The notes under the pieces are model-generated. The model searched no databases. It saw only the letters and a list, made by a program, of their open reading frames with translations, and was not told the origin of the DNA. Position numbers and translations under genes: made by a program. Below are positions 1-64,000 of a stretch of 64,000 bases of DNA, in pieces. This DNA is from Mycobacterium vicinigordonae. GTDB taxonomy: Bacteria > Actinomycetota > Actinomycetes > Mycobacteriales > Mycobacteriaceae. Location of the stretch: assembly GCF_013466425.1 (NCBI RefSeq), contig NZ_CP059165.1, positions 62,001 to 126,000 on the forward strand, in the 5' to 3' direction. Each line of letters opens with the position of its first letter. Positions within the stretch are counted from its first letter, which is position 1.

Positions 1-331
1 CGTCGAGCTCGGTGAGGATGCGCGGAGTAGGGTTGGCCGCCGCCCGCGCGGAGGCGACGCCGTTGAGCAGGCCGTCGAGCTCGTGGTGCTCCAGCACGGT
101 CGCTTCGTCGAACCGCTCGACGAAGGCGCCGCGGTGGTAGCGGGTGGAAACGATGCCGTCATGTTCGAGTTGGACCAGCGCCTCCTGGATGGGCACCCGG
201 CTGACGCCCAATCCGTGCGCGATTTCGTTGCGGTCCACGCGATCACCGCTGCGAAGTCTCCCGGTCAATATCAGGCACAATATGTGCTTGACTACCTGGT
301 CTTTTTCTTTGACTCCATACTTTTTCGGCAT
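1..331 (-). CDS. GntR-family transcriptional regulator, N-terminal part (runs off the left edge)
   Basis: The minus strand reads from an ATG at 331 to the window edge without a stop, giving about 110 residues that begin [19 protein letters not shown]. The first 70 residues match the GntR winged-helix domain: the stretch [20 protein letters not shown] is the typical recognition helix region, followed by the wing ([16 protein letters not shown]). The start of an all-helical effector domain (FadR/FCD type) follows and is cut by the edge. Position and neighbours agree with the Rv0043c locus of M. tuberculosis, next to the Rv0044c-like oxidoreductase. It presumably controls this local set, but no operator was identified. 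The family call is secure; the ligand is unknown. Confidence 0.85.
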
Positions 332-433
332 CAGGTTTCGAATATCTCTTTCGCCCCCCGGAGGGCCAGTTCCGCGGTCAGTTTCTCATGACTTTGGTCG
401 TGAATCGAAATGTTTTGTCCGGTAAACGACAAG

Positions 434-1237
434 TTAATTGACGTTCGCGTCGCGCCACCTGCAGAGCGCTTGCGCGCCGGTCAAGTCGTAGTCGGGACCG
501 CCGCAGCCGACGGTCAGCAGCGTGACGCCGAGACGGGTGAGGGCTTCGGCGTTTGAGACGACGTCCGGGCCGCCGCCGGCCGACGCGGAACGTTCGATGG
601 TCCGCGGGTCTCGACCGACAGTCTCGCAGTGTCGGCTGAGCACTTCGGCCTTTGCGGGAAACTCGTCCACGGAAGCGAAGCTGTGCCATAAGTCCGCGTA
701 CTCGGCGACCAGGCGCAGGGTCTTGCGTTCGCCGCCGCCGCCGATCAGCACGGGGATGTCGCGGGTCGGCGCCGGGTTCAGCTTCGCCAACCGTGACTTG
801 ATTCGAGGCATCGCCATGGCGAGGTCGTCGAGCCGGCTGCCGGCAGTACCGAACTCGTAGCCGTACTCGTCGTAGTCCTTCTGCTTCCAGCCCGAGCCGA
901 TGCCCAGGATCAATCGCCCGTCCGAGATGTGATCGACGGTTCGGGCCATGTCGGCGAGCAGTTCAGGGTTGCGGTACGAATTGCAGGTCACCAGCGCGCC
1001 GATCTGGATACGCGATGTCTGCTCGGCCCAGGCACCGAGCATGGTCCAGCACTCGAAGTGCGCGCCGTCGGGGTCGCCATAAAGCGGGAAGAAATGATCC
1101 CAGTTGAAGGCGATGTCCACGCCCATGTCCTCGCAGCGCCGGACGGCGTCGCGGATCTGGCTGTACTGCGGGGCATGCTGAGGTTGCAGCTGTACGCCGA
1201 TGCGGATCGGAAAGTCGGGAAGCACAGGGGAGGCCAT
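434..1237 (-). CDS. LLM-class F420-dependent oxidoreductase (Rv0044c-like)
   Basis: Predicted 267-residue luciferase-like TIM-barrel oxidoreductase. The start chosen is the ATG giving MASPVLPDFPIRIGVQLQPQ, because the frame upstream of it has no protein-like composition. Family marks are the early RIGVQ strand, FNWDHFFPL near residue 45, the Q-IGALVTCNSYRNP segment with a possible cis-peptide region, and DGRLILGIGSGWKQKDY around residue 110, which is typical of F420-dependent mycobacterial members. It lies 17 bp after the esterase gene on the same strand, so the two are probably cotranscribed, as in the Rv0044c-Rv0045c locus. The cofactor is inferred from family resemblance, and the substrate is unknown. 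Confidence 0.85.
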   Translation of the reverse strand: MASPVLPDFPIRIGVQLQPQHAPQYSQIRDAVRRCEDMGVDIAFNWDHFFPLYGDPDGAHFECWTMLGAWAEQTSRIQIGALVTCNSYRNPELLADMARTVDHISDGRLILGIGSGWKQKDYDEYGYEFGTAGSRLDDLAMAMPRIKSRLAKLNPAPTRDIPVLIGGGGERKTLRLVAEYADLWHSFASVDEFPAKAEVLSRHCETVGRDPRTIERSASAGGGPDVVSNAEALTRLGVTLLTVGCGGPDYDLTGAQALCRWRDANVN

Positions 1238-1254
1238 AGTGACCACCGTAGGCG

Positions 1255-2157
1255 TCAGGCCCCGTCGATCACCTGGCGCACGAGGTCGATCAACGCGCGG
1301 GGTTGGTCGCTCTGCACCGAGTGGCCCGAGTTCTCGACGACGTGCGCACCGCGGAAACGTTGTGCGCGTCGTCCTAGTTCGGCAACATCGTCGTCGTTGA
1401 CGAAGCCGGAGGTTCCGCCGCGCACCAGCGTCACCGGCGCAGACAGGGTGTCGACGTCTGCCCACAGGCTGTCGAAGTCGGGGAACTTGCGAATGGTGTC
1501 GTAACGCCAGGTCCAGTTGCCGTTGTCCAGGCGACGTGAGTTGTGGAATACGCCGCGACGCAACGCTTTTACCTCACGGTGCGGCGCCGCGGCGACCGTC
1601 AGGTCCAGCATCGCCTGGAAGCTGGGGAACTCTCGTTCACCTGCCATCAATTCCACCGTGCCGCGCTGCTCCTTGGTCATCTCGGAGTGGCGTGCCAGCG
1701 CTGACGGGGTGACGTCGATTAGCACCAGCTCATTGACCAGCTCGGGCGCCAGCGCGCCGAGCCGGATGGCGGTCAGCCCACCCAGCGACATCCCGACCAC
1801 GAACTCGGCGTTGGGGGCCAGCTCTCGTAGTACCGGCACCAGGGTGTCGGCGTTGTTCTGTGGCGAGTAGTCGCCGTCCTTGCGCCACGCCGAATGACCG
1901 TGCCCGGGCAGGTCGACCGCCAGGGCGGGTTCGCTCAGCCCGACGATCACGGTGTCCCAGGTGTGCGCGTTCTGTCCGCCGCCGTGCAGGAAGATCACTC
2001 GCGGGTCTGAGCTGCCCCAACGCAGCGCGCTGATCGGCCCCGCGTCCACCCGCTCGACCGCGGGTAGCGGAGCAGACGTGCCGGCTTGCTCGGCGTTCTC
2101 GGCGAGTAGGTCGAACTCGTTCAGGCCGTCGAGTTCGTCGGGCGGGGCGTCGGTCAC
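1255..2157 (-). CDS. alpha/beta-hydrolase, esterase (Rv0045c-like)
   Basis: A 300-residue alpha/beta-hydrolase. The oxyanion-hole motif HGGG sits at residues 58-61, the nucleophile elbow GMSLGG places the catalytic serine at 124, and the C-terminal ENSGHS places the catalytic histidine near 279. It matches the Rv0045c esterase in length and position. The N-terminal 40 residues are acidic and probably precede the core fold. The gene ends 70 bp from ino1, which is on the same strand, and continues into the oxidoreductase gene. The natural substrate is not evident from the sequence. Confidence 0.88.
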   Translation of the reverse strand: MTDAPPDELDGLNEFDLLAENAEQAGTSAPLPAVERVDAGPISALRWGSSDPRVIFLHGGGQNAHTWDTVIVGLSEPALAVDLPGHGHSAWRKDGDYSPQNNADTLVPVLRELAPNAEFVVGMSLGGLTAIRLGALAPELVNELVLIDVTPSALARHSEMTKEQRGTVELMAGEREFPSFQAMLDLTVAAAPHREVKALRRGVFHNSRRLDNGNWTWRYDTIRKFPDFDSLWADVDTLSAPVTLVRGGTSGFVNDDDVAELGRRAQRFRGAHVVENSGHSVQSDQPRALIDLVRQVIDGA

Positions 2158-2227
2158 CCCTGTGACTCTACGAGCCGCGGAACTGTCGCCGAACGTCGCG
2201 CCGGGGCGACGTTGAGGGCGACGGGCG

Positions 2228-3334
2228 TCAGCCCTCGATGATGAACTCCTCGAGCTGCGTGCGCGCGACGTCGTCCGGCAGCTGCTCGGGTGGGCTCTTC
2301 ATCAGGTACGCCGACGCCGGGAGAACCGGCCCGCCGATGCCACGGTCCTTGGCGATTTTGGCTGCCCGGACCGCGTCGATGATGATGCCGGCCGAGTTCG
2401 GTGAGTCCCACACCTCGAGCTTGTACTCCAGGTTCAGCGGCACGTCGCCGAAGGCGCGGCCCTCCAGTCGGACGTAGGCCCACTTGCGGTCGTCGAGCCA
2501 GGCGACGTGGTCGGACGGCCCGATGTGCACGTTCTTGTCCTCGACCTTCCCGGCGAGCGAGCCGGTGAGGTTGGAGGTCACGGCCTGGGTCTTGGAGACC
2601 TTCTTGGATTCCAGCCGCTCACGCTCGAGCATGTTCTTGAAATCCATATTGCCGCCGACGTTCAGCTGGTAGGTGCGGTCCAGCGTGACGCCGCGGTCCT
2701 CGAACAGCTTGGCCATCACCCGGTGGGTGATGGTCGCGCCGACCTGGCTCTTGATGTCATCACCGATGATCGGCACGCCGGCGTCGGAGAACTTCTTGGC
2801 CCACACCGGGTCGGAGGCGATGAACACCGGGAGCGCGTTGACGAATGCCACACCGGCGTCGATGGCGCACTGGGCGTAGAACTTGTCGGCTTCCTCGGAG
2901 CCCACCGGCAGGTAGGACACCAGCACGTCGACCTTGTTGTCCTTGAGCACCTTGACCACGTCGACGGGCTCTTCATCGGAGAGCTCGATGGTGTCGGCGT
3001 AGTACTTGCCGATACCGTCCAGCGTCGGGCCGCGCTGCACGACCACATTGGTCGGCGGCACGTCGGCGATCTTGATGGTGTTGTTCTCCGAGGCGTAAAT
3101 CGCGTCGGACAGGTCGAAGCCCACCTTCTTGGCGTCCACGTCGAAGGCGGCCACGAACTTGACGTCGCGGACGTGGTACGGACCGAACCGGACGTGCATC
3201 AGGCCGGGGACCGAGGACTTGTCGTCGGCGTTGTAGTAGTACTCGACGCCCTGAACCAGCGAGGACGCGCAGTTGCCGACGCCGACGATGGCGACTCGTA
3301 CCTCAGACGCCTGGGGCGCGTTCTGCTCACTCAT
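2228..3334 (-). CDS. ino1: inositol-1-phosphate synthase
   Basis: Converts glucose 6-phosphate to inositol 1-phosphate with NAD and a metal ion, the first committed step to phosphatidylinositol, PIMs, LM/LAM and mycothiol. The 368-residue product has the N-terminal Rossmann motif [14 protein letters not shown] and conserved segments such as [14 protein letters not shown] and [11 protein letters not shown], matching the length of mycobacterial Ino1 (Rv0046c). The start is supported by a purine-rich RBS (TTAGGAGAACG). The gene follows the PadR regulator on the same strand, across a gap that carries 22-bp repeats. Function and orthology are well supported. Confidence 0.97.
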
Positions 3335-3376
3335 TTGGGCGTTCTCCTAACCTTTCGAACTCTGGGTTCTTGGATA

Positions 3377-3430
3377 TGCATTTTTCGTATAGCGGACGTG
3401 CATTTTTCGTGCAGTGGATGTGCATTGTGG
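3377..3430. repeat. 22-bp-period direct repeats between padR-like gene and ino1
   Basis: The core TGCATTTTTCGT starts at 3377 and again at 3399, with further similarity in the rest of each unit (AGCGGACG against AGTGGATG). A third, partial copy (TGCATT) starts at 3421. The exact 22-bp period is two helical turns, as in cooperative operator arrays. The array lies 43 bp upstream of the ino1 start and downstream of the PadR regulator gene. It is probably a regulatory site for ino1; the binding protein is not known. Confidence 0.55.
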
Positions 3431-3439
3431 TGCGGAAAT

Positions 3440-3982
3440 TTATGTTTGTTCGACGGGATTGGGCGCTGCCCGTTCCGCAGCGATGAGCTCGTTGAGCCAC
3501 TTGACCTCACGCTCGCTGGATTCGAGCCCGAGTTGATGCAGTTGGCGGGTGTAGCGGTCGAACGAGCTACTGGCCCGCGCCACAGCTTCGCGCAGGCCCT
3601 CCCGGCGTTCCTCGACCTGACGGCGCCGACCTTCCAGGATGCGCATCCGCGCCTCGGCCGGAGTGCGGTTGAAAAACGCCAGATGCACTCCGAAGCCGTC
3701 GTCTGTGTAGTTATGCGGGCCGGTGTCGGCGACCAGTTCGTTGAACCGGCGGCGGCCCTCATCGGTCAGCTGGTAGACCCGGCGGGCCCGCCGTACGGGC
3801 GTCCCGGCCGGGGCGGCGTTCTCGGCGATCAGGCCGTCTGCCTGCATGCGGCGCAGCGCCGGGTACAGCGAACCGTACGAGAATGCGCGGAAGGCGCCGA
3901 GTAGGCCGGTCAGCCGCTTGCGCAGCTCGTAGCCGTGCATCGGCGACTCGATCAGCAGACCCAGAATCGCGAGTTCCAGCAT
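3440..3982 (-). CDS. PadR-family transcriptional regulator (Rv0047c-like)
   Basis: A 180-residue PadR regulator. The N-terminus MLELAILGLLIESPMHGYEL and the following SYGSLYPALRRMQADGLIA form the PadR winged helix. The C-terminal third, rich in charged helices, matches the dimerisation domain of the longer PadR (Vir) type. It is directly upstream of ino1 on the same strand, as Rv0047c-Rv0046c are in M. tuberculosis. The gap to the divergent-side gene holds an imperfect inverted repeat (CTTCG-7-CGAAG near 4026) that could be its own operator. Control of ino1 is an inference from position. Confidence 0.9.
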   Translation of the reverse strand: MLELAILGLLIESPMHGYELRKRLTGLLGAFRAFSYGSLYPALRRMQADGLIAENAAPAGTPVRRARRVYQLTDEGRRRFNELVADTGPHNYTDDGFGVHLAFFNRTPAEARMRILEGRRRQVEERREGLREAVARASSSFDRYTRQLHQLGLESSEREVKWLNELIAAERAAPNPVEQT

Positions 3983-4144
3983 CGAGTCACCTCCCTTGAT
4001 GTGGCTTGACGGTGTTGGCCGATACTTCGGTCGTTACGAAGCTCCGACGCCTCGCGTCATCGTATCGCCCCGATATATTAGCCACAACTCAACCGGGTGT
4101 TCGTGCGGTGTTAGGCACACCTGGACGTGCCAGGCGGGACCGCC

Positions 4145-4993
4145 TCAGCTCACGTAATTGACCTGCTTGACGGTGCCGTCACTGGCCAGGGCGATGTACC
4201 CGCTGCCGTAATCGCTGGAAACGTAGATCGTGAGGGTCAGGGTGCCCGGCGCAGTCGGATCCTTGGCCGGTTCGACGATCAGATACGTGCTCTTGATATC
4301 GGACTGTTTGATGCCGACGGTCTCGGGTGCCCCGCGCAGCACGCCAACCACCGTCTTGACGTCGAACTTGCCGAGGTCGACCAGCACCGTGTCGGTGCTG
4401 CTCTTGGCCGAGTTGCTCGGATCTCCCCACCCACCGCGGTAGGTGTAGTTCAGGATCCGGCGGTCGTCGTTCGGGTCTTTGCGATCGAGCGACGCGTAGG
4501 TGGGGTAGACCACCAGGCGGTAGCCAATGGTGTCGCCGAATCGCCTACGGGTCTGTTCCATCAGGCCGGTGAGGCCGCCGAGGGAATGCAGTTGCTTGGG
4601 TGGGGTGACCACCACCGGCGCGACGCCGTCGGACTTGGCGCCGGGATCGGAAGTGAAGTCCAGGGGCGAGGTGGTGTTGCCGTATAGACCCCAGCCGATG
4701 CCAATGCCCAGCAGCACCGTGACCCCGAGCGCGGCCGCGGCCAGCCCCAGTCCGGCGCGGGGCGTGCGCGGCCTGAGTACCGGCGGTTTCACCGGTGCGG
4801 CCTGGGACTGCAGATCCGCCAGTAGCGGCTGGAGGTCGCCCAGCGTCACGGCCTGGGTAGCGGCGCTGATCCGCTCGCGGTGTTCCTCCGACGAGATCTC
4901 ACCGTCGTTGAAGGCCTCGTCGAGGATCCGGCAGGCCTCTTGACGGTCGCTGTCCTTTGCTCGCGTCGATGTTGTACCCGACCATTTCGCCAC
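4145..4993 (-). CDS. DUF1707 membrane-anchored protein (Rv0048c-like)
   Basis: A 282-residue protein with three visible parts. Residues 15-60 (DRQEACRILDEAFNDGEISS) match the short DUF1707 helical domain. One transmembrane segment near residues 83-105 (LAAAALGVTVLLGIGIGWGL) follows a basic stretch. A C-terminal region of about 170 residues, probably extracytoplasmic, contains LTIYVSSDYGSGYIAL. The layout matches Rv0048c. No enzymatic motif is visible. It is divergent from the DUF5318 gene, with about 100 bp between them for both promoters. Confidence 0.8.
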   Translation of the reverse strand: MAKWSGTTSTRAKDSDRQEACRILDEAFNDGEISSEEHRERISAATQAVTLGDLQPLLADLQSQAAPVKPPVLRPRTPRAGLGLAAAALGVTVLLGIGIGWGLYGNTTSPLDFTSDPGAKSDGVAPVVVTPPKQLHSLGGLTGLMEQTRRRFGDTIGYRLVVYPTYASLDRKDPNDDRRILNYTYRGGWGDPSNSAKSSTDTVLVDLGKFDVKTVVGVLRGAPETVGIKQSDIKSTYLIVEPAKDPTAPGTLTLTIYVSSDYGSGYIALASDGTVKQVNYVS

Positions 4994-5092
4994 TCGTCGA
5001 TGGTAGAAGTCGCGTGCTGGGCTGACCGCACGCGCACGGCAACAGACTGTGTTGCATATCGGCAGCGGGGCGGGCGACGTACTCTGGTCAGC

Positions 5093-5497
5093 GTGCGACT
5101 GCAGCGACAGGTGGTGGATTACGCGCTTCGGCGGCGCTCACTGCTGGCCGAGGTGTACTCAGGCCGCACCGGCGTATCCGAGGTATGCGATGCGAACCCG
5201 TACTTGCTGCGCGCTGCGAAGTTTCACGGGAAACAAAGCCAGGTGATGTGCCCTATCTGCCGCAAGGAGCAGCTGACGTTGGTTTCCTGGGTTTTCGGCG
5301 AGCACCTGGGTGCGGTGTCGGGGTCTGCGCGCACCGCCGAAGAGCTTGTGCTGCTGACCACCCGCTTCTCCGAGTTTGCCGTCCACGTGGTGGAGGTGTG
5401 TCGCACCTGCAGCTGGAACCATCTGGTGAAGTCCTACGTGCTCGGTGCGCCACGCCCCGCGCAACCGCCGAGGAAATCTCGCACTGCCAGTGAATAG
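5093..5497 (+). CDS. DUF5318 protein with four-cysteine zinc-ribbon-like signature (Rv0049-like)
   Basis: A 134-residue protein starting at GTG (VRLQRQVVDYALRRRSLLAE). This start is chosen because protein-like sequence and the family N-terminus begin there. Two cysteine pairs, MCPICRKEQ and CRTCSWN, could bind zinc. The function is unknown. It overlaps the start of ponA1 by 8 bp, so translation of the two is likely coupled, which places it in the cell-wall synthesis unit. It corresponds to Rv0049. Confidence 0.82.
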   Translation: MRLQRQVVDYALRRRSLLAEVYSGRTGVSEVCDANPYLLRAAKFHGKQSQVMCPICRKEQLTLVSWVFGEHLGAVSGSARTAEELVLLTTRFSEFAVHVVEVCRTCSWNHLVKSYVLGAPRPAQPPRKSRTASE

Positions 5498-8042
5498 CGA
5501 AGGGCGCCACCACCAGTCGTCTAGTGAGACCCCGGACGAGCCGACGACTGAAGAGGGCAAGCATTCCAGCGGCCACGGGACGGGTGCGCGGCCGTTACCG
5601 CGTCGTCCAGTACCGCCCGACGACCGGCTGACCACGGTTATTCCAGCGGTGCCCGACGCGCCGGCGTCGCGGCACGCCGACCCCATCGACGAGGTCAAGG
5701 CGGCGCTGGACAATCCGCCGCCGCAGCCCGACCACCTCGACCGGGTCAAGGCCGCGCTGGAGTCGCCTTCGCCGCGGGCCGGGAGACAACGGACGGCGGG
5801 AGACCGTCGCGCACCCGGCGGGCCCCCGCCGTCGGGTCCGCCAGGTTACGCGGGCGGGCCGACCGGCCGGCCGCGGCCAAACTGGAGTGAACAGATCAAC
5901 TGGCGGTGGGTCAGGCGGTCGTTGTACCTGAGCGCGGCGGTGCTGATCCTGCTGCCCATCGTCACTTTCACCATGGCGTACTTCATCGTCGAGGTGCCCC
6001 GCCCTGGAGACATCCGCACCAACCAGGTGTCCACGATCCTGGCCAGCGACGGCAGCGAGATCGCCAAAATCGTTCCGCCCGAAGGCAACCGGGTCGATGT
6101 CAACCTCAATCAAGTTCCGGTGCACGTTCGCCAGGCGGTGATCGCTGCCGAGGATCGCGGCTTCTACTCCAACCCCGGGTTCTCCTTCAGCGGATTCGCC
6201 CGGGCGGCGCGCAACAACCTGTTCGGCGGCGACCTGCAGGGCGGTTCGACGATCACCCAGCAGTACGTCAAGAACGCTCTGGTCGGATCGGCGCAACACG
6301 GGCTGAGCGGGATGATGCGTAAGGCCAAGGAACTTGTCATCGCGACCAAGATGGCGGGGGAGTGGTCCAAAGACGATGTCCTGCAGGCCTACCTGAACAT
6401 CATCTATTTCGGGCGCGGCGCTTACGGCATCTCCGCGGCGTCCAAGGCTTACTTCGACAAACCGGTCGAACAGCTCACGGTCTCCGAAGGCGCACTGCTG
6501 GCAGCCTTGATCCGGCGGCCGTCCACGCTCGACCCGGCCGTCGACCCCGAAGGCGCACTGGCGCGGTGGAACTGGGTGCTTGACGGCATGGTGGAAACCA
6601 AGGCGCTGTCGGCCGAGGACCGCGCCAAGCAGGTGTTCCCCAACACGGTCTCTCCGGAGCTGGCGCGTGCGGCCAACCAGCCGACCGGCCCCAACGGATT
6701 GATCGAACGGCAGGTCACCCGCGAATTGATGGACCTGTTCAACATCGACGAACAGACACTCAACACCCAGGGTCTGCAGGTCACCACCACGATCGAACCG
6801 CAGGCCCAACAGGCTGCGGAGAAGGCCGTCGCCAAGTACCTGGAAGGCCAGGACCCGGAGATGCGGGCGGCGGTGGTGTCGATCGACCCGCACAACGGGG
6901 CGGTCAAGGCGTACTACGGCGGGTCCAACGCCCAGGGTTTCGACTTCGCCCAGGCGGGTTTGCAGACCGGGTCGTCGTTCAAGGTGTTCGCCTTGGTCGC
7001 CGCGCTGGAGCAGGGCATCGGGCTGGGCTACCAGGTGGACAGCTCGCCGTTGACCGTCGACGGCATCAAGATCACCAACGTCGAGGGCGAGAGCTGCGGC
7101 ACCTGCAATCTGGCGCAAGCGCTGAAGATGTCGCTGAACACGTCGTACTACCGGCTGATGCTCAAGCTCAAAGGTGGACCGCAGGCGGTGGCCGATGCCG
7201 CGCACCAGGCCGGCATCGCCAAGAGCTTCCCCGGTGTGTCGCACACCCTGTCCGAGGACGGCAACGGCGGTCCACCTAACAATGGAATCGTGTTGGGCCA
7301 GTACCAGACTCGGGTGATTGACATGGCCACGGCGTACGCGACGCTGGCCGCGTCGGGCACCTACCACCGGCCACACTTCGTGCAGAAGGTGGTCAATGCC
7401 GAGGGGCAGGTCCTCTTCGACGCCAGCACCTCCGACAACGGTGGCGAAGAACGTATCCCCAAAGCGGTGGCCGACAACGTGACCGCCGCGATGCAGCCGA
7501 TCGCCGGGTATTCCCGGGGCCACAATCTGGCCGGTGGGCGGGCGTCGGCGGCCAAGACCGGGACCACGCAGTTAGGGGATACCACCTCGAACAAGGACGC
7601 GTGGATGGTCGGGTACACGCCGTCGCTGGCCACCGCAGTGTGGGTGGGCACCGTCAAAGGCGACCAGCCGCTGGTGACTGCGTCAGGTGGCGCGGTTTAC
7701 GGCTCGGGTCTGCCGTCGGATATCTGGAAGTCGACGATGGACGGTGCGCTGAAGGGCACCCAGAACGAGACCTTCCCCAAGCCAACCGAGATCGGCGGCT
7801 ATGCGGGTGTGCCCGCGCCTCCGCCGCCTCCGCCGGCCCCGCCGTCGGAGACCGTGATTCAACCCACCGTGGAGGTGGCGCCCGGGATCACCGTCCCCGT
7901 CGGGCCGCCCACCACCATCACGCTCGCGCCACCGGCGCCCGGAGGCCCGCCGGCGCCCGGCGGCCCGCCCGCACCAGGCGGGCCCGGTGGGCCAGGTGCG
8001 CCGGGCGTTGGTCCGCCCGCCGACGTGCCTAACCCCCCGTGA
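5490..8042 (+). CDS. ponA1: bifunctional class A penicillin-binding protein PonA1
   Basis: Peptidoglycan glycosyltransferase and transpeptidase. A GTG start inside the end of the previous gene gives 850 residues. Domains in order are a proline-rich cytoplasmic tail, a transmembrane helix near 146-170 (LYLSAAVLILLPIVTFTMAY), a GT51 domain with catalytic EDRGFYSNPG (Glu near 220) and GGSTITQQYVKN, and a transpeptidase domain. The transpeptidase domain has SSFK (Ser near 495), the SLN triad and KTGTT near 689. The tail is about 90 residues of Pro/Gly-rich sequence with no PASTA domain, as in PonA1 rather than PonA2. A longer upstream start 15 codons earlier is open but lacks support. It is followed by a 4-bp overlap with the next gene. 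Confidence 0.96.
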   Translation: MNSEGRHHQSSSETPDEPTTEEGKHSSGHGTGARPLPRRPVPPDDRLTTVIPAVPDAPASRHADPIDEVKAALDNPPPQPDHLDRVKAALESPSPRAGRQRTAGDRRAPGGPPPSGPPGYAGGPTGRPRPNWSEQINWRWVRRSLYLSAAVLILLPIVTFTMAYFIVEVPRPGDIRTNQVSTILASDGSEIAKIVPPEGNRVDVNLNQVPVHVRQAVIAAEDRGFYSNPGFSFSGFARAARNNLFGGDLQGGSTITQQYVKNALVGSAQHGLSGMMRKAKELVIATKMAGEWSKDDVLQAYLNIIYFGRGAYGISAASKAYFDKPVEQLTVSEGALLAALIRRPSTLDPAVDPEGALARWNWVLDGMVETKALSAEDRAKQVFPNTVSPELARAANQPTGPNGLIERQVTRELMDLFNIDEQTLNTQGLQVTTTIEPQAQQAAEKAVAKYLEGQDPEMRAAVVSIDPHNGAVKAYYGGSNAQGFDFAQAGLQTGSSFKVFALVAALEQGIGLGYQVDSSPLTVDGIKITNVEGESCGTCNLAQALKMSLNTSYYRLMLKLKGGPQAVADAAHQAGIAKSFPGVSHTLSEDGNGGPPNNGIVLGQYQTRVIDMATAYATLAASGTYHRPHFVQKVVNAEGQVLFDASTSDNGGEERIPKAVADNVTAAMQPIAGYSRGHNLAGGRASAAKTGTTQLGDTTSNKDAWMVGYTPSLATAVWVGTVKGDQPLVTASGGAVYGSGLPSDIWKSTMDGALKGTQNETFPKPTEIGGYAGVPAPPPPPPAPPSETVIQPTVEVAPGITVPVGPPTTITLAPPAPGGPPAPGGPPAPGGPGGPGAPGVGPPADVPNPP

Positions 8043-9682
8043 CCCCACCCGAACCCCCCGTGACCTCGCCCGAGGCCACGGTAGCGACGCAGCGTGCCGA
8101 GATTTCGCCGCAGCCGCTGGCCGCCGACCGGCGCAGTGCCGACAGTCGCGATTGCCCGAGCCGCAATGACGTGCTGGGCGGCGCGCTGGCCGGCCTCATC
8201 GGTGGTCCGGTGGGTAGTCACGCGATGATCGGACGCACCCGGTTCATGACGCCACTGCGGGTGATGATCGCAATTGCCTTGGTGTTCCTGGCGTTGGGAT
8301 GGTCGACGAAGGCGGCGTGCCTGCAGAGCACCGGCAAGGGGACCGGGGATCAGCGGGTAGCGAATTGGGATAATCAGCGTGCGTATTACGAGTTGTGCTA
8401 CTCCGACACGGTTCCGTTGTACGGAGCTGAATTGTTGAGCCAGGGCAAGTTCCCGTACAAATCCAGTTGGACCGAAACTGACGGTAGCGGTGCCCCGCAG
8501 ATTCGCTACGACGGCAAGGTCGCAGTGCGCTACATGGAGTACCCGGTCGTGACGGGGGTGTATCAGTACCTCTCGATGGCGTTGGCCAAGACCTACACGG
8601 CGTTGAGTAAGGTTGCGCCGCTGCCGGTTGTCGCCGAGGTCGTAATGTTCTTCAACTTTTCCGCACTCGGTCTGGCGCTGGCCTGGCTGGCCACGGTGTG
8701 GGCGACGTCGGGATTGGCGGGCCGCCGGATCTGGGACGCCGCACTGGTTTCCGCCTCGCCCCTGGTGATTTTCCAGATCTTCACGAATTTCGATGCGCTG
8801 GCAACGGCTTTCGCGATGGGAGGGTTGCTGGCCTGGGCGCGACGAAAGCCTTGGCTCGCCGGTGTGCTGATCGGGCTGGGTGCGGCAGCCAAGTTGTATC
8901 CACTGCTGTTCCTAGGGCCGCTGCTGTTGCTGGGGATCAGGTCCGGGCGCCTCGGCGGCGTGGCTCGCACCGCAGGTGCCGCCGCTGCGACCTGGTTGGC
9001 GGTGAACCTACCGGTGATGGTGCTCTACCCGCGTGGCTGGTCCGAGTTCTTCCGCCTCAACACCCGTCGCGGCGACGACATGGATTCGCTGTTCAATGTG
9101 GTGAAGTCGTTCACCGGTTGGCGGGGCTTCGATTCCTCGCTGGGTTTCTGGGAGCCGCCGACAGTGCTGAACGCCGTAGTCACGACGCTATTCTTCTTGT
9201 CTTGCGCGGCAATCGCTTACATCGCTTTCGCGGCGCCGCAGCGGCCGCGGTTGGCGCAGCTCGCCTTCCTGGTGGTGGCGGCGTTCTTATTGACCAACAA
9301 GGTGTGGAGTCCCCAGTTCTCGTTGTGGTTGGTGCCGCTGGCGGTTTTGGCGGTGCCGCACCGCCGAGTCCTATTGGCGTGGATGACGATTGATGCGGTG
9401 GTCTGGGTGCCTCGCATGTACTACTTGTACGGAAACGCCAGCCGGTCGCTGCCCGAGCAGTGGTTCACCGCAACCGTGCTGTTGCGTGACATCGCGGTGA
9501 TGGCACTGTGCGCCTTGGTCATTCGGCAGATTTACCGGCCCAACGAAGATCTGGTGCGCTGGCACGGCCGAATCGACGACCCCGCGGGAGGGATCTATGA
9601 TCGGGCGCCCGATGCGATGCCCTGGTGGCTGCGCAAAGATCCGGCGGCACCGGCCCCCACTGCTGTCGCGACGGGCAGCTGA
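8039..9682 (+). CDS. GT87/DUF2029-like polytopic membrane glycosyltransferase (Rv0051-like)
   Basis: A 547-residue multi-spanning membrane protein. After about 75 mostly hydrophilic residues it has repeated hydrophobic helices (for example MIAIALVFLALGW, ALGLALAWLATVW, PLLFLGPLLLLGI). An extracytoplasmic loop after helix 1 contains DNQRAYYELCYSD and IRYDGKVAVRYMEYP. This is the pattern of GT-C / DUF2029 glycosyltransferases that use polyprenyl-phosphate sugars. GTG start in a GTGA overlap with ponA1, so it belongs to the same operon. The donor and acceptor are unknown; a role in envelope glycan synthesis is inferred. Confidence 0.75.
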   Translation: MTPPEPPVTSPEATVATQRAEISPQPLAADRRSADSRDCPSRNDVLGGALAGLIGGPVGSHAMIGRTRFMTPLRVMIAIALVFLALGWSTKAACLQSTGKGTGDQRVANWDNQRAYYELCYSDTVPLYGAELLSQGKFPYKSSWTETDGSGAPQIRYDGKVAVRYMEYPVVTGVYQYLSMALAKTYTALSKVAPLPVVAEVVMFFNFSALGLALAWLATVWATSGLAGRRIWDAALVSASPLVIFQIFTNFDALATAFAMGGLLAWARRKPWLAGVLIGLGAAAKLYPLLFLGPLLLLGIRSGRLGGVARTAGAAAATWLAVNLPVMVLYPRGWSEFFRLNTRRGDDMDSLFNVVKSFTGWRGFDSSLGFWEPPTVLNAVVTTLFFLSCAAIAYIAFAAPQRPRLAQLAFLVVAAFLLTNKVWSPQFSLWLVPLAVLAVPHRRVLLAWMTIDAVVWVPRMYYLYGNASRSLPEQWFTATVLLRDIAVMALCALVIRQIYRPNEDLVRWHGRIDDPAGGIYDRAPDAMPWWLRKDPAAPAPTAVATGS

Positions 9683-10320
9683 TGCGCGTCGCCATCCCGC
9701 TGTTCCCGCGCTTCACGGCGCTGGACGCGGTCGGGCCTTACGACGTGCTGCAACGTGTTCCGGGTGTGGAAGTGGTTTTTGTTGGACACGGGCGCGGGGA
9801 GGTCCGCACCGAGAACGGCATGTTCGGCGTCAGCTGCGACGCCACCTTCGACGAGGTCAGCGCACCGGACGTGGTGGTGGTTCCCGGTGGTATTGGTACC
9901 CGTGTGCTCGTCGGTGACGAAACCTTGTGTCGCTGGCTGCAATCGGTGTACCCGGGAACACGGTTCACCACCTCGGTGTGCACCGGGGCGCTGCTGCTGG
10001 CCAGTGCGGGGTTGCTCGATAGACTCACCGCGGCAACGCATTGGGGGGCGGCCGAGGAGCTGAACGCACTCGGCGCGCGATACGTGCCCGAGCGCGTTGT
10101 GGAGCATCTGCCGCAACGCATCATTACTTCGGCTGGGGTATCGAGCGGCATCGACATGGCGCTGCGGCTGGTGGAGCTGCTGTTCGACCGGCAGGCCGCC
10201 GAGGCCGTCCAGCTGCTGATCGAGTATGACCCGCAGCCCCCGTTCGATGCCGGCGCGTGGGGTAAAGCCGACGCGGCGACGAAGGCCAGGGCGGCAGAGT
10301 TCGCCCGCTCGCGACACTGA
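9682..10320 (+). CDS. DJ-1/PfpI superfamily protein (Rv0052-like)
   Basis: A 212-residue protein beginning MRVAIPLFPRFTALDAVGPY. The ATG overlaps the preceding stop by one base. DJ-1/PfpI marks are the PFT-LDAVGP strand-turn near the N-terminus, VVVPGGIGTRVL, and the nucleophile elbow SVCTGALLLASAGLLD with the reactive cysteine near residue 100. It is closer to the isonitrile hydratase/GlxA-like branch than to proteases. It has no AraC-type DNA-binding domain. Neighbours match Rv0051-Rv0053. The substrate cannot be inferred. Confidence 0.82.
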   Translation: MRVAIPLFPRFTALDAVGPYDVLQRVPGVEVVFVGHGRGEVRTENGMFGVSCDATFDEVSAPDVVVVPGGIGTRVLVGDETLCRWLQSVYPGTRFTTSVCTGALLLASAGLLDRLTAATHWGAAEELNALGARYVPERVVEHLPQRIITSAGVSSGIDMALRLVELLFDRQAAEAVQLLIEYDPQPPFDAGAWGKADAATKARAAEFARSRH

Positions 10321-10352
10321 ATTTCCAGCTCAGCCCGACGTCCGGTAGCCTA

Positions 10353-10405
10353 GGGCGGTTGCCGACGCAGGCGACCCTCCTGCCACGGAACGTCCGTGGC
10401 CGCCC
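10353..10405 (+). promoter_or_regulatory. structured leader upstream of rpsF
   Basis: A perfect hairpin, GCCACGGA-acg-TCCGTGGC (10382-10400), is enclosed by an outer pairing of GGGCGG (10353-10358) with CCGCCC (10400-10405; the C at 10400 would be shared by both stems, so one pairing loses a base pair). It lies between the DJ-1 gene and the rpsF RBS (AGAGGAGGTG). A possible -10 (TAGCCT) sits just before it. In many bacteria rpsF-rpsR mRNA is autoregulated by S6:S18 binding to a structured leader, and this could be such an element. The specific protein-binding residues were not verified. Confidence 0.45.
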
Positions 10406-10431
10406 AGACCAGAGGAGGTGATGAGGTCCCT

Positions 10432-10722
10432 ATGCGTCCATACGAAATCATGGTCATCCTTGACCCCACGCTTGACGAGCGCACCGTTGCCCCGTCGCTG
10501 GAGACGTTCCTGAACGTCGTCCGCAAAGACGGTGGATCGGTCGACAAGGTCGATATCTGGGGCCGACGGCGGCTGGCGTACGAGATCGCCAAGCACGCCG
10601 AAGGTATCTACGTGGTGATCGACCTTAAGGCCGCTCCCGCGACGGTCTCCGAACTCGACCGCCAGCTGAGCCTGAACGAGTCGGTGTTGCGCACCAAGGT
10701 GATGCGCACCGACAAGCACTAG
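10432..10722 (+). CDS. rpsF: 30S ribosomal protein S6
   Basis: A 96-residue S6 protein ([20 protein letters not shown]), a small-subunit protein that pairs with S18 on the platform of the 30S particle. The ATG after the strong RBS AGAGGAGGTG is chosen over an in-frame upstream codon. It begins the rpsF-ssb-rpsR-rplI operon in the standard mycobacterial order (Rv0053-Rv0056). A structured leader precedes it. Confidence 0.98.
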
Positions 10723-10791
10723 CCGGTCTGTCGGGGCTGTTGCCTACGCTCGTTCCCAAAACCACCCACCAGGCGGACCAAGGAGGCAATC

Positions 10792-11310
10792 ATGGCTGGT
10801 GACACGACCATTACCGTCGTCGGAAACCTCACCGCCGACCCCGAACTGCGGTTCACCCCCTCGGGTGCGGCCGTCGCGAACTTCACCGTGGCGTCCACGC
10901 CGCGGATCTACGACCGGCAGAGCGGGGAGTGGAAGGACGGCGAGGCGCTGTTCTTACGGTGCAATATCTGGCGTGAGGCCGCCGAAAACGTGGCCGAAAG
11001 CCTGACCCGTGGGGCGCGTGTGATCGTCACCGGACGGCTCAAGCAGCGGTCCTTCGAAACCCGTGAAGGTGAAAAGCGCACCGTGGTCGAGGTCGAGGTC
11101 GACGAGATCGGACCTTCGCTGAAGTACGCAACGGCCAAGGTCAACAAGGCCAGCCGCAGCGGCGGTGGCGGCGGTGGCGGCTTCGGTGGCGGTGGCGGCG
11201 GGTCGCGGCAGTCCGCACCGGCGCAGTCCGGCGGATCCGGCGACGACCCGTGGGGCAGCGCCCCGGCATCGGGTTCGTTCGCCGGCGGCGACGACGAACC
11301 ACCTTTCTGA
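10792..11310 (+). CDS. ssb: single-stranded DNA-binding protein
   Basis: A 172-residue SSB with an OB fold over the first 115 residues ([38 protein letters not shown]). A glycine-rich flexible linker follows, and the acidic tip DDEPPF recruits replication and repair partners. RBS AGGAGG precedes the ATG. It lies inside the ribosomal protein operon, matching Rv0054. Tetrameric ssDNA binding is known for the family. Confidence 0.98.
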
Positions 11311-11351
11311 CTTAGAGAACTTCAGAGCACGAGAACGGAAGAAAAACACTC

Positions 11352-11606
11352 ATGGCCAAGTCCACCAAGCGGCGCCCGGCTCCGGAGAAGCCGGTCAAGG
11401 CACGCAAATGCGTCTTCTGCGCCAAGAAGGACCAGAACATCGACTACAAGGACACCGCGCTGCTGCGGACCTACATCAGTGAGCGCGGGAAGATCCGGGC
11501 TCGCAGGGTTACCGGTAACTGCGTGCAGCATCAGCGTGACATCGCCATCGCGGTGAAGAACGCTCGTGAGGTCGCGCTGCTGCCCTTCACCTCCTCGACG
11601 CGGTAA
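11352..11606 (+). CDS. rpsR: 30S ribosomal protein S18, zinc-binding (C+) form
   Basis: An 84-residue S18. It keeps the CVFC pair near residue 20 and the later C and H ([11 protein letters not shown]), so this is the cysteine-bearing S18 (RpsR1, Rv0055). Mycobacteria also carry a cysteine-free paralogue induced under zinc starvation. It lies 41 bp after ssb in the same operon. Confidence 0.98.
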
Positions 11607-11637
11607 ACACCGCGCGCACAACGAAAGAACGCAAACG

Positions 11638-12096
11638 ATGAAGCTGATTCTGACGGCTGACGTCGACCACCTCGGTTCCCTGGGCGACACGGTCGAAGTC
11701 AAGGACGGGTACGGCCGCAACTTCTTGCTACCGCGTGGTCTGGCGATCGTCGCCTCGCGCGGAGCGCAGCGGCAGGCCGATGACATTCGCCGGGCCCGCG
11801 AGACGAAGACGGTCCGCGACCGCGAGCACGCGAACGAGATCAAGACCGCCATCGAGGCGCTGGGCCCGGTGTCCTTGCCGGTGAAGACGGCGGCCGACAG
11901 TGGCAAGTTGTTCGGTTCGGTCACCGCTGGTGACATCGTCACCGCGATCAAGAAGGCAGGCGGTCCCAACCTGGACAAGCGCATCGTCCGGCTGCCGAAG
12001 GCACACATCAAGTCGGTCGGCACGCACCCGGTGGTCGTACACCTTCACCCGGAGATCGATGTTGAGGTCTCCGTTGAAGTGGTCGCGCATAGCTAA
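11638..12096 (+). CDS. rplI: 50S ribosomal protein L9
   Basis: A 152-residue L9 with the usual N-terminal globular domain ([20 protein letters not shown], then [16 protein letters not shown]), the long connecting helix and the C-terminal domain ending [10 protein letters not shown]. The start is at the ATG that gives the conserved N-terminus; an upstream in-frame extension is ignored. It is the last gene of the operon and is followed by a strong hairpin. Confidence 0.98.
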
Positions 12097-12128
12097 CTCC
12101 AAAGCTAACCCGGACCACCTTCGCACTT

Positions 12129-12160
12129 GCCCGGCGTGACCAAGATCGGACACGCCGGGC
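12129..12160 (+). terminator. intrinsic-type terminator after rplI
   Basis: Perfect 10-bp inverted repeat, GCCCGGCGTG and CACGCCGGGC, with a 12-base loop, 32 bp after the rplI stop. It has a T-poor tail (TTCGTGCT), as is common for mycobacterial hairpin terminators. It probably ends the ribosomal operon. Confidence 0.75.
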
Positions 12161-12637
12161 TTCGTGCTGCTCTGAGTTGCCTATGAACGCGGCGGGAGCT
12201 GGCTCCACGCTGGCGGGACGCTGGCGAACAAATCTGGCTGTGTTTGCGCGCATCCGGCGTAACCCCCTCGTTACCCACCGAAAATCTGGCTGAAAACCAA
12301 CACGCCCGGCGCGATAACCTGGCCCGACACGCCGGTGAGATTGTTGTCCACACCGACGGCACGGCGTGGTATGGCTGGTAGCAGCACTGATACCGTCGCA
12401 ACCCGCAATGATCCACAAGTTCTCCACAGTCCGCTCAACACCGTCATCGACGGCTATGCACACACGGTGCACAGCGTCATCAACAGGCCCCCTTTGATGG
12501 GGCGTCAGCAACGTTTACTTTCGTGCAGGCGCATTGGCGACGAGGGTGACGGGGGTTGGTGTCGGTGCCTTGGCTTACGCTCTGAATAGTGCCTTTCGAA
12601 TGTATGTTCGGTACTGATATCGGAGGAGGTGAGGCGC
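12161..12637 (+). other. dnaB upstream region, no convincing gene
   Basis: This gap holds the candidate DnaA boxes listed separately and the dnaB RBS (GGAGGAGGTG) at its end. A short open frame at 12335-12589 has no protein-like features. I see no counterpart of the hypothetical gene annotated here in M. tuberculosis (Rv0057). Confidence 0.5.
12344..12428 (+). promoter_or_regulatory. cluster of DnaA-box-like 9-mers upstream of dnaB
   Basis: TTGTCCACA at 12344-12352 is an exact mycobacterial-type DnaA box. TGATCCACA (12409-12417) and TTCTCCACA (12420-12428) each differ at one position from TTATCCACA. All three have the same orientation within 85 bp, and the replicative helicase gene starts about 210 bp further on. 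This suggests DnaA control of dnaB or a DnaA titration site. Chance occurrence is not excluded. Confidence 0.4.
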
Positions 12638-14017
12638 ATGGCGGTGGTCGACGACCTGCCGCATTCGGGGATGGACTCAGCGCCGCCCAGTGAGGATTAC
12701 GGGCGCCAGCCTCCCCAGGATCTCGCCGCGGAGCAGTCGGTGCTCGGCGGGATGCTGTTGAGCAAGGACGCCGTCGCCGACGTCCTAGAGCGGTTGCGGC
12801 CGGGCGACTTCTACCGTCCGGCCCATCAGAACGTCTACGACGCCATCCTGGACTTGTACGGGCGTGGGGAGCCGGCGGACCCGGTGACCGTGGCCGCCGA
12901 ATTAGACCGCCGCGGTCTGCTGCGCCGTATCGGTGGGGCGCCTTATCTGCACACTCTGATTTCGACGGTGCCGACAGCCGCGAACGCTGGTTACTACGCG
13001 GGCATCGTCGCCGAGAAGGCGCTGTTGCGCCGGCTGGTCGAAGCGGGCACCCGGGTGGTGCAGTACGGCTACGCCGGCGCCGACGGCGCGGACGTGGCCG
13101 AGATCGTCGACCGAGCTCAGGCCGAGATCTACGAGGTCGCCGATCGGCGAACCTCGGAAGACTTTGTGCCGCTTGAGGATCTGCTGCAGCCGACCATGGA
13201 CGAGATCGACGCCATCGCCTCCAACGGAGGCATTTCTCGCGGCGTGCCGACCGGCTTCACCGAACTCGATGAGGTGACCAATGGGCTGCACCCGGGGCAG
13301 ATGATCATCGTCGCGGCGCGCCCGGGCGTGGGTAAGTCCACCCTCGGTCTGGATTTCATGCGATCGTGCTCGATCAAGCACCGCATGGCCAGTGTCATCT
13401 TCTCGCTGGAGATGAGCAAGTCCGAAATCGTGATGCGGCTGTTGTCGGCTGAGGCGAAAATCAAACTCGCCGACATGCGTTCGGGCCGGATGACCGACGA
13501 CGACTGGACCCGACTGGCACGGCGGATGAGTGAAATCAGCGAGGCGCCACTGTATATCGACGACTCACCCAACTTGACGATGATGGAGATCCGCGCCAAG
13601 GCCCGCCGGCTCCGGCAGAAGGCCAACCTCAAACTCGTCGTCGTCGACTACTTGCAGCTGATGACCTCGGGCAAGAAGCACGAGTCGCGGCAGGTCGAAG
13701 TATCGGAATTCTCAAGGCATCTCAAGCTTTTGGCCAAGGAACTCGAAGTGCCGGTGGTTGCGATCAGCCAGCTCAACCGTGGCCCCGAGCAGCGCACCGA
13801 TAAGAAGCCGATGCTCTCTGACCTTCGCGAGTCGGGGTCGCTGGAGCAAGACGCGGATATGGTGATCCTTTTGAACAGGCCGGATGCATTTGAAAGAGAT
13901 GACCCCCGCGGTGGAGAAGCGGATTTCATTCTGGCCAAACATCGTAACGGCCCGACGAAGACGGTGACCGTCGCGCATCAGCTGCATTTGTCGCGGTTCG
14001 CCAACATGGCCAGATGA
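12638..14017 (+). CDS. dnaB: replicative DNA helicase DnaB, intein-free
   Basis: A 459-residue hexameric replicative helicase. The N-terminal domain (DLAAEQSVLGGMLLSKDAV) binds primase and partners. The RecA-like C-terminal domain has Walker A RPGVGKST near 228-235, Walker B (LVVVDYLQLM) and the arginine-finger region ending KHRNGPTKTVTV. ATG (MAVVDDL) is preferred to a GTG three codons upstream that overlaps the RBS. The M. tuberculosis orthologue (Rv0058) carries an intein in the ATPase domain; here the Walker A region is uninterrupted and the length is that of the bare protein. Confidence 0.97.
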   Translation: MAVVDDLPHSGMDSAPPSEDYGRQPPQDLAAEQSVLGGMLLSKDAVADVLERLRPGDFYRPAHQNVYDAILDLYGRGEPADPVTVAAELDRRGLLRRIGGAPYLHTLISTVPTAANAGYYAGIVAEKALLRRLVEAGTRVVQYGYAGADGADVAEIVDRAQAEIYEVADRRTSEDFVPLEDLLQPTMDEIDAIASNGGISRGVPTGFTELDEVTNGLHPGQMIIVAARPGVGKSTLGLDFMRSCSIKHRMASVIFSLEMSKSEIVMRLLSAEAKIKLADMRSGRMTDDDWTRLARRMSEISEAPLYIDDSPNLTMMEIRAKARRLRQKANLKLVVVDYLQLMTSGKKHESRQVEVSEFSRHLKLLAKELEVPVVAISQLNRGPEQRTDKKPMLSDLRESGSLEQDADMVILLNRPDAFERDDPRGGEADFILAKHRNGPTKTVTVAHQLHLSRFANMAR

Positions 14018-14030
14018 TTGTAGGTCTCTT

Positions 14031-14428
14031 GTCAGAGTAGCTGCTCGAAATGAGAGTCGCGCGCCGCTGCCTCCGCTTCAGGTGCAACCACTTGAGGGTG
14101 AATCGATCGATTCATAGTTGGAGGCTAGTGCGCGGGCAATTGGTGGCACCGTCGGAGCTCTTGCGGCAGCTGCGAAGCTTCCGGCTACCGCGAGGTCGCC
14201 TTGGTTGACGTGGCTGCCGCCGGCGCACGCGCAGTTGCTCGCGGCGGCCACCGGTGTACCGGCGGAGTCGTTCGAAGCGATGACGCTGAGCCAGTACGAC
14301 GGGATCGCCTTGCATATTGATTTGATGCGGACACTCAGCATCTCAATCCAAACGAGCTCTGTTAAGGGTTCTGCCTTGTATGCCTAGGCAAAGCGGGCGG
14401 CCGGTGGCACAGTTGCGCGCTGAGCGAT
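14031..14428 (+). pseudogene. tniQ: decayed tniQ-like transposition gene fragment
   Basis: The frame through 14031-14338 reads PLEGESIDS, an in-frame TAG at 14115-14117, then LEASARAIGGTVGALAAAAK and SPWLTWLPPAHAQLLAAATG, then VPAESFEAMTLSQYDG. This resembles the N-terminal part of TniQ proteins, where the stop falls at the usual tryptophan (ESxDSW; TGG to TAG is one change). From 14339 the similarity moves to another frame, reading NPNELC, a TAA at 14363, then GFCLVCLGKAGGRWHSCALS. That matches the TniQ zinc-finger region (xFCPxCL...GGRW). Two stops and a frameshift show it is dead. TniQ belongs to Tn7/Tn5053-type elements; no tniA, tniB or ends were found. Confidence 0.65.
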
Positions 14429-14563
14429 ACCCGACTCACACCGGATCACGCTGGTGTGGCTGTTGTTTCACCCACCGTGATGCTGCCGGGCTCTCAGTCA
14501 AGGTCGAAACCAGCCGCCCTGCGCGGTTTGCGATGCCGATCGATGAGACTCGGACTATCGGGC

Positions 14564-14582
14564 GCCCCCTGCTGTTGGGGGC
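14564..14582 (-). terminator. possible terminator of the minus-strand amidohydrolase operon
   Basis: GCCCCC and GGGGGC arms with a 7-base loop lie about 35 bp beyond the stop of the last gene of the minus-strand operon. The stem is short and no T-run follows, so support is weak. Confidence 0.35.
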
Positions 14583-14617
14583 CCACGGGGTTCAGGGCGT
14601 ATCGCTCGGCTCGGGTG

Positions 14618-15649
14618 TCATTGGGAGGCCATGAGTCGTGCGATTTGGCGCATGACGGTGCGGGTGGCTTGGTGTTTGATGTTGCCGATCGGGGAGCGGG
14701 CTGGCGGTGTCGGCGGCGCGGCGCCCAGGCGTGGAAAGAGTGCGAGGGCGTTGGCGGATTCGATCTCGGCGCGGGTGGCGGTGTCGAGGGGGTAGTTGTC
14801 GAGGTCGGCGGCGAAAAGCTGCGATGCGGGTAGGGGAGCGAAGGGCCAGTCGGACCCGAAGGTGATGTGCCCGGGTGCAGCGAAGGCGAGCAGGGTGGGC
14901 AGCGCGGCCGGGCTTGAGGACAGGGCGGTGTCGAAGTAGAAGCTGCGGAAGTCGTCGAGGGTGTCGGTGGGGCTGGCGCCGGTGTCGCCGGTGATGGCCA
15001 CGGCCATGCGATGGCTGGCGTAGGGGACGAAGCCGCCGGCGTGGCTGAGGATGAATTTGATGTTGGGATAGGTGCGGCGGATTCCGTTGCGCACCAGCAG
15101 GTATGCCGCGCGTGTGGTGTCGAGGAGGAAGTCGGCGGCGAACGGCGCGACGTCGGGGACGGTGGGTCCGGGGAGGTCGGCGGGGTGGATGAACACGACC
15201 GCCGAGCGGGCGTCGAGGGCGGCGAACAGTTCGTCTTGTCCGGTTTGGCCGAGGTAGATGCCGGCGTTGTTGGCCAGCAGCACGACTCCGTCAGCGTTCA
15301 GGGTGTCCAGAGCGCGGACGGTTTCGCTGACGGCGGCGTCGATGTGCGGCAGGGGGATGGTTGCGAAAAACCCGAAGCGCTGGGGGTTTTCGGCCACCAG
15401 TGCTGCAGTGTAGTCGTTAAGGTCGCGGGCCAGAGCGCTGGCGTCGGCGGCCTGAGGCAGAAATGTGGTGCCTGGGGTTGAAACGGACAGGATCGCGGTG
15501 CTGACATCGAGGGCGTCCATGGTCTTCAGGGATGCCTGCGGGCTCCATTGCGGCAGTGCGCGGCCACCGGCCTCATCAATACCGGCTTTTTCCAGCGCGG
15601 CGCGGTAGAAGTCGGGGATGGCGTGGTGGTGGGTGTCGATGCGGGCCAT
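14618..15649 (-). CDS. amidohydrolase-2 family (ACMSD-like) metal-dependent decarboxylase/hydrolase
   Basis: A 343-residue TIM-barrel protein starting MARIDTHHHAIPDFY. Metal ligands typical of the ACMSD family are in place: the HxH at 7-9, H155 (FIHP), H203 (LSHAGG) and D267 (GSDWPF). Family members decarboxylate or hydrolyse aromatic or dienoic acids, such as aminocarboxymuconate semialdehyde. It is the last gene of a minus-strand operon with the half dioxygenase (15 bp away) and the FAD hydroxylase, so it probably acts on an aromatic acid or ring-cleavage product. The reaction is inferred from family and context only. Confidence 0.8.
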   Translation of the reverse strand: MARIDTHHHAIPDFYRAALEKAGIDEAGGRALPQWSPQASLKTMDALDVSTAILSVSTPGTTFLPQAADASALARDLNDYTAALVAENPQRFGFFATIPLPHIDAAVSETVRALDTLNADGVVLLANNAGIYLGQTGQDELFAALDARSAVVFIHPADLPGPTVPDVAPFAADFLLDTTRAAYLLVRNGIRRTYPNIKFILSHAGGFVPYASHRMAVAITGDTGASPTDTLDDFRSFYFDTALSSSPAALPTLLAFAAPGHITFGSDWPFAPLPASQLFAADLDNYPLDTATRAEIESANALALFPRLGAAPPTPPARSPIGNIKHQATRTVMRQIARLMASQ

Positions 15650-15664
15650 AGGTTTTGTCCTTTC

Positions 15665-16111
15665 TCAGTTGTCGGCGATGCCGGGTCCCGACAGTGCGGG
15701 CACGGTGTCTTCGCGGTGCAGCCGGGAGGTTGCGCCGAGCCGGAATTGGTGCAGTTCGTCGATGTTGGTCTGGCCTTCGGGGGTGTGTCCCCAGATGCTG
15801 ATGCCTTGGTGTGTGCTGGGTTGCCAGGTGGTCTCGTCGATGACGGTTGGGTTCCACCCCAGTTCCCATTCGAATCTTGTGGGTGTCGTGGCGTAGAAGG
15901 ACAGGTCGTTGTCGTTGGTGTGTTGCCCCACGCACAGGGTTATGTCGAAGCTGAGTCGTTTGGCCCGGCGGTAGGCGCTGCTCATGTCGTCGAGGTCAGC
16001 GACTTGGATGTTGAGGTGTTGGATGCGGCTGCGAATCAACTTGAGTGGCAAGCGTTTAACTGTCGTCGCGGCGATACTGGCGGTGTGTTCGGTCAGGGCG
16101 ACGGTGGTCAT
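15665..16111 (-). CDS. VOC protein equal to the C-terminal half of a type I extradiol dioxygenase
   Basis: A 148-residue protein that aligns with the C-terminal, catalytic half of BphC-like extradiol dioxygenases. It keeps H32 (IQHLNIQV, second iron ligand), H64 (GQHTND, active-site base region), Y73 and E83 (FEWELGW, third iron ligand). The half with the first iron ligand is absent: the 30 residues before H32 show no VOC strand pattern. Its ATG overlaps the stop of the FAD hydroxylase gene (ATGA), so it is translated with it. It could be a degenerate or regulatory remnant, or a single-repeat protein that dimerises. A complete enzyme of the same family is encoded about 10 kb away. Confidence 0.72.
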   Translation of the reverse strand: MTTVALTEHTASIAATTVKRLPLKLIRSRIQHLNIQVADLDDMSSAYRRAKRLSFDITLCVGQHTNDNDLSFYATTPTRFEWELGWNPTVIDETTWQPSTHQGISIWGHTPEGQTNIDELHQFRLGATSRLHREDTVPALSGPGIADN

Positions 16112-17703
16112 GCAGATACTCCGTTTCGGTGTTCGTTTTTGCGTGCCGGTGGGCACGGCGTGCGAAGGCCAGCCGGCGGCGGGGGCAGCGTGGCGGTGAG
16201 ATCGGCTGCGGCGTAGATGAATCCGTCGGGGCGGATGACGACGGCTGCGGCCTTCTTTGAGCGCAGCCAGCTGCTCAGCGTGCCGGTGTGGTCGGCGATG
16301 TCGCTGCCGATCCGCAAGATGGGTACACCCAAATCGGCCCAGGCTCGGCGGCCCGCGGGCGCGGTGCTCAGGTGGAGCAGCGCCCACTGACCGCCCAGGA
16401 CGTCATCGAGGCGCGCGACGGCGCCGGTGGCGTCGGTGACCCAGGGCTGCGGGATCTGCCAGCCGACGGCCTGGCTTTTGCCGCGGCCGGGCAGGGTGCG
16501 GGCGCCGGCGGCGAAAAACCCTGCGGCGTAAAAGGCGTCGGGGATCCAGAACAGTCTCTGCGAACCGGAGATCACGCCGGGCACTTTGGTGATGGTGCGG
16601 ATCAGCAGGTTGCGTGCGCCGGCGAGCAGTTTGTTGCGTTCGGTGATGATGCGGCCGACCCTCACCGCGCGGCAGGTGACCTCGGTGACGTGTGGTTTGC
16701 GTTCGGCCTCATAGGAATCCAGAATTTCCTGCGGGGCCTGCCCAGCCAGCACAGCGGCCAGTTTCCAGCACAGGTTGGCCGCGTCGCGCACGCCGGCCGA
16801 CATGCCTTGCCCGATCCAGGGTGGCATCGCGTGGGCGGCATCGCCGGCCAGAAAGACCCGGCCAACTCGCCAGCGGTCGGCGACGCGGACGTGGTGGCTG
16901 TAGATGACCGCGCGCAGAATCTTGACGTGCTCTTCGGTGATGCCCTGGTCGTGCAGCACTTGCCAGACGGCGGCGTCGCTGGTCAAGATGGCGTCGTCTT
17001 CGTCGGCGCGGGCGGGAAATTCCCAGCGGTGATGGCCCAGCGGGGTGGGGCAGTCGACGGTGGGCCGGTCGGGATTGCAGTGAAACCTCAACCGGTCGTG
17101 GGCATCCCACTCTTTGAGGACCTTGGTGTCGATGACCACCCACCGCTCACTGTAGGTGCGTCCGCTGTAGCCTATGCCTAGCAGGCCACGCGTCGGTGAG
17201 GAGCCGCCGTCGGCGGCGATCACATAAGAGGCCCGCACCGTGCGCAGGGTCTCGGTGCGCGCATCGAGCACCAGGAGTTCGGCGTGGTCGGCGTGGTTGC
17301 GGGTGCGCAGCACTTCGTGCTCAAGCAGCACCTCGACGTTGAGGAACCGGGCCACGCCCTCGCGCAGGACCGCGTCGACGGCGGGTTGGTAGAGGAACTG
17401 CTGGGGCGGGTGCCCGCTGCCGCGGGCGGCGATGGTCGATTCGATGAACGGAACACCGTCGGCATCGACAAAGGCGGTGGGCCGGTCGGGCAGCATGTCG
17501 CGCTGCAGCCGTTCGGCCAGCCCGACCGACTGCCAGATCCGCATCACCTCTTCATCGGTCGAGATCGCACGTGCCCGGCTGTACACATCGGAGTCGCGTT
17601 CGATGACCACGACGTTCAATCCGGCCTGGCCCAAAATGTTGGCGGCGGTGGCCCCGGTGGGTCCGTAGCCGATGATCGCCACGTCGTAGGTCGTCTCGCT
17701 CAC
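16108..17703 (-). CDS. FAD-dependent aromatic hydroxylase, MhpA-like class A monooxygenase
   Basis: A 531-residue flavoprotein. The N-terminal Rossmann motif is VAIIGYGPTGATAANILG with acidic end IERD. A mid-protein GGSSPTRGLLGI and the second FAD motif VFLAGDAAHAMPPWIGQGMS (GD near the ribityl chain) place it with phenol-hydroxylase and 3-(3-hydroxyphenyl)propionate hydroxylases. A C-terminal thioredoxin-like region (AVVIRPDGFIYAA) is typical of MhpA. The GTG start (VSETTYDV) is chosen because the further upstream ATG lies inside the operator palindrome. It is first in the minus-strand operon and divergent from the hydratase gene, with a TetR-type operator between them. It probably makes a catechol for meta-cleavage. 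Confidence 0.87.
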   Translation of the reverse strand: MSETTYDVAIIGYGPTGATAANILGQAGLNVVVIERDSDVYSRARAISTDEEVMRIWQSVGLAERLQRDMLPDRPTAFVDADGVPFIESTIAARGSGHPPQQFLYQPAVDAVLREGVARFLNVEVLLEHEVLRTRNHADHAELLVLDARTETLRTVRASYVIAADGGSSPTRGLLGIGYSGRTYSERWVVIDTKVLKEWDAHDRLRFHCNPDRPTVDCPTPLGHHRWEFPARADEDDAILTSDAAVWQVLHDQGITEEHVKILRAVIYSHHVRVADRWRVGRVFLAGDAAHAMPPWIGQGMSAGVRDAANLCWKLAAVLAGQAPQEILDSYEAERKPHVTEVTCRAVRVGRIITERNKLLAGARNLLIRTITKVPGVISGSQRLFWIPDAFYAAGFFAAGARTLPGRGKSQAVGWQIPQPWVTDATGAVARLDDVLGGQWALLHLSTAPAGRRAWADLGVPILRIGSDIADHTGTLSSWLRSKKAAAVVIRPDGFIYAAADLTATLPPPPAGLRTPCPPARKNEHRNGVSA

Positions 17704-17748
17704 TGGTGGTGTCCGTTCGTTCGGCGCCGCTGCCGGCCGCACTTGTCC

Positions 17749-17784
17749 TGTAGTGATCACTACGCTAATGTGGCGAGTGCTACA
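17749..17784. promoter_or_regulatory. TetR-type operator between hydroxylase and hydratase genes
   Basis: TGTAGTGATCACTACG (17749-17764) contains a perfect 14-bp palindrome. A degenerate second copy, TGTGGCGAGTGCTACA, starts 20 bp later at 17769. It lies in the divergent gap, about 46 bp from one start and 50 bp from the other. It shares its sequence with sites at 19305, 20322 and 27769, the last beside the TetR gene. Confidence 0.8.
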
Positions 17785-17813
17785 GAGTCAAGATGTGGAA
17801 GGTGAATACGGTG

Positions 17814-18665
17814 ATGACCAGCAACGACCAGTCCTCCACCGCCCTAGAGGATGGCGCCCGGAGTCCCCGAGAGGCCCGCGCGACCGTGTCCCAGGAGGCT
17901 ATTGCCCAGGCCGCCGCCGATCTGTGGGCCGCCCGCCGTGAGTGCTCCCCGATCCCGCCACTGACCCAGAGTTTCCCCGGCCTGGACGTCGCCGGGGCCT
18001 ACGCGGTGCAGGAAGTGAACATGCGCCGCCGGCTGGCCGCCGGCGCGACGTTGGTGGGCCGCAAGATCGGTTTGACTTCGGCGCCGATGCAGCAACTGCT
18101 GGGTGTCGACGAACCCGACTATGGCTTCATCGTCGACGACATGGTCATCACCGGCGAGGCCGTGGCTGCAGAACGGTTCTGCGCACCCCGGATCGAACCT
18201 GAGGTCGCCTTCTTGTTGGGCAGTACCCTGCGCGGACCCGGTGTCACCGTGGCCGAGGTGCGGGCCGCGACCACGGCGGTGGCGGTCGCGCTGGAAATCG
18301 TCGACAGCCGCATCGCGGACTGGAAGCTGACGCTGCCCGACACCGTGGCCGACAACGCCTGCTCCGCGGCGGTCGTGCTCGGCGACTGGATCCCGTTCAC
18401 CGGCGACATCGACCTGCCCCGCTGCGAGGCCACCTTGCACCTCAACGGTGCCCACATCGACTCGGGGACCGGGGATGCGGTGATGGGCGACCCGGCTGCC
18501 GCAGTCGCCTGGCTGGCCAACGCGCTGGCCGAGTACGACGTGGAACTGCCCGCGGGGCAGTTCGTCATATCCGGTTCGTTCACCTCGGCTGCGTTCGTGC
18601 ACCCCGGTGACACGGCCGCTGCCACGATCAGCGGCCTGGGCTCGGTGTCGCTGAGCTTCAGCTAG
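17814..18665 (+). CDS. 2-hydroxypenta-2,4-dienoate hydratase (MhpD/HsaE-like)
   Basis: A 283-residue member of the MhpD/fumarylacetoacetate hydrolase-like hydratases, which add water to 2-hydroxypenta-2,4-dienoates made by meta-cleavage hydrolases. Conserved parts include VGRKIGLTS near residue 83, PRIEPEVAFLLG with metal-binding acids, ALEIVDSRI and ISGSFTSAAFVHPGD near the end. The ATG after GGAAGGTG is favoured; another start lies seven codons earlier. The first 35 residues are extra relative to the 260-residue family. No aldolase or acylating dehydrogenase (MhpE/F) follows, so those steps must be encoded elsewhere. Confidence 0.88.
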   Translation: MTSNDQSSTALEDGARSPREARATVSQEAIAQAAADLWAARRECSPIPPLTQSFPGLDVAGAYAVQEVNMRRRLAAGATLVGRKIGLTSAPMQQLLGVDEPDYGFIVDDMVITGEAVAAERFCAPRIEPEVAFLLGSTLRGPGVTVAEVRAATTAVAVALEIVDSRIADWKLTLPDTVADNACSAAVVLGDWIPFTGDIDLPRCEATLHLNGAHIDSGTGDAVMGDPAAAVAWLANALAEYDVELPAGQFVISGSFTSAAFVHPGDTAAATISGLGSVSLSFS

Positions 18666-19047
18666 AAGTAAAACCATGACTGCACAACATGATTGCCCGA
18701 CTGTCAGCTGCTTCTCGGGGACGGAGACACCCGAAAGCGGGAGAGTCACGTACGCATAGTGCAGTTCCTTTAGCGCAAGCTCGACGAGACCCGCCCGTTC
18801 GAAGTAAAGCGCTTGGCAGGCGACAATGAGCCCCTTGTCCAATGCCCGCTCGGATTCCTCAAGCCGTGTATCGCTGCGGACGAAATATCTTATGGGCTAA
18901 GGAATTGACGTGGCTATAGGTCATTCGCTGCCACTGCTGGCCGCCTGATTTTGAACTACCGCCGCACCGAAGCTCTCGTCATCCACGTCTATGAGTAGAG
19001 GCGGGTGCGGCGAAGGCGGCTGCGCTTGCAGCAACGCCTGGGTGGTC

Positions 19048-19287
19048 TCAGCGCGGATCCTTCGTCGTGACTCTTGAGAATGTCGTGCCAATGCGCATAC
19101 CCCAGCGGCCGGTCGCGACTCCCTCTCGAACGAGAACGTCGCCTTCACGGAAAGCAATCTTGTCTTTCCCGTTGTCGTCGACGTAATGCCCGGTCGCGGT
19201 CTTTCGTCTTGGATAAGTCGACCGAGGATCTGAACTCGGGGTGGGTGCGCGGAGTGACTCACCTATCAGTACGAATGCTTGTCCCAT
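19048..19287 (-). CDS. possible small hypothetical protein
   Basis: A 79-residue frame (MGQAFVLIGESLRAPTPSSD...) containing GHYVDDNGKDKIAFREGDVL, which reads like real protein sequence. I do not recognise the family. Its ATG is the first codon inside the 32-bp operator palindrome, so any transcript would be nearly leaderless and directly blocked by a bound repressor. This position is odd and lowers confidence. It is divergent from the acyltransferase gene. Confidence 0.3.
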   Translation of the reverse strand: MGQAFVLIGESLRAPTPSSDPRSTYPRRKTATGHYVDDNGKDKIAFREGDVLVREGVATGRWGMRIGTTFSRVTTKDPR

Positions 19288-19320
19288 AACGATCACTACA
19301 CTAGTGTAGTGATCGTTACA
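19287..19320. promoter_or_regulatory. 32-bp perfect palindrome: double TetR-type operator
   Basis: Bases 19287-19318 form a perfect inverted repeat with half TAACGATCACTACACT. It contains the 16-mer TGTAGTGATCGTTACA (19305-19320) and its near-complete mirror image, so two overlapping copies of the cluster operator are placed back to back. It lies 94 bp upstream of the acyltransferase start. Confidence 0.8.
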
Positions 19321-19413
19321 TTAAATGGGTCGACGTACGGAATGTCTCATGACCCTACCTGCGGTGTCGCCGCCTCACCGGCATCGCTCTGACTCCGACG
19401 GGAACACACCACC

Positions 19414-20289
19414 ATGTCTAAACTCCTGCTAGACCGCCCCGACACCGAACTCCTCGACGCCGCGCTGCTCGAGGCTCTTGACGAGGACCTGCGTCTGCCC
19501 GATGGCGAGCCGCCCGCGGAGCCCGAGGCGGCGAACGCGGCTGGGATGGTGCTGCGCCGCGTGTGTATCGAGTTCGTCCGCCGCTACCACCGGCTCGAGG
19601 TGCAGGTTGAGCCCGGTGTGCTGGATCGTCCGGTGCTGTTTGTGGCCAACCACGGATTCGGGGGCCTGTTTGATCTCAACGTGTTCGCCGTCGGCGCGGC
19701 CATCGAGCAGATGGGTGTCACACGGCCGGTGACCGCACTGGCCCACCAGTTCTCCTGGACGGTGGGGCTGGGCGCGCTGGCCGAAGGGCTGGGTTGTCGA
19801 CCGGCGAGCCGCGACAGTGCCCGTGAGGCGTTCGCCGCGGGTCACCACTTGCTGGTGCTGCCCGGCGGCGATCTGGACGCCTTCAAGTCGTACAAGGACC
19901 GCAACCGCATCGTGTTCGGCGGGCGCAGCGGCTTCGCGAGGCTGGCCATGGAGCACGACTTACAGATCGTGCCGATCGTCACCGCCGGAGCCGGCGAATC
20001 GCTGCTGGCCCTGTCCAGCGGCCAGCGCCTGGCGCGGGCCTTGAAGCTGGATAAGACGCTGCGCCTCAAGGCGTTACCGATCAGCGTCTCGGTGCCGTGG
20101 GGTTTGAACATCGGTGCGGTCGGACTGCTGCCCTACGTGCCGCTGCCGACCAAACTGAGCACCCGCGTGCTGGCGCCGATGGTGCCCGCCGAGGGCGAAA
20201 CCTCCGATGCGTTCGCCGAGCGGGTCCAGTCGGCGATGCAGAAGTCGCTGACCGACATGACCAAAAACCGGCGCCCCTTCCTGGGGTGA
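19414..20289 (+). CDS. MGAT/PlsC-like acyltransferase (copy 1)
   Basis: A 291-residue LPLAT-superfamily protein. The acceptor motif is NHGFGGLFD (residues 79-87) and the second block is LPGGDLDAFKSYKDRNRIVF, the PGG pattern of monoacylglycerol/diacylglycerol acyltransferase-like members rather than the HX4D PlsC motif. No clear transmembrane helix is visible. It would acylate a lipid or alcohol acceptor from acyl-CoA. It is a distant paralogue of the acyltransferase in the second gene set (31842). It stands alone between two operator copies inside the aromatic cluster, which is unusual; a role in storing or masking a hydrophobic substrate is possible but unproven. Confidence 0.78.
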   Translation: MSKLLLDRPDTELLDAALLEALDEDLRLPDGEPPAEPEAANAAGMVLRRVCIEFVRRYHRLEVQVEPGVLDRPVLFVANHGFGGLFDLNVFAVGAAIEQMGVTRPVTALAHQFSWTVGLGALAEGLGCRPASRDSAREAFAAGHHLLVLPGGDLDAFKSYKDRNRIVFGGRSGFARLAMEHDLQIVPIVTAGAGESLLALSSGQRLARALKLDKTLRLKALPISVSVPWGLNIGAVGLLPYVPLPTKLSTRVLAPMVPAEGETSDAFAERVQSAMQKSLTDMTKNRRPFLG

Positions 20290-20321
20290 GCCCCATTGAC
20301 CGGACCAAACCCTTCAGTTAG

Positions 20322-20337
20322 TGTAATGATCACTACA
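20322..20337. promoter_or_regulatory. TetR-type operator upstream of the MMPL gene
   Basis: TGTAATGATCACTACA is palindromic except for one base pair and matches the cluster operator. It lies just after the acyltransferase gene and 130 bp upstream of the MMPL transporter start. Confidence 0.78.
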
Positions 20338-20467
20338 GGCATCCTAGGTCGGGTTGCGGCCTTGTCACTCTGCGTACCCGTGGACCGGCTCGCCGCGCGC
20401 GCAGCCCGTGCCCAGGGCTGAGGTGCCGGCGTCCGCGACGCGCGCTCGATAAGTGAGGCGAAACCGT

Positions 20468-23209
20468 ATGTCTTCCTTCCTGTATTGGCTCGGTAGTCTG
20501 TTGACCCGACGCCGGGGCTGGGTGTTGGCGGCGTGGCTGTTGGTGCTGGCGGTGGCCGGCGGCGGCGCGGCGTTCAACACCGGGACCAACGACACCTTCG
20601 CCGTGCCGGGCACCCAGTCCCAAGACACCCTGGACTACCTGGGCCGGGTGTTCCCGCAGGTGTCGGGCAGCTCAGCGCAACTGGTGATCGTCGTCCCGCC
20701 CGGCAGTAACGTCACTGCACTGGCCGCACCGGCGACCGCCGTGGCGGTCACCCGACTCGCTGCCCTTGATCAGGTCGCTGCGGTGATCAACCCCTTCGAC
20801 CCCGCGGCGGGGACCCATACACCCGCTGGAAGTCCCACACCGCGGATCCAGGCCCCGATCTCCACCGATCACCGGGCCGCTATCATCACCGCCCAGCTGC
20901 GTGTCGCGCTGACCGACGTGCACCCTGCCACCCGTACCCAGCTCACCACGATCGGCCATGACCTGGCCGCCGCGATCGGTCACGGCGCCACCGTCCACGT
21001 CGGCGGGCCAGCGTTTTCCAACCCGGTACCTAAGCTGAGCCCCACCGAAGGCATTGGCCTGCTGATCGCATTCGGGGTACTGCTGGCCGTGTTTGGATCG
21101 CTGATCGCAGCCGGGATGCCGCTGATGACCGCGATCCTGGGAGTGGCGATCTCGGTGGCGCTGATCTACACCGCCACCGTGGTGACCCCGGTGTCGTCGA
21201 CCGCGCCGATGCTCGCGGTGATGCTGGGACTCGCGGTCGGGATCGACTACGCCCTATTTCTGCTGTCACGGCACCGCGACCAACTCGCCGAAGGCCTCGA
21301 GGTCGACGAGTCCATCGCCCGAGCCACCGCCACCGCCGGCTCGGCGGTGGTCTTCGCAGGTCTGACCGTCATCATCGCCCTGGTCGGTCTGGTCGTCGGA
21401 CGCATCCCGTTTTTGACCACCATGGGCCTGTCCGCGGCTACCGCGGTGGCGATCGCGGTCGCGGTCGCGGTGACCTTGATCCCGGCCCTGATGAGCTTCG
21501 CCGGCGAACGCCTGCGCCCGGCGCCGCGGCGCACCACGTCTGGCGGCGGCGGGTGGGCGCGACGCTGGGTGCGCGCCGTCACCAAAATTCCCGCGCTCAC
21601 CGTGGCGATCGTGATCGCCGCACTCACGGTGTGCACACTACCGACGACCCAGCTGCGTCTTGCGTTGCCCGACAACGGATCCGAAGAAGCCGGGAGTGCC
21701 GCACGCGACACATACGACACCGTCAGCCAGTTTTTCGGCCCCGGCTACAACGGCCCGCTCGTGGTGACCGCCGACATCATCGCCAGCACCGACCCGATCG
21801 GGGTGGTCAACACGATCGCCGAGCAGATCGCCCGGATGCCCGGGGTGGCGGCCGTCCCGCTGGCCAGCCCGGACCCCAAGGCCGACACCGGCGTCATCCA
21901 GGTCGTGCCCGCCGCCGCCCCGGACTCTGCGGCCACCGAGGATCTGGTCAACTCGTTGCGCGCCCAGCGCATCCACTTCCGGCAGGCCTACGGCATCGAC
22001 ACCGCTGTCACCGGGATCACCGCGGTCGGCGTCGATGTGTCCGCGCGCCTGGGCGCGGCCCTGCTGCCCTTCGGTGTGCTGGTCGTCGGGCTCTCACTGG
22101 TGTTGCTGGCCATGGTGTTCCGATCGATTTGGGTGCCCGTCAAAGCCGCCGCCGGCTACCTGCTGTCGGTCGGGGCGGCGTTCGGGGCCACCTCGTTCGT
22201 GTTCGGCCAAGGCCACCTGGCGGCGGCGCTGGGTGTTGAGCACACCGGTGCGGTGGTCAGCTTCTTACCGATCATCTTGATGGGTGTGCTGTTCGGGCTG
22301 GCCATGGACTACGAAGTGTTCCTAGTCTCCCGGATCCGGGAAAGCTATGTCCGGCACGGTGATCCGGGACAGGCCATCCAGGACGGATTCATCTCGGCCT
22401 CCCGCGTCGTGGTGGCGGCCGCGGTGATCATGTTCGCGGTGTTCGCCGCATTCGTGCCCGAAGGCAGCGCGATCATCAAACCGATCGCGTTCAGCTTGGC
22501 CGTCGGAGTGTTCATCGACGCGTTCGTGGTCCGCATGACCCTGGTTCCGGCGGTACTGGCGCTGCTGGGCCGCCACGCCTGGTGGCTACCGGGGGCCATC
22601 GACCGCCGGCTGCCGATCTTCGACGCCGAAGGCGATGGACTGATGCACGAACTGCGCCTGGCCGACTGGCCGACCCCCGACAGCGACGACGCGATCAACG
22701 CTGCCGGCCTGACCCGCACCGACGACCGCGGCCACGACGTCTACCGCGACATCAACCTCACCCTGGCCCGCGGGCACATCCTGGTCATTACCGGCGCCGG
22801 CCCGGCCGGCAAAACGGCGTTGCTCTATACCCTGGCCGCCCGCGTCGGACGCATCGACGGCGACCTCAAAGTTTTGGGATATGTTGTGCCCCAACACCTG
22901 CGCACCGTGCGCCGCCACGTCGCAGTGATTGACTGCCGCACCACCACCGACCCCGACACCGACGTCAACGCCGCACTGGGCGCCGACATCGCGCTGATCC
23001 TGCTCGACGACGTCGACCTGATCCTGCGCCCAGCCACCCGCGAGCACCTGCGCGCCGCACTGGCCGCGCGCACCACCGCCTCAGGACAGCCCGCCACATT
23101 CGTGCTGACCTGTCAGGACCCCGCCCGCATCGCCGACCTGCTGCCGGCCGACACCGGCGTCACCGACACCCTCGACCTGACCCTCGCCACGGTGGGAGCG
23201 CCGTCATGA
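20468..23209 (+). CDS. MMPL-family transporter fused to a degenerate ABC-type ATPase domain
   Basis: 913 residues. The first ~720 are a full MMPL/RND transporter: TM1 (GWVLAAWLLVLAVAGG), a periplasmic loop, TM2-6 with the proton-relay type segment GLAVGIDYALFLLSRHRD, a second loop and TM7-12 with FGLAMDYEVFLVSRIRE. After the last helix a soluble domain follows. In it DINLTLARGHILVITGAGPA leads into Walker A (GAGPAGKT near 775-782), and ALILLDDVDLI is Walker B near 842-851. No LSGGQ signature is visible, so ATPase activity is uncertain. The next gene overlaps by ATGA and encodes a YhgE-type protein. Such an RND-plus-nucleotide-binding fusion is unusual for MmpL proteins. It is probably a lipid or hydrophobic compound exporter. 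Confidence 0.85.
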   Translation: MSSFLYWLGSLLTRRRGWVLAAWLLVLAVAGGGAAFNTGTNDTFAVPGTQSQDTLDYLGRVFPQVSGSSAQLVIVVPPGSNVTALAAPATAVAVTRLAALDQVAAVINPFDPAAGTHTPAGSPTPRIQAPISTDHRAAIITAQLRVALTDVHPATRTQLTTIGHDLAAAIGHGATVHVGGPAFSNPVPKLSPTEGIGLLIAFGVLLAVFGSLIAAGMPLMTAILGVAISVALIYTATVVTPVSSTAPMLAVMLGLAVGIDYALFLLSRHRDQLAEGLEVDESIARATATAGSAVVFAGLTVIIALVGLVVGRIPFLTTMGLSAATAVAIAVAVAVTLIPALMSFAGERLRPAPRRTTSGGGGWARRWVRAVTKIPALTVAIVIAALTVCTLPTTQLRLALPDNGSEEAGSAARDTYDTVSQFFGPGYNGPLVVTADIIASTDPIGVVNTIAEQIARMPGVAAVPLASPDPKADTGVIQVVPAAAPDSAATEDLVNSLRAQRIHFRQAYGIDTAVTGITAVGVDVSARLGAALLPFGVLVVGLSLVLLAMVFRSIWVPVKAAAGYLLSVGAAFGATSFVFGQGHLAAALGVEHTGAVVSFLPIILMGVLFGLAMDYEVFLVSRIRESYVRHGDPGQAIQDGFISASRVVVAAAVIMFAVFAAFVPEGSAIIKPIAFSLAVGVFIDAFVVRMTLVPAVLALLGRHAWWLPGAIDRRLPIFDAEGDGLMHELRLADWPTPDSDDAINAAGLTRTDDRGHDVYRDINLTLARGHILVITGAGPAGKTALLYTLAARVGRIDGDLKVLGYVVPQHLRTVRRHVAVIDCRTTTDPDTDVNAALGADIALILLDDVDLILRPATREHLRAALAARTTASGQPATFVLTCQDPARIADLLPADTGVTDTLDLTLATVGAPS

Positions 23210-24789
23210 ACAGCACCGACCTTCGCGTGCGGCCCACCCCGCCCGACGCGGCGACCTGGCGAACCTGGGCGAGTCTGATCGTGCTGCCCGTGCTGGTGCT
23301 CACGCTGTTCTTGTGGGCCTTCTGGTCACCGCAGACCAACCACGGCGCCGCCACCGCGGCCGTGGTCAACGACGATCACCCGGTCACCATCGACGGCCAA
23401 ACCCTGCCGCTGGGCCGCCAACTTGCCGCCAACCTCATCACCGCCCACGCCGCCTACAGCTGGGTCCTCACCGACGCCGCCGACGCCCGCAACGGGCTGG
23501 CCCGCGGCCGCTACGGCGCGGTGGTGTACATCCCATCAGACTTCTCGGCCAAGGCGACGTCCTCGGCCAGCCCGAACCCGCTAGCTGCCGGTCAGGCCCA
23601 GATACGAGTGCAGACCTCCAACGCCACCGGTGTGGCCGACCCCCTGGTCAGCACCCAGATCGCCGAAGTCATCCTGCACACCCTCAACCAGCAGATCGTC
23701 AAGACTTACCTCGACAAGGTCTACCTGTCGTTCTCGACCATTCACGACCAGCTCGACCACGCCGCCAGCGGCGCAACACAATTGGCCGACGGCGCCGACC
23801 AACTCAGCACCGGAGCCACTCAGCTGTCGACGGGAACCGCGCAACTGGCCGGCGGACTCAACGACGCCGAGGCCAAGCTCAACGATGCCCGCGCCGCGGT
23901 CAACGGCCTGCAACACCAGCTGCAAGTCCCGCCGCCACCATCGGGCGGGCCCCTGTCCCAAATCGAGCGCCTCGCCGCCGGCCTGGACAGTGCCGCCGTC
24001 GGCGCCACCAAGGTCAACGACGGCGCACACCAACTCGACAGCGGACTGCGCCAGTTATCCAGCGGCGCGCACCAATTGGCCGAGCAACTCGCCCGCGGCC
24101 GCGACCAGGTGCCCTCCTACGATCAAGCCCAACGCGAGCGCCTCACCAACGTCGCCGCCACCCCGGCCGTCGCGCTCACCGACACCACCGATCTAGGCGC
24201 CGCCGTGGCCGCCGTCGGCGTCACGCTGGCGTTGTGGAGCGCCGCGCTGGCCACCTACATCATCACCCGCGCCCTGCCCGCCGCCGTGCTGACCTCAAGA
24301 GAATCCACCCGCGCCATCGTGGCCCGCGCTGCCGCCCCGGGGGTCGCGGTCGCGCTGACCGCCGCCGCCGTCGTCACCGCAATCCTGCTGTCGGTCCTGC
24401 ACCTCAGCCCCACCCGCTGGTGTGCCCTGCTGGGAGTGACCGCCTTGGCCGCGCTCACCTTCACCGCCCTCAACCAAGCCGCCACTGCGATACTGCGACG
24501 CCCCGGCCGCTTCCTTTGCATCACCGTGCTGGTGCTGGCCATCGTCACCAATCTGACCTCCACGATCCCGGCCACCCTGCACACCCTCGGCAGCTACCTG
24601 CCCACCCACGCCGCCGTGCTGGCGTTGCGCGGCGTCATCACCGGCTCCGACAGCGTCGGCGGCGGTATCGGGCAACTGATGGCCTGGCTGATCGGCGCCG
24701 CCGCCGCGACACTGCTGATCACCGAACACCGCCGTGCCCTGAGTAGCGCACAACTCCAGCTCGGACGGAACACGCCGCCGCTCGCTTGA
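23206..24789 (+). CDS. YhgE/Pip-type ABC-2-like membrane protein
   Basis: A 527-residue membrane protein. One N-terminal helix (LIVLPVLVLTLFLWAFW) is followed by an extracytoplasmic region. Two blocks of the X-Leu-x2-Gly repeat typical of YhgE/Pip proteins (QLADGADQLSTGATQLSTG; DGAHQLDSGLRQLSSGAHQL) occupy about residues 185-295. Five or so C-terminal helices of ABC-2 permease type end the protein. It starts inside the stop of the MMPL gene, so the two are made together. The likely reading is one complex: MMPL channel, fused nucleotide-binding domain and this permease-like partner. Confidence 0.83.
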   Translation: MNSTDLRVRPTPPDAATWRTWASLIVLPVLVLTLFLWAFWSPQTNHGAATAAVVNDDHPVTIDGQTLPLGRQLAANLITAHAAYSWVLTDAADARNGLARGRYGAVVYIPSDFSAKATSSASPNPLAAGQAQIRVQTSNATGVADPLVSTQIAEVILHTLNQQIVKTYLDKVYLSFSTIHDQLDHAASGATQLADGADQLSTGATQLSTGTAQLAGGLNDAEAKLNDARAAVNGLQHQLQVPPPPSGGPLSQIERLAAGLDSAAVGATKVNDGAHQLDSGLRQLSSGAHQLAEQLARGRDQVPSYDQAQRERLTNVAATPAVALTDTTDLGAAVAAVGVTLALWSAALATYIITRALPAAVLTSRESTRAIVARAAAPGVAVALTAAAVVTAILLSVLHLSPTRWCALLGVTALAALTFTALNQAATAILRRPGRFLCITVLVLAIVTNLTSTIPATLHTLGSYLPTHAAVLALRGVITGSDSVGGGIGQLMAWLIGAAAATLLITEHRRALSSAQLQLGRNTPPLA

Positions 24790-24870
24790 CCCCCGGCAGC
24801 CAGCTGGTGGCGTACTGCAGGCCGATCCCGTCGATGGCGCCGTTGATCGCGATCGTCGACACCGGTTGTG

Positions 24871-25707
24871 TCACAGAAAATCTCGCAGCAGGTCGGCGAA
24901 ACGGTCGGGGTGTTCGAACTGCAGCCAGTGCCCGGCGCTCTTGACGATCTCCAGTCGCGCGTTGGGCAGCATCGCGGCATACCAGCGGCTGGCCTGCGGG
25001 TCGATGATGCGGTCGCTGTCGCCGTGTACCAGCAACACCGGGTGGGTGATGGTGGCCATGGTCTCAGCGGTGATCGGCAAGGGCCCGCCGGTAGGTGCGA
25101 ACGTGGCACGGTGGGAGCGTTCCACCTCCGGGCGCGTCGCGCGCAGCATCCGCTCGGCGGCGATGCCCATAAGTTGGTCCCCGAAAACCCCGGAGTCGCT
25201 GACGAACTGGGTCAACAGCCGGCTCATCGCCTCCACAGACGGGTCGTCGTAGAACAGGATCAGCGAGACCAACCCGCGGGTTGGGGGCAGCGGCGCTCCG
25301 CCGGCGCCCATCAGTACCAGACGGCGCACCCGCTGCGGGTGTGCCAGCGTCAAGCACATGCCAACGATGGCGCCCATCGAGTTGCCGACGATGTCGACCT
25401 GATCGATCCCCAACTGGTCGAGTAGCGCGATCAGGGTGGCGACCCGCAAATCGGTGAACGCGGCGATACCCTGCGGCGGCGGATCGGGGTGGGTGGAGTC
25501 GCCAAACCCGATCACATCGGGAGCCAGGTTGTAGAAGTCACCGGCCAGGGCGGCCAGCAGGTTCTCCCAGTTGGTCAGGGCCGTGACACCGGGTCCAGAT
25601 CCATGCAGCCACAGCACCGGTCGGCTAGCGGGGTCTCCTGAGGTGGACAGATGGAACCGGACATCGCCGACGGCCACATCCTGAGTGGTGATCGTCGATG
25701 TCGTCAC
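24871..25707 (-). CDS. meta-cleavage product hydrolase (BphD/HsaD/MhpC-like)
   Basis: A 278-residue alpha/beta-hydrolase that would cut the C-C bond of a ring-fission product. The oxyanion region HGSGPG is at 35-40, the nucleophile S110 is in GNSMGA, D232 is in HGDSDRIID and H260 is in SAGHW. HGSGPGxxA and NSMGG-like elbows are diagnostic of meta-cleavage hydrolases. The GTG start overlaps the dioxygenase stop (GTGA), completing a hydroxylase-dioxygenase-hydrolase operon. It would release a short acid and a 2-hydroxypentadienoate for the hydratase. Confidence 0.93.
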   Translation of the reverse strand: MTTSTITTQDVAVGDVRFHLSTSGDPASRPVLWLHGSGPGVTALTNWENLLAALAGDFYNLAPDVIGFGDSTHPDPPPQGIAAFTDLRVATLIALLDQLGIDQVDIVGNSMGAIVGMCLTLAHPQRVRRLVLMGAGGAPLPPTRGLVSLILFYDDPSVEAMSRLLTQFVSDSGVFGDQLMGIAAERMLRATRPEVERSHRATFAPTGGPLPITAETMATITHPVLLVHGDSDRIIDPQASRWYAAMLPNARLEIVKSAGHWLQFEHPDRFADLLRDFL

Positions 25708-26606
25708 AAGGCCGCCCCTACCGCGGCGTGCACGATGCCCGGCACCGGCGCATCGTCGGGGCGATAATGACCTGAGCTGCTCATCGCGTCGTAGTGCCCG
25801 GGCGGCCACGGTGAGCTGGTGTCGATCGTTTTTCCGCCCGAGCCGTACTCGATCTCAAAACCCGACGGCCCCCGCACATAGAACGAGTACATCTCGTCAT
25901 TGGTGTGGCGGCCCAGCGTCATCGCGACGGGTAATCCACAGTTCTGCACCAGCTTCCACGCGGACTCGACAGTCTGCGGGTCCGCTACTTCCAGCATCAG
26001 GTGGTGAAAGCCACGCAGACCGGGCACCGCGGTGAACGCCAGGCTGTGATGGCGGGCATTGCAGTGCAGGAACCGCACCGTGATGCCGTCCTCGATGTCA
26101 TCGGATATCCGAAAACCCAGTACATCGACGAAAAACTCGGTGGCCGCCTCGAAGTCGGGCACGATCAACACGCCATGGCCCAGACCCTGATCGCCGGTGA
26201 CGAACGACACCCCAGCCCGACCGGGCACGAAAGCCTCAGCAGCGGCGGGGATTCCGTGCACGAGTTCGTGGCGGAAGCCGAACGGGTCGATAAACCATGC
26301 AGCCCCGTCGACGCCTCGGGCTTGGGCCAATGCGTCGTCGACATGGACTACGACACCCCGCGCGGATAGCCGCGCGGCGATTGCGGCCAGGTTCTCGGGG
26401 CCAGCGACCGACCAGCCAAGGTAAGCGACGTCGTTGGTGTCACCGGGATGGATCGCGATGCGCCACGGGGCGTCATCGCTGCGCAACCGCAGCGCGCCGT
26501 CACCATCTGGCTCGGCAACTTGCAGACCGAGAACGTCGGGGCCGAAGGTGGCCCACTGCTGATAGTCCGGTGAGGTGAACCCGATGTAGGACAGTGCCTG
26601 GATCAC
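25704..26606 (-). CDS. type I extradiol catechol dioxygenase (BphC/HsaC-like)
   Basis: A 300-residue two-domain vicinal-oxygen-chelate dioxygenase. Iron ligands are H144 (GLGHGVLIV), H202 (FHHLMLEV) and E253 (FEIEYGSG). Active-site H187, H234 (LGRHTND) and Y243 are also present. The N-terminal repeat (SYIGFTSPDYQQWATFGPDV) and length match BphC/HsaC enzymes that cleave catechols with bulky substituents. It overlaps both neighbours by 4 bp. Together with the class D hydroxylase and hydrolase it repeats the HsaA-C-D order of steroid and biphenyl pathways. Confidence 0.95.
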   Translation of the reverse strand: MIQALSYIGFTSPDYQQWATFGPDVLGLQVAEPDGDGALRLRSDDAPWRIAIHPGDTNDVAYLGWSVAGPENLAAIAARLSARGVVVHVDDALAQARGVDGAAWFIDPFGFRHELVHGIPAAAEAFVPGRAGVSFVTGDQGLGHGVLIVPDFEAATEFFVDVLGFRISDDIEDGITVRFLHCNARHHSLAFTAVPGLRGFHHLMLEVADPQTVESAWKLVQNCGLPVAMTLGRHTNDEMYSFYVRGPSGFEIEYGSGGKTIDTSSPWPPGHYDAMSSSGHYRPDDAPVPGIVHAAVGAAL

Positions 26607-27754
26607 AGCACCATCTCCGGGGTCTTGGTGCCCATCAGCGAGCCGCCGACGGATTTGGCCAGCGGGTCGGCAACTAGATAAGCATGCCCCATGGCGGCTT
26701 GGATGTCCTGGAATCGGCGCTGCAGTGGGTGATTGAGGAACACCGAGCGGCCCGACGCGGCGCGCATCAGATCTCCAATCGCCGCCGCCACGAGTTCACA
26801 GCTGCGGTTGAGGTTCCAGCGGAATCGGCCTCGCTGCTCCATTGTCGCGATAACGCCGTCGAGAGCCATCTGCCACAGCGTGTCGACGTCGGTGTGCAGC
26901 ATCGCCAGCGCGGCATCCAGCGTCCAGGTCGCCTCGGCCAGCCGGCGCTGGGTCAACGGATCATCGGCCTGCGCCAGGCCTGGCGGGATAACCCGGGTGG
27001 ACGACTCCTGGGTCCAGCGCTGCACGAAACCGGTGGCTGAACCCAGCACGCTGGCGGCCAGTGCGATGTTGAAAACCACCGACCACGGCAGCAGATATAG
27101 CGGTCCGGGATTGACCTGCTGGCCGGGCAGGGGCTTTCCGAACGCGTAATCTAAATGTGATTGCGAACGGTGTTCGGGGACAAAGGTTTCTGCGACCACG
27201 ATGTCTTTGCTGCCGGTGCCGCGCAGTCCTGCGACATGCCAGTTGTCCTCGATGCGGTACTGGTCGGCGTGCAGCAGAAACGACCGGTACTCGGACCCCT
27301 CCGGTCCGCGCAGGATCGCCCCGACGTTGACCCCCTCGCAGTGGTCACACCCCGAGGAGAAGGACCAGCGGCCCGATACCTGATACCCGCCGTTGACGCG
27401 CTGGGCCGTCCCGGTCGGGTTGTAGGACGACGAATGCATCCGTGCTGGCTCGTCGCCCCACATCTCCTGCTGGGCCTGATCCGGGAACAACGCCAGCTGC
27501 CACGGGTGCACCCCGATGACACCGGTCACCCAGCCCGCCGACGGCGAGGCCTTCGATACCTCGATGACGCAGTCGACGAACTCCCGCAGGGAGACTTCGC
27601 CGCCGCCGAACCGCGCTGGCTGCAAGGCCCGCAGAAACCCGATGTCCTGCAACTGTTTCCACACATTGTCCGGTAACTGGCGTAATTCGGCGGCCTCGTC
27701 CTCGGCGGCGGCCAGTTCCGGAGCGATCCGCTGCGCCTCATCGATTAGCGACAT
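26603..27754 (-). CDS. flavin-dependent monooxygenase of acyl-CoA dehydrogenase fold (HsaA-like)
   Basis: A 383-residue group D flavin monooxygenase of the type that uses reduced flavin from a separate reductase (HsaA, 4-hydroxyphenylacetate hydroxylase C2). It has the acyl-CoA dehydrogenase-like helical start (LPDNVWKQLQDIGFLRALQP), the mid beta-domain (NGGYQVSGRWSFSSGCDHCE; GTGSKDIVVAETFVPEHR) and a helical end. ATG (MSLIDEAQR) follows the RBS AGGAGGAAG; the frame is open further upstream but passes through the operator. It is first in the operon. No HsaB-like flavin reductase is found in the window, so the partner must be elsewhere. Confidence 0.88.
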   Translation of the reverse strand: MSLIDEAQRIAPELAAAEDEAAELRQLPDNVWKQLQDIGFLRALQPARFGGGEVSLREFVDCVIEVSKASPSAGWVTGVIGVHPWQLALFPDQAQQEMWGDEPARMHSSSYNPTGTAQRVNGGYQVSGRWSFSSGCDHCEGVNVGAILRGPEGSEYRSFLLHADQYRIEDNWHVAGLRGTGSKDIVVAETFVPEHRSQSHLDYAFGKPLPGQQVNPGPLYLLPWSVVFNIALAASVLGSATGFVQRWTQESSTRVIPPGLAQADDPLTQRRLAEATWTLDAALAMLHTDVDTLWQMALDGVIATMEQRGRFRWNLNRSCELVAAAIGDLMRAASGRSVFLNHPLQRRFQDIQAAMGHAYLVADPLAKSVGGSLMGTKTPEMVL

Positions 27755-27768
27755 AGCCCACTTCCTCC

Positions 27769-27784
27769 TGTAGTGAGCGATACA
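27769..27784. promoter_or_regulatory. TetR-type operator between the HsaA-like and TetR genes
   Basis: TGTAGTGAGCGATACA matches the cluster operator at most positions and sits directly upstream of the RBS of the monooxygenase operon, 52 bp before the TetR start. This is the position expected for a repressor that controls both its neighbour operon and itself. Confidence 0.72.
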
Positions 27785-27835
27785 ATAAGGAAGGTTTGAC
27801 GGTAAAGTCAAGAGCAGGAAAAACAGGAGGCCACC

Positions 27836-28465
27836 ATGACCACCACCCCGGATAAACCCCGCCAGCGCCGCGTCAACGGCGAAGCGTCGAGGTTGAAGAT
27901 CCTGCAAGCAGCAACCGAGATCGCCGCCGAGCGGGGCTACGAGGGCACCTCAATCGGGCTGGTCAGTGAGCGCTCAGGCCTGCCCGCAAGTTCGATCTAC
28001 TGGCACTTCAAGGACAAAGACGCGCTCATCGCCGCCGTCATCGACCACAGCTTTGAGACCTGGCTTTCCAACGCCGGCATCGGACCAGAGCTTCCCGAAG
28101 GACCAATCGATGACCAACTCAAAGCGATGATGCAGGGCACAGCTAAAGCACTGCGGGAATCCTCGGACTTCCTGCGCCTCGGTCTGATGCTTACCCTGGA
28201 GCGACGCCCCGAAGAACCCACTGCCCGGCGCCGATTCCTGGCTGTGCGTGACGCGACCCTGACACGCACCATCGCAACGTTCGCCCGGCTGTTCCCCGAC
28301 CTCGACGAGTCCGCGCTACGGACCCTCGCCACTTTCACTATGGCCACCGCCGACGGACTGTTCATCGTCAGCGAAATCGACGGCGACGGCGCCGACATCA
28401 CCGCAGAATTCGACATGCTCGCCTCCGCCATCCATGGCGCTGTCACCCACCTGCGCAATCGTTGA
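27836..28465 (+). CDS. TetR-family repressor of the meta-cleavage cluster
   Basis: A 209-residue TetR regulator. The HTH lies in residues 18-65 (ILQAATEIAAERGYEGTSIG, then SGLPASSIYWHFKDKDALI), followed by a helical ligand domain (RRRFLAVRDATLTRTIATFA). RBS AGGAGG precedes the ATG. It is divergent from the hydroxylase-dioxygenase-hydrolase operon, with a palindromic site in the short gap and copies of that site before the other units of the cluster. It is therefore the best candidate for the regulator of the whole set. The ligand is probably the substrate, its CoA ester or a ring metabolite. Confidence 0.88.
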   Translation: MTTTPDKPRQRRVNGEASRLKILQAATEIAAERGYEGTSIGLVSERSGLPASSIYWHFKDKDALIAAVIDHSFETWLSNAGIGPELPEGPIDDQLKAMMQGTAKALRESSDFLRLGLMLTLERRPEEPTARRRFLAVRDATLTRTIATFARLFPDLDESALRTLATFTMATADGLFIVSEIDGDGADITAEFDMLASAIHGAVTHLRNR

Positions 28466-29002
28466 ACCGAAGCCGTTCAACGCCACTCGCCGCATCTGCA
28501 CGACCAGCAGTGGCAGCACCCGACTCTCCCCTGTGCCCGCTGCACCCACTCCGTCTGGAACCCCCCGCGAGCGTGAGTAATCGAGCAGCTAGAAATCGCT
28601 TGGAAGTAACTGCGCATGTGATGTCAAATTTGAAGTGGTAGTGAGACAAGCCGATGTGCGTGCTGGGAGATTGGGCCTAGTGTAGGTTCTCGCGGCGCGC
28701 TTCAAGATCTCACGTTTAACTGTCGATGAACTTCAAAACTGAAGCGCCAGTGAGACTCAGAGATGCGGGTGCGGCTGAGAGGTGTGGGTTGCCCACTCCG
28801 CCGCTCTCGTCTAAACACCTCTTGGCGACTCCAAAGGCATGCGGTGCATGGGAAGCTCACTCGACGGTCTGGTGTTGTGTCGCAACCGATTCCATATCCT
28901 CACGACCAGTTTCATCTCGGCACTAGAATCCCAAAGGCGACGCCCGCTACTGCAGCCAGACTTGAGAACCGACAGACGGCACCGGGTCGAATCGAGAAAC
29001 TT
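28466..29002. other. gap between TetR gene and PucR gene, nothing recognised
   Basis: Convergent ends of the TetR and PucR genes. Short frames in this stretch have no protein-like composition. No operator copy, strong hairpin or repeat was seen. It marks the boundary between the TetR-controlled set and the PucR-associated set. Confidence 0.5.
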
Positions 29003-30277
29003 CTACCGCAGAACCGCCCTGCCGAACCAATGGCACAGCAGCAGGGCCACTTCGACATCGAGACGATCGTCGGCAATCGGTCGGCCCCGACGTTCGACTG
29101 CGCGGTTCACGCGATACTTGACGGAATTCGAATGTAGGTGCAATTCCTCAGCGGCAGCCTTATGGCTGGATCCGGTGCGCAGGAAAGTCCGCAACGTGTC
29201 ACGCAACCGCTCGTCGGACTCGGTGTCGGAAGCGAGCGGACCGAGTACCTCCGTGATCCATGCGGAAGCCGCTTCGATGTCGTCGCCTAGCAGCGCGGCC
29301 ATTTCCAGCCCAGGATCGCGGGGGGTGATGATCCGGTCGGTGACGATACCCGAAATGAGCGCTACTGAGCGGCCATGTTCCGCCTGCTGATGTGAACGGC
29401 GAAATCCGGCGATGTCGGGCAGTGGGTTACCGGCAGAGATCGACGGTGCGCTCGGTGTTGATTTGACGAACCGCCGGATCCTTTCCAACACATCCGGTTT
29501 CGATGCGCTAGGCATCGGGATCCAAGCCCATGCGGTCACTCGGTCCACTGAGATGAACAGCGGAGCCTCCTGGGAGCCCAGCGCTTTCGAGAGCTTGTGC
29601 ACACATGCTTCCATCGCATCTAGCTCGCCGCCGTCGTCGGACTCGGCGCACCACACGACAATCCCGACGTGGATTCGGCGAAGCGGGTAGCGGATCGCAA
29701 TGGCCGCCGCGTCGACGTCGACATCGCCACCGGCGAGCAACTCACGAACATGTAACGTGCGCAGGGTATTTCGGTTTCCTAACCAACGTTCACGTTCTTC
29801 CTGATAGGTGGCGAGCATCAGCTGCGAGATCAGGTCGATATAAGCGAAGGACACCCCCTCCATTTGCTCGTAGACCGCCAGGCGCAACGTGGGGTCGCTG
29901 ACGTAGCTCCTGATCTCGTCGAGTACGAAGGCCAGCGCCGCGCGGTGGCCGAGGCGGTAGGCACGCACCAACGCGTCGGCGGACACTTCGCGCTGAGCTA
30001 GTCGACGGGCGTACTCGAGCGCGGCGGTCGGCGGTTCGATGTGTTCGACGGGGATGCCGTTGCGAATTGCCGAGAAGAACGTGTCGACGTTGGACGCGAC
30101 AGTGTCACGCATCAACTGAATCAGCTGCGCATCGCCGTCCAGGTCAGTGATCTCGCTGACCAGCAGCTGCTGTATTGCCTGCGTAGCAGCCTCCAACTGG
30201 CTGTCCAGTCGGGCGGCGACCTCCGCAGCGGTCTTCACGATGATCGTCCGGTCGGTTCGACTTCCGTCGGCCCCCAT
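29003..30277 (-). CDS. PucR/CdaR-family transcriptional regulator (1)
   Basis: A 424-residue regulator. The N-terminal two thirds are a helical sensor-like region (ITDLDGDAQLIQLMRDTVAS; RAYRLGHRAALAFVLDEIRS) with a CdaR GGDEF-like middle part. The C-terminus has the PucR HTH_30 helix-turn-helix (TLRTFLRTGSSHKAAAEELH, then LHSNSVKYRVNRAVERRG). The ATG giving MGADGSRTDR is chosen; upstream codons in the frame lie over the divergent PucR gene. It is head-to-head with a second PucR gene, which is unusual. The likely targets are the flanking lipid/alcohol oxidation genes. Confidence 0.85.
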   Translation of the reverse strand: MGADGSRTDRTIIVKTAAEVAARLDSQLEAATQAIQQLLVSEITDLDGDAQLIQLMRDTVASNVDTFFSAIRNGIPVEHIEPPTAALEYARRLAQREVSADALVRAYRLGHRAALAFVLDEIRSYVSDPTLRLAVYEQMEGVSFAYIDLISQLMLATYQEERERWLGNRNTLRTLHVRELLAGGDVDVDAAAIAIRYPLRRIHVGIVVWCAESDDGGELDAMEACVHKLSKALGSQEAPLFISVDRVTAWAWIPMPSASKPDVLERIRRFVKSTPSAPSISAGNPLPDIAGFRRSHQQAEHGRSVALISGIVTDRIITPRDPGLEMAALLGDDIEAASAWITEVLGPLASDTESDERLRDTLRTFLRTGSSHKAAAEELHLHSNSVKYRVNRAVERRGRPIADDRLDVEVALLLCHWFGRAVLR

Positions 30278-30485
30278 GCTTCGACGGTAGTTGGACTTGT
30301 CCCCGGAAGACAATGGTGCGCTGATCGTTGTCCCCAGACGACGTCGACGCAGCGACGTGAGGTGAGTAGCTTTTTGGACAAGCGCGGCTGCCGTCATCAC
30401 ATGACCAGCGGACCCGAATCCAGCACCGCGCGTTCGGAATTGATTCTTGACCCATTGGCCCGCGTGCACGGCGGAAGGAGACCAC

Positions 30486-30530
30486 ATGCCCACCACTCGG
30501 CACACTCCCTCAGCCGCGTGCGCACGATGA
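30486..30530 (+). CDS. 14-residue leader peptide before the second PucR gene
   Basis: ATG with a strong RBS (GGAAGGAG, five bases away) opens a 14-codon frame, MPTTRHTPSAACAR. Its TGA overlaps the ATG of the PucR gene (ATGA). The PucR start itself has no RBS of its own apart from sequence inside this peptide. This arrangement suggests translational coupling or a small regulatory uORF. It could also be chance. Confidence 0.4.
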   Translation: MPTTRHTPSAACAR

Positions 30531-31705
30531 GGTCGGCCATGATCGCGCGACCGGCCAAATCCCACACAGATGACAGGGCGGGGAAGGCGCTCTTCGAGTC
30601 GATGATCGAGGAACACCAGGAGCTCGCCGAGCGCATCCGCATGGCCATCATGGCCGGACTTCCCGTGTACCGGGCGATTCCGCACGAGACGCTCACGGCC
30701 GAGGTGGCCCTGCAGGTTCACCGCATCTTGTTGTCCGCCAGAGACACCCATGCGGACGTGACTGGCGACGAGCTAGCCGAGCTTGAAGCCATCGGTGAAG
30801 CACGCGCGCGCCAGGGCATACCGGTCGAGGACATGTTGCGCGCGTGGCGGATCGGAATTGGAGTCGTTCTCGGTTACGCACACGAGGTCGTCCAACGATT
30901 CACCATCGCGGACGTTCACATCCTGGAGTTCGTTGAGTCGGTGCTGCAGTGGTGCGATGTCGCCATGGTCGCCACGGCCAGGGCTCACCGCCGGGCCGAG
31001 CTGACACAGGCGATCGCCGAGGACGCCCGACGCACGGCATTTGTCCGGTCCGTGCTGCTGGGTACGGTCGCGGTCACCGAACTCGCGGTTCACGCCGAGG
31101 TCTTCGGGATCGACCCGGTCGGCGAGTATGTCGCGGTCCGGGCCCGGCTGGAGGACACGGCAGACCAGCATCGACTCGAACGGGAGTTGGGGTTTGACGA
31201 CCCCGCTCAGCGGCGCCGCGGCCTGTGTGCGGTACTCGATGGTGACATCGCGGGCTTTTTGAGTGAACCGCCGCCGCACTCCATTGATGGGGTGGTCGGT
31301 TACGGCCCACCTGAATCGTTGAAGGGCCTCGCCGAGTCGTATCGCCTCGCGGCGCGAGCGCTGGTCACAGTCCAGGCATGCAACTTGCGGGGTGCTTATG
31401 ACGTCGCGTCTCTGGGGCTGCGCGCGGCGGTGGCCATGGATGCCGACGTCGGTGAGTCGCTACGCCGCCGATATCTGGAACCCCTGGACGCGGGCGCCTC
31501 GGGCACGGAATTGACGGCGACGTTACGGGCGTACCTGGCCTGCGGCATGCACGTGGAGCGAGCTGCCAAGCGCTTGTTCGTTCATCAAAACACCGTGCGC
31601 TATCGACTTACCCGGTTCGAGGAGTTGACCGGCGAGAGTCTGCACGAGCCAGAGGTTCTACTCGGGCTTTGGTGGGCACTCGAGCGGTCGGGGATGCGCT
31701 TGTAA
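30527..31705 (+). CDS. PucR/CdaR-family transcriptional regulator (2)
   Basis: A 392-residue regulator related in layout to the divergent one. It has an N-terminal helical region (ALFESMIEEHQELAERIRMA; RAWRIGIGVVLGYAHEVVQR), a CdaR-like middle (EYVAVRARLEDTADQHRLER) and the C-terminal PucR HTH (TLRAYLACGMHVERAAKRLF, then VHQNTVRYRLTRFEELTG). ATG at MRSAMIARP overlaps the leader-peptide stop; a second ATG four codons later is possible. The plus-strand oxidation genes start 136 bp downstream, so it may be the activator of that set. Confidence 0.85.
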   Translation: MRSAMIARPAKSHTDDRAGKALFESMIEEHQELAERIRMAIMAGLPVYRAIPHETLTAEVALQVHRILLSARDTHADVTGDELAELEAIGEARARQGIPVEDMLRAWRIGIGVVLGYAHEVVQRFTIADVHILEFVESVLQWCDVAMVATARAHRRAELTQAIAEDARRTAFVRSVLLGTVAVTELAVHAEVFGIDPVGEYVAVRARLEDTADQHRLERELGFDDPAQRRRGLCAVLDGDIAGFLSEPPPHSIDGVVGYGPPESLKGLAESYRLAARALVTVQACNLRGAYDVASLGLRAAVAMDADVGESLRRRYLEPLDAGASGTELTATLRAYLACGMHVERAAKRLFVHQNTVRYRLTRFEELTGESLHEPEVLLGLWWALERSGMRL

Positions 31706-31841
31706 TGGCCGCCAAAGTGGGACATGAAATCTCGGAGTTGGCTCCGAAGACGTCCATCCATAACCGACGGACACTCGACCGTATGTCCCTGCTGGCCTGC
31801 GGCGTGTTGACCGAAACCATTGAATCAACGAGTGGGAAGCG

Positions 31842-32714
31842 ATGACTAGGACAACCCGGCCGCGTACCGGCCACCTGACGAACACGAGCGATTTGGCGCG
31901 CGAGGGGCAAGCTCCGGCGCTACGCGGCCCCAACGAGCGTTTCATGCGTTACGTGCAAAATCCCATCTGGAACTTCTTGTGCGACCACTACTTTCGTCTC
32001 GAAATCGACGGCTGGCACCGGATCCCGGATGAGACTTCGCTGCTGATCGGCATCCATTCCGGTGGTGCGCTGACCATGGACGCCTGGACCCTGGTGCACT
32101 CTTGGTATCGGCGATTCGAAGGACGCCGCATTTTGCACGGCACCGCTCACGACGTGCTGATGGCCGCCCCCCTGCTGGGCGACTACTTCAGGGCGGTCGG
32201 TGTGATCCCGGCGTCGCGCAGGGGAGTCACCGACGCCCTGGCTGCCGGCCAAGACGTCATTGTGTGGCCCGGTGGTGAGCAGGATGCCATGCGCAGCTGG
32301 CGTCATCGAGACAAGGCGATGCTGTTCGGCCGCAAAGGCTTTGTCCGACAAGCCATTCGCTCAGGTGTTCCGATCGTTCCGGTAGCGACGATAGGAGGTC
32401 ACGACACCGTCTTCGTGCTTTCCGAAGGTAGATTCATCGCCCGCTGGACCGGTCTTGGCAAGCGGCTGCGTGGTGCGACGGCTCCGATCATCGCGGGTGT
32501 GCCATTTCCGCTCGCCATCGAGATCATGCCGGCACACCTGCCGCTACCGGCGAAGATCCGCAGCGAGTTCCTCGACCCCATCCACGTCGACACCGACCCC
32601 GAGCGTGCCGACGACAGTGCATACGTCGACGCCGTCTACGACCAGGTCCAAGGTGCGATCCAGGACGGCGTGAACCGCCTTGCCAAACGCCGCAGCTTCC
32701 CGGTGCTGGGGTGA
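31842..32714 (+). CDS. MGAT/PlsC-like acyltransferase (copy 2)
   Basis: A 290-residue LPLAT-superfamily protein. The acceptor motif is GIHSGGALTMDAW, the form seen in mycobacterial MGAT/DGAT-like proteins. The second block is WPGGEQDAMRSWRHRDKAML, followed by FGRKGFVRQAIRSGVPIVPV. It is a paralogue of the protein encoded at 19414, with the same order of blocks and nearly the same length. It starts the plus-strand set that includes an acyl-CoA ligase 42 bp downstream, so acyl transfer onto a lipid or substrate alcohol is likely. The acceptor is not known. Confidence 0.8.
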   Translation: MTRTTRPRTGHLTNTSDLAREGQAPALRGPNERFMRYVQNPIWNFLCDHYFRLEIDGWHRIPDETSLLIGIHSGGALTMDAWTLVHSWYRRFEGRRILHGTAHDVLMAAPLLGDYFRAVGVIPASRRGVTDALAAGQDVIVWPGGEQDAMRSWRHRDKAMLFGRKGFVRQAIRSGVPIVPVATIGGHDTVFVLSEGRFIARWTGLGKRLRGATAPIIAGVPFPLAIEIMPAHLPLPAKIRSEFLDPIHVDTDPERADDSAYVDAVYDQVQGAIQDGVNRLAKRRSFPVLG

Positions 32715-32755
32715 CCGGCAATGCCTGGGCACAAAGCCACCGAGGAGGCAATGCC

Positions 32756-34240
32756 ATGACCAGTCTGGCCCTGAACCTGACAACGGCCGCACAGCGGTAC
32801 CCCGACAGGGTGGCGCTGCGCCTCGACGAAATCGAAATCCCCTATGCCGGACTCGACGCGGCCAGCGCCTGCCTGGCCGGCTTGCTGGTTGCGCGTGGTG
32901 TGCGACCGGGTGACCGCGTCGGCGTCATGTTGCCCAACGTGCCTTATTTCGCCGTCGCCTACTACGGTGTCCTGCGGGCTGGCGCGGTCGTGGTGCCGAT
33001 GAATGTGCTCCTCAAGGAGCGCGAGACCACCTTCTACCTCTCCGATCCGTCGGCCAAGGCTGTCATCGCCTGGCATGAGTTCGCCGCTGCCGCTCAGGCG
33101 GGTGCCGACGCCGCAGGTGCCGAATGCATCGTGGTCACTCCCGGTGAATTCGAAGAACTGATCTGTGCGTTCGACCCGATCGCCGATCCGGTCCCGCGCG
33201 ACGACACCGATACCGCGGTGATCCTTTACACGTCGGGCACCACCGGCAAGCCCAAGGGCGCCGAACTGACCCACGCCAACCTGCGACACAACGTCGCGAC
33301 AGTGGCCCGGATGGTCAACCTCACGGCCGACGACATAATCCTTGGTGCCCTACCGCTGTTTCACGCGTTCGGACAGACTGCCGGGCTGAACGCGGCGGTG
33401 GCCGCCGGAAGTTGTCTCACGTTGATACCACGCTTCACTGCGGAGCGGGCACTCGAAATCATCGCGCGTGACCGGGTGACCGTATTCGAAGGCGTCCCAA
33501 CGATGTTCGCCGCAATGCTGCATAGTGCCGCACGCCCGGACACTAGTTCGCTGCGGCTGTGCATATCCGGCGGGGCGGCGATGCCGGCTGAGGTGATGCG
33601 TAGCGTCGAAAGCGCTCTTGATGCCATGGTGCTCGAAGGTTACGGACTGAGCGAGACATCGCCGGTGGCTTCGTTCAACCATCCCGATCGCGAGCGCAAG
33701 CCGGGCTCCATTGGCACGCCAATCGCCGACGTCGAGATGAGGCTGGTTGATCCGAACGAAGACGGTGTCGGCGAAATCGCCGTCCGTGGACCCAATGTCA
33801 TGAAGGGCTACTGGAACCGGCCCCAAGCCACGGCCGCGGCCATCGACGGTGACGGCTGGTTCCGCACCGGCGACCTGGCACGTGTCGATGAAGACGGCTA
33901 CTTCTTCATCGTCGACCGCTTCAAAGACATGATCATCCGCGGCGGTTACAACGTTTACCCGCGCGAGATCGAAGAGGTCTTGCACGAGCATCCCGCGGTT
34001 CGTGAGGCGGCGGTGATCGGCTTGGCGGACGAACTACTCGGTGAAGAGGTAGGTGCGGCCGTCGTACTGCTGCCCGATGCCGAGGTCGACGCAGCGGCGA
34101 TCCGTGACTTCGTCAAGGACCGTGTCGCAGCCTACAAGTACCCCCGGCGGGTCTGGTTTGTCGACGAACTGCCCAAGGGCCCGACCGGCAAGATTGTCAA
34201 ACGCGCTATCGCTATCCCGGACGCACTGGCAAGCAAATGA
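32756..34240 (+). CDS. AMP-forming acyl-CoA synthetase (fatty acid/aromatic acid CoA ligase)
   Basis: A 494-residue ANL-family ligase. It has the P-loop YTSGTTGKPKGAELTHANL near 168-186, EGYGLSETSPV near 300, GWFRTGDLARVDEDGYFFIV and the hinge DRFKDMIIRGGYNVYP, and the catalytic lysine in LPKGPTGKIVKRA. The ATG after GAGGAGG is chosen over an upstream GTG that overlaps the acyltransferase stop. It would activate the acid made by the P450, GMC and aldehyde dehydrogenase route for beta-oxidation. Chain length preference cannot be read. Confidence 0.93.
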   Translation: MTSLALNLTTAAQRYPDRVALRLDEIEIPYAGLDAASACLAGLLVARGVRPGDRVGVMLPNVPYFAVAYYGVLRAGAVVVPMNVLLKERETTFYLSDPSAKAVIAWHEFAAAAQAGADAAGAECIVVTPGEFEELICAFDPIADPVPRDDTDTAVILYTSGTTGKPKGAELTHANLRHNVATVARMVNLTADDIILGALPLFHAFGQTAGLNAAVAAGSCLTLIPRFTAERALEIIARDRVTVFEGVPTMFAAMLHSAARPDTSSLRLCISGGAAMPAEVMRSVESALDAMVLEGYGLSETSPVASFNHPDRERKPGSIGTPIADVEMRLVDPNEDGVGEIAVRGPNVMKGYWNRPQATAAAIDGDGWFRTGDLARVDEDGYFFIVDRFKDMIIRGGYNVYPREIEEVLHEHPAVREAAVIGLADELLGEEVGAAVVLLPDAEVDAAAIRDFVKDRVAAYKYPRRVWFVDELPKGPTGKIVKRAIAIPDALASK

Positions 34241-34483
34241 TCAAATCAATTGTGACACATATATTTTGGTTGCGATCACCCCCACGTCCACGTGACCCGA
34301 CGCGGCCGCTGCCTTTTCCCCTGCTCGCGACAATCATTGCGCTCAAACCATTTACCGTCAAGGCGCATCGGCGCACACTGAAAATTATCAGCCCCTTCGA
34401 CGGCCAGCCCGCCGCCGTAAACGAATTGCGACGCACGAATTGCCGAATCGCGGCGTAATTCAACGCAAGTAAAAGGAGTAACG

Positions 34484-35722
34484 ATGACAACCCTGGACCA
34501 GCGGGACCTCGATACTGTGGACCTGGCCGACCCGTCCGTTTGGGACGACGGGCCGCCTTACGACCTCTTCGAGAGGATGCAGCGCGAGGCGCCGGTGCAC
34601 TTCAGCCCGCAACGCAACATGCCGGACGAGGGCGGCTTCTGGTCCATCACCCGCTTCGACGATGTCCGCGCAGTGAGCCGGGATCACCGCACCTTTTCCT
34701 CCGAGCGGCGGGGCATCTTCCACATGGACGATATGGGCGTTTCGCTGGATATCCAGAGGTTGCAACTGATTTCGATGGACCCGCCCCGCCACGATCGGCT
34801 CAAGGCGCTGGTCATCAAGGAATTCACCCCGGAAGCAATCGGTGGACATGAGGGCGCGGTCAGCCAGATCATCAGCCGTGTGCTCGACAGTGTCGCTGAC
34901 CGGGAGCGATTCGATCTGGTGGCGGACGTAGCGCGTCCGATCCCGTCCCGGGTGATCGGCTCGCTGCTGGGCACGCCGCCCGAGGACGACGCCAAACTGG
35001 TGCACTGGACCAACGTTTTCACCGCCTTCGAAGATCCGGCGATCCGGGAGCAATGGAAAGACACCATGGGGATCGTCAGCGAGATCATCGAATACACCCA
35101 AGCCAGGATCGCGCAGCGCGACGACTCCATTGGCGGCAACTTGCTCACCGCCATGGTCGATGCCGAGGTCGAGGGCGACAAGCTCAACGAGATGGAAATC
35201 GCAACCTTCTTCGTCCTGCTGATGTCTGCCGGCAACGACTCGACTCGGGCCACGTACAGCGCGACGATGCTCGAGCTGCTGCGTAATCCCGAGTTGCTCA
35301 AGCAAGTACGCGAGAACCACGAGCTAATCCCGGCTGTGGTGGAGGAGGGGCTGCGCTGCTACCCGGCCTTCTCGTTCATGGCGCGCGCGGCGACCAAGGA
35401 CACCGAGCTGCACGGCCAGCAGATCAAGGAAGGTGACCGCCTGCTGCTGTGGTACATCGCGTCCAACCGTGACGAGAGTGCATTCCCCAACCCGCACAAG
35501 TTCGACATCACCCGCGAGGGGCTTGCTGACAAGCACCAGGCCTTCGGCGGACGCGGCAAGCACTTCTGTTTGGGTGCCAACCTCGCCCGCCTCGAGCTGA
35601 GGTTGTGGATCCAGCAGACTCTGGAACGCTTCCCCGACCTGGAACTCGACGGCGACCCGACCCGAGTGCGCGCACTGTTCCTCAACCAGTACAACTCGAT
35701 CCCGGTGCGGAGAACATCGTGA
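34484..35722 (+). CDS. cytochrome P450
   Basis: A 412-residue soluble bacterial P450. It has the I-helix MSAGNDSTR (residues 247-255), ExxR at E288-R291, and the heme-binding loop FGGRGKHFCLG with the cysteine ligand at 362. The general pattern resembles actinobacterial lipid/steroid hydroxylases such as the CYP125/142/188 group, but I do not assign a family number. RBS AAAAGGAG. It is followed by a reductase with a built-in 2Fe-2S domain that could deliver electrons. The 240-bp gap before it is AT-richer and may carry a separate promoter. Confidence 0.93.
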   Translation: MTTLDQRDLDTVDLADPSVWDDGPPYDLFERMQREAPVHFSPQRNMPDEGGFWSITRFDDVRAVSRDHRTFSSERRGIFHMDDMGVSLDIQRLQLISMDPPRHDRLKALVIKEFTPEAIGGHEGAVSQIISRVLDSVADRERFDLVADVARPIPSRVIGSLLGTPPEDDAKLVHWTNVFTAFEDPAIREQWKDTMGIVSEIIEYTQARIAQRDDSIGGNLLTAMVDAEVEGDKLNEMEIATFFVLLMSAGNDSTRATYSATMLELLRNPELLKQVRENHELIPAVVEEGLRCYPAFSFMARAATKDTELHGQQIKEGDRLLLWYIASNRDESAFPNPHKFDITREGLADKHQAFGGRGKHFCLGANLARLELRLWIQQTLERFPDLELDGDPTRVRALFLNQYNSIPVRRTS

Positions 35723-35765
35723 CCACTCGCGTCGACGACGATCCAGATCGAAGCGATGAGGAGGA

Positions 35766-36776
35766 GTGGCGCAGGTGACTATCGAACAGCAAACGCGAGC
35801 CAGGCCCGCTTACCGCGAAGTCGAGGTCGACGTCGAAGTGCGGCGCCGCGAGATCGTGTCCGAAGGCGTCGTCACGTTGACCCTTGCCGACCCGTCTGGC
35901 GCAGACTTGCCGGAGTGGGCACCGGGCGCGCACATCGACCTGCTGATGACGCCATCGCTCGTACGCCAGTATTCGTTGTGCGGTGACACCGCGGACCGGG
36001 CTCAGTGGCAGGTCGGCGTGCTGCGGGATCCCCATAGCCGCGGCGGTTCGCAATTCGTGCACGACAAACTCCACGAAGGCGCCACGGTACGGGTCCGCGG
36101 TCCGCGCAACCACTTCGCGCTGGTCGGTTCGCCGCGGTACCTGTTCGTTGCGGGCGGGATCGGCATTACTCCGATGATGCCGATGATCGCTGCGGCCGAG
36201 GCGGCGGGCGCGGACTGGCGGCTAATCTACGGCGGGAGGAGCCTCGCCTCGATGGCTTTCGCCGACGACTTGCGCCGCCACACTGACCGCGTCACCATCT
36301 GTGCACGAGATGCCGCGGACGACAACGACTTCCGTGGTTGCCTCGGATCCACGCTGGCCACCCCGTCGGAGAACACCCTGGTGTATTGCTGCGGACCGGA
36401 GGGCCTGCTGACCGCGGTGGAAGACGGGTGCAAGTCCTGGCCGGACGGCAGTTTGCACATCGAGAGGTTCTCGGCCAAAGCGCTCGATGAGCCGTCGCCG
36501 GACGCATTGGCGACCTTCGAGGTGGATTGCCAACGTTCTGGCATTACTTTGACTGTGCCACAGGATAAATCAATTTACGAAGCTTGTGAGGACGCCGGTG
36601 TCGACGTGCTCGGATCGTGCATGGAAGGGGTTTGCGGAACGTGCGAATGCGACATCATCGAGGGCGAGGGTGACCACCGCGACTCCGTGCTCAACGATGC
36701 CGAGAAGGCGCAAAACACCACGATCATGATCTGCGTTTCGCGCTCCAGGTCCGAAAGGTTGGTGCTCGACCTATGA
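35766..36776 (+). CDS. flavin reductase with C-terminal plant-type 2Fe-2S domain
   Basis: A 336-residue one-piece electron-transfer protein of the phthalate dioxygenase reductase/VanB type. The flavin motif RQYSL is at 67-71 and the NAD(P)H-binding AGGIGITPM at 129-137. A C-terminal ferredoxin domain has ligands C285, C290, C293 and C323 (CMEGVCGTCEC). GTG start after GAGGAG. It overlaps the Rieske gene by ATGA and follows the P450 by 43 bp, so it may serve either oxygenase. Confidence 0.92.
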   Translation: MAQVTIEQQTRARPAYREVEVDVEVRRREIVSEGVVTLTLADPSGADLPEWAPGAHIDLLMTPSLVRQYSLCGDTADRAQWQVGVLRDPHSRGGSQFVHDKLHEGATVRVRGPRNHFALVGSPRYLFVAGGIGITPMMPMIAAAEAAGADWRLIYGGRSLASMAFADDLRRHTDRVTICARDAADDNDFRGCLGSTLATPSENTLVYCCGPEGLLTAVEDGCKSWPDGSLHIERFSAKALDEPSPDALATFEVDCQRSGITLTVPQDKSIYEACEDAGVDVLGSCMEGVCGTCECDIIEGEGDHRDSVLNDAEKAQNTTIMICVSRSRSERLVLDL

Positions 36777-37834
36777 GATCGAACTATCCGTTCAACTGCT
36801 GGTATGTCGCCGCTGCCGGTAACGAGATCGGCCAGGGTCTGCTCGGGCGCCGCCTGCTCGGCAAACATGTTCTGTTGTATCGGCGCAAATCCGGAGACAT
36901 AGTGGCCATGGAGGACCGCTGCCTGCACCGGGCCTATCCGCTGTCCGCTGGCCGCCGCGAAGGCGACCGGGTGATCTGTGGAGCCGACGGTTTCGTCTAC
37001 GAGCATGACGGTCGCCTCATCGACGTGCCGTCGCAGGAGAACGTGCCGCCCGGCGCACGGGTGCGCACCTATCCCGTAATCGAGAGGGGACCGTTCGTCT
37101 GGATCTGGCTGGGGGACCCCGGTGTCGCCGCACTGCGGCCGCCCCCACGCATTCCGTGGTACTGCGACGGCACCCGGTGGGCAAGCACCACCGAGGTGCT
37201 GCGTGTCGAGGCGAATTACCTACTGCTACATGAGCACTACCTCGACCTCACCGATGTTTTCGTATTGCATCCCGAGGCAGTGCCGCCCAACATCGAAGTG
37301 CTGCCCCAACTCGACGAGGTCGAGGTCTCCGAAAGATCGGTCTCCTACTCCCGGGAGATTCCGGCGAGCGGGCTCGCGCCGTGGGAAGCCGAAATCACCG
37401 GCCTTCCGGCCGACACACCAGGAAACCGGATCGAGGAAGGCACGTTCGTCTCACCGGCACTGCATGTGCAACGTTATGTGATCGCCACCGGAGATCGATC
37501 CGGGGACGGGAAAGGCCGCGCGCTGTTGCGGATTCAGGGATTCACTCCCGAAACCCCGGAAACGACCCACGTCTTCCTGCAAATGGCGCGGAATTTCGCC
37601 GCCGACAACGTCGACGTCAGCGAGTTCCTGCGCAACATGTTCCATGACTGGGCACTGCGCGATGCTGTTGTGCTGGAAACGATCCAGCGTCGTCTCGACG
37701 AGGAGACCGTGCCCCGGCGCGATCTCAACGTCAAGGCCGACCGGGCCGCGGTGCGGGCGCGCCGCATCGCCCTCGAGATGGTCGACGAGGAGACCGGGCG
37801 GCTCATGCTGAACCGGATACTGACCGTGCCCTAG
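36773..37834 (+). CDS. Rieske-type ring-hydroxylating oxygenase alpha subunit with altered metal sites
   Basis: A 353-residue VanA/phthalate-oxygenase-like protein. The Rieske site reads C50-x-H52 then C69-G-A-D72, where CxxH is expected; the last histidine ligand is replaced by Asp. The mononuclear iron region reads D158-L-T-D161-V-F-V-L-H166, where D-x2-H-x4-H is expected; the first histidine is again Asp. The rest of the fold is intact (SAGRREGDRVICG; VWIWLGDPG), and the gene overlaps its reductase by ATGA, so it is not simply decayed. It could be a non-canonical enzyme, a structural partner or an inactive paralogue. Confidence 0.85.
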   Translation: MRSNYPFNCWYVAAAGNEIGQGLLGRRLLGKHVLLYRRKSGDIVAMEDRCLHRAYPLSAGRREGDRVICGADGFVYEHDGRLIDVPSQENVPPGARVRTYPVIERGPFVWIWLGDPGVAALRPPPRIPWYCDGTRWASTTEVLRVEANYLLLHEHYLDLTDVFVLHPEAVPPNIEVLPQLDEVEVSERSVSYSREIPASGLAPWEAEITGLPADTPGNRIEEGTFVSPALHVQRYVIATGDRSGDGKGRALLRIQGFTPETPETTHVFLQMARNFAADNVDVSEFLRNMFHDWALRDAVVLETIQRRLDEETVPRRDLNVKADRAAVRARRIALEMVDEETGRLMLNRILTVP

Positions 37835-37905
37835 GGACGCACGCAACGAAGTCACCAACAGCGGCGCGCACCAGTCCAATGATCGCCACGTCGTCAGGAG
37901 TTTAA

Positions 37906-39471
37906 ATGAGCACGGCCCTAATCGAAATCAGCTCCGTCACGCCTGCGCTGGAAGCCCTTGCACGGCTTGTGCAAACCAGCAATGACGACCGCATCATCGT
38001 CACCAACGCGATGACGGGAGCGCCGCTCGGACAGGTGCCGTCCTGCACTCCCGCGGACGTGGCGGCGGCAGCACAGCGCGCCAGGAGCGTGCAGCCGGCT
38101 TGGGCGGCGCTGCCCGTCCGGGACCGCGCAGCGGTGCTGCTGCGCTTTCACGACCTGGTGCTTGCCCGTCAGGACGAGGTCCTCGACCTCATTCAGCTGG
38201 AGAACGGGAAGGCACGTCGGCACGCCTTCGAGGAAGTTATCGACGTCTGTCTGACCGCGCGATACTACGCGCATACGGCGGCGAATTACCTTCGCCCTCA
38301 ACGCCGCCAGGGCGCCCAGCTGGTACTCACCCAGGTGAGGGAACTCCATCACCCCAAGGGATTGATCGGCATCATCTCGCCTTGGAACTATCCGCTGACC
38401 CTGGGGGTCAGCGATGCGTTGCCTGCGGTCGTGGCCGGCAACGCGGTTCTTACCAAACCCGACAGTCAAACTCCGTTTTCTGCGCTGTGGGCCGTGCAGC
38501 TCCTCGAAGAGGCCGGCATGCCCAGCGGTTTGATACAAGTCGTCACCGGTTCGGGCTCACAGCTGGGCGCACCTATCGTCGAGCATTCCGACTTTCTGAT
38601 GTTCACCGGTTCGACCACCGTGGGTCGCAGCGTTGCCGCGCTAGCCGGGGAGCGCTTGATCGAGTGCTCGATGGAACTCGGTGGCAAGAACGCACTGCTA
38701 GTGCTGGACGACGCCGATATCGGCAAGGCGGTGGATGGTGCGGTACGTGCGTCATTCTCCAATACCGGGCAGTTGTGCATTTCGGTGGAGCGCATCTATG
38801 TCCCGGCACAGCTCTGGGATGAATTCACCAGTCGTTTCGCCGCTGCCGCAAACCAGTTGAAACTCTCACCGGCACTTGACTATTCAGCAGATATGGGATC
38901 GTTGACCTCCGAGAAGCAACTGCGTACGGTGAGCCGCCATGTCGATGATGCGGTGCAGCACGGTGCGAGGGTGCTCGCGGGTGGCCGAGCGCGGCCCGAC
39001 ATCGGTCCGTTCTTCTACGAGCCGACCGTCTTGTCCGGGGTACGGGACGGTATGGCCGCATTCGCCGACGAGACCTTCGGGCCCGTGGTCTCCCTCTACC
39101 GCGTCGATAGCGAGGAGGAGGCCATCGCCAAAGCCAACGACAGCAGCTACGGTCTCAATTTCAGTGTGTGGACCTCCGACCCGAACCGCGGGCGGCGGGT
39201 GGCCGCCCGGTTGCAGGCCGGCACCGTCAACGTCAACGAGGCCTATGCCGCCGCCTGGGCATCGGTCGACGCACCGATGGGCGGTATGAAAGCCTCTGGT
39301 ATCGGTCGCCGTCACGGTGCGCACGGAATCCTGAAATACACAGAATCCCAGACGATTGCGGTTGAAAGACTGCTTCCCGTCGGCACGCCGCGATGGCTGC
39401 CAGCTGACCGATATGCGCGGATCATGACGACCGGCCTGCGGGCGCTGCGCCGACTGCCCGGCGTGAAATAG
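37906..39471 (+). CDS. aldehyde dehydrogenase, GabD2-like
   Basis: A 521-residue NAD(P)-dependent aldehyde dehydrogenase. It has SPWNYPLTLGVSDALPAVVA, the glutamate motif MELGGKNALLV and the catalytic cysteine in SFSNTGQLCISVERI, plus the C-terminal GRRHGAHGILKYTESQTIA. It resembles the succinic semialdehyde dehydrogenase GabD2 (Rv1731) over its whole length, but its context points to oxidation of a fatty or aromatic aldehyde. The gene ends nine bp before the GMC oxidase, so alcohol to aldehyde to acid steps are paired. Confidence 0.92.
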   Translation: MSTALIEISSVTPALEALARLVQTSNDDRIIVTNAMTGAPLGQVPSCTPADVAAAAQRARSVQPAWAALPVRDRAAVLLRFHDLVLARQDEVLDLIQLENGKARRHAFEEVIDVCLTARYYAHTAANYLRPQRRQGAQLVLTQVRELHHPKGLIGIISPWNYPLTLGVSDALPAVVAGNAVLTKPDSQTPFSALWAVQLLEEAGMPSGLIQVVTGSGSQLGAPIVEHSDFLMFTGSTTVGRSVAALAGERLIECSMELGGKNALLVLDDADIGKAVDGAVRASFSNTGQLCISVERIYVPAQLWDEFTSRFAAAANQLKLSPALDYSADMGSLTSEKQLRTVSRHVDDAVQHGARVLAGGRARPDIGPFFYEPTVLSGVRDGMAAFADETFGPVVSLYRVDSEEEAIAKANDSSYGLNFSVWTSDPNRGRRVAARLQAGTVNVNEAYAAAWASVDAPMGGMKASGIGRRHGAHGILKYTESQTIAVERLLPVGTPRWLPADRYARIMTTGLRALRRLPGVK

Positions 39472-39480
39472 GAGGAAGCG

Positions 39481-41193
39481 ATGGCCCAGCAATTTGATTA
39501 CGACGTCGTGGTGATCGGGTCCGGGTTCGGCGGATCGGTCGCCGCGTTACGCCTGACCGAAAAGGGCTATTCGGTAGGGGTTCTGGAAGCTGGACGCCGC
39601 TTCGCCGATGACGAGTTACCCAAGACCAACTGGCAGGTACGCAAGTTCTTCTGGGCACCCAGGCTGGGCTGCACAGGGATTCAGCGCATCCATATGCTCC
39701 CCGATGTTCTGGTGCTGGCCGGCGCCGGCGTGGGTGGAGGATCGCTGGTGTACGCCAACACACTTTACGAACCGAAATCCGATGCGTTCTATCGTGATCC
39801 GCACTGGGCGCACATCAGTGACTGGAAGGCCGAACTTGCGCCCTTCTACAACCAGGCGAAGCGGATGCTGGGAGTGGTGACCAACCCGACCATGACTCGC
39901 TCAGACAAGGTGCTGCTCGACGTTGCCCAGCAGATGGGCGTCGCGGACACGTTCGGCATGACCCCGGTCGGCGTGTTCTTCGGCCCGGACAACACCAAAG
40001 CCCCCGGCGTGGAGGTCGACGATCCGTTCTTCGGTGGTGCGGGTCCGCGCCGACGGGGGTGTCTGGAAGTCGGTGAGTGCATGACGGGGTGCCGGCACAA
40101 CGCGAAGAACACGCTGGTGAAGAACTATCTGTATCTGGCCGAGCGAGCCGGCGCGGAAATCCATCCATTGACAACGGTGGTCAATGTACGGCCCCAAGAC
40201 GGCGGATACGCGGTGGACACGGTGCGCACTGGTGCATGGCGCCGTAGCAAGCACACGAAATCCTTTACAGCCGAACAGGTTGTCTTTGCTGCCGGCACCT
40301 GGGGAACCCAGCAATTGCTACACCGGATGAAGGCAACCGGCACCTTGCCGCAGGTGTCGGACCGCCTCGGTGAGCTGACCCGAACGAATTCCGAGGCGCT
40401 GTGCACCGCGAGCGTCAAACTGCGCGACCGCAAAGGTGCGGACTTCACCCAGGGCGTCGCGATTACATCGTCAATTCATCCCGATGACAAGACGCACATC
40501 GAACCCGTCCGCTACGGCAAGGGTTCCAATTCCATGGCACTGCTGACCACCGTGATGACCGACGGTGGCGGCAGGATCCCCCGCTGGGTCAAGTGGCTCG
40601 GTCAGGTGGTGCGCCACCCGGGCCAGGCCGCATCGCTGTACGTCGGATTGCGAGACTGGTCGCAGCGCACCGTGATTGCGCTGGTGATGCAGACAGAAGA
40701 CAACTCGTTGACCCTGTTTCCCAAACGCACCCGGCTCGGCCGGTTCAAGCTGTCCTCGCGTCAAGGTCACGGAGTGCCGAATCCGACGTGGATTCCGTCT
40801 GCCAACGAGACGGTACGCAGACTCGCTCGCGAGATCGACGGGGCGCCCTACAGCAGCGTCGGTGAGATCCTCGACATCCCGATGACCGCGCACTTCCTGG
40901 GTGGCTGTGTCATCGGTGACTCACCGGAGCGCGGGGTCATCGACCCGTATCACCGCATGTTCGGCCACCCCGGGCTGCATGTATTCGACGGGTCGGCGAT
41001 CTCGGCCAACCTCGGCGTCAACCCGTCACTGACTATTACCGCACAAGCCGAACGGGCCACCGCCTTCTGGCCGAATCGAGGCGACGTCGACACTCGTCCC
41101 GCCATCGGGGATGCGTACCGGCGAATCCGTCCGGTAGAACCGCTCAAGCCCGTTGTGCCGTCCGGCGCGCCGGCGGCACTTCGGTTGGGATGA
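39481..41193 (+). CDS. GMC oxidoreductase, ChoD-like
   Basis: A 570-residue flavoprotein. The N-terminal FAD site is VVVIGSGFGGSVAALRL, with VLAGAGVGGGSLVYANTLY near 80. The cysteine-rich CLEVGECMTGCRHNAKNTLV, VRYGKGSNSMALL, and the C-terminal TAHFLGGCVIGD and ISANLGVNPSLTITAQAERA with active-site His/Asn follow. It matches mycobacterial ChoD (Rv3409c) closely in length and motifs, so it probably oxidises a sterol or long-chain alcohol. It is the last gene of the plus-strand set and is followed by a strong inverted repeat. Confidence 0.92.
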   Translation: MAQQFDYDVVVIGSGFGGSVAALRLTEKGYSVGVLEAGRRFADDELPKTNWQVRKFFWAPRLGCTGIQRIHMLPDVLVLAGAGVGGGSLVYANTLYEPKSDAFYRDPHWAHISDWKAELAPFYNQAKRMLGVVTNPTMTRSDKVLLDVAQQMGVADTFGMTPVGVFFGPDNTKAPGVEVDDPFFGGAGPRRRGCLEVGECMTGCRHNAKNTLVKNYLYLAERAGAEIHPLTTVVNVRPQDGGYAVDTVRTGAWRRSKHTKSFTAEQVVFAAGTWGTQQLLHRMKATGTLPQVSDRLGELTRTNSEALCTASVKLRDRKGADFTQGVAITSSIHPDDKTHIEPVRYGKGSNSMALLTTVMTDGGGRIPRWVKWLGQVVRHPGQAASLYVGLRDWSQRTVIALVMQTEDNSLTLFPKRTRLGRFKLSSRQGHGVPNPTWIPSANETVRRLAREIDGAPYSSVGEILDIPMTAHFLGGCVIGDSPERGVIDPYHRMFGHPGLHVFDGSAISANLGVNPSLTITAQAERATAFWPNRGDVDTRPAIGDAYRRIRPVEPLKPVVPSGAPAALRLG

Positions 41194-41250
41194 TTACCGG
41201 GCGGATTGCGGCTACCGGGGTGACGGAGCCGGTCTGCCGCAGGAACAGAT

Positions 41251-41286
41251 CGACCCGGATGCGCCTGGTGAGGTGCATCCGGGTCG
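41251..41286. terminator. bidirectional terminator-like hairpin
   Basis: Perfect 12-bp arms, CGACCCGGATGC and GCATCCGGGTCG, with a 12-base loop. It lies between the convergent ends of the GMC oxidase gene and a small minus-strand gene, and could serve both. Confidence 0.7.
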
Positions 41287-41315
41287 GATGGCGTGGCAGC
41301 GACCGCTAGTCCGCG

Positions 41316-41432
41316 CTACGCGGCCCTTGGCGCTGTGAGGGTGTGCACCAGCGTGATCACCGCGGGCAGAAGTACCGGGAACAGAATGAGAAGCAGCATC
41401 GCTGCGATGGTCAGGTACGGCGTGATCAACAT
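41316..41432 (-). CDS. 38-residue small membrane protein
   Basis: An ATG preceded by a GGAGAAAGG RBS opens a 38-codon frame. The product starts MLITPYLTIAAMLLLILFPV and ends in TLTAPRAA: one hydrophobic helix of about 25 residues with a short polar tail. It has no family I can name. Being a clean single-helix frame with an RBS and a terminator behind it, it is likely real. It follows the alpha/beta-hydrolase gene on the same strand by about 190 bp. Confidence 0.55.
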   Translation of the reverse strand: MLITPYLTIAAMLLLILFPVLLPAVITLVHTLTAPRAA

Positions 41433-41621
41433 GGCTAGGTCGCCTTTCTCCGCGTCGGCGGAAGTTTGGATTAGGTTGTCGCAGTGGATCTTTAGTTATC
41501 AGCGGCGCCGCGATACCAAGTAATTTAACCGCGCATCCGTTACCAGTCGACGTCGTTGGCGGACAAACTCTGGCGGCTCCTTTGGCGCGTGAAGACAAAG
41601 GATCCGCGCTACGCCCGCTGG

Positions 41622-42473
41622 CTAGTCCGCCCAGAAGTCCTCGAGCAGTCGCGCGACCTGCTGAGGCTTTCCGCGATTGTCGGCTGCGACGTGCCCAATC
41701 TTCTTGAGTTCGACGCGCTTGGCATCGGGTAGGCGCCGCATCAGCGCGTCGAGTCCGAGATGGAGCGCCTGAGCGCTCTTCTCCCCGCCGAGCAGTAACA
41801 CCCGCGCGCGCAGTTCGTCGATGCGTGGGTTCACCAGCGTCACGGACTGCAGCGTGGCGATCCCGTCCAGGCGCATGGTGGGGACTAGGTCGCGAAGGGT
41901 AATATCTTGTGGGCCAGTTGTTTTCGCGTCAACCGCAAGAGCGATCCGGGCCAGGCCAGTCAGCAACCAGGCCGGTAAGCCCTGCAGCAGCGAGCGATCA
42001 CCGGTCCCCTTGAGCACCGCAGTGACCGCGGCCGCGGGACCCGAACCGGCCAGAGCCTCCTCAAACTGAGGCAGCCACGCCGCGGGCTCGGCGCCGTCGA
42101 TGGTCAGCGGCGGCTCGTAGAGCGCGAGCCTGTCGATGGCGCCGTACTGAATGGCCGTGTAGAGCGCTATGACCGCGCCCGAACTCAAGCCGAAGAGGCG
42201 GCGTGCCCCCGATAGGCGTAGCAGCGCGTCGAGATCCTCTCCCTCCCGCGCGAGCCCGTAGTCCGCACCCGCCGGCACGCCCGGCCGGCGGCCGCGGCGG
42301 TCGGGGACGTACACCGTGAAGCGGGAACTCAGCATCTCGGCGAGCCGCTGAAAGTTCTGTGCTGCTTGGATTCCGCCGTGCACGAGAACCACCGGTGCAC
42401 CGCCTTCGCCGACGATGCGGTGCGAGACCGTCGTTCCGTCAGCTGATTGCACCGTGCCGGTACTGAAACTCAT
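41622..42473 (-). CDS. alpha/beta-hydrolase
   Basis: A 283-residue alpha/beta-hydrolase with an HGG oxyanion motif at 32-34, the nucleophile in FGLSSGA (S97) and a C-terminal histidine in KKIGHVAADN. An Asp or Glu near LLLGGEKSA probably completes the triad. It lies 14 bp after the amidohydrolase gene in the same direction, in the unit with the fused dehydratase. It could hydrolyse an ester or a ring-cleavage or CoA intermediate. Confidence 0.85.
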   Translation of the reverse strand: MSFSTGTVQSADGTTVSHRIVGEGGAPVVLVHGGIQAAQNFQRLAEMLSSRFTVYVPDRRGRRPGVPAGADYGLAREGEDLDALLRLSGARRLFGLSSGAVIALYTAIQYGAIDRLALYEPPLTIDGAEPAAWLPQFEEALAGSGPAAAVTAVLKGTGDRSLLQGLPAWLLTGLARIALAVDAKTTGPQDITLRDLVPTMRLDGIATLQSVTLVNPRIDELRARVLLLGGEKSAQALHLGLDALMRRLPDAKRVELKKIGHVAADNRGKPQQVARLLEDFWAD

Positions 42474-42487
42474 AACACCTCGTCCCG

Positions 42488-43486
42488 TCAGATCCGTAGT
42501 AGCGCTTCGACGTTGCCGTGTGCGATTGCGTGCTGCTGGTGCTCGGAAAGACCCGAATCAGTCAGGAATTCGGTGACATTGTCGCGTTTGACGTAGGGGA
42601 AGTCCTCGGAGTAGACGATCCGTTCGGCGCCCAGTTCGGCTACCACGTGGTGGAGCTGATGCTGGTTGAACATTCCCGACGGGGTCACCCAGATTTGCTG
42701 TCGGTAGTAGTCGCTGACGTCGCGGTCGTGGCCCGCGCGAACGAGCGCGAAAGTCTCATCGAGTCGCTCGAGCCAAAATGCCATTACCTCACCCCAGTGC
42801 CCGCTCAGTAGTTTCAGACCGGAGTGACGGTCCAACGCCCCGGACAGAATTAGCCGGATGACGTGGATGCCCGCCTCCGCGTGCCACCCGAACGCAGGCC
42901 CGGAGAACACCACGCCGACGGCCGCCGACCAGTCGCCAAAGTAGTAGGGGCGCGAGACCTGTGGGTGCGGCAGCCCAGGGTGCACGTAGATCGGCAGGTC
43001 TACCGCCTCGGCTGCGGCAAGGATCGGGTCGAAGCGGGAGTCGTCGAGGAAGAGACCCTGGAACGTTCCCGCGATCAAAGCGCCGACAAACCCGAGGTCG
43101 CCGACGCAACGGCGCAGCTCTTCGGCTGCCGCGGCGGGATCGTAGAGGGGGAGGGTGGCAAAGCCGCGGAAACGGTCGGGATGCTCAGAAATCTGCTGTG
43201 CGAGATCATCGTTCACCTGACGGCACAGAGCTACCGATTCGGGCGCGGCGAGCGCACTCGGGCTTCCGTTGCCGTGCGAGACGACTTGGACGTCGACACC
43301 TACGGCATCCATGTGCGCTAACCGGTGCCCGTCCAGCCGGGTCGCGGCGTCGCGGTCGTCGTTGAAGATCGAACCGAACTTGTCGAGTACCTCGGCCGGG
43401 AGCCCGCTAGGCGGGCCGTCGAGCTCCAGCACCCGACGGCTCACCTCCGGATGCTCGAAGTGTTCTTCGACGGTGACGATTCGCAT
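42488..43486 (-). CDS. amidohydrolase-2 family, gamma-resorcylate decarboxylase-like
   Basis: A 332-residue TIM-barrel protein with the N-terminal ExHF motif (VEEHF, E7 and H9), H169 (YVHPG), H230 (LSGHWGE) and D295 (YSEDFPY). This E-x-H set is typical of 2,6-dihydroxybenzoate (gamma-resorcylate) and related non-oxidative decarboxylases rather than ACMSD itself. That fits removal of a ring carboxylate. It is only distantly similar to the amidohydrolase at 14618. The substrate is unproven. Confidence 0.83.
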   Translation of the reverse strand: MRIVTVEEHFEHPEVSRRVLELDGPPSGLPAEVLDKFGSIFNDDRDAATRLDGHRLAHMDAVGVDVQVVSHGNGSPSALAAPESVALCRQVNDDLAQQISEHPDRFRGFATLPLYDPAAAAEELRRCVGDLGFVGALIAGTFQGLFLDDSRFDPILAAAEAVDLPIYVHPGLPHPQVSRPYYFGDWSAAVGVVFSGPAFGWHAEAGIHVIRLILSGALDRHSGLKLLSGHWGEVMAFWLERLDETFALVRAGHDRDVSDYYRQQIWVTPSGMFNQHQLHHVVAELGAERIVYSEDFPYVKRDNVTEFLTDSGLSEHQQHAIAHGNVEALLRI

Positions 43487-43570
43487 TCGGTTAGCTCCTC
43501 ACGACGCGCGCGGGTACAACCCAACGTAGGTGGCTTCAACCGATCAGCGGAAGCGGGCCGTTCGTCGTCA

Positions 43571-44599
43571 TCAGCTGAAGCGGACGTGCATGGTCGCTAG
43601 GCCGAAAATCTTCCTGCCGCCGGACTTGGCGCCGAGGATGATGACTCCCTCGCGGGTCGCCGGATCCAGCGATTTGACCCGCCCGCTGAACTCGATGTCG
43701 CAGCCTTCGGCGGCCGATACGATCGCGGGCTGCGACAGCCGCACCGCGTACCGGGTGACCGCGCCCGGGTCCCCCGACCATGCGGAGTGGAATCCAGCGC
43801 CCAAACCCATGGTCAGCATGCCGTGCGCGATGACGTCGGGCAGCCCCGCGAGCTTGGCCAGCTGTTCGTCCCAGTGAATCGGGTTGGCGTCACCGGCGAC
43901 GCCGGCGTAGTTCACTAGGTCGCCACGCGAAAGTCGGGTGTGGTGCGTCGGCAGCTCGTCGCCGACTTTGACGTCGTCGAAGTTCCGGGTGCCGGGCCTG
44001 CGCGCGCTGTCCACGGCAATTGGGACCTCGTCCTCCGGACGCACCGTCTTGACGTAGGCGGCATTGGATTCGGCAATGTCGAGGATGTTGAAGTCGTGCA
44101 TCATCGCGTTCTGCACGGCCTCCTTGGTGGTCGCCCCGATGTCCTCGGCCGTGACGCCGACGACGGTGGTGTGCAGCGTGTGTACCCGCTCGCCGGCGGC
44201 GTCGGTGAAAGTGTTGGTCACGGTGATCAGGTCTCTGCCCGCGACCCGGCGAACCGACGTCAGTTCGACGTCGACGTGCAGTTCGTCGCCCGCCACGATC
44301 GGGCGGTGCTGCTCGAAAACCTCTTCGGTCTGCACGTATGTGTCGTAACCGATGACCACCGATTCGAACATGCGGCGATTGCAGGCCATGCCCGGTGCCG
44401 AAGTGAACGTGATCGGCGCCACCAGACCCGAATAGCCCAGCTCAGCGGCGGCGTCAACATCCCAGTGCGCGGGGTGGTAGTCCTGCACTGCACGGGCATA
44501 CTCGCGCACCTTCTCGCGACCTACCAGGTAGGTGCCGTCCATCTGGTAGTGGTGGCCGACCCGCTCTTCGAGTGCCGATGCTTCTGATGCTGCGGTCAT
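43571..44599 (-). CDS. fused HadA/HadB-type MaoC dehydratase (double hotdog)
   Basis: A 342-residue protein made of two hotdog folds. The N-terminal half has DYHPAHWDVDAAAELGYSG (D40, H45) and the C-terminal half the classic hydratase-2 motif YAGVAGDANPIHWDE (D237, H242). Mycobacterial proteins of this layout hydrate or dehydrate enoyl/3-hydroxyacyl thioesters. With the acyl-CoA dehydrogenase gene upstream on the same strand it supplies the second beta-oxidation step. Confidence 0.9.
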   Translation of the reverse strand: MTAASEASALEERVGHHYQMDGTYLVGREKVREYARAVQDYHPAHWDVDAAAELGYSGLVAPITFTSAPGMACNRRMFESVVIGYDTYVQTEEVFEQHRPIVAGDELHVDVELTSVRRVAGRDLITVTNTFTDAAGERVHTLHTTVVGVTAEDIGATTKEAVQNAMMHDFNILDIAESNAAYVKTVRPEDEVPIAVDSARRPGTRNFDDVKVGDELPTHHTRLSRGDLVNYAGVAGDANPIHWDEQLAKLAGLPDVIAHGMLTMGLGAGFHSAWSGDPGAVTRYAVRLSQPAIVSAAEGCDIEFSGRVKSLDPATREGVIILGAKSGGRKIFGLATMHVRFS

Positions 44600-44657
44600 G
44601 AAATGCCCAACTTTTCTACCGGCCTGTTCGGTGACGCCGACCAGAGCACACTAACGT

Positions 44658-44822
44658 GTGGAAAGCGGTGCGCTCATTCCAGCCGAGGCTGTCCGCGTGG
44701 CGGCGTTCGAAACCGACGGCACGATGTTGGTGCAGAAGGCGGCCCGTGCCCAGCTGGAGTTCCTGGTGCGCCCAGTTGGCCGAGCGGCTGCTGCTGCCTG
44801 GCTGACCGAGAGGCAGCATTAA
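44658..44822 (+). CDS. 54-residue open frame in the gap before the MaoC gene (doubtful)
   Basis: From GTG, right after an in-frame stop, the plus strand reads VESGALIPAEAVRVAAFETD, then GTMLVQKAARAQLEFLVRPV and a stop. The composition is protein-like, but there is no RBS and no family I recognise. It may be a gene remnant. The rest of the 366-bp gap (44600-44965) shows nothing else. Confidence 0.2.
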   Translation: MESGALIPAEAVRVAAFETDGTMLVQKAARAQLEFLVRPVGRAAAAAWLTERQH

Positions 44823-44965
44823 TTGGGCCCGCGGCCGTGGATGACCGCGTGCTTCGGCGACGCCATCGCCTAGCAGGACCGGAGTATGCGGTCGGGGTTA
44901 CGGGGGCCGGTTACTACGCCGACGTACAGGTTGCCGCGGAGTGGGTGATCGTGGCTACGCCAAAA

Positions 44966-46105
44966 TCATCGCAGACCCAGCGACCGACTTACGATCTCTC
45001 GCTGAATCTCGTTGGTGCCAGCATAGATCGGCAACACGAGCGAGTGGCGCACGTGGCTTTCCATGTCGTATTCACACGCATACCCGTACCCGCCCATCAT
45101 CTGCATTCCCTCCAGCGCAATTTGTTTGGCAATCTCGGAGCTTTTGATCTTGGCCATCGAGGTCATCCGGGTAGTTGCGGGTCCGGGGTCGCGCTCCAAA
45201 CGTCCGGCCACCTCATAGGTGAGAAGCCTGGCGCACTCAAGTTCGGTCGCAAGGTCGGCGATTCGGTGTCGTAACGCTTGAAATGTTCCGATGGACTTGC
45301 CGAACTGTTTGCGCTCCTTAACGTAGGCGATGGTGTCGTCCAGCGCCCGCTGGCCAAGCCCGATGGCGACCGCAGCACCCACCAGGCGTTCGCCGTCGAG
45401 TCCTGCCATGATCTGAGGGAAACCCCGCCCCACTTCACCGACGACATTTTCGGTCGGCACGAAGCAATCAGTGAAGAAGATATCGTTGACCTCGCGACCC
45501 CCGAGGGTGGCGATGCGGCGCGTCTCCACTCCCTCGGAATCACTCGACACCTCGAATATGGTCAACCCAGCGTGCGCGTTTTCGTCGCGGCTTGTCCGTC
45601 CGACCAGGAGGATGCGGCCCGCGCGATGCGCGTATGAGCACCAAGTCTTTTGCCCGTTGAGGACCCAGCCCCCGCTGACCGGCTTGGCGGAGCAAGCGAT
45701 CGCAGCGACATCAGAACCCGCCCCCGGCTCAGAGATCGAAATCGACATAATCTCACCGGCGGCAATCGCGGCGAGGGCGTGATGCTTTTGCTCCTCGGAG
45801 CCAAAGCGCTTATAACAACCCGCAACTGTGGTGGTGGGCCCCAGGGCCTTCACCGGCGCCATGCCACGCCAGAGTTCCTCGAAAAGGATAGTTTGCTCAA
45901 CGTAGGTGCCCCCGGAGCCGCCATATGTTTCGGGGATGGCGACCCCGAGCCATCCCAGCTCAGCGAGTCGACCGTACAGAACGGAGGACTGATCCTCCTC
46001 CTCGGGATCCAGCAGTGCCTCGCGCTGTTCGCGCGTCGCGCAGTCGCGGGCGCAGAATTCGCGGATGGCGTTCTGGAAATCCAGCTGTTCGGTGGTCAGA
46101 CTCAT
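44966..46105 (-). CDS. acyl-CoA dehydrogenase (FadE-type)
   Basis: A 379-residue acyl-CoA dehydrogenase. It has the N-terminal helical domain (MSLTTEQLDFQNAIREFC), FAD-binding SISEPGAGSD near 130, and the C-terminal helices ending IYAGTNEIQREIVSRSLGLR. The usual catalytic-Glu position of the YEGT motif is Ala, as in isovaleryl- and long-chain-type enzymes, where the base sits on an earlier helix; GLDGERLVGAAVAIGL offers that Glu. It starts the minus-strand beta-oxidation set. The upstream in-frame extension over the promoter is ignored. Confidence 0.9.
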   Translation of the reverse strand: MSLTTEQLDFQNAIREFCARDCATREQREALLDPEEEDQSSVLYGRLAELGWLGVAIPETYGGSGGTYVEQTILFEELWRGMAPVKALGPTTTVAGCYKRFGSEEQKHHALAAIAAGEIMSISISEPGAGSDVAAIACSAKPVSGGWVLNGQKTWCSYAHRAGRILLVGRTSRDENAHAGLTIFEVSSDSEGVETRRIATLGGREVNDIFFTDCFVPTENVVGEVGRGFPQIMAGLDGERLVGAAVAIGLGQRALDDTIAYVKERKQFGKSIGTFQALRHRIADLATELECARLLTYEVAGRLERDPGPATTRMTSMAKIKSSEIAKQIALEGMQMMGGYGYACEYDMESHVRHSLVLPIYAGTNEIQREIVSRSLGLR

Positions 46106-47037
46106 AAGCGGCGAAACCTCCAGTAAGGGAACAGTCCGGCAGACACGGCGTCGCGCGGAACGGGGTCTCAGTCCCACGGTTGGGGCTCGCTGCGCTCGCA
46201 GCTATCCCCGATGAAAGCGTTCGAGCTGAGGCGAATCCGCTGGGACTGCGCAGCGGTGTCGCCTGATTCGGTACCGGTCCTGCAATGGACGCTCCTAAGG
46301 TTTTGGCCGCCCGGCGGTTCTGCATGCCACCCAACATCGATAACGAGAACCCAAGTAAAACAACAGTTTCTTCGGGTTCACAACGGTATGAGGATCAGTC
46401 ACCCGTCCCCGAGCTTGTCGACTCCTTGTCAATTAAGGACCATAGTATCTCAAAAATAGTTGCAGCGGAAACTGGCAGACGAGCCGTAGCGGTGGTGATA
46501 GCGACCACTGCAGAGTGCGAAGTGGTTACTCTTGACGTGGATGGCGATCATGGTTCACCAGAGTTGCGAGCTCGGTGCGGTCCATCATCAAGCGTGGCGG
46601 CCACTGCGTGATCCATGGTGAGCCGCGTAACTTCATTGTCACTAAGCGGTTTTCGCAAGTCCTTCAACGTTACTGTGACACCCCGTCGGGAGGTGCAGTT
46701 GGGAGGCGTACTAACTCTCGCAACAAATTCGAACGCAGCCGTGGCCGTCATTTTCAACGCGCTACCGAAGGCCGTTCGGCGTGCAGGATGCCAAGAAACT
46801 TGCGTACCTGAAGAGGATGAGTGCGGTAGCGACCGCTGCGAACACACCCCAAGCGCGTGCGTTCCGAACCGCTGAAAGGTTCGCGGACAAAGGAATCCCC
46901 CTCCGAGCAGGGGTCTTTCAGCGTACTTGGCAACCGCGAAACGGAGCGCTGACGGCGCGCCGGCAGAGTTGCAGGCGCCACATACGCGAAAAGTGGATCG
47001 AACGGTACGACGGGCGGCTGTTACGTCGGTCACTTGC
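46106..47037. other. kilobase of AT-richer DNA with no convincing gene
   Basis: The stretch is visibly less GC-rich than the genes around it. Open frames up to 184 codons exist on both strands, but none has family motifs or good start signals. The plus-strand frame 46285-46611 has a protein-like middle (GRRAVAVVIATTAECEVVTL) and may be a remnant. It separates the beta-oxidation genes from the F420-oxidoreductase/mce block and could be a junction of two acquired segments. Confidence 0.4.
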
Positions 47038-47096
47038 GGTTTCAAATGTAACCACGCGGACAGCAGACCTCGGCTGTCCACCCCTAATTTGAAACC
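47038..47096 (+). promoter_or_regulatory. nested inverted repeats in the leader of the LLM oxidoreductase gene
   Basis: Outer arms GGTTTCAAAT (47038) and ATTTGAAACC (47087), both perfect, enclose inner arms GGACAGC (47058) and GCTGTCC (47073). The RBS AAGGAGAGAG starts three bases after the outer arm and the start codon is 20 bp away. As RNA this would fold into an extended hairpin next to the RBS; as DNA the outer arms could be an operator. Confidence 0.6.
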
Positions 47097-47116
47097 CTGC
47101 AAGGAGAGAGCAATCG

Positions 47117-48193
47117 ATGCGCCTCGGAGTTAGCTTGCCCAGCCTGGACCATTCGTTTGGCGAGATCGCCGAGTTTGCTTGGGCCGCGGAGCAAGCCGGA
47201 TTAGATGCGGTGTGGAACTACGAAGTGTTCAAGAACCCATTCATAATGCATGCCTTGACTGCACAGCGGACGAGATCGATCGACCTGTGCATAGGCATCA
47301 CGTCGTTCCTTCTCCGTACCCCGTTCGCAATGGCCAACGCTGCCGTTGATGTCGCGAAAATTTCGGGGGGTCGGCTGAAAGTCGGTATCGGCCCTGGTAC
47401 CCCGGGCCTTATGGACGTCTACGCCGGTGTCGACGTTGATCGACCGGTCGCGCGCACCCGTGAGTACTTGGAGGTGCTGAAGCTGGCGCTCAATCATCTT
47501 GCCACGGGTACGGAGGCCGCTTATGAAGGACGATTTCAGCGGTTCGGGGCGCCAGCCACGATCTGGGGCGCTCGGATAGACGGCGACACACCTGTGCCGA
47601 TCTACCTCGGTGCGGTCCGGCCGAAAATGCTGCAATTGGCGGGCGAGGTAGCCGACGGGATAATCGGCTACCTTCTCGACCCGGACTATATCGCGGCGGT
47701 CGTCCGTCCGAGCCTGGCTGCAGGTGCTGAACGCGCCGGCCGTAACCCGAAAGACATTGACGTGGTCTCGTATACGATCTGCTGCTGCAATCGAGACCGT
47801 GATGTAGCGCTGCGCTGGGCTAGGGTGCAAGTCGGCATCTACGTCGCGCACCCAAACAATCGGATGAGCGCAGAGGCGGCGGGCCTTTACAAGGAGACCG
47901 CCGAGGTGCTAGCGACCCTTGAGAAGCACGGCCCCGCAGCCCTCGCCGAAGTCACCGACGACAAGCTCGTGCGGATGTTCAGCATTTCCGGAACGCCTGA
48001 AGAGTGCCGCCAGCAAGCAACCGCGTATGAGGGATCGGTCGATGAGATCTGTCTGCACACCCCATACGTCCCGCCGTTCACCGTTGAGGAGACCACTGCG
48101 GCTTTCGAGGGCATCATTGCGGCGTTCGGAGGTGGCATCAGCGAGCCAGAGGCGTTAGTGGTGTCGGTACCCAACCGCGGCAGCGGTGCATGA
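47117..48193 (+). CDS. LLM-class F420-dependent oxidoreductase
   Basis: A 358-residue luciferase-like oxidoreductase. It has MRLGVSLPSLDHSFGEIAEF, ISGGRLKVGIGPGTPGLMDV near 84-103, VPIYLGAVRPKMLQLAGEVA and a C-terminal FSISGTPEECRQQ region. The domain pattern fits F420-dependent reductases and hydroxyacid or sterol-type dehydrogenases of mycobacteria. It is about 90 residues longer than the member at 434. RBS AAGGAGAG. It precedes the mce operon by 320 bp, so a role in handling the Mce-imported compound is possible. Confidence 0.87.
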   Translation: MRLGVSLPSLDHSFGEIAEFAWAAEQAGLDAVWNYEVFKNPFIMHALTAQRTRSIDLCIGITSFLLRTPFAMANAAVDVAKISGGRLKVGIGPGTPGLMDVYAGVDVDRPVARTREYLEVLKLALNHLATGTEAAYEGRFQRFGAPATIWGARIDGDTPVPIYLGAVRPKMLQLAGEVADGIIGYLLDPDYIAAVVRPSLAAGAERAGRNPKDIDVVSYTICCCNRDRDVALRWARVQVGIYVAHPNNRMSAEAAGLYKETAEVLATLEKHGPAALAEVTDDKLVRMFSISGTPEECRQQATAYEGSVDEICLHTPYVPPFTVEETTAAFEGIIAAFGGGISEPEALVVSVPNRGSGA

Positions 48194-48423
48194 TGGACAA
48201 CCAGATTGCCTCGCCGGCTGTCCTAGCGCTATTGGGTTGCAAGTCAAATATGTTAGGAACCAATCGCTTTCAGGACCTCGACGCCCGTGGCGGCGGGGCT
48301 ACCTTCGGCTCCGTCACGCGATCTCACCTTGACTCCGGCCTGGCTGTGAGCACCACCCGGAACGCAATGTTTCACCACGTATCGATTGGCAACCTGCGTG
48401 CCATCATCGGCCAGCGAACCTGA
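48190..48423 (+). CDS. possible small hypothetical protein before the mce operon (doubtful)
   Basis: A 77-codon frame (MMDNQIASPAVLALLGCKSN...) whose ATG overlaps the oxidoreductase stop (ATGA). Overlap of this kind is common for true genes here, but no family or RBS supports it. Otherwise the 320-bp gap before the first permease gene shows only a likely promoter region and the RBS GAGAAGGA. Confidence 0.2.
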   Translation: MMDNQIASPAVLALLGCKSNMLGTNRFQDLDARGGGATFGSVTRSHLDSGLAVSTTRNAMFHHVSIGNLRAIIGQRT

Positions 48424-48513
48424 TGAAGCATTTCTCTTCAGGGTTGTCCGGTTCGGGGATTTGGACGGGCCGAAGTTCTTGGTCGCGACAACCTCATCGA
48501 GAAGGATCCGAGC

Positions 48514-49446
48514 ATGAGCGGTGATGCAAGCGAGACCGGGGAAGACGGCGACGCGCGCACCGCGACGGTTGCATTGCGGTCAGAAGCTGACGGGGACGAC
48601 CTTAGCGTGCAGTCATCCGCGGCCGGAGAAGCGAAGCGTAGGTCGCCATTTGACAGTCGAGTCTGGGCGGCACTCGGAGAGCTCTCCCATAGTGGCGCTG
48701 CCAAACCAGTACGTGCACTTGGCGATTTCTTCGCGACAGCTCTGGACACCCTGGCCGCGATGCCCCGAAGGCCATTCGCATGGCGCGAATTCTTGCTCCA
48801 ATGTTGGTTCGTGGCCCGAGTCTCCCTTGTGCCCACGATGCTGCTGGCAATTCCCTTCGACGTACTTCTCATTTTCACATTTAACATTCTCATTATCGAG
48901 TTCGGCGCTGCAGACTATTCCGGCACCGGCGCCGCATGGGGAACAGTCACTCAAGTTGGTCCCGTCGTGACCGTACTCGTGGTCTCCGGTGCTGGCGCGA
49001 CAGCCATGTGTGCTGACCTGGGCGCACGTACGATTCGTGAAGAACTTGACGCACTACGTGTTATGGGAATCAACCCCATTCAGGCGCTGGTGGTGCCTCG
49101 GGTGATGGCGTTGACGGTGGTGGCAGTACTCCTATCCTCCGTAGTGATAGTCGTGGGTTTGGTTGGTTGCTATGTCTTCTCGGTCTATGTCCAGCACGTT
49201 ACTCCGGGATCCTTTAATGCCAGCCTGACGACCATCACTCACGGAGCCGACTTGATAATCGCTTGGATCAAGGCTGCCGTTTTCGGTCTGGCGGCAGGCT
49301 TGATCGCTTGCTACAAGGGAATTTCCGTTGGTGGAGGTCCCGCTGGAGTCGGTAACGCGGTTAATGAGACCGTGGTGTTCACATTCGTGGCGTTGTTTGC
49401 GATAAATATTGTGGCTACGGCCGCCGGGGTAAAGGTGACCATATGA
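48514..49446 (+). CDS. yrbEA: MlaE/YrbE-family permease, first (YrbE A)
   Basis: A 310-residue ABC permease of the Mce system. After a hydrophilic tail of about 80 residues it has the MlaE fold: WFVARVSLVPTMLLAIPFDV, GPVVTVLVVSGAGATAMCAD with the conserved LGARTIREELDALRVMGIN, and late helices ending NIVATAAGVKVTI. The EExDAL-x-VMGI segment is the ATPase contact. The tail is longer than in YrbE4A. It overlaps the next gene by ATGA and starts the mce operon. Confidence 0.93.
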   Translation: MSGDASETGEDGDARTATVALRSEADGDDLSVQSSAAGEAKRRSPFDSRVWAALGELSHSGAAKPVRALGDFFATALDTLAAMPRRPFAWREFLLQCWFVARVSLVPTMLLAIPFDVLLIFTFNILIIEFGAADYSGTGAAWGTVTQVGPVVTVLVVSGAGATAMCADLGARTIREELDALRVMGINPIQALVVPRVMALTVVAVLLSSVVIVVGLVGCYVFSVYVQHVTPGSFNASLTTITHGADLIIAWIKAAVFGLAAGLIACYKGISVGGGPAGVGNAVNETVVFTFVALFAINIVATAAGVKVTI

Positions 49447-50300
49447 GTCAATCAGCCGCTCCCAGCACACTCCGTCCCGTGCTTCGCCGCATTGCCAAAG
49501 GGCAAGTCGACGGGCTGGTGCGTATCGGCACACAAGCCAGGTTCTACGGCGAGACACTCGCTTCGATCAAAGACTCATTCGTTCACTACCGGATCGAGCT
49601 GGTCCGATTGATTGCCCAGATGAGCATGAGCACAGGAGCTTTAGCCCTTATCGGCGGCACGGTCGCGGTAGTCGGGTTCTTGACGCTATCGATCGGCTCC
49701 CTGGTAGGAATCCAGGGCTACAACCAATTTTCGAGCTTCGGCACAGAAGCGCTGACCGGGTTCGTATCCGCCTACTTTGTCACCCGCCTACTCGTCCCGG
49801 TGGTGGCTGGCATCGCGTTGTCGGCGACCATCGGTGCTGGCGCGACCGCACAGCTGGGCGCGATGCGGATCAACGAAGAGATCGATGCTCTGGAGGTAAT
49901 GGGCGTACGTGCAGTCGCTTACCTGGCGTCGAACCGCGTGGTCGCGGGCGTGATCGTCGTGATCCCCTTGTACTGCGTGGCAGTGGTATCTGCCTACCTG
50001 GCCGCGCGGTTCAGCACGACCTTCGTCTACGGACAATCAACGGGCGTGTACGACCACTACTTCAACACATTTCTGAACCCCGGCGACCTAATCTGGTCAT
50101 TCTTTCAAGCCATTTCGATGGCGATAGTGATCATGCTGGTGCATACGTATTACGGATTCGCCGCGAGTGGCGGGCCTGCTGGAGTCGGTGAGGCCGTGGG
50201 GCGATCGGTTCGGGCATCGCTAATCGCAGCTGTCTTTATCGTCCTGTTCCTTTCGCTTGCCATCTATGGCAAGTCTGGCAACTTCCATCTGTCGGGGTGA
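49443..50300 (+). CDS. yrbEB: MlaE/YrbE-family permease, second (YrbE B)
   Basis: A 285-residue permease partner of the previous gene. It has the shared core LSATIGAGATAQLGAMRINE, then EIDALEVMGVRAVAYLASNR, and four to six helices, with HTYYGFAASGGPAGVGEAVG near the end. The two permeases form the heteromeric membrane channel that Mce proteins feed. The ATPase (Mkl/MceG) is not in the window, as usual for mycobacterial mce loci. Confidence 0.93.
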   Translation: MSQSAAPSTLRPVLRRIAKGQVDGLVRIGTQARFYGETLASIKDSFVHYRIELVRLIAQMSMSTGALALIGGTVAVVGFLTLSIGSLVGIQGYNQFSSFGTEALTGFVSAYFVTRLLVPVVAGIALSATIGAGATAQLGAMRINEEIDALEVMGVRAVAYLASNRVVAGVIVVIPLYCVAVVSAYLAARFSTTFVYGQSTGVYDHYFNTFLNPGDLIWSFFQAISMAIVIMLVHTYYGFAASGGPAGVGEAVGRSVRASLIAAVFIVLFLSLAIYGKSGNFHLSG

Positions 50301-50303
50301 CGA

Positions 50304-51689
50304 ATGAGCATGGAGCGACGAGAGCGGCGTAGCCACTTATTATGTTGGGCAGCAGGGCTTTTCGGTATCGTAACTACCATCGCCCTGGTGTGCTCGGCAC
50401 TGTTTGAAGAAACCTTCAAGTCATTCGTCCCGGTCAAATTGGTTTCCGATCGTGGCGGGCTTGTCATGGAGTCAGGGGCGAGAGTCAAATTCCGTGGAGT
50501 CGAGGTTGGACGGGTCGCCAACATCTCGGGTGGCACCCAGCCGCTCAGCCTTACGCTAGAAATGTTCCCAGACCAGATGCGTTACATACCAGCCAATGTG
50601 CAAGCAGAAATCAAAGCCAACACGGTATTTGGTGCAAAGTTCGTCGATCTGATCGACCCCGAGCAGCCGAGCAGACAGCGCCTCACTGCCGGAGCGGTAC
50701 TGCGGTCGAAGAACGTCAGCACCGAGGTGAACACCTTGTTCGAGAATATCGTCGACTTGCTCAAGCAGATCGACGTCGACAAGCTGCATTCGGTGCTAAC
50801 CGCTTTGGCCGAAGGTGTTCGGGGACAGGGCGAGCGAATGGGTCAGGCCATCACGGGTGCAAATAATGTTCTCCTGGCAGTTAACCCGCGGATGGACACT
50901 ATCACCCAGAACTGGCGTTCTTTCAAAGGATTCAGCGACGCCTACAGCGCGGCAGCTAAGGACATCTTGGCCACGCTGGATGCAGCGAGCGCTACGAGCT
51001 CGACTATCGTCCAGCACTCGAAGGATCTAGATTCACTCTTGCTCAGTACGATCGGCTTCTCTAGGAGAGGCATAGACCTCCTTGGTCCAAATATGGACAA
51101 TTTCATCAACGGCATCAACGTTCTCGAGCCGACGACGAACCTGCTATTGAGGTACAGCCCGACTTATACGTGTCTGCTCGTTGGTTCCAAGTACTACTTG
51201 GACAACGGCGGGTACGCGGCTTACGGCGGTAACGGGCGGACGTACCTTATCGACGCGGGCCTGTTGTTCGGGGACGATCCATATCGCTACCCGGACAATT
51301 TGCCGATCGTCGCGGCAAAAGGGGGCCCCGGGGGTCGGCCGGGGTGTGGTTCATTGCCCGATGTCTCTAAGAACTTTCCGGTGCGCTACGAGGTGACGAA
51401 CACCGGATGGGGTACCGGCCTGGACATGCGACCGAACCCGGGCATCGGTCATCCCTGGTGGATCAACCTGCTCCCCGTTACCCGAGCAACGCCAGAACCC
51501 CCGAGTGTTCATGGCGCGAGGCCGCCTGCAATCGGACCCGTCCCGTATCCCGGTGCGCCGCCGTACGGTGCGCCCCTGTATGCGCCTGACGGCACGCCAC
51601 TATATCCCGGAGTTCCGCCCGCATCTCCTCCGCCAGCTGCACCGACTCCGCTGCCGCCGGGGCAGCCTTCAACGGAGCCTGCTAGGTGA
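50304..51689 (+). CDS. mceA: MceA substrate-binding/channel protein
   Basis: A 461-residue Mce protein. One N-terminal helix (LLCWAAGLFGIVTTIALVC, about 12-34) is followed by the MCE domain (VKLVSDRGGLVMESGARVKF, RGVEVGRVANIS) to about residue 120. A helical tunnel-forming region follows, then the MceA-type C-terminal segment with RYSPTYTCLLVGSKYYLDNG and CGSLPDVSKNFPV. The last 60 residues are proline-rich. It starts three bases after the permease stop. Mce complexes carry fatty acids, cholesterol or other lipids across the envelope. Confidence 0.95.
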   Translation: MSMERRERRSHLLCWAAGLFGIVTTIALVCSALFEETFKSFVPVKLVSDRGGLVMESGARVKFRGVEVGRVANISGGTQPLSLTLEMFPDQMRYIPANVQAEIKANTVFGAKFVDLIDPEQPSRQRLTAGAVLRSKNVSTEVNTLFENIVDLLKQIDVDKLHSVLTALAEGVRGQGERMGQAITGANNVLLAVNPRMDTITQNWRSFKGFSDAYSAAAKDILATLDAASATSSTIVQHSKDLDSLLLSTIGFSRRGIDLLGPNMDNFINGINVLEPTTNLLLRYSPTYTCLLVGSKYYLDNGGYAAYGGNGRTYLIDAGLLFGDDPYRYPDNLPIVAAKGGPGGRPGCGSLPDVSKNFPVRYEVTNTGWGTGLDMRPNPGIGHPWWINLLPVTRATPEPPSVHGARPPAIGPVPYPGAPPYGAPLYAPDGTPLYPGVPPASPPPAAPTPLPPGQPSTEPAR

Positions 51690-51732
51690 TCGTGGGCCAG
51701 CCGACAACCAACTATCTGAGGGAGGGACCGAC

Positions 51733-52761
51733 GTGACGACCGGACTGCGCCGCGCCGCAATGGCTCTCGTGGTATTTGTCGTGGTGTGCGCCATGTGTGC
51801 ATTCGGGTTGCTTGCAGTCTTCGCGCAATTGAGATTCGACGATGTTCAGGCATACCGGGCGGTCTTCTCGGATGTTAGTGGCCTCAAGGAAGGCGACTTT
51901 GTCCGCATTGCGGGCGTGGAGGTTGGCAAGGTCAAGAAGATCTCGATTACCAAGGAGGGGACCGCCCTCGTCGAGTTCTCTGCCAACGCAACCGTGGCCT
52001 TGACGAACAGCACTGCCGCGGCAATCCGCTGGGCTGACCCCATCGGCACCCGTTACCTTGCGTTGCTGGAAGGAGCCGATGGAGCGCGCAAGCTCAACCC
52101 CGGCGACATAATTCCGATCGATAGAACCGAGCCAGCGCTGGATCTCGACACACTTCTCGGTGGCTTTCGACCGCTGTTCCGTGCACTCGAACCAGACCAG
52201 GTAAACGCCCTGAGTGGCCAGCTAATTCAAGCCTTTCAAGGCGAAGGCGCAACGATTGGCTCGTTCCTGACCGAAGCGGCTGCCGTCACCACCAAGCTCG
52301 CGGATCGTGACCACTTAATCGGGGAGGTGATCAACCACCTCAACGCCGTTCTGCAATCACTGGGTGACCAAAGCAATCAGTTCGCCAAGGCGGTGGATTC
52401 ACTGTCATCACTGGTTAGAGGACTAGCCGAGAAGAGGTCGGACATAACGAACGCCGTGGCGTACACCAATGCGTCTTCGGCAACGATCACCGACCTCTTA
52501 CAGCGGATAAGACCATCCTGGAAGGCCAACACGGTCCAGTCGGATCGCGTGACCTCGATTGTTCTCGCCGACCACGACTACTTCGACAACCTTCTCAATA
52601 CGTTGCCGGATTCGTACCGGAAACTCAGCCGTCTCGGCCTCTACGGCGACTTCTTCACTTACTACCTGTGCGATGTGTTCTTGAAGGTTAACGGCAAAGG
52701 GGGCCAACCGGTGTACATCAAGCTGGTTGGCCAAGATTCGGGGCGGTGTTCGCCGAAATGA
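51733..52761 (+). CDS. mceB: MceB protein
   Basis: A 342-residue Mce protein from GTG (VTTGLRRAAMALVVFVVVCA), chosen because the membrane helix begins there and GAGGGAGGG lies just upstream. The MCE domain (YRAVFSDVSGLKEGDFVRIA, GVEVGKVKKIS) and a helical region (FLTEAAAVTTKLADRDHLIG) are followed by DYFDNLLNTLPDSYRKLSRL and a cysteine pair near the end (YYLCD; GRCSPK). It lacks the proline tail of the others. Confidence 0.93.
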   Translation: MTTGLRRAAMALVVFVVVCAMCAFGLLAVFAQLRFDDVQAYRAVFSDVSGLKEGDFVRIAGVEVGKVKKISITKEGTALVEFSANATVALTNSTAAAIRWADPIGTRYLALLEGADGARKLNPGDIIPIDRTEPALDLDTLLGGFRPLFRALEPDQVNALSGQLIQAFQGEGATIGSFLTEAAAVTTKLADRDHLIGEVINHLNAVLQSLGDQSNQFAKAVDSLSSLVRGLAEKRSDITNAVAYTNASSATITDLLQRIRPSWKANTVQSDRVTSIVLADHDYFDNLLNTLPDSYRKLSRLGLYGDFFTYYLCDVFLKVNGKGGQPVYIKLVGQDSGRCSPK

Positions 52762-54092
52762 GACCCTTCGCGGATCGAAGTCCGTTCATCATCGGGCTTG
52801 TCGGCATGTTGCTATGCGTGGTGATAGCGGGGGCCACGCTGAACTACGACAAGCTGCCTTTCGTCACGACGGACAAGCAGTACTCGGCGTTCTTCGCCGA
52901 GGCGGGTGGATTGAAGGTCGGCGCGCCGGTGGAGGTCGCTGGCTACCGGATCGGATCGGTGAAATCCATCAGCTTGGATGGCGCCCGCGTGTTGGTGAAA
53001 TTCGCCATAGACAAGGACGTACACCTGGGAAGCCGCAGCGAAGCGAACATTAGAACTAAGACCCTGCTGGGGGCCAAGCTACTTCAAATCACCACATTGG
53101 GCGACGGTGAGCTGACGGCGCCCATCCCGATCGAACGGACAAAGGCGCCGTACCAGTTGCCGGATGCGCTGGGTGACTTGACGAGGACGATCAGTGGCAT
53201 CGACACCGGGACAATGACTAACGCGTTAGCGACCCTCTCAGAGACATTTCGAGACACCCCGCCCGAGTTGAAGGAAGCGGTCGACGGCGTGGCGCGCTTC
53301 GCGCAGACGCTGGATGCGCGCGATGCGCAGCTGCGAAGTCTATTGGCGAATGCGAGTAAAGCTACGCACGTGCTATCCGAGCGTACTGACCAACTCGTGG
53401 GATTGGTCGGCAGTACCAACGCACTCTTGATCGAACTGCGGTCCCAAAGCGTTGCGGTAGATAATATCTCGGCAAACCTGTCGGCGTTCGCTCGACAACT
53501 CAAGGCCTTCATAAACGAGAACCAAACAAGTCTGCGCCCGGCACTCGACAAACTGAATGGTGTTCTCACGCTCGTTGACAACCGAAAGGACCGGATCCAG
53601 CAGGCGGTCAAGTATCTCAACCAGTACGCTTTGTCGCTCGGCGAGGTCGTAGGGTCCGGGCCCTTTTTCAAGGCATACATCGTCAACCTGCTTCCGGGGC
53701 AGTTTATCCAACCGTTCATCGACGCGGCCTTTTCAGATTTGGGCTTGGATCCCAACGTGTTGCTGCCCTCCCATCGGACGGACCCGCAGACTGGGCAGCC
53801 AGCTACCCCACCGCTACCGGTGCCATACCCTCGAACAGGCCAGGGCGGCGCGCCTCGCCTCACGCTGCCGGACGCCATTACCGGCAACCCTGGCGATCCA
53901 AGGTACCCATATCGGGAGCCGCTGCCTGCGCCGGCGCCGGGCGGTCCGCCGCCGGGTCCGCCCGCACCGGCCGCACCAGGACCGGGGTCTACTCCGGAGC
54001 CCACTCCGTCTCCGGTGTATCACCCCGCCCCGAACGAGGTGCCGCCCCCAGGCGCCCCGCCGGTACCCGGACCCACAGGAGGAGGACAGTGA
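52758..54092 (+). CDS. mceC: MceC protein
   Basis: A 444-residue Mce protein. ATG (MRPFADRSPF) overlaps the mceB stop by ATGA; an earlier GTG in frame is less likely. N-terminal helix FIIGLVGMLLCVVIAGATLN, MCE domain (YSAFFAEAGGLKVGAPVEVA, GYRIGSVKSIS), long helical tunnel region, and a Pro/Gly/Ala-rich tail of about 90 residues typical of MceC. Confidence 0.94.
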   Translation: MRPFADRSPFIIGLVGMLLCVVIAGATLNYDKLPFVTTDKQYSAFFAEAGGLKVGAPVEVAGYRIGSVKSISLDGARVLVKFAIDKDVHLGSRSEANIRTKTLLGAKLLQITTLGDGELTAPIPIERTKAPYQLPDALGDLTRTISGIDTGTMTNALATLSETFRDTPPELKEAVDGVARFAQTLDARDAQLRSLLANASKATHVLSERTDQLVGLVGSTNALLIELRSQSVAVDNISANLSAFARQLKAFINENQTSLRPALDKLNGVLTLVDNRKDRIQQAVKYLNQYALSLGEVVGSGPFFKAYIVNLLPGQFIQPFIDAAFSDLGLDPNVLLPSHRTDPQTGQPATPPLPVPYPRTGQGGAPRLTLPDAITGNPGDPRYPYREPLPAPAPGGPPPGPPAPAAPGPGSTPEPTPSPVYHPAPNEVPPPGAPPVPGPTGGGQ

Positions 54093-55444
54093 ACGCATCG
54101 CGCAGAGCCAAAATTGCGCTTTCAGTGGCCCTCGGCATGATGCTCGTCGGCGGAATCGCTGTTGTGGCAATCGGTCTCGGCGCAGAGCGCAAGACCCGCA
54201 TCACCGCATACTTCGACAACACCAACGGACTGTTCTCAGGTGACGAAGTGCGCATCCTTGGTGTGGCCGTCGGCAAGGTCGACACAATCGTCCCCCAGCC
54301 GGATCGGGCGAAGGTCACGATGTATGTCGACTCCAAGTACAAGATTCCGGCCAATGCGATGGCTGCGATCCTCTCGCCGCAACTAGTCACCGCTCGCGCC
54401 GTGCAATTGACTCCTGCTTACACCGGCGGACCAGTCATGAGCGATGGCGCGGTGATTCCTTTGGACCGCACCGCTGTTCCGGTGGAATGGGACGACCTAC
54501 GTCAAGAACTCCAAAAGCTAACTGACGCCTTGCAACCCACCAAGGACGGCGGGCTCAGCAAGCTTGGCGAACTCGTCAGTACGGCCGCCAACAACCTGCG
54601 TGGCCGTGGTGTTGACATCCGCCAGGCTGTGGTAAAGATGGCGCAAGCCCTGTCTATATTAGGCGACCACAGCGACGACATATTTCTGACGATCAAGAAC
54701 CTCGCCACCGTAGTGTCTGCGCTTCAGGACAGCACCGACGCGATGCAGGCGATGAACCGCAATTTGGCTGCGGTCACCTCGCTGCTCGCCGACGATCCCG
54801 ACGAAGTCGGGCACGCAATCGCAGACCTTAATGCGGTCGTTGGTGACGCAAACCACTTCATTGCAGACAATCGCGAAGCGCTGGGGACCACTGCGGACAA
54901 GCTTGCGTCAATCACTACTGTCGTCCACGACAGCGTCGATGACATCAAACAGGCGCTACACGTCTTTCCAAACGTATTGCAGAACGTGACCAACATCTTC
55001 CAGCCTGCACAGGCATCCCTCACGGGCGCTCTGGCCATGACCAACTTCAACAATCCAATCTCATTCTTGTGCGGCGCAATTGAGGCAGCGTCGCGGCTCG
55101 GGAATGAGCGGTCGGCGAAGCTTTGCGTCCAATACCTTGCACCAATTATCAAGAACCGCCAGTGGAACGCACTTCCTATTGGGTTAAATCCGTTTGTCGG
55201 TGCGGCAGCGCGACCGAACGAGATCACATATACAGAAGACTGGATGCGTCCGGACTTTGTGCCTGCACCACCTCCGGTGTCGCCGCCGCTTGCGCCAGCC
55301 CCGACGGATGTGCAGGCATCGGCGGCGCCAGGCGGCCCGGCTTCGGCGGAACAAGGAGCTACGGCTAGCGCAGGCGACGCAATTCCTACGAACCCGGCGC
55401 AAGGACTACCCGGCATGATGGTTCCGCCCGGAGGTGGCTCGTGA
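54089..55444 (+). CDS. mceD: MceD protein
   Basis: A 451-residue Mce protein, GTG start in GTGA overlap with mceC. N-terminal helix (IALSVALGMMLVGGIAVVAI), MCE domain (ITAYFDNTNGLFSGDEVRIL, GVAVGKVDTIV) and a helical region ending HVFPNVLQNVTNIFQPAQAS. Next comes NNPISFLCGAIEAASRLGNE, typical of MceD, and a low-complexity Pro/Ala tail. Confidence 0.94.
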   Translation: MNASRRAKIALSVALGMMLVGGIAVVAIGLGAERKTRITAYFDNTNGLFSGDEVRILGVAVGKVDTIVPQPDRAKVTMYVDSKYKIPANAMAAILSPQLVTARAVQLTPAYTGGPVMSDGAVIPLDRTAVPVEWDDLRQELQKLTDALQPTKDGGLSKLGELVSTAANNLRGRGVDIRQAVVKMAQALSILGDHSDDIFLTIKNLATVVSALQDSTDAMQAMNRNLAAVTSLLADDPDEVGHAIADLNAVVGDANHFIADNREALGTTADKLASITTVVHDSVDDIKQALHVFPNVLQNVTNIFQPAQASLTGALAMTNFNNPISFLCGAIEAASRLGNERSAKLCVQYLAPIIKNRQWNALPIGLNPFVGAAARPNEITYTEDWMRPDFVPAPPPVSPPLAPAPTDVQASAAPGGPASAEQGATASAGDAIPTNPAQGLPGMMVPPGGGS

Positions 55445-56586
55445 CTAAGGCCGCGCAAAACATCAAATTGGGTCTAGCCTTGGTCGTTACGCTTCTGGTC
55501 GTCTCGTGCGTGCCTGGTTGCCAATGGCAGGGACTGAATTCGATAGCGATGCCAGGCACAGCGGGCCGCGGTGATCACGCTTTCGAAGTGCGCGCCCAAA
55601 TGCGCGACGTCGGTTACCTCGAGGAAAACTCGCGCGTTCGGGTGGGCGACGCGAACGTTGGGACGGTAACCAAGATCGAGCGCGAGGGGTGGCACGCATT
55701 AATCACCATGAGGCTCAACGGCGATGTCCATCTTCCGGCCAACGCCACGGCGACCCTTGGCCAAACCAGCCTACTAGGCTCGCTGCACGTCGAACTCGCG
55801 GCGCCGACGGTAGGCCCACCCGTAGGTCGACTGACAAATGGGGCATTAATCCCACTGCGCAGCTCGGCGGCGTTCCCGCGAACCGATCAGACGCTGGCTG
55901 TCATATCCCTGCTGCTCAACGGTGGCGGTGTGGGCGAGGTCCAAGACATAGTGCGGGCGTTCTCGACCGCGCTTAGTGGCCGGGGGAAGGACCTCAAGAG
56001 CCTCATCCGTCAAATCAACGAGTTCGTTGGTCGGCTCCATGGGCAGACAGATGACATCATCGCTGCCACCGAGAGCTTTAACCGGCTTGTTAAACAGTTG
56101 GCAGATCAGAAGCCTGTATTGGACAACGCATTGCGTACAGTGCCCAATGCACTTGAGGTCCTGAACGCCCGGCGTGATCACCTCACCGAGGCATTCAAAG
56201 CGTTCGGGCAGTTCAGCGCACTCGCCACCAAAGCGGTTAATTCCACGAAGCAAAACTTGGACCAGGAACTGCGTGACTTCGGCCCGATTCTGCAGTCGCT
56301 GGCCGACGCTGGACCGTCGTTGACTAGAGGTTTGAGCCTGCTCGCTACCTTCCCATGGGCGGACGAAACGTTAGGCAACATGGTTCGCGGCGATTACGTC
56401 AACGTGGGCCTGACTGTCGACCTGACCCTCAGTCGAATCGACAGAAGCCTCTTCACCGGCACCCGTTGGGAAGGTAACTTGACTGAACTCGAAATGCAGT
56501 GGGGTCGCACCATCGGGCAGTTACCAAGCCCTTACACGGCAGGCAATCCGCTTGTGGCTCCCTATAATTGGAATCAGGGACCGTGA
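55441..56586 (+). CDS. mceE: MceE lipoprotein (LprK-like)
   Basis: A 381-residue Mce lipoprotein. The signal peptide (LGLALVVTLLVVSCVPGCQW) has two candidate lipobox cysteines, C23 and C27. The MCE domain (HAFEVRAQMRDVGYLEENSR, VRVGDANVGTVTKIE) and the helical region follow, ending near LVAPYNWNQGP. GTGA overlap with mceD. MceE is the only lipid-anchored member of the hexamer in known systems. Confidence 0.94.
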   Translation: MTKAAQNIKLGLALVVTLLVVSCVPGCQWQGLNSIAMPGTAGRGDHAFEVRAQMRDVGYLEENSRVRVGDANVGTVTKIEREGWHALITMRLNGDVHLPANATATLGQTSLLGSLHVELAAPTVGPPVGRLTNGALIPLRSSAAFPRTDQTLAVISLLLNGGGVGEVQDIVRAFSTALSGRGKDLKSLIRQINEFVGRLHGQTDDIIAATESFNRLVKQLADQKPVLDNALRTVPNALEVLNARRDHLTEAFKAFGQFSALATKAVNSTKQNLDQELRDFGPILQSLADAGPSLTRGLSLLATFPWADETLGNMVRGDYVNVGLTVDLTLSRIDRSLFTGTRWEGNLTELEMQWGRTIGQLPSPYTAGNPLVAPYNWNQGP

Positions 56587-56587
56587 C

Positions 56588-58015
56588 ATGCGCCTTACCA
56601 GATTAGTGCGAGGGCAGCTCGTGGTATTCACGATCATAACCGTGATCGCCGGCGCTGTAATCCTCTTCGGATACATCAAGGTCCCGGCGATGATGGGTAT
56701 CGGTCGCTACGTAGTCACCGTGCAGCTGCCGCACGCTGCTGGCCTATATACCGGCGGAAATGTGACATACCGCGGCACCGAGGTCGGGCGGGTAAAGCGC
56801 GTGCATCTCACCAATAATGGTGTAGTAGCGGAGCTATCACTACGGTCGGACATCGCAATTCCAGCTGATACGGACGCACAGGTGCACAGCGCATCGAGCA
56901 TTGGTGAGCAGTACGTCGCGTTGTCACCCCGCACCGGCAACGGCCCTACACTCCACGACGGTTACGTGATTCCGCTGAATCGCGTAACCGTGCCGCCCGA
57001 CATCAATGAGCTAGTCAACGCCGCCAACCGTGGTCTGAAGGCGATTCCGCGCGACGACGTGCGAACGGTGATCGACGAGTCTTACGCTGCCGTCGGTGGC
57101 CTAGGTCCGGAACTCTCCCGGATCGTCGCCGGGTCGACCAAGCTGGCCATCGACGCTGATAAGAACTTGGGCACGCTTACGGATGTGATCGATCGGATCA
57201 AGCCCGTGCTGGATTCACAAGCATCGACGTCCGACGAGATCCAATCCTGGGCCGCCCATATCGCCACAGTTACTAGGCAAGTTCGAGACAACGATTCTTC
57301 ATTCGCGGGTCTGCTCCAGAATGGTCCTGCCGCGGTTGACGAAGCACGACAGCTCGTGGAGCGGCTCCGGCCAACGCTACCGGTACTGCTCGCGAACCTG
57401 GTGAGCGTCGGCCAGGTGGCCGTAGCTTACCAGCCGGCGATCGAGCAGCTGTTGGTGTTACTGCCCGAGGGAGTTGCCGCAATGCAGGCACACGCGCTTG
57501 CGAATAAGGACAGCAAGCACCCCGGAGGGTATCTGGACTTCAATCTCAACCTGAATCTGCCGCCGCCGTGTACCACCGGGTATTTACCTGCCCAGCAGCA
57601 ACGTACTGCGAACTTCGAGGATTCACCCGAGCGTCCAGCGGCTGATTTATATTGCCGGATACCGCAAGACGCGCCCAATGACGTTCGCGGGGCACGCAAT
57701 TATCCGTGCCTTACCCGGCCAGGGAAGCGTGCGCCTACGGTCAAGATGTGTGAGAGCGACGAACAGTACGTGCCGCTCAACGACGGCAACAACTGGAAGG
57801 GCGACCCAAACGCCACGTTGTCGGGACAAGACATCCCGCAACTTGCACCCCCGACGCCGCCAGTCCAGATACTGCCGCCAATTGGCATCGCAAACTACGA
57901 CCCCGCGACAGGCACGTATGTCGGTCCAGATGGACACGTCTACACCCAAGGTGATCTAGCTCAGAGTCCGGGGGGAAGGACGTGGCAATCAATGTTGACG
58001 CCTCCGACACGCTAA
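56588..58015 (+). CDS. mceF: MceF protein
   Basis: A 475-residue Mce protein beginning MRLTRLVRGQLVVFTIITVI, with ATG one base after the mceE stop. MCE domain (VTVQLPHAAGLYTGGNVTYR, GTEVGRVKRVH) and helical region, then the MceF-type cysteine-bearing part (LPPPCTTGYLPAQQQRTANF; DLYCRIP; NYPCLTRPGKRAP). The tail holds YDPATGTYVGPDGHVYTQGD, found in many MceF proteins. It completes the A-F set. Confidence 0.95.
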   Translation: MRLTRLVRGQLVVFTIITVIAGAVILFGYIKVPAMMGIGRYVVTVQLPHAAGLYTGGNVTYRGTEVGRVKRVHLTNNGVVAELSLRSDIAIPADTDAQVHSASSIGEQYVALSPRTGNGPTLHDGYVIPLNRVTVPPDINELVNAANRGLKAIPRDDVRTVIDESYAAVGGLGPELSRIVAGSTKLAIDADKNLGTLTDVIDRIKPVLDSQASTSDEIQSWAAHIATVTRQVRDNDSSFAGLLQNGPAAVDEARQLVERLRPTLPVLLANLVSVGQVAVAYQPAIEQLLVLLPEGVAAMQAHALANKDSKHPGGYLDFNLNLNLPPPCTTGYLPAQQQRTANFEDSPERPAADLYCRIPQDAPNDVRGARNYPCLTRPGKRAPTVKMCESDEQYVPLNDGNNWKGDPNATLSGQDIPQLAPPTPPVQILPPIGIANYDPATGTYVGPDGHVYTQGDLAQSPGGRTWQSMLTPPTR

Positions 58016-58089
58016 GGCGTGCCTTTGAGGCTGATGTTGACGGCGCGGCGAATCGCGTCAAGAGTAAGTACCGGAACCGACGCGGATAG
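57982..58089 (+). CDS. 35-codon frame, possible remnant of a Mce-associated protein gene
   Basis: GTG after GGGGGGAAGGAC, overlapping the end of mceF, reads VAINVDASDTLRRAFEADVD and then GAANRVKSKYRNRRG before a TAG. Mce operons are normally followed by genes for Mce-associated membrane proteins that begin with an acidic stretch, then a basic run and a membrane helix. This frame has the acidic and basic parts and stops where the helix should start. A hydrophobic piece in another frame follows. It is probably a broken gene. Confidence 0.3.
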   Translation: MAINVDASDTLRRAFEADVDGAANRVKSKYRNRRG

Positions 58090-58639
58090 GCTCCGTGCCA
58101 AGGATATTCGATCAGTGCTGATAACTGCATTGGTGGCCAGCTGTGTTGGTCGTCAAGGGAATATCGGCCGCACTACCGCTACCACGGGCCGAAAGTCGCT
58201 TCAGCGCGTATGCCTTGTGCGTGAGGGCAATCCGTAATCAGCGCCTTCGCGCACGGGTCTTGACTTCGATCAGTGAGTTCGAGTCGATAAGTCTCCCAAG
58301 AGATATCGCAAATAGCGTCCTGACGAGCACCGCCCCAAGTCACCGATCACACCCTGTCTCCAATTTGCTTTGACCAACTGGTCGACGTGAGCGAGAAGTG
58401 GATTAAACACCGCGATCGGCGACTACCGCGCACACACGATAACCAGATCTACTGAATTGGCCGCGAAGAAAGTCAGAACGATTGAAAGTCCACTGGACTA
58501 TCGCGCGAATCCATGACAGTACGGCGTTGTAATCGATTGGAGCACTGCAGGTGTACATCGCGTCAGCCCCTCGAGAACCAGAACCGTATCCCTGCAGCGC
58601 ATTGCGCGTGGCCCGTCACGAGCAAAGGGAACAGATCAA
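58090..58639. other. gap after the mce operon
   Basis: No secure gene. Fragments in two frames (for example RSVLITALVASCVGRQGNIG near 58110) may belong to the broken Mce-associated gene. The DNA is AT-richer than its surroundings. No strong hairpin was seen. The promoter of the esterase gene should lie in the right part. Confidence 0.4.
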
Positions 58640-59746
58640 GTGACCGGCACTACCGTCGAAGGGCTGGTATTGCCCGGCAGACTCGGTAACCCCGATCTCA
58701 CATTCGGTGAAGACCCTCGAGCCGACCCGAGGCTTGTGGCGGCCCTGGCGCGTTTCGGGCTCGACGGCCACTCCGACCTGCCGCCGGTCACGCCGAACTC
58801 GCCGTCGTCCGACATCCTTAACTTCGCGAACGGACTCGAGCGGCAGTTTCAGGGCTTGTTCGACGCGCTGTTCGCCGATGTTGCGCCGGCAGTTGGCGTA
58901 AATCGTGACGAGGTAACTATTTCCGCTCCCGACGGCCATCAGATTCGGTTGTACATACATGCGCCAGCGGATCGCGGTAGCGGGCGAATCCCGTGCATCG
59001 TTCACTTCCACGGTGGTGGGATGAGCATTATCACCGCGGCTGACCGCCCATACGTCGTATTTCGGGATGCGTTGGCGGAGTGCGGATCTCTTGTCATCGG
59101 TGTCGAGTTTCGCAACGCCGCAGGATGTCTGGGCCACCATCCGTTCCCGGCGGGGCTCGACGACTGCGAATCGGCGTTGCGGTGGGTGTTCAACCAGCGC
59201 GCCGCGCTAGGGGTTGGAGCGATCACCCTCGTGGGTGAATCCGGAGGCGGGAACCTCGCACTATCGCTTGCCTTGCGCGCTGTTCGCGACGGCTGGGCTC
59301 AGCAGATCGGCGGTGTGTACGCCCAGTGCCCCTTCATCTCCAACCAGTGGTCCCAGCGCCCGCTCGCATTCCCCTCAATGCGCGAGAACGACGCCTACGT
59401 GGTGTCGTGCGCGCTGCTAGCCATCCTCGGCGCCACCTATGACCCGACCGCAAGCCATTCGTCGGACCCAACGTGCTGGCCGCTAATGGCGCGCGACGAT
59501 GAGCTGACCGGTCTACCGCCCCATGTCATTTCGCTCAATGAACTAGATCCCCTCCGCGACGAAGGCCTCGCATACATGCGGCGGCTGCGCACCGCGGGCG
59601 TCAGCGTCGTCGGTCGCACGGTACATGGCACTTGCCACGCGGCCGACATCATGTTCGGCCCGGTCATCCCCGACATCTTCGCTGCGTCGGTCGGCGATGT
59701 GAGCAGGTTCGCGCATTTCCAGTCAACGCTAGGAGAGATAAATTGA
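58640..59746 (+). CDS. alpha/beta-hydrolase of the hormone-sensitive-lipase type
   Basis: A 368-residue HSL/Lip-family esterase. It has HFHGGGMSI (HGGG at 124-127), the nucleophile S201 in GESGGG, Asp in NELDPLRDEG and His in GTCHAAD. GTG start. An N-terminal cap of about 85 residues precedes the core. It overlaps the SDR gene (TTGA) and so belongs to an esterase-SDR-monooxygenase unit. That would fit release of an alcohol from an ester made by a Baeyer-Villiger reaction, then its oxidation. Confidence 0.9.
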   Translation: MTGTTVEGLVLPGRLGNPDLTFGEDPRADPRLVAALARFGLDGHSDLPPVTPNSPSSDILNFANGLERQFQGLFDALFADVAPAVGVNRDEVTISAPDGHQIRLYIHAPADRGSGRIPCIVHFHGGGMSIITAADRPYVVFRDALAECGSLVIGVEFRNAAGCLGHHPFPAGLDDCESALRWVFNQRAALGVGAITLVGESGGGNLALSLALRAVRDGWAQQIGGVYAQCPFISNQWSQRPLAFPSMRENDAYVVSCALLAILGATYDPTASHSSDPTCWPLMARDDELTGLPPHVISLNELDPLRDEGLAYMRRLRTAGVSVVGRTVHGTCHAADIMFGPVIPDIFAASVGDVSRFAHFQSTLGEIN

Positions 59747-60519
59747 CGGATTCGGTTCGGGAATCAGGTCTCGTTGCCGGCAAGGTGGCCGTTGTCACCG
59801 GGGCTGCGAGCGGGCTTGGTCGCGCGATCGCGCTGGCACTTGATCGCGAGGGTGCAAAAGCTGTCGTTGTGGCAGACCTGCACCGTGAGCCGCGTGAAGG
59901 TGGTCCCGCCACAGATGTGGTCTTGCGATGTCCATCAAAGTACGTGGAGTGCGATGTCACTAACCCGGACGATGTCGAGCGGGCTGTTTCAGCGGCCGAT
60001 GAGTTCGGTGGAGTGGACATCATGGTGAATAACGCCGGAATCGTCGTCATTAAGCCGTTCTTAGAGTTCACAGAAGACGAGTACGACCGCCAGATGGCTG
60101 TCAATGCCAAAGGGGTGTTCTTCGGAACGCAAGCGGCGGGGCGGCGGATGGCCCAAAGAGGTGCAGGTGTGATCGTCAACATGTCCAGCGTCGCCGCACT
60201 GGCTGGCTCGGCGGACTGGAGTGGGTATTCGGCATCGAAAGCTGCGGCAAAGCTGATCAGTTCGTCAGCTGCGCAAGCCCTCGCACCTAGTGGCGTACGG
60301 GTCAATTCGCTGCATCCGGGGTTAGTCACCACGGAGATGGCGCGCAGCGACCTCGGCGTCGCCGATGGGGACGTGGCGAAAGCCTTTGCCATACCGTTTG
60401 GTCGGGCGGCGTGCCCGGATGAGATAGCCGACGTGGCGGTAGTGATGTGCAGCGATCTGTCCCGCTACATGACGGGCTCCGCCGTGGTTGTCGATGGCGG
60501 CATGATCAACACCCTCTGA
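59743..60519 (+). CDS. short-chain dehydrogenase/reductase
   Basis: A 258-residue SDR. The TTG start after AGGAGAG overlaps the esterase stop. Cofactor motif TGAASGLG at 19-26, NNAG near 95, the catalytic serine in MSSVAALAG, YSASK near 165 and HPGLVTTEM follow the classical SDR pattern. It probably oxidises or reduces an alcohol/ketone of the pathway. The specificity is unknown. Confidence 0.92.
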   Translation: MTDSVRESGLVAGKVAVVTGAASGLGRAIALALDREGAKAVVVADLHREPREGGPATDVVLRCPSKYVECDVTNPDDVERAVSAADEFGGVDIMVNNAGIVVIKPFLEFTEDEYDRQMAVNAKGVFFGTQAAGRRMAQRGAGVIVNMSSVAALAGSADWSGYSASKAAAKLISSSAAQALAPSGVRVNSLHPGLVTTEMARSDLGVADGDVAKAFAIPFGRAACPDEIADVAVVMCSDLSRYMTGSAVVVDGGMINTL

Positions 60520-60559
60520 TAGCCGAGCGTGTGTTGCCAAACGACGAAGGATTAGGTCA

Positions 60560-62131
60560 ATGATTGCCATTATTGGTGCCGGCTTTGGCGGGATCGCTAC
60601 CGCGGTGCAACTTACCCGCCGGGGCATTGAGGACTTCGTGGTCTTCGAGCAATTCGACGGGCCGGGCGGTGTGTGGATGGCCAACACCTATCCCGGATGC
60701 GAAGTTGACATCAATTCGCTGATTTACTCGTTTTCATTCATGCCGTACGACTGGACACGAACCCACCCCTCGCGCGACGAGCTGCAGCGTTACGCAGAGG
60801 ACACGATCGACCACTACAAGATACGTGACCACTTCCGGTTCGGATGTGCAGTCGAGAGTGTCGAATGGGACGACCCCACCTCGAGCTACCGCCTGACTCT
60901 GGCCGACGGTACGACATACCGGGCGGAAGTGGTGGTCGCCGCGTCCGGATTCTTAAGCCGGCCAAAGTATCCGGAGTTGCCGGGCCTCAATACGTTCCAG
61001 GGCCCGGTGTTCCACACCGCGCGCTGGGAGCATGAGCACGACCTCACTGGCAAACGTGTCGCTTTGGTAGGCACCGGGTCGTCTGGCATCCAGGCAACGT
61101 CGCAACTTTCGAGGTATGTTGACCAGCTGTTCGTCTTTCAGCGCGAACCCGGCTGGATAGTGCCGAAACGGGCGAAGCCATACGCTCCCCGGACACGCGC
61201 GCGGCGACGTCGCTGGCCCTGGACGCAGAGGCTGGAACGCGCCGGGCAATGGCTGTATCTCGATATTGCCGTACGGAATGCCTGGAAGGTCGGCTCAATA
61301 CAGAACCGGCTATTTGAACGATACTGTCGGCGCTACATCGATAAGAGTATTCGCGACCCGAAGTTGCGGGCACTCGTCACACCCAATTACCCATTCGCGT
61401 GCAAACGCCCAATTTTCGACGATAATTACTTCCATGCACTCCAACGACCGAATGTGACGCTCGTCCCGCTGGCCGTCAAACATCTCACCAAAGACGGCAT
61501 CGTCGCGACAGATGATAGTGAACGAAAGATTGATGCGGTAATACTGGCCACCGGGTTTCGTGCCCAGGAGTACCTTTCGAGCCTGCGGGTCCGCGGCCGT
61601 GGTGGGCGCGACCTCCACGAGATGTGGGCGGACGCTCCGACCGCATTCCTGGGAATCACGGTTCCAGACTTTCCCAACTTCTTCATTGTCTATGGGCCAA
61701 ACACCAACGGGGGCAACTCAATTGTCTTCCAGATTGAACGCCAGGTTAACGCCATCACGCGGATGATAACGCGGCTCGGCGGTACGAACGGCGTAATCGA
61801 CACTAAGCAAGCGGCTTTCGATCGCTTCGTCACCTGGGTCGACGCCCAGAATCGAAAACGAACCGATGCCACGAACTTCTGCCACAACTACTATCATTCC
61901 GCTAGCGGACGCAACGTGACGCAGTGGCCACTGGGGAGCGTTGACTATTGGGTGCTAACCAAATTGCTGCCGTACTTCGCCATGAAGGTCGACAGGTCGG
62001 GTCATGTGACCGCCAACATGTGCATAGACGGACCGGCGCTGAAGGAAAGTGGCGATCCGGCGGCGGGCGCATCCAAATCGACCGCGCTGACGGCTCACAT
62101 CGACACGATCGACAGAGGTTCGCAGCGCTAA
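60560..62131 (+). CDS. flavin-containing Baeyer-Villiger-type monooxygenase
   Basis: A 523-residue class B flavoprotein monooxygenase. The FAD motif IIGAGFGGIATAVQLTR starts at residue 3. GGVWMANTYPGCEVDINS, the fingerprint FQGPVFHTARW and the NADPH motif VALVGTGSSGIQ follow, and ILATGFRAQEYLSSL closes the nucleotide-binding part. It fits enzymes that turn ketones into esters or lactones, which pairs with the esterase and SDR genes just upstream. Confidence 0.92.
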   Translation: MIAIIGAGFGGIATAVQLTRRGIEDFVVFEQFDGPGGVWMANTYPGCEVDINSLIYSFSFMPYDWTRTHPSRDELQRYAEDTIDHYKIRDHFRFGCAVESVEWDDPTSSYRLTLADGTTYRAEVVVAASGFLSRPKYPELPGLNTFQGPVFHTARWEHEHDLTGKRVALVGTGSSGIQATSQLSRYVDQLFVFQREPGWIVPKRAKPYAPRTRARRRRWPWTQRLERAGQWLYLDIAVRNAWKVGSIQNRLFERYCRRYIDKSIRDPKLRALVTPNYPFACKRPIFDDNYFHALQRPNVTLVPLAVKHLTKDGIVATDDSERKIDAVILATGFRAQEYLSSLRVRGRGGRDLHEMWADAPTAFLGITVPDFPNFFIVYGPNTNGGNSIVFQIERQVNAITRMITRLGGTNGVIDTKQAAFDRFVTWVDAQNRKRTDATNFCHNYYHSASGRNVTQWPLGSVDYWVLTKLLPYFAMKVDRSGHVTANMCIDGPALKESGDPAAGASKSTALTAHIDTIDRGSQR

Positions 62132-62234
62132 AGCCGTTGAATCTCCTTGCTATTCACGGCCGCGTCGGCCCATCAATGCCTCGGCGCTCACGTACGAAGA
62201 CTGCGAGCGTGGCAACGCCTCGGTCGCAATTAGC

Positions 62235-62906
62235 CTAGGAAGACCGGCGATGACCGCGTCCGGAGGCGCGAGTGCTCTTGCGTGGGCCCCTGGGTAGATT
62301 TAGTAATGAGATAGTCGTTTCGGCAATCTGCTCGGCCGTCACCTTGTCGGCTGGTCGGTACCAGCGGCATACCCAGATCAGCATGCCAAGCATCAGACGG
62401 GTGGCGATCACAGGGTCGCTCTTCTCCAAGTATCCCGCATCCATGCAGTCGCTGACGACGCGGGCCCAACGCCTCTCAAACTGTCTGGTCCATTTCCGCC
62501 AGCGACGGTATACATCGGTCGGGAGGCCTCCCCCGCCGAAAAACACCGGTAGATAATGGCGCATCTGGATGACACCCTCCGCCTGCAACCTGATCATCGC
62601 CGGGAGCTGCGCACCTGGGTCCGTTTCTTCGGCGAGCACTCGCTCAATCCCAACGGTCAACTCGCGTGCGCTGCGCTCGAACAGTATTCCCAAGAGATCT
62701 GCCTTAGTTGGGACTGTGCGATAGAGAGTCGCCCTGGAGACCGATAACCTGTCCGCGGTCCGCGCGATCGATACCGCCTCGATACCGCCCTCAGCAAACA
62801 ACGCGGCTACGGCGTCTGCAACCGCGTCACGATCGATCTGCCGGCGCGGACGGCCACGAGGACGTCGCGTATCGTCGTCGTCACCTGTCGAATTGTTGAC
62901 CGCCAC
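62235..62906 (-). CDS. TetR-family transcriptional regulator (2)
   Basis: A 223-residue TetR regulator. HTH in residues 25-70 (ALFAEGGIEAVSIARTADRL, SVSRATLYRTVPTKADLL), then a helical ligand domain with GVIQMRHYLPVFFGGGG. The N- and C-termini are basic and disordered. It converges with the monooxygenase gene. The cluster operator seen at 14-28 kb is not present here, so it is a separate regulator. Confidence 0.88.
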   Translation of the reverse strand: MAVNNSTGDDDDTRRPRGRPRRQIDRDAVADAVAALFAEGGIEAVSIARTADRLSVSRATLYRTVPTKADLLGILFERSARELTVGIERVLAEETDPGAQLPAMIRLQAEGVIQMRHYLPVFFGGGGLPTDVYRRWRKWTRQFERRWARVVSDCMDAGYLEKSDPVIATRLMLGMLIWVCRWYRPADKVTAEQIAETTISLLNLPRGPRKSTRASGRGHRRSS

Positions 62907-63246
62907 TCACGCCTCCATCCGTAGCGCCCGCCGAACGAGAACATTACGCGAGGAAGCGACCACACCCACCTCGAGCCAGAGTGTTTTGCTTGCAGGCCTG
63001 GGTGTCTAGGAGGTACGAAATCCGAGATCGATCTCGTGGATCCGTCGCGCCAAGTTGAGCGGACTGCTACTCGTGTAGGGCCCGCCACCGGCGAGCGTCG
63101 TCCGTGGGGTGTCTGCTTAACTCGCGGTTAGCGGTCTGTAGTCAACGGGGGAACGACACGACAGTTGAACGCATTCGGTCTCGACTTTCGCCACGGGAAC
63201 GATCGATGCGTTCGTCACGCCGGGCTCGTGGTACTAAAGCCAAGTA
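62907..63246. other. gap between TetR gene and the MPT51-like gene
   Basis: The left part should contain the TetR promoter. No gene, repeat or strong hairpin was recognised. Short frames lack protein-like composition. Confidence 0.4.
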
Positions 63247-64000
63247 TTAGCGAATTGCGCTGGCGACGTCGCCGGCCATCGCGCTTAGCTGTGCTGCCCA
63301 CGTGCCCCAGCCATGATCGCCGCTCGTTGGAAAGTCGAAGTGACCGTTGGTGCCACCGATAGTGCGGTATTGGGTGTAGAAGGATCGGTTGCTACCTTGA
63401 GCTTGATCGGCATACCCGATCATGCTCGCCGGATCGCTTGCGGTGAGTGTCTGAGGGGAGAAAACCCACAGCCTCGTGCCGTTGTCGATTAGCAATTGAC
63501 AATGGACGTAGGGGTCGTGCCACTTCCACCTGCCGAGCTGGGCGGCACCCCACATCAGATTCGTATCCGCGTCGCCGTACCGCATCATGCCGTCATGCAG
63601 GGCGCCGTTGATCGCAGTACTCGACGGGTACAAGAATCCCGACATCGAGCCGGCGTAACGAAAGCGGTCCGGGTGAAACTCAGCAAGTGTGATCGCTGCC
63701 GTGCCGCCCTGTGAAGCGCCGACGACGGCGTGTCCCCCAGCCGCGACACCCTTGTTGGCTGCAAGCCAGTCTGGCAACTCACTGGAAAGAAACGTCTCCC
63801 ACTGTTTACTGCCGTCTTGCTCCCAGTCGGTGAAGAGGCTGTAGGCGCCACCCGCTGGGGCTACGACAGATACCCCCTTACCGGCGAAGGCGTTCATCCC
63901 ATTGCCCACCGTTACCCAGTTGCTAATGTCCGGCGCCGCGTTGAAGGCATCGAGCAGGAACACCGCATGCGGTCCTCCCGCCCGGAAAGCGACCGGGATA
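63247..64000 (-). CDS. MPT51/antigen-85-like mycolyltransferase-family protein (5' end beyond the window)
   Basis: The visible 250 residues run from IPVAFRAGGPHAVFLLDAFN to SAMAGDVASAIR. The fold and block order (NGMNAFAGKGVSVVAPAGGA, YSLFTDWEQDGSKQWETFLS, GRWKWHDPYVHCQLLIDNGT) match MPT51 (Rv3803c), a fibronectin-binding antigen-85 relative. MPT51 lacks the mycolyltransferase catalytic triad. Here the elbow reads VGASQGG, with a serine, and the end reads SGDHGWGTWAAQL, with a histidine at the antigen-85 position; the acidic residue is not obvious. A signal peptide would lie beyond the window. Confidence 0.88.
   Translation of the reverse strand, partial: IPVAFRAGGPHAVFLLDAFNAAPDISNWVTVGNGMNAFAGKGVSVVAPAGGAYSLFTDWEQDGSKQWETFLSSELPDWLAANKGVAAGGHAVVGASQGGTAAITLAEFHPDRFRYAGSMSGFLYPSSTAINGALHDGMMRYGDADTNLMWGAAQLGRWKWHDPYVHCQLLIDNGTRLWVFSPQTLTASDPASMIGYADQAQGSNRSFYTQYRTIGGTNGHFDFPTSGDHGWGTWAAQLSAMAGDVASAIR

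What the first reader, a model, noticed from the sequence alone, without database searches (positions are those of the whole stretch)
14618..28465. One TetR regulon built on a shared 16-bp palindrome
TGTAGTGATCACTACG (17749), TGTAGTGATCGTTACA (19305, inside a perfect 32-bp palindrome), TGTAATGATCACTACA (20322) and TGTAGTGAGCGATACA (27769) lie before all transcription units of this block, including the gap next to the TetR gene. No copy was seen elsewhere in the window. This ties the aromatic enzymes to an acyltransferase, an MMPL-ATPase fusion and a YhgE protein under one control, which is not a known arrangement to me.
Basis: partly seen in the sequence, partly recalled or inferred. Interest (0 to 1): 0.85.

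Follow-up and report, generated by a model that had tools for sequence, protein, structure and literature searches.

The report
Shared repressor site for aromatic catabolism
A 16-base DNA site, which looks like the docking site of a small family of repressor proteins common in mycobacteria and relatives, sits on the promoters of a set of aromatic-ring-breaking enzymes and, in this genome, also on those of an acyltransferase and a two-gene membrane exporter, so all are probably switched on together.

Summary
In detail: four copies of TGTAGTGATCACTACA (≤3 mismatches) lie at the stated places, 0.06 expected, and the 32-bp palindrome is 19287-19318. Two copies belong to 20-bp-spaced doublets whose weaker partners (17769, 19285) were missed. 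The motif is by sequence evidence the operator of a TetR subfamily: of 396 Mycobacterium genomes, 105 of the 108 with an exact core also carry this subfamily, and 70 of 71 places examined lie within 250 bp upstream of such a gene. In 27 of 29 independent doublets both divergent -10 boxes are locked onto the operator, as at all window sites. 'One TetR' is only partly right: a second paralogue (C1:1665893, 56% identical) has its own operator, and a second aromatic operon at C1:245 kb has a doublet. All 5 genomic hits at ≤2 mismatches are at these loci. Linkage of aromatic genes to the MMPL-ABC/YhgE exporter behind this operator recurs in one other Mycobacterium (L139). Binding, inducer and substrate are untested. 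New member of a known kind: a KstR-like TetR catabolic regulon, with exporter and acyltransferase added.

The parts
17749..17764 (.). Operator O1, left element of a 20-bp-spaced doublet between the FAD monooxygenase and hydratase genes (TGTAGTGATCACTACG)
   Evidence: 28.9 bits with a matrix trained on other loci
17769..17784 (.). Degenerate right element of the O1 doublet (TGTGGCGAGTGCTACA)
   Evidence: 6.6 bits; position fixed by the 20-bp spacing, the commonest in other loci (29 of 39 neighbouring pairs)
17743..17771 (+). Rightward promoter to the hydratase: -35 TTGTCC (17743-17748), -10 TAATGT (17766-17771)
17762..17791 (-). Leftward promoter to the FAD monooxygenase operon: -35 TTGACT (17786-17791), -10 TAGCGT (17762-17767)
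19285..19300 (.). Operator O2, left element (CATAACGATCACTACA)
   Evidence: 19.3 bits
19305..19320 (.). Operator O2, right element (TGTAGTGATCGTTACA); the perfect 32-bp palindrome 19287-19318 spans most of both O2 elements
   Evidence: 26.3 bits
19279..19307 (+). Promoter to the acyltransferase: -35 TTGTCC (19279-19284), -10 TAGTGT (19302-19307)
20322..20337 (.). Operator O3, single element (TGTAATGATCACTACA)
   Evidence: 28.0 bits
20296..20324 (+). Promoter to MMPL-ABC/YhgE: -35 TTGACC (20296-20301), -10 TAGTGT (20319-20324)
27769..27784 (.). Operator O4, single weaker element between the hydroxylase and TetR genes (TGTAGTGAGCGATACA)
   Evidence: 19.4 bits
27782..27811 (-). Promoter to the hydroxylase operon: -35 TTGACT (27806-27811), -10 TATTGT (27782-27787)
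27836..28465 (+). TetR-family regulator, A-type paralogue
   Evidence: PF00440 TetR_N; A clade in the tree; HTH comparison
26603..27754 (-). Flavin-dependent hydroxylase, oxygenase component, HsaA-like (also resembles p-hydroxyphenylacetate hydroxylase C2)
   Evidence: NF045629 at 324 bits, below its 450 cut-off; PDB 2rfq, 2jbr
25704..26606 (-). Type I extradiol dioxygenase, BphC/HsaC-like
   Evidence: PF00903, PF22632; TIGR03213 below cut-off; PDB 6l3w
24871..25707 (-). Alpha/beta hydrolase, HsaD/BphD-like meta-cleavage product hydrolase
   Evidence: PF00561; NF045632 below cut-off
16108..17703 (-). FAD-dependent aromatic monooxygenase, MhpA-like
   Evidence: PF01494; NF004829 subfamily at 434 bits, above its 390 cut-off
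15665..16111 (-). C-terminal half of an extradiol dioxygenase (148 aa; L097 relative 326 aa); lacks the N-terminal domain and the His of the GLGHVA motif; probably inactive
   Evidence: alignment with L097, L012, L013
14618..15649 (-). Amidohydrolase, possible decarboxylase or hydrolase
   Evidence: PF04909
17793..18665 (+). 2-oxopent-4-enoate hydratase-like enzyme
   Evidence: PF01557; TIGR03220 below cut-off
19414..20289 (+). Glycerolipid-type acyltransferase
   Evidence: PF01553, PF03982
20468..23209 (+). MMPL/RND exporter with a C-terminal mini-ABC ATPase domain
   Evidence: PF03176, PF00005; aligned C-terminus in 108 proteins
23206..24789 (+). YhgE/Pip-type ABC-2 membrane protein, overlapping the MMPL-ABC gene by 4 bp
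   Evidence: TIGR03061 above its cut-off, TIGR03062 below its own; PF12698

Best explanation
The palindrome is the operator of a TetR subfamily that represses aromatic meta-cleavage genes in Mycobacterium and its relatives. At each window operator the first three bases are the last three bases of a promoter's -10 box, so a bound TetR dimer should block RNA polymerase. Divergent promoters carry two operators 20 bp apart (about two helical turns), one on each -10 box. An aromatic pathway metabolite, not identified, would release the repressor and switch on ring hydroxylation, ring cleavage and product hydrolysis. In this genome the same switch has been extended to an acyltransferase and to the MMPL-ABC/YhgE exporter, probably to protect or remodel the envelope during growth on a hydrophobic aromatic compound. 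Two paralogous repressors, A (27836) and B (C1:1665893), most likely share the operators. Shown here: motif, spacing, promoter phase, co-occurrence with the TetR subfamily, shared HTH core, genomic distribution. Inferred: binding, repression, inducer, substrate, transport role, division of labour between A and B.
For: Four sites against 0.06 expected. A matrix trained on 96 sites from other loci gives 28.9, 26.3, 28.0, 19.4 and 19.3 bits in the window, while 30 simulated windows gave nothing at 12 or more. Of 396 genomes, 108 have the exact core, 143 the TetR subfamily and 105 both, and 70 of 71 places examined lie within 250 bp upstream of a TetR hit. Of the 8 -10/-35 patterns at offset -3 to a TGT/CGT in about 100 kb, 7 fall on operator copies; 28 of 29 and 27 of 29 independent doublets have the rightward and leftward promoter at exactly -3. 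In the own genome all 5 hits at 2 or fewer mismatches are at TetR/aromatic loci. A and B share the stretch GLPASSIYWHFKDKD. In L013 the FAD monooxygenase operators stand beside an A-type TetR. L139 has TetR-B, doublet, FAD monooxygenase, dioxygenase, amidohydrolase, MMPL-ABC and YhgE in one run.
Against: No binding or expression data. The A-type TetR's own upstream site is not well conserved: of its 6 relatives, 3 have a site of 17 bits or more, one 13.5, two none. O4, next to the TetR, is one of the weaker window sites. The phased promoters at O4 and at the TetR-B site read away from the TetR genes, so autoregulation is not shown. No operator stands before the acyltransferase in 29 other loci, nor at MMPL-ABC/YhgE in L138 and L140. 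The Streptomyces A-clade member L084_12337 has no such site upstream, and 14 of 33 Streptomyces loci lack a site of 17 bits. In the real window one unrelated place (56829) reaches 12.7 bits. The -3 phase rule was seen first on the window sites, then tested on other loci. Genomes are related, so the co-occurrence p-value overstates the case. The local ring-cleavage gene is truncated, so part of the block may be decaying.
Confidence: 0.82

Rival explanations
1. The B-type TetR at C1:1665893 is the real regulator of the window operators; the TetR at 27836 controls only its neighbouring hydroxylase operon or something else. (Not exclusive with the best explanation, which allows both.)
For: In most relatives the FAD monooxygenase operator is next to a B-type TetR. 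Three of six TetR-A relatives have a weak or no site of their own. The own B gene keeps a good operator, 24.2 bits.
Against: TetR-A has the same HTH core. O4 lies between TetR-A and its divergent operon with a phased promoter. L010, L012 and L013 have a site before TetR-A, and in L013 it is the FAD monooxygenase operator pair itself.
Confidence: 0.3
2. Two separate regulons with overlapping operators: A for the HsaA/BphC/HsaD-like branch, B for the MhpA-like branch plus exporter and acyltransferase, with little cross-talk.
For: A-clade TetR lies beside a HsaA/BphC/hydrolase-like trio in L084 and beside the hydrolase in L012; B-type TetR lies beside the FAD monooxygenase operon. O4 deviates from the consensus.
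Against: Identical recognition-helix core. The window has no B gene between doublet and hydratase, yet keeps a consensus O1 element. L013 has the A-type at the FAD monooxygenase operators.
Confidence: 0.25
3. The sites are relics in a decaying cluster and no longer control anything coherent.
For: Truncated dioxygenase, no hydrolase gene between it and the monooxygenase, no mhpE/mhpF homologue in the window, degenerate right element of O1.
Against: O2 and O3 score 26.3 and 28.0 bits with phased promoters on full-length genes. The other pathway genes are present at C1:245 kb under a doublet.
Confidence: 0.08
4. Chance palindromes or a general promoter feature.
For: In the own genome the count at 3 or fewer mismatches (9) is close to the reversed control (7).
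Against: Window enrichment, co-occurrence with the TetR subfamily, phase in 27 of 29 independent doublets, exact-core control hits in only 3 of 396 genomes.
Confidence: 0.02

Closest known systems
KstR (Rv3574) cholesterol/lipid regulon of mycobacteria (PMC1995591, passages seen, part of the abstract among them)
   Same: TetR repressor; short palindrome in divergent promoters, partly overlapping the -10 box; several catabolic operons
   Different: KstR palindrome is TnnAACnnGTTnnA, which has 0 matches in this window; here a different 16-mer, a 20-bp doublet, two paralogous TetRs, and an exporter plus acyltransferase among the targets; KstR represses its own gene, which is not shown here
Mhp/Hpp 3-(3-hydroxyphenyl)propionate pathway (recalled; family names)
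   Same: MhpA-like monooxygenase, extradiol dioxygenase, C-C hydrolase, hydratase, and MhpE/MhpF-like proteins at the 245-kb locus
   Different: TetR control; a glyoxalase-type dioxygenase and an added amidohydrolase; substrate unknown
HsaA/HsaC/HsaD steroid A/B-ring pathway
   Same: Window trio 24871-27754: best NCBIfam hits are HsaA for the hydroxylase and HsaD for the hydrolase; the dioxygenase hits BphC first, HsaC second
   Different: All three score below the equivalog cut-offs; no KstR box in the window
TetR regulators that bind at mmpL genes in M. tuberculosis (Rv0302, Rv3249c; PMC6463170 and PMC9430723, passages seen)
   Same: TetR proteins linked to MMPL transporters; PDB 5d18 is the best solved-structure match to this TetR (its identity as Rv0302 is recalled)
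   Different: Rv0302 and Rv3249 release DNA on binding palmitic acid, and an alkX (rv3249c) mutant shows no change in mmpL3 or mmpL11 expression; here the exporter promoter has an operator on its -10 box

Membership tests
TetR-family repressor | N-terminal TetR_N HTH domain | tested here: met
   PF00440, 52 bits against a 24 cut-off
TetR-family repressor | Palindromic operator near its own gene, overlapping a promoter | tested here: met
   27769-27784 between TetR and the divergent operon; phased promoter of that operon
TetR-family repressor | Autoregulation | tested here: inconclusive
   operator in front of the gene, but no promoter towards TetR by the rule
TetR-family repressor | Ligand-relieved DNA binding | not testable with these tools
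   needs EMSA with ligands
KstR regulon | TnnAACnnGTTnnA operator | tested here: not met
   0 matches in the window
HsaACD steroid-ring enzymes | Scores above NCBIfam equivalog cut-offs | tested here: not met
   HsaA 324 of 450, HsaC 208 of 450, HsaD 147 of 400 bits
Mhp-type pathway | MhpA-family monooxygenase | tested here: met
   subfamily NF004829 above its cut-off; equivalog NF004831 below its own
Mhp-type pathway | Complete set of ring-cleavage and lower-pathway genes under the same operator in this genome | tested here: inconclusive
   monooxygenase, dioxygenase, hydrolase-like ORF and MhpE/MhpF-like genes at C1:245 kb; hydratase in the window; substrate untested
MMPL exporters | MMPL domains | tested here: met
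   PF03176, 2 stretches
ABC transporters (the fused C-terminal domain) | Walker A and Walker B motifs | tested here: met
   GxxxxGK[TS] in 94 of 108 proteins of more than 850 aa; DD after a hydrophobic run in the conserved columns, by eye
ABC transporters (the fused C-terminal domain) | LSGGQ-type signature | tested here: not met
   none visible by eye in the query or the conserved columns

The most novel reading that the evidence does not exclude
A catabolic operator has spread in trans. Two paralogous TetRs read one 16-bp palindrome at three distant loci. After the aromatic cluster lost its local B-type TetR, the A-type paralogue next door took over, and the same operator came to control an acyltransferase and a fused MMPL-ABC/YhgE exporter. 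Ring breakdown, lipid acylation and export would then answer to one aromatic signal.
Probability: 0.4. Interest if true: 0.65.

Novelty: new member of a known kind. Interest (0 to 1): 0.5.

Why it matters
It gives an exact, testable operator for a TetR subfamily present in 143 of 396 Mycobacterium genomes. Nine literature searches showed no description of it in what they listed; two of them, for the motif and close variants, found 0 papers in the held library. It also links an MMPL-ABC/YhgE exporter pair to aromatic catabolism, which offers a handle on the exporter's substrate.

Tried and rejected
KstR control of the HsaACD-like trio: no KstR box in the window. Chance or a general promoter feature: rejected. 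Relict TetR-B, mhpE or mhpF in the window: tblastn at E≤1e-3 found only the window's own TetR-A as a TetR-B relative and no mhpE or mhpF remnant. A unique MMPL-ATPase fusion: rejected, since 129 proteins (own one included; candidates capped) match this C-terminal stretch, although only 3 of 396 Mycobacterium genomes, own included, do at E≤1e-30. An ancestral acyltransferase operator: 30 loci were returned for 53 matches, one of them the window's own; 0 of the other 29 has a site of 17 bits or more upstream within the 1.5 kb held. Literature: (motif and variants) 0 papers; 0 papers; searches gave nothing on this system as far as titles and abstract openings show (one search listed 10 of 3,348, 10 of 18, 10 of 14). 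Substrate identification led nowhere. No structure prediction was run, because it would not decide between A and B.
Full report
OBSERVATION. TGTAGTGATCACTACA with up to 3 mismatches occurs four times in the window, at 17749, 19305, 20322 and 27769, against 0.06 expected from shuffles. The palindrome at 19287-19318 is perfect over 32 bp, the longest in the window. The window is C1:62001-126000 of a 6.27-Mb genome. That it is a Mycobacterium (broad sense) is my inference from matching loci with record titles to handles of 'same genus'.

OPERATOR MODEL. One search gave 80 TetR loci from named genomes. Neighbouring sites of ≤3 mismatches are 20 bp apart in 29 pairs and at another spacing under 200 bp in 10 (15, 19, 21, 22 or 24 bp). 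With a looser rule, 31 of the 80 loci hold a 20-bp doublet; all 31 are mycobacterial (genus from titles). A weight matrix trained on 96 sites from L016-L089, i.e. without the window and without the loci that brought in A-type TetRs, scores the window sites 28.9 (17749), 26.3 (19305), 28.0 (20322), 19.4 (27769), 19.3 (19285) and 6.6 (17769). Thirty simulated windows gave no score of 12 or more; the real window has one other place at 12.7 (56829, inside an ORF). The training sites were picked by similarity to the same consensus, so the matrix is not fully independent. Within 260 bp upstream of the matched TetR, 35 of 38 Mycobacterium/Mycolicibacterium loci, 4 of 4 Rhodococcus, 19 of 33 Streptomyces and 3 of 5 others have a site of 17 bits or more, 61 of 80 in all; the three mycobacterial misses are all A-type TetRs (L011, L014, L015).

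CO-OCCURRENCE. In 396 Mycobacterium genomes the exact core TGTAGYGATCRCTAC is present in 108, the TetR subfamily (E≤1e-40, A and B types together) in 143, both in 105; the three exceptions are G067, G159 and G268, and 38 genomes have the TetR without the exact core. Of 71 places examined's cut list, 70 lie 26-192 bp upstream of a matched TetR stretch; for the other (G159) I had no TetR hit on its contig. The pattern read backwards hits 3 genomes. The genomes are related, so the Fisher value (7e-59) is not a true probability.

PROMOTER PHASE. At all four window sites a TTGxxx-17/18-TAnnnT promoter reading into the expected gene begins its -10 box exactly 3 bp before an operator element, so the element's first three bases are the end of the -10 box. 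In the window plus L096 and L097, 8 positions of 6057 TGT/CGT triplets meet this rule, and 7 of the 8 are operator copies; the eighth is at 30286. In 29 doublets from L016-L089 the rightward promoter sits at -3 in 28 and the leftward in 27, with a single case at any other offset from -12 to +7; over all positions of those loci, operators included, the rule is met 156 times in 2.86 million. At O4 and at the TetR-B site the phased promoter reads away from the TetR gene. Mechanism (inferred): a bound dimer occludes -10, and the doublet shuts both divergent promoters. The KstR paper describes a motif partly overlapping -10 (PMC1995591, passages).

WHICH TetR. The own genome has two close members of the subfamily: the window gene (A) and C1:1665893 (B, 56% identical); the next match is 29%. 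A 24.2-bit site starts 77 bp before the matched stretch of B. A and its relatives in L010-L015 plus L084_12337 form a clade with support 1.0 in a tree of 90 sequences. A and B share GLPASSIYWHFKDKD in the HTH region. In L011 and L015 (doublet) and L014 (single site) the FAD monooxygenase operator stands next to a B-type TetR followed by the hydratase; in L013 an operator pair 15 bp apart stands between the FAD monooxygenase and an A-type TetR. In the window no B gene lies between doublet and hydratase. A-type TetR is rare: 7 of 396 genomes, own included, at E≤1e-70. The window block therefore looks like a B-type cluster that lost its own TetR and lies beside an A-type cluster (inference).

REGULON IN THE GENOME. 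Hits at ≤2 mismatches: 17749, 19305 and 20322 in the window, C1:245280 and C1:1665816. The 245-kb locus (L097) holds a doublet (22.0 and 24.6 bits) in front of a second FAD monooxygenase (67%), a hydrolase-like ORF and a full-length dioxygenase, divergent from MhpF- and MhpE-like genes; no TetR of the subfamily lies in it. The three remaining 3-mismatch places (L007-L009) score 9.9, 13.3 and 16.8 bits, and no homologue of the window genes lies within their 3-kb loci.

EXPORTER AND ACYLTRANSFERASE. The MMPL-ABC C-terminal stretch matches 129 proteins, own included, but only 3 of 396 Mycobacterium genomes, own included, at E≤1e-30. In all four Mycobacterium loci seen (window, L138, L139, L140) YhgE follows directly. 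L139 carries TetR-B, a doublet, FAD monooxygenase 72%, dioxygenase, amidohydrolase 76%, MMPL-ABC 74% and YhgE 68% in one run. L138 has acyltransferase, a more distant FAD monooxygenase (30%), MMPL-ABC and YhgE without an operator; L140 has no operator either. So the exporter's link to this operator is seen in two genomes. By eye from the lists, the acyltransferase lies within 10 kb of a TetR of this subfamily in at least 7 other genomes (G008, G090, G106, G137, G284, G333, G369). None of 29 other acyltransferase loci (of 52 other matches) has the operator in front of it within 1.5 kb.

STATE OF THE LOCAL PATHWAY. The dioxygenase at 15665-16111 keeps only its C-terminal half; the L097 relative has 326 aa, and the His of the GLGHVA motif is missing (its role as a metal ligand is recalled). 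The hydrolase gene usual between monooxygenase and dioxygenase is absent here. Ring cleavage would have to come from the BphC-like enzyme at 25704-26606 or from the 245-kb locus (inference).

VERDICT. By sequence evidence the operator is close to certain, and shared control of the block is likely; the single-TetR claim is not established. Known kind (a TetR catabolic regulon like KstR), new member, with an exporter and acyltransferase attached.

Noticed in passing
window 15665-16111: Extradiol dioxygenase reduced to its C-terminal half, overlapping the FAD monooxygenase gene end; the hydrolase gene usual between them is missing.
   Followed up: yes
L013 (Mycobacterium colombiense E1334) 9780 and 9795: Two operators only 15 bp apart between an FAD monooxygenase and an A-type TetR, the one pair outside the 19-24 bp range.
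   Followed up: no
L025 2582/2603, L033 4770/4791, L037 2580/2601, L052 2462/2483: Streptomyces loci carry 21-bp-spaced operator pairs (with TGTAGTGAACACTACA) several kb from the TetR, about 300 bp before an amidohydrolase-like match: possible further targets in those genomes.
   Followed up: no
window 48514-58015: An mce-type operon (YrbE-like and Mce-like ORFs) follows P450, Rieske-like and GMC-oxidoreductase-like ORFs at 34484-41193; no operator of this regulon there at 17 bits or more. Names are by eye.
   Followed up: no
window 29003-31705: Two long, overlapping, divergent ORFs resembling PucR/CdaR-type regulators next to the TetR gene. Named by eye.
   Followed up: no
window 20468-23209: The MMPL protein's fused ATPase domain keeps Walker A and B but shows no LSGGQ-type signature by eye, and the conserved columns of 108 aligned proteins look the same.
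   Followed up: partly
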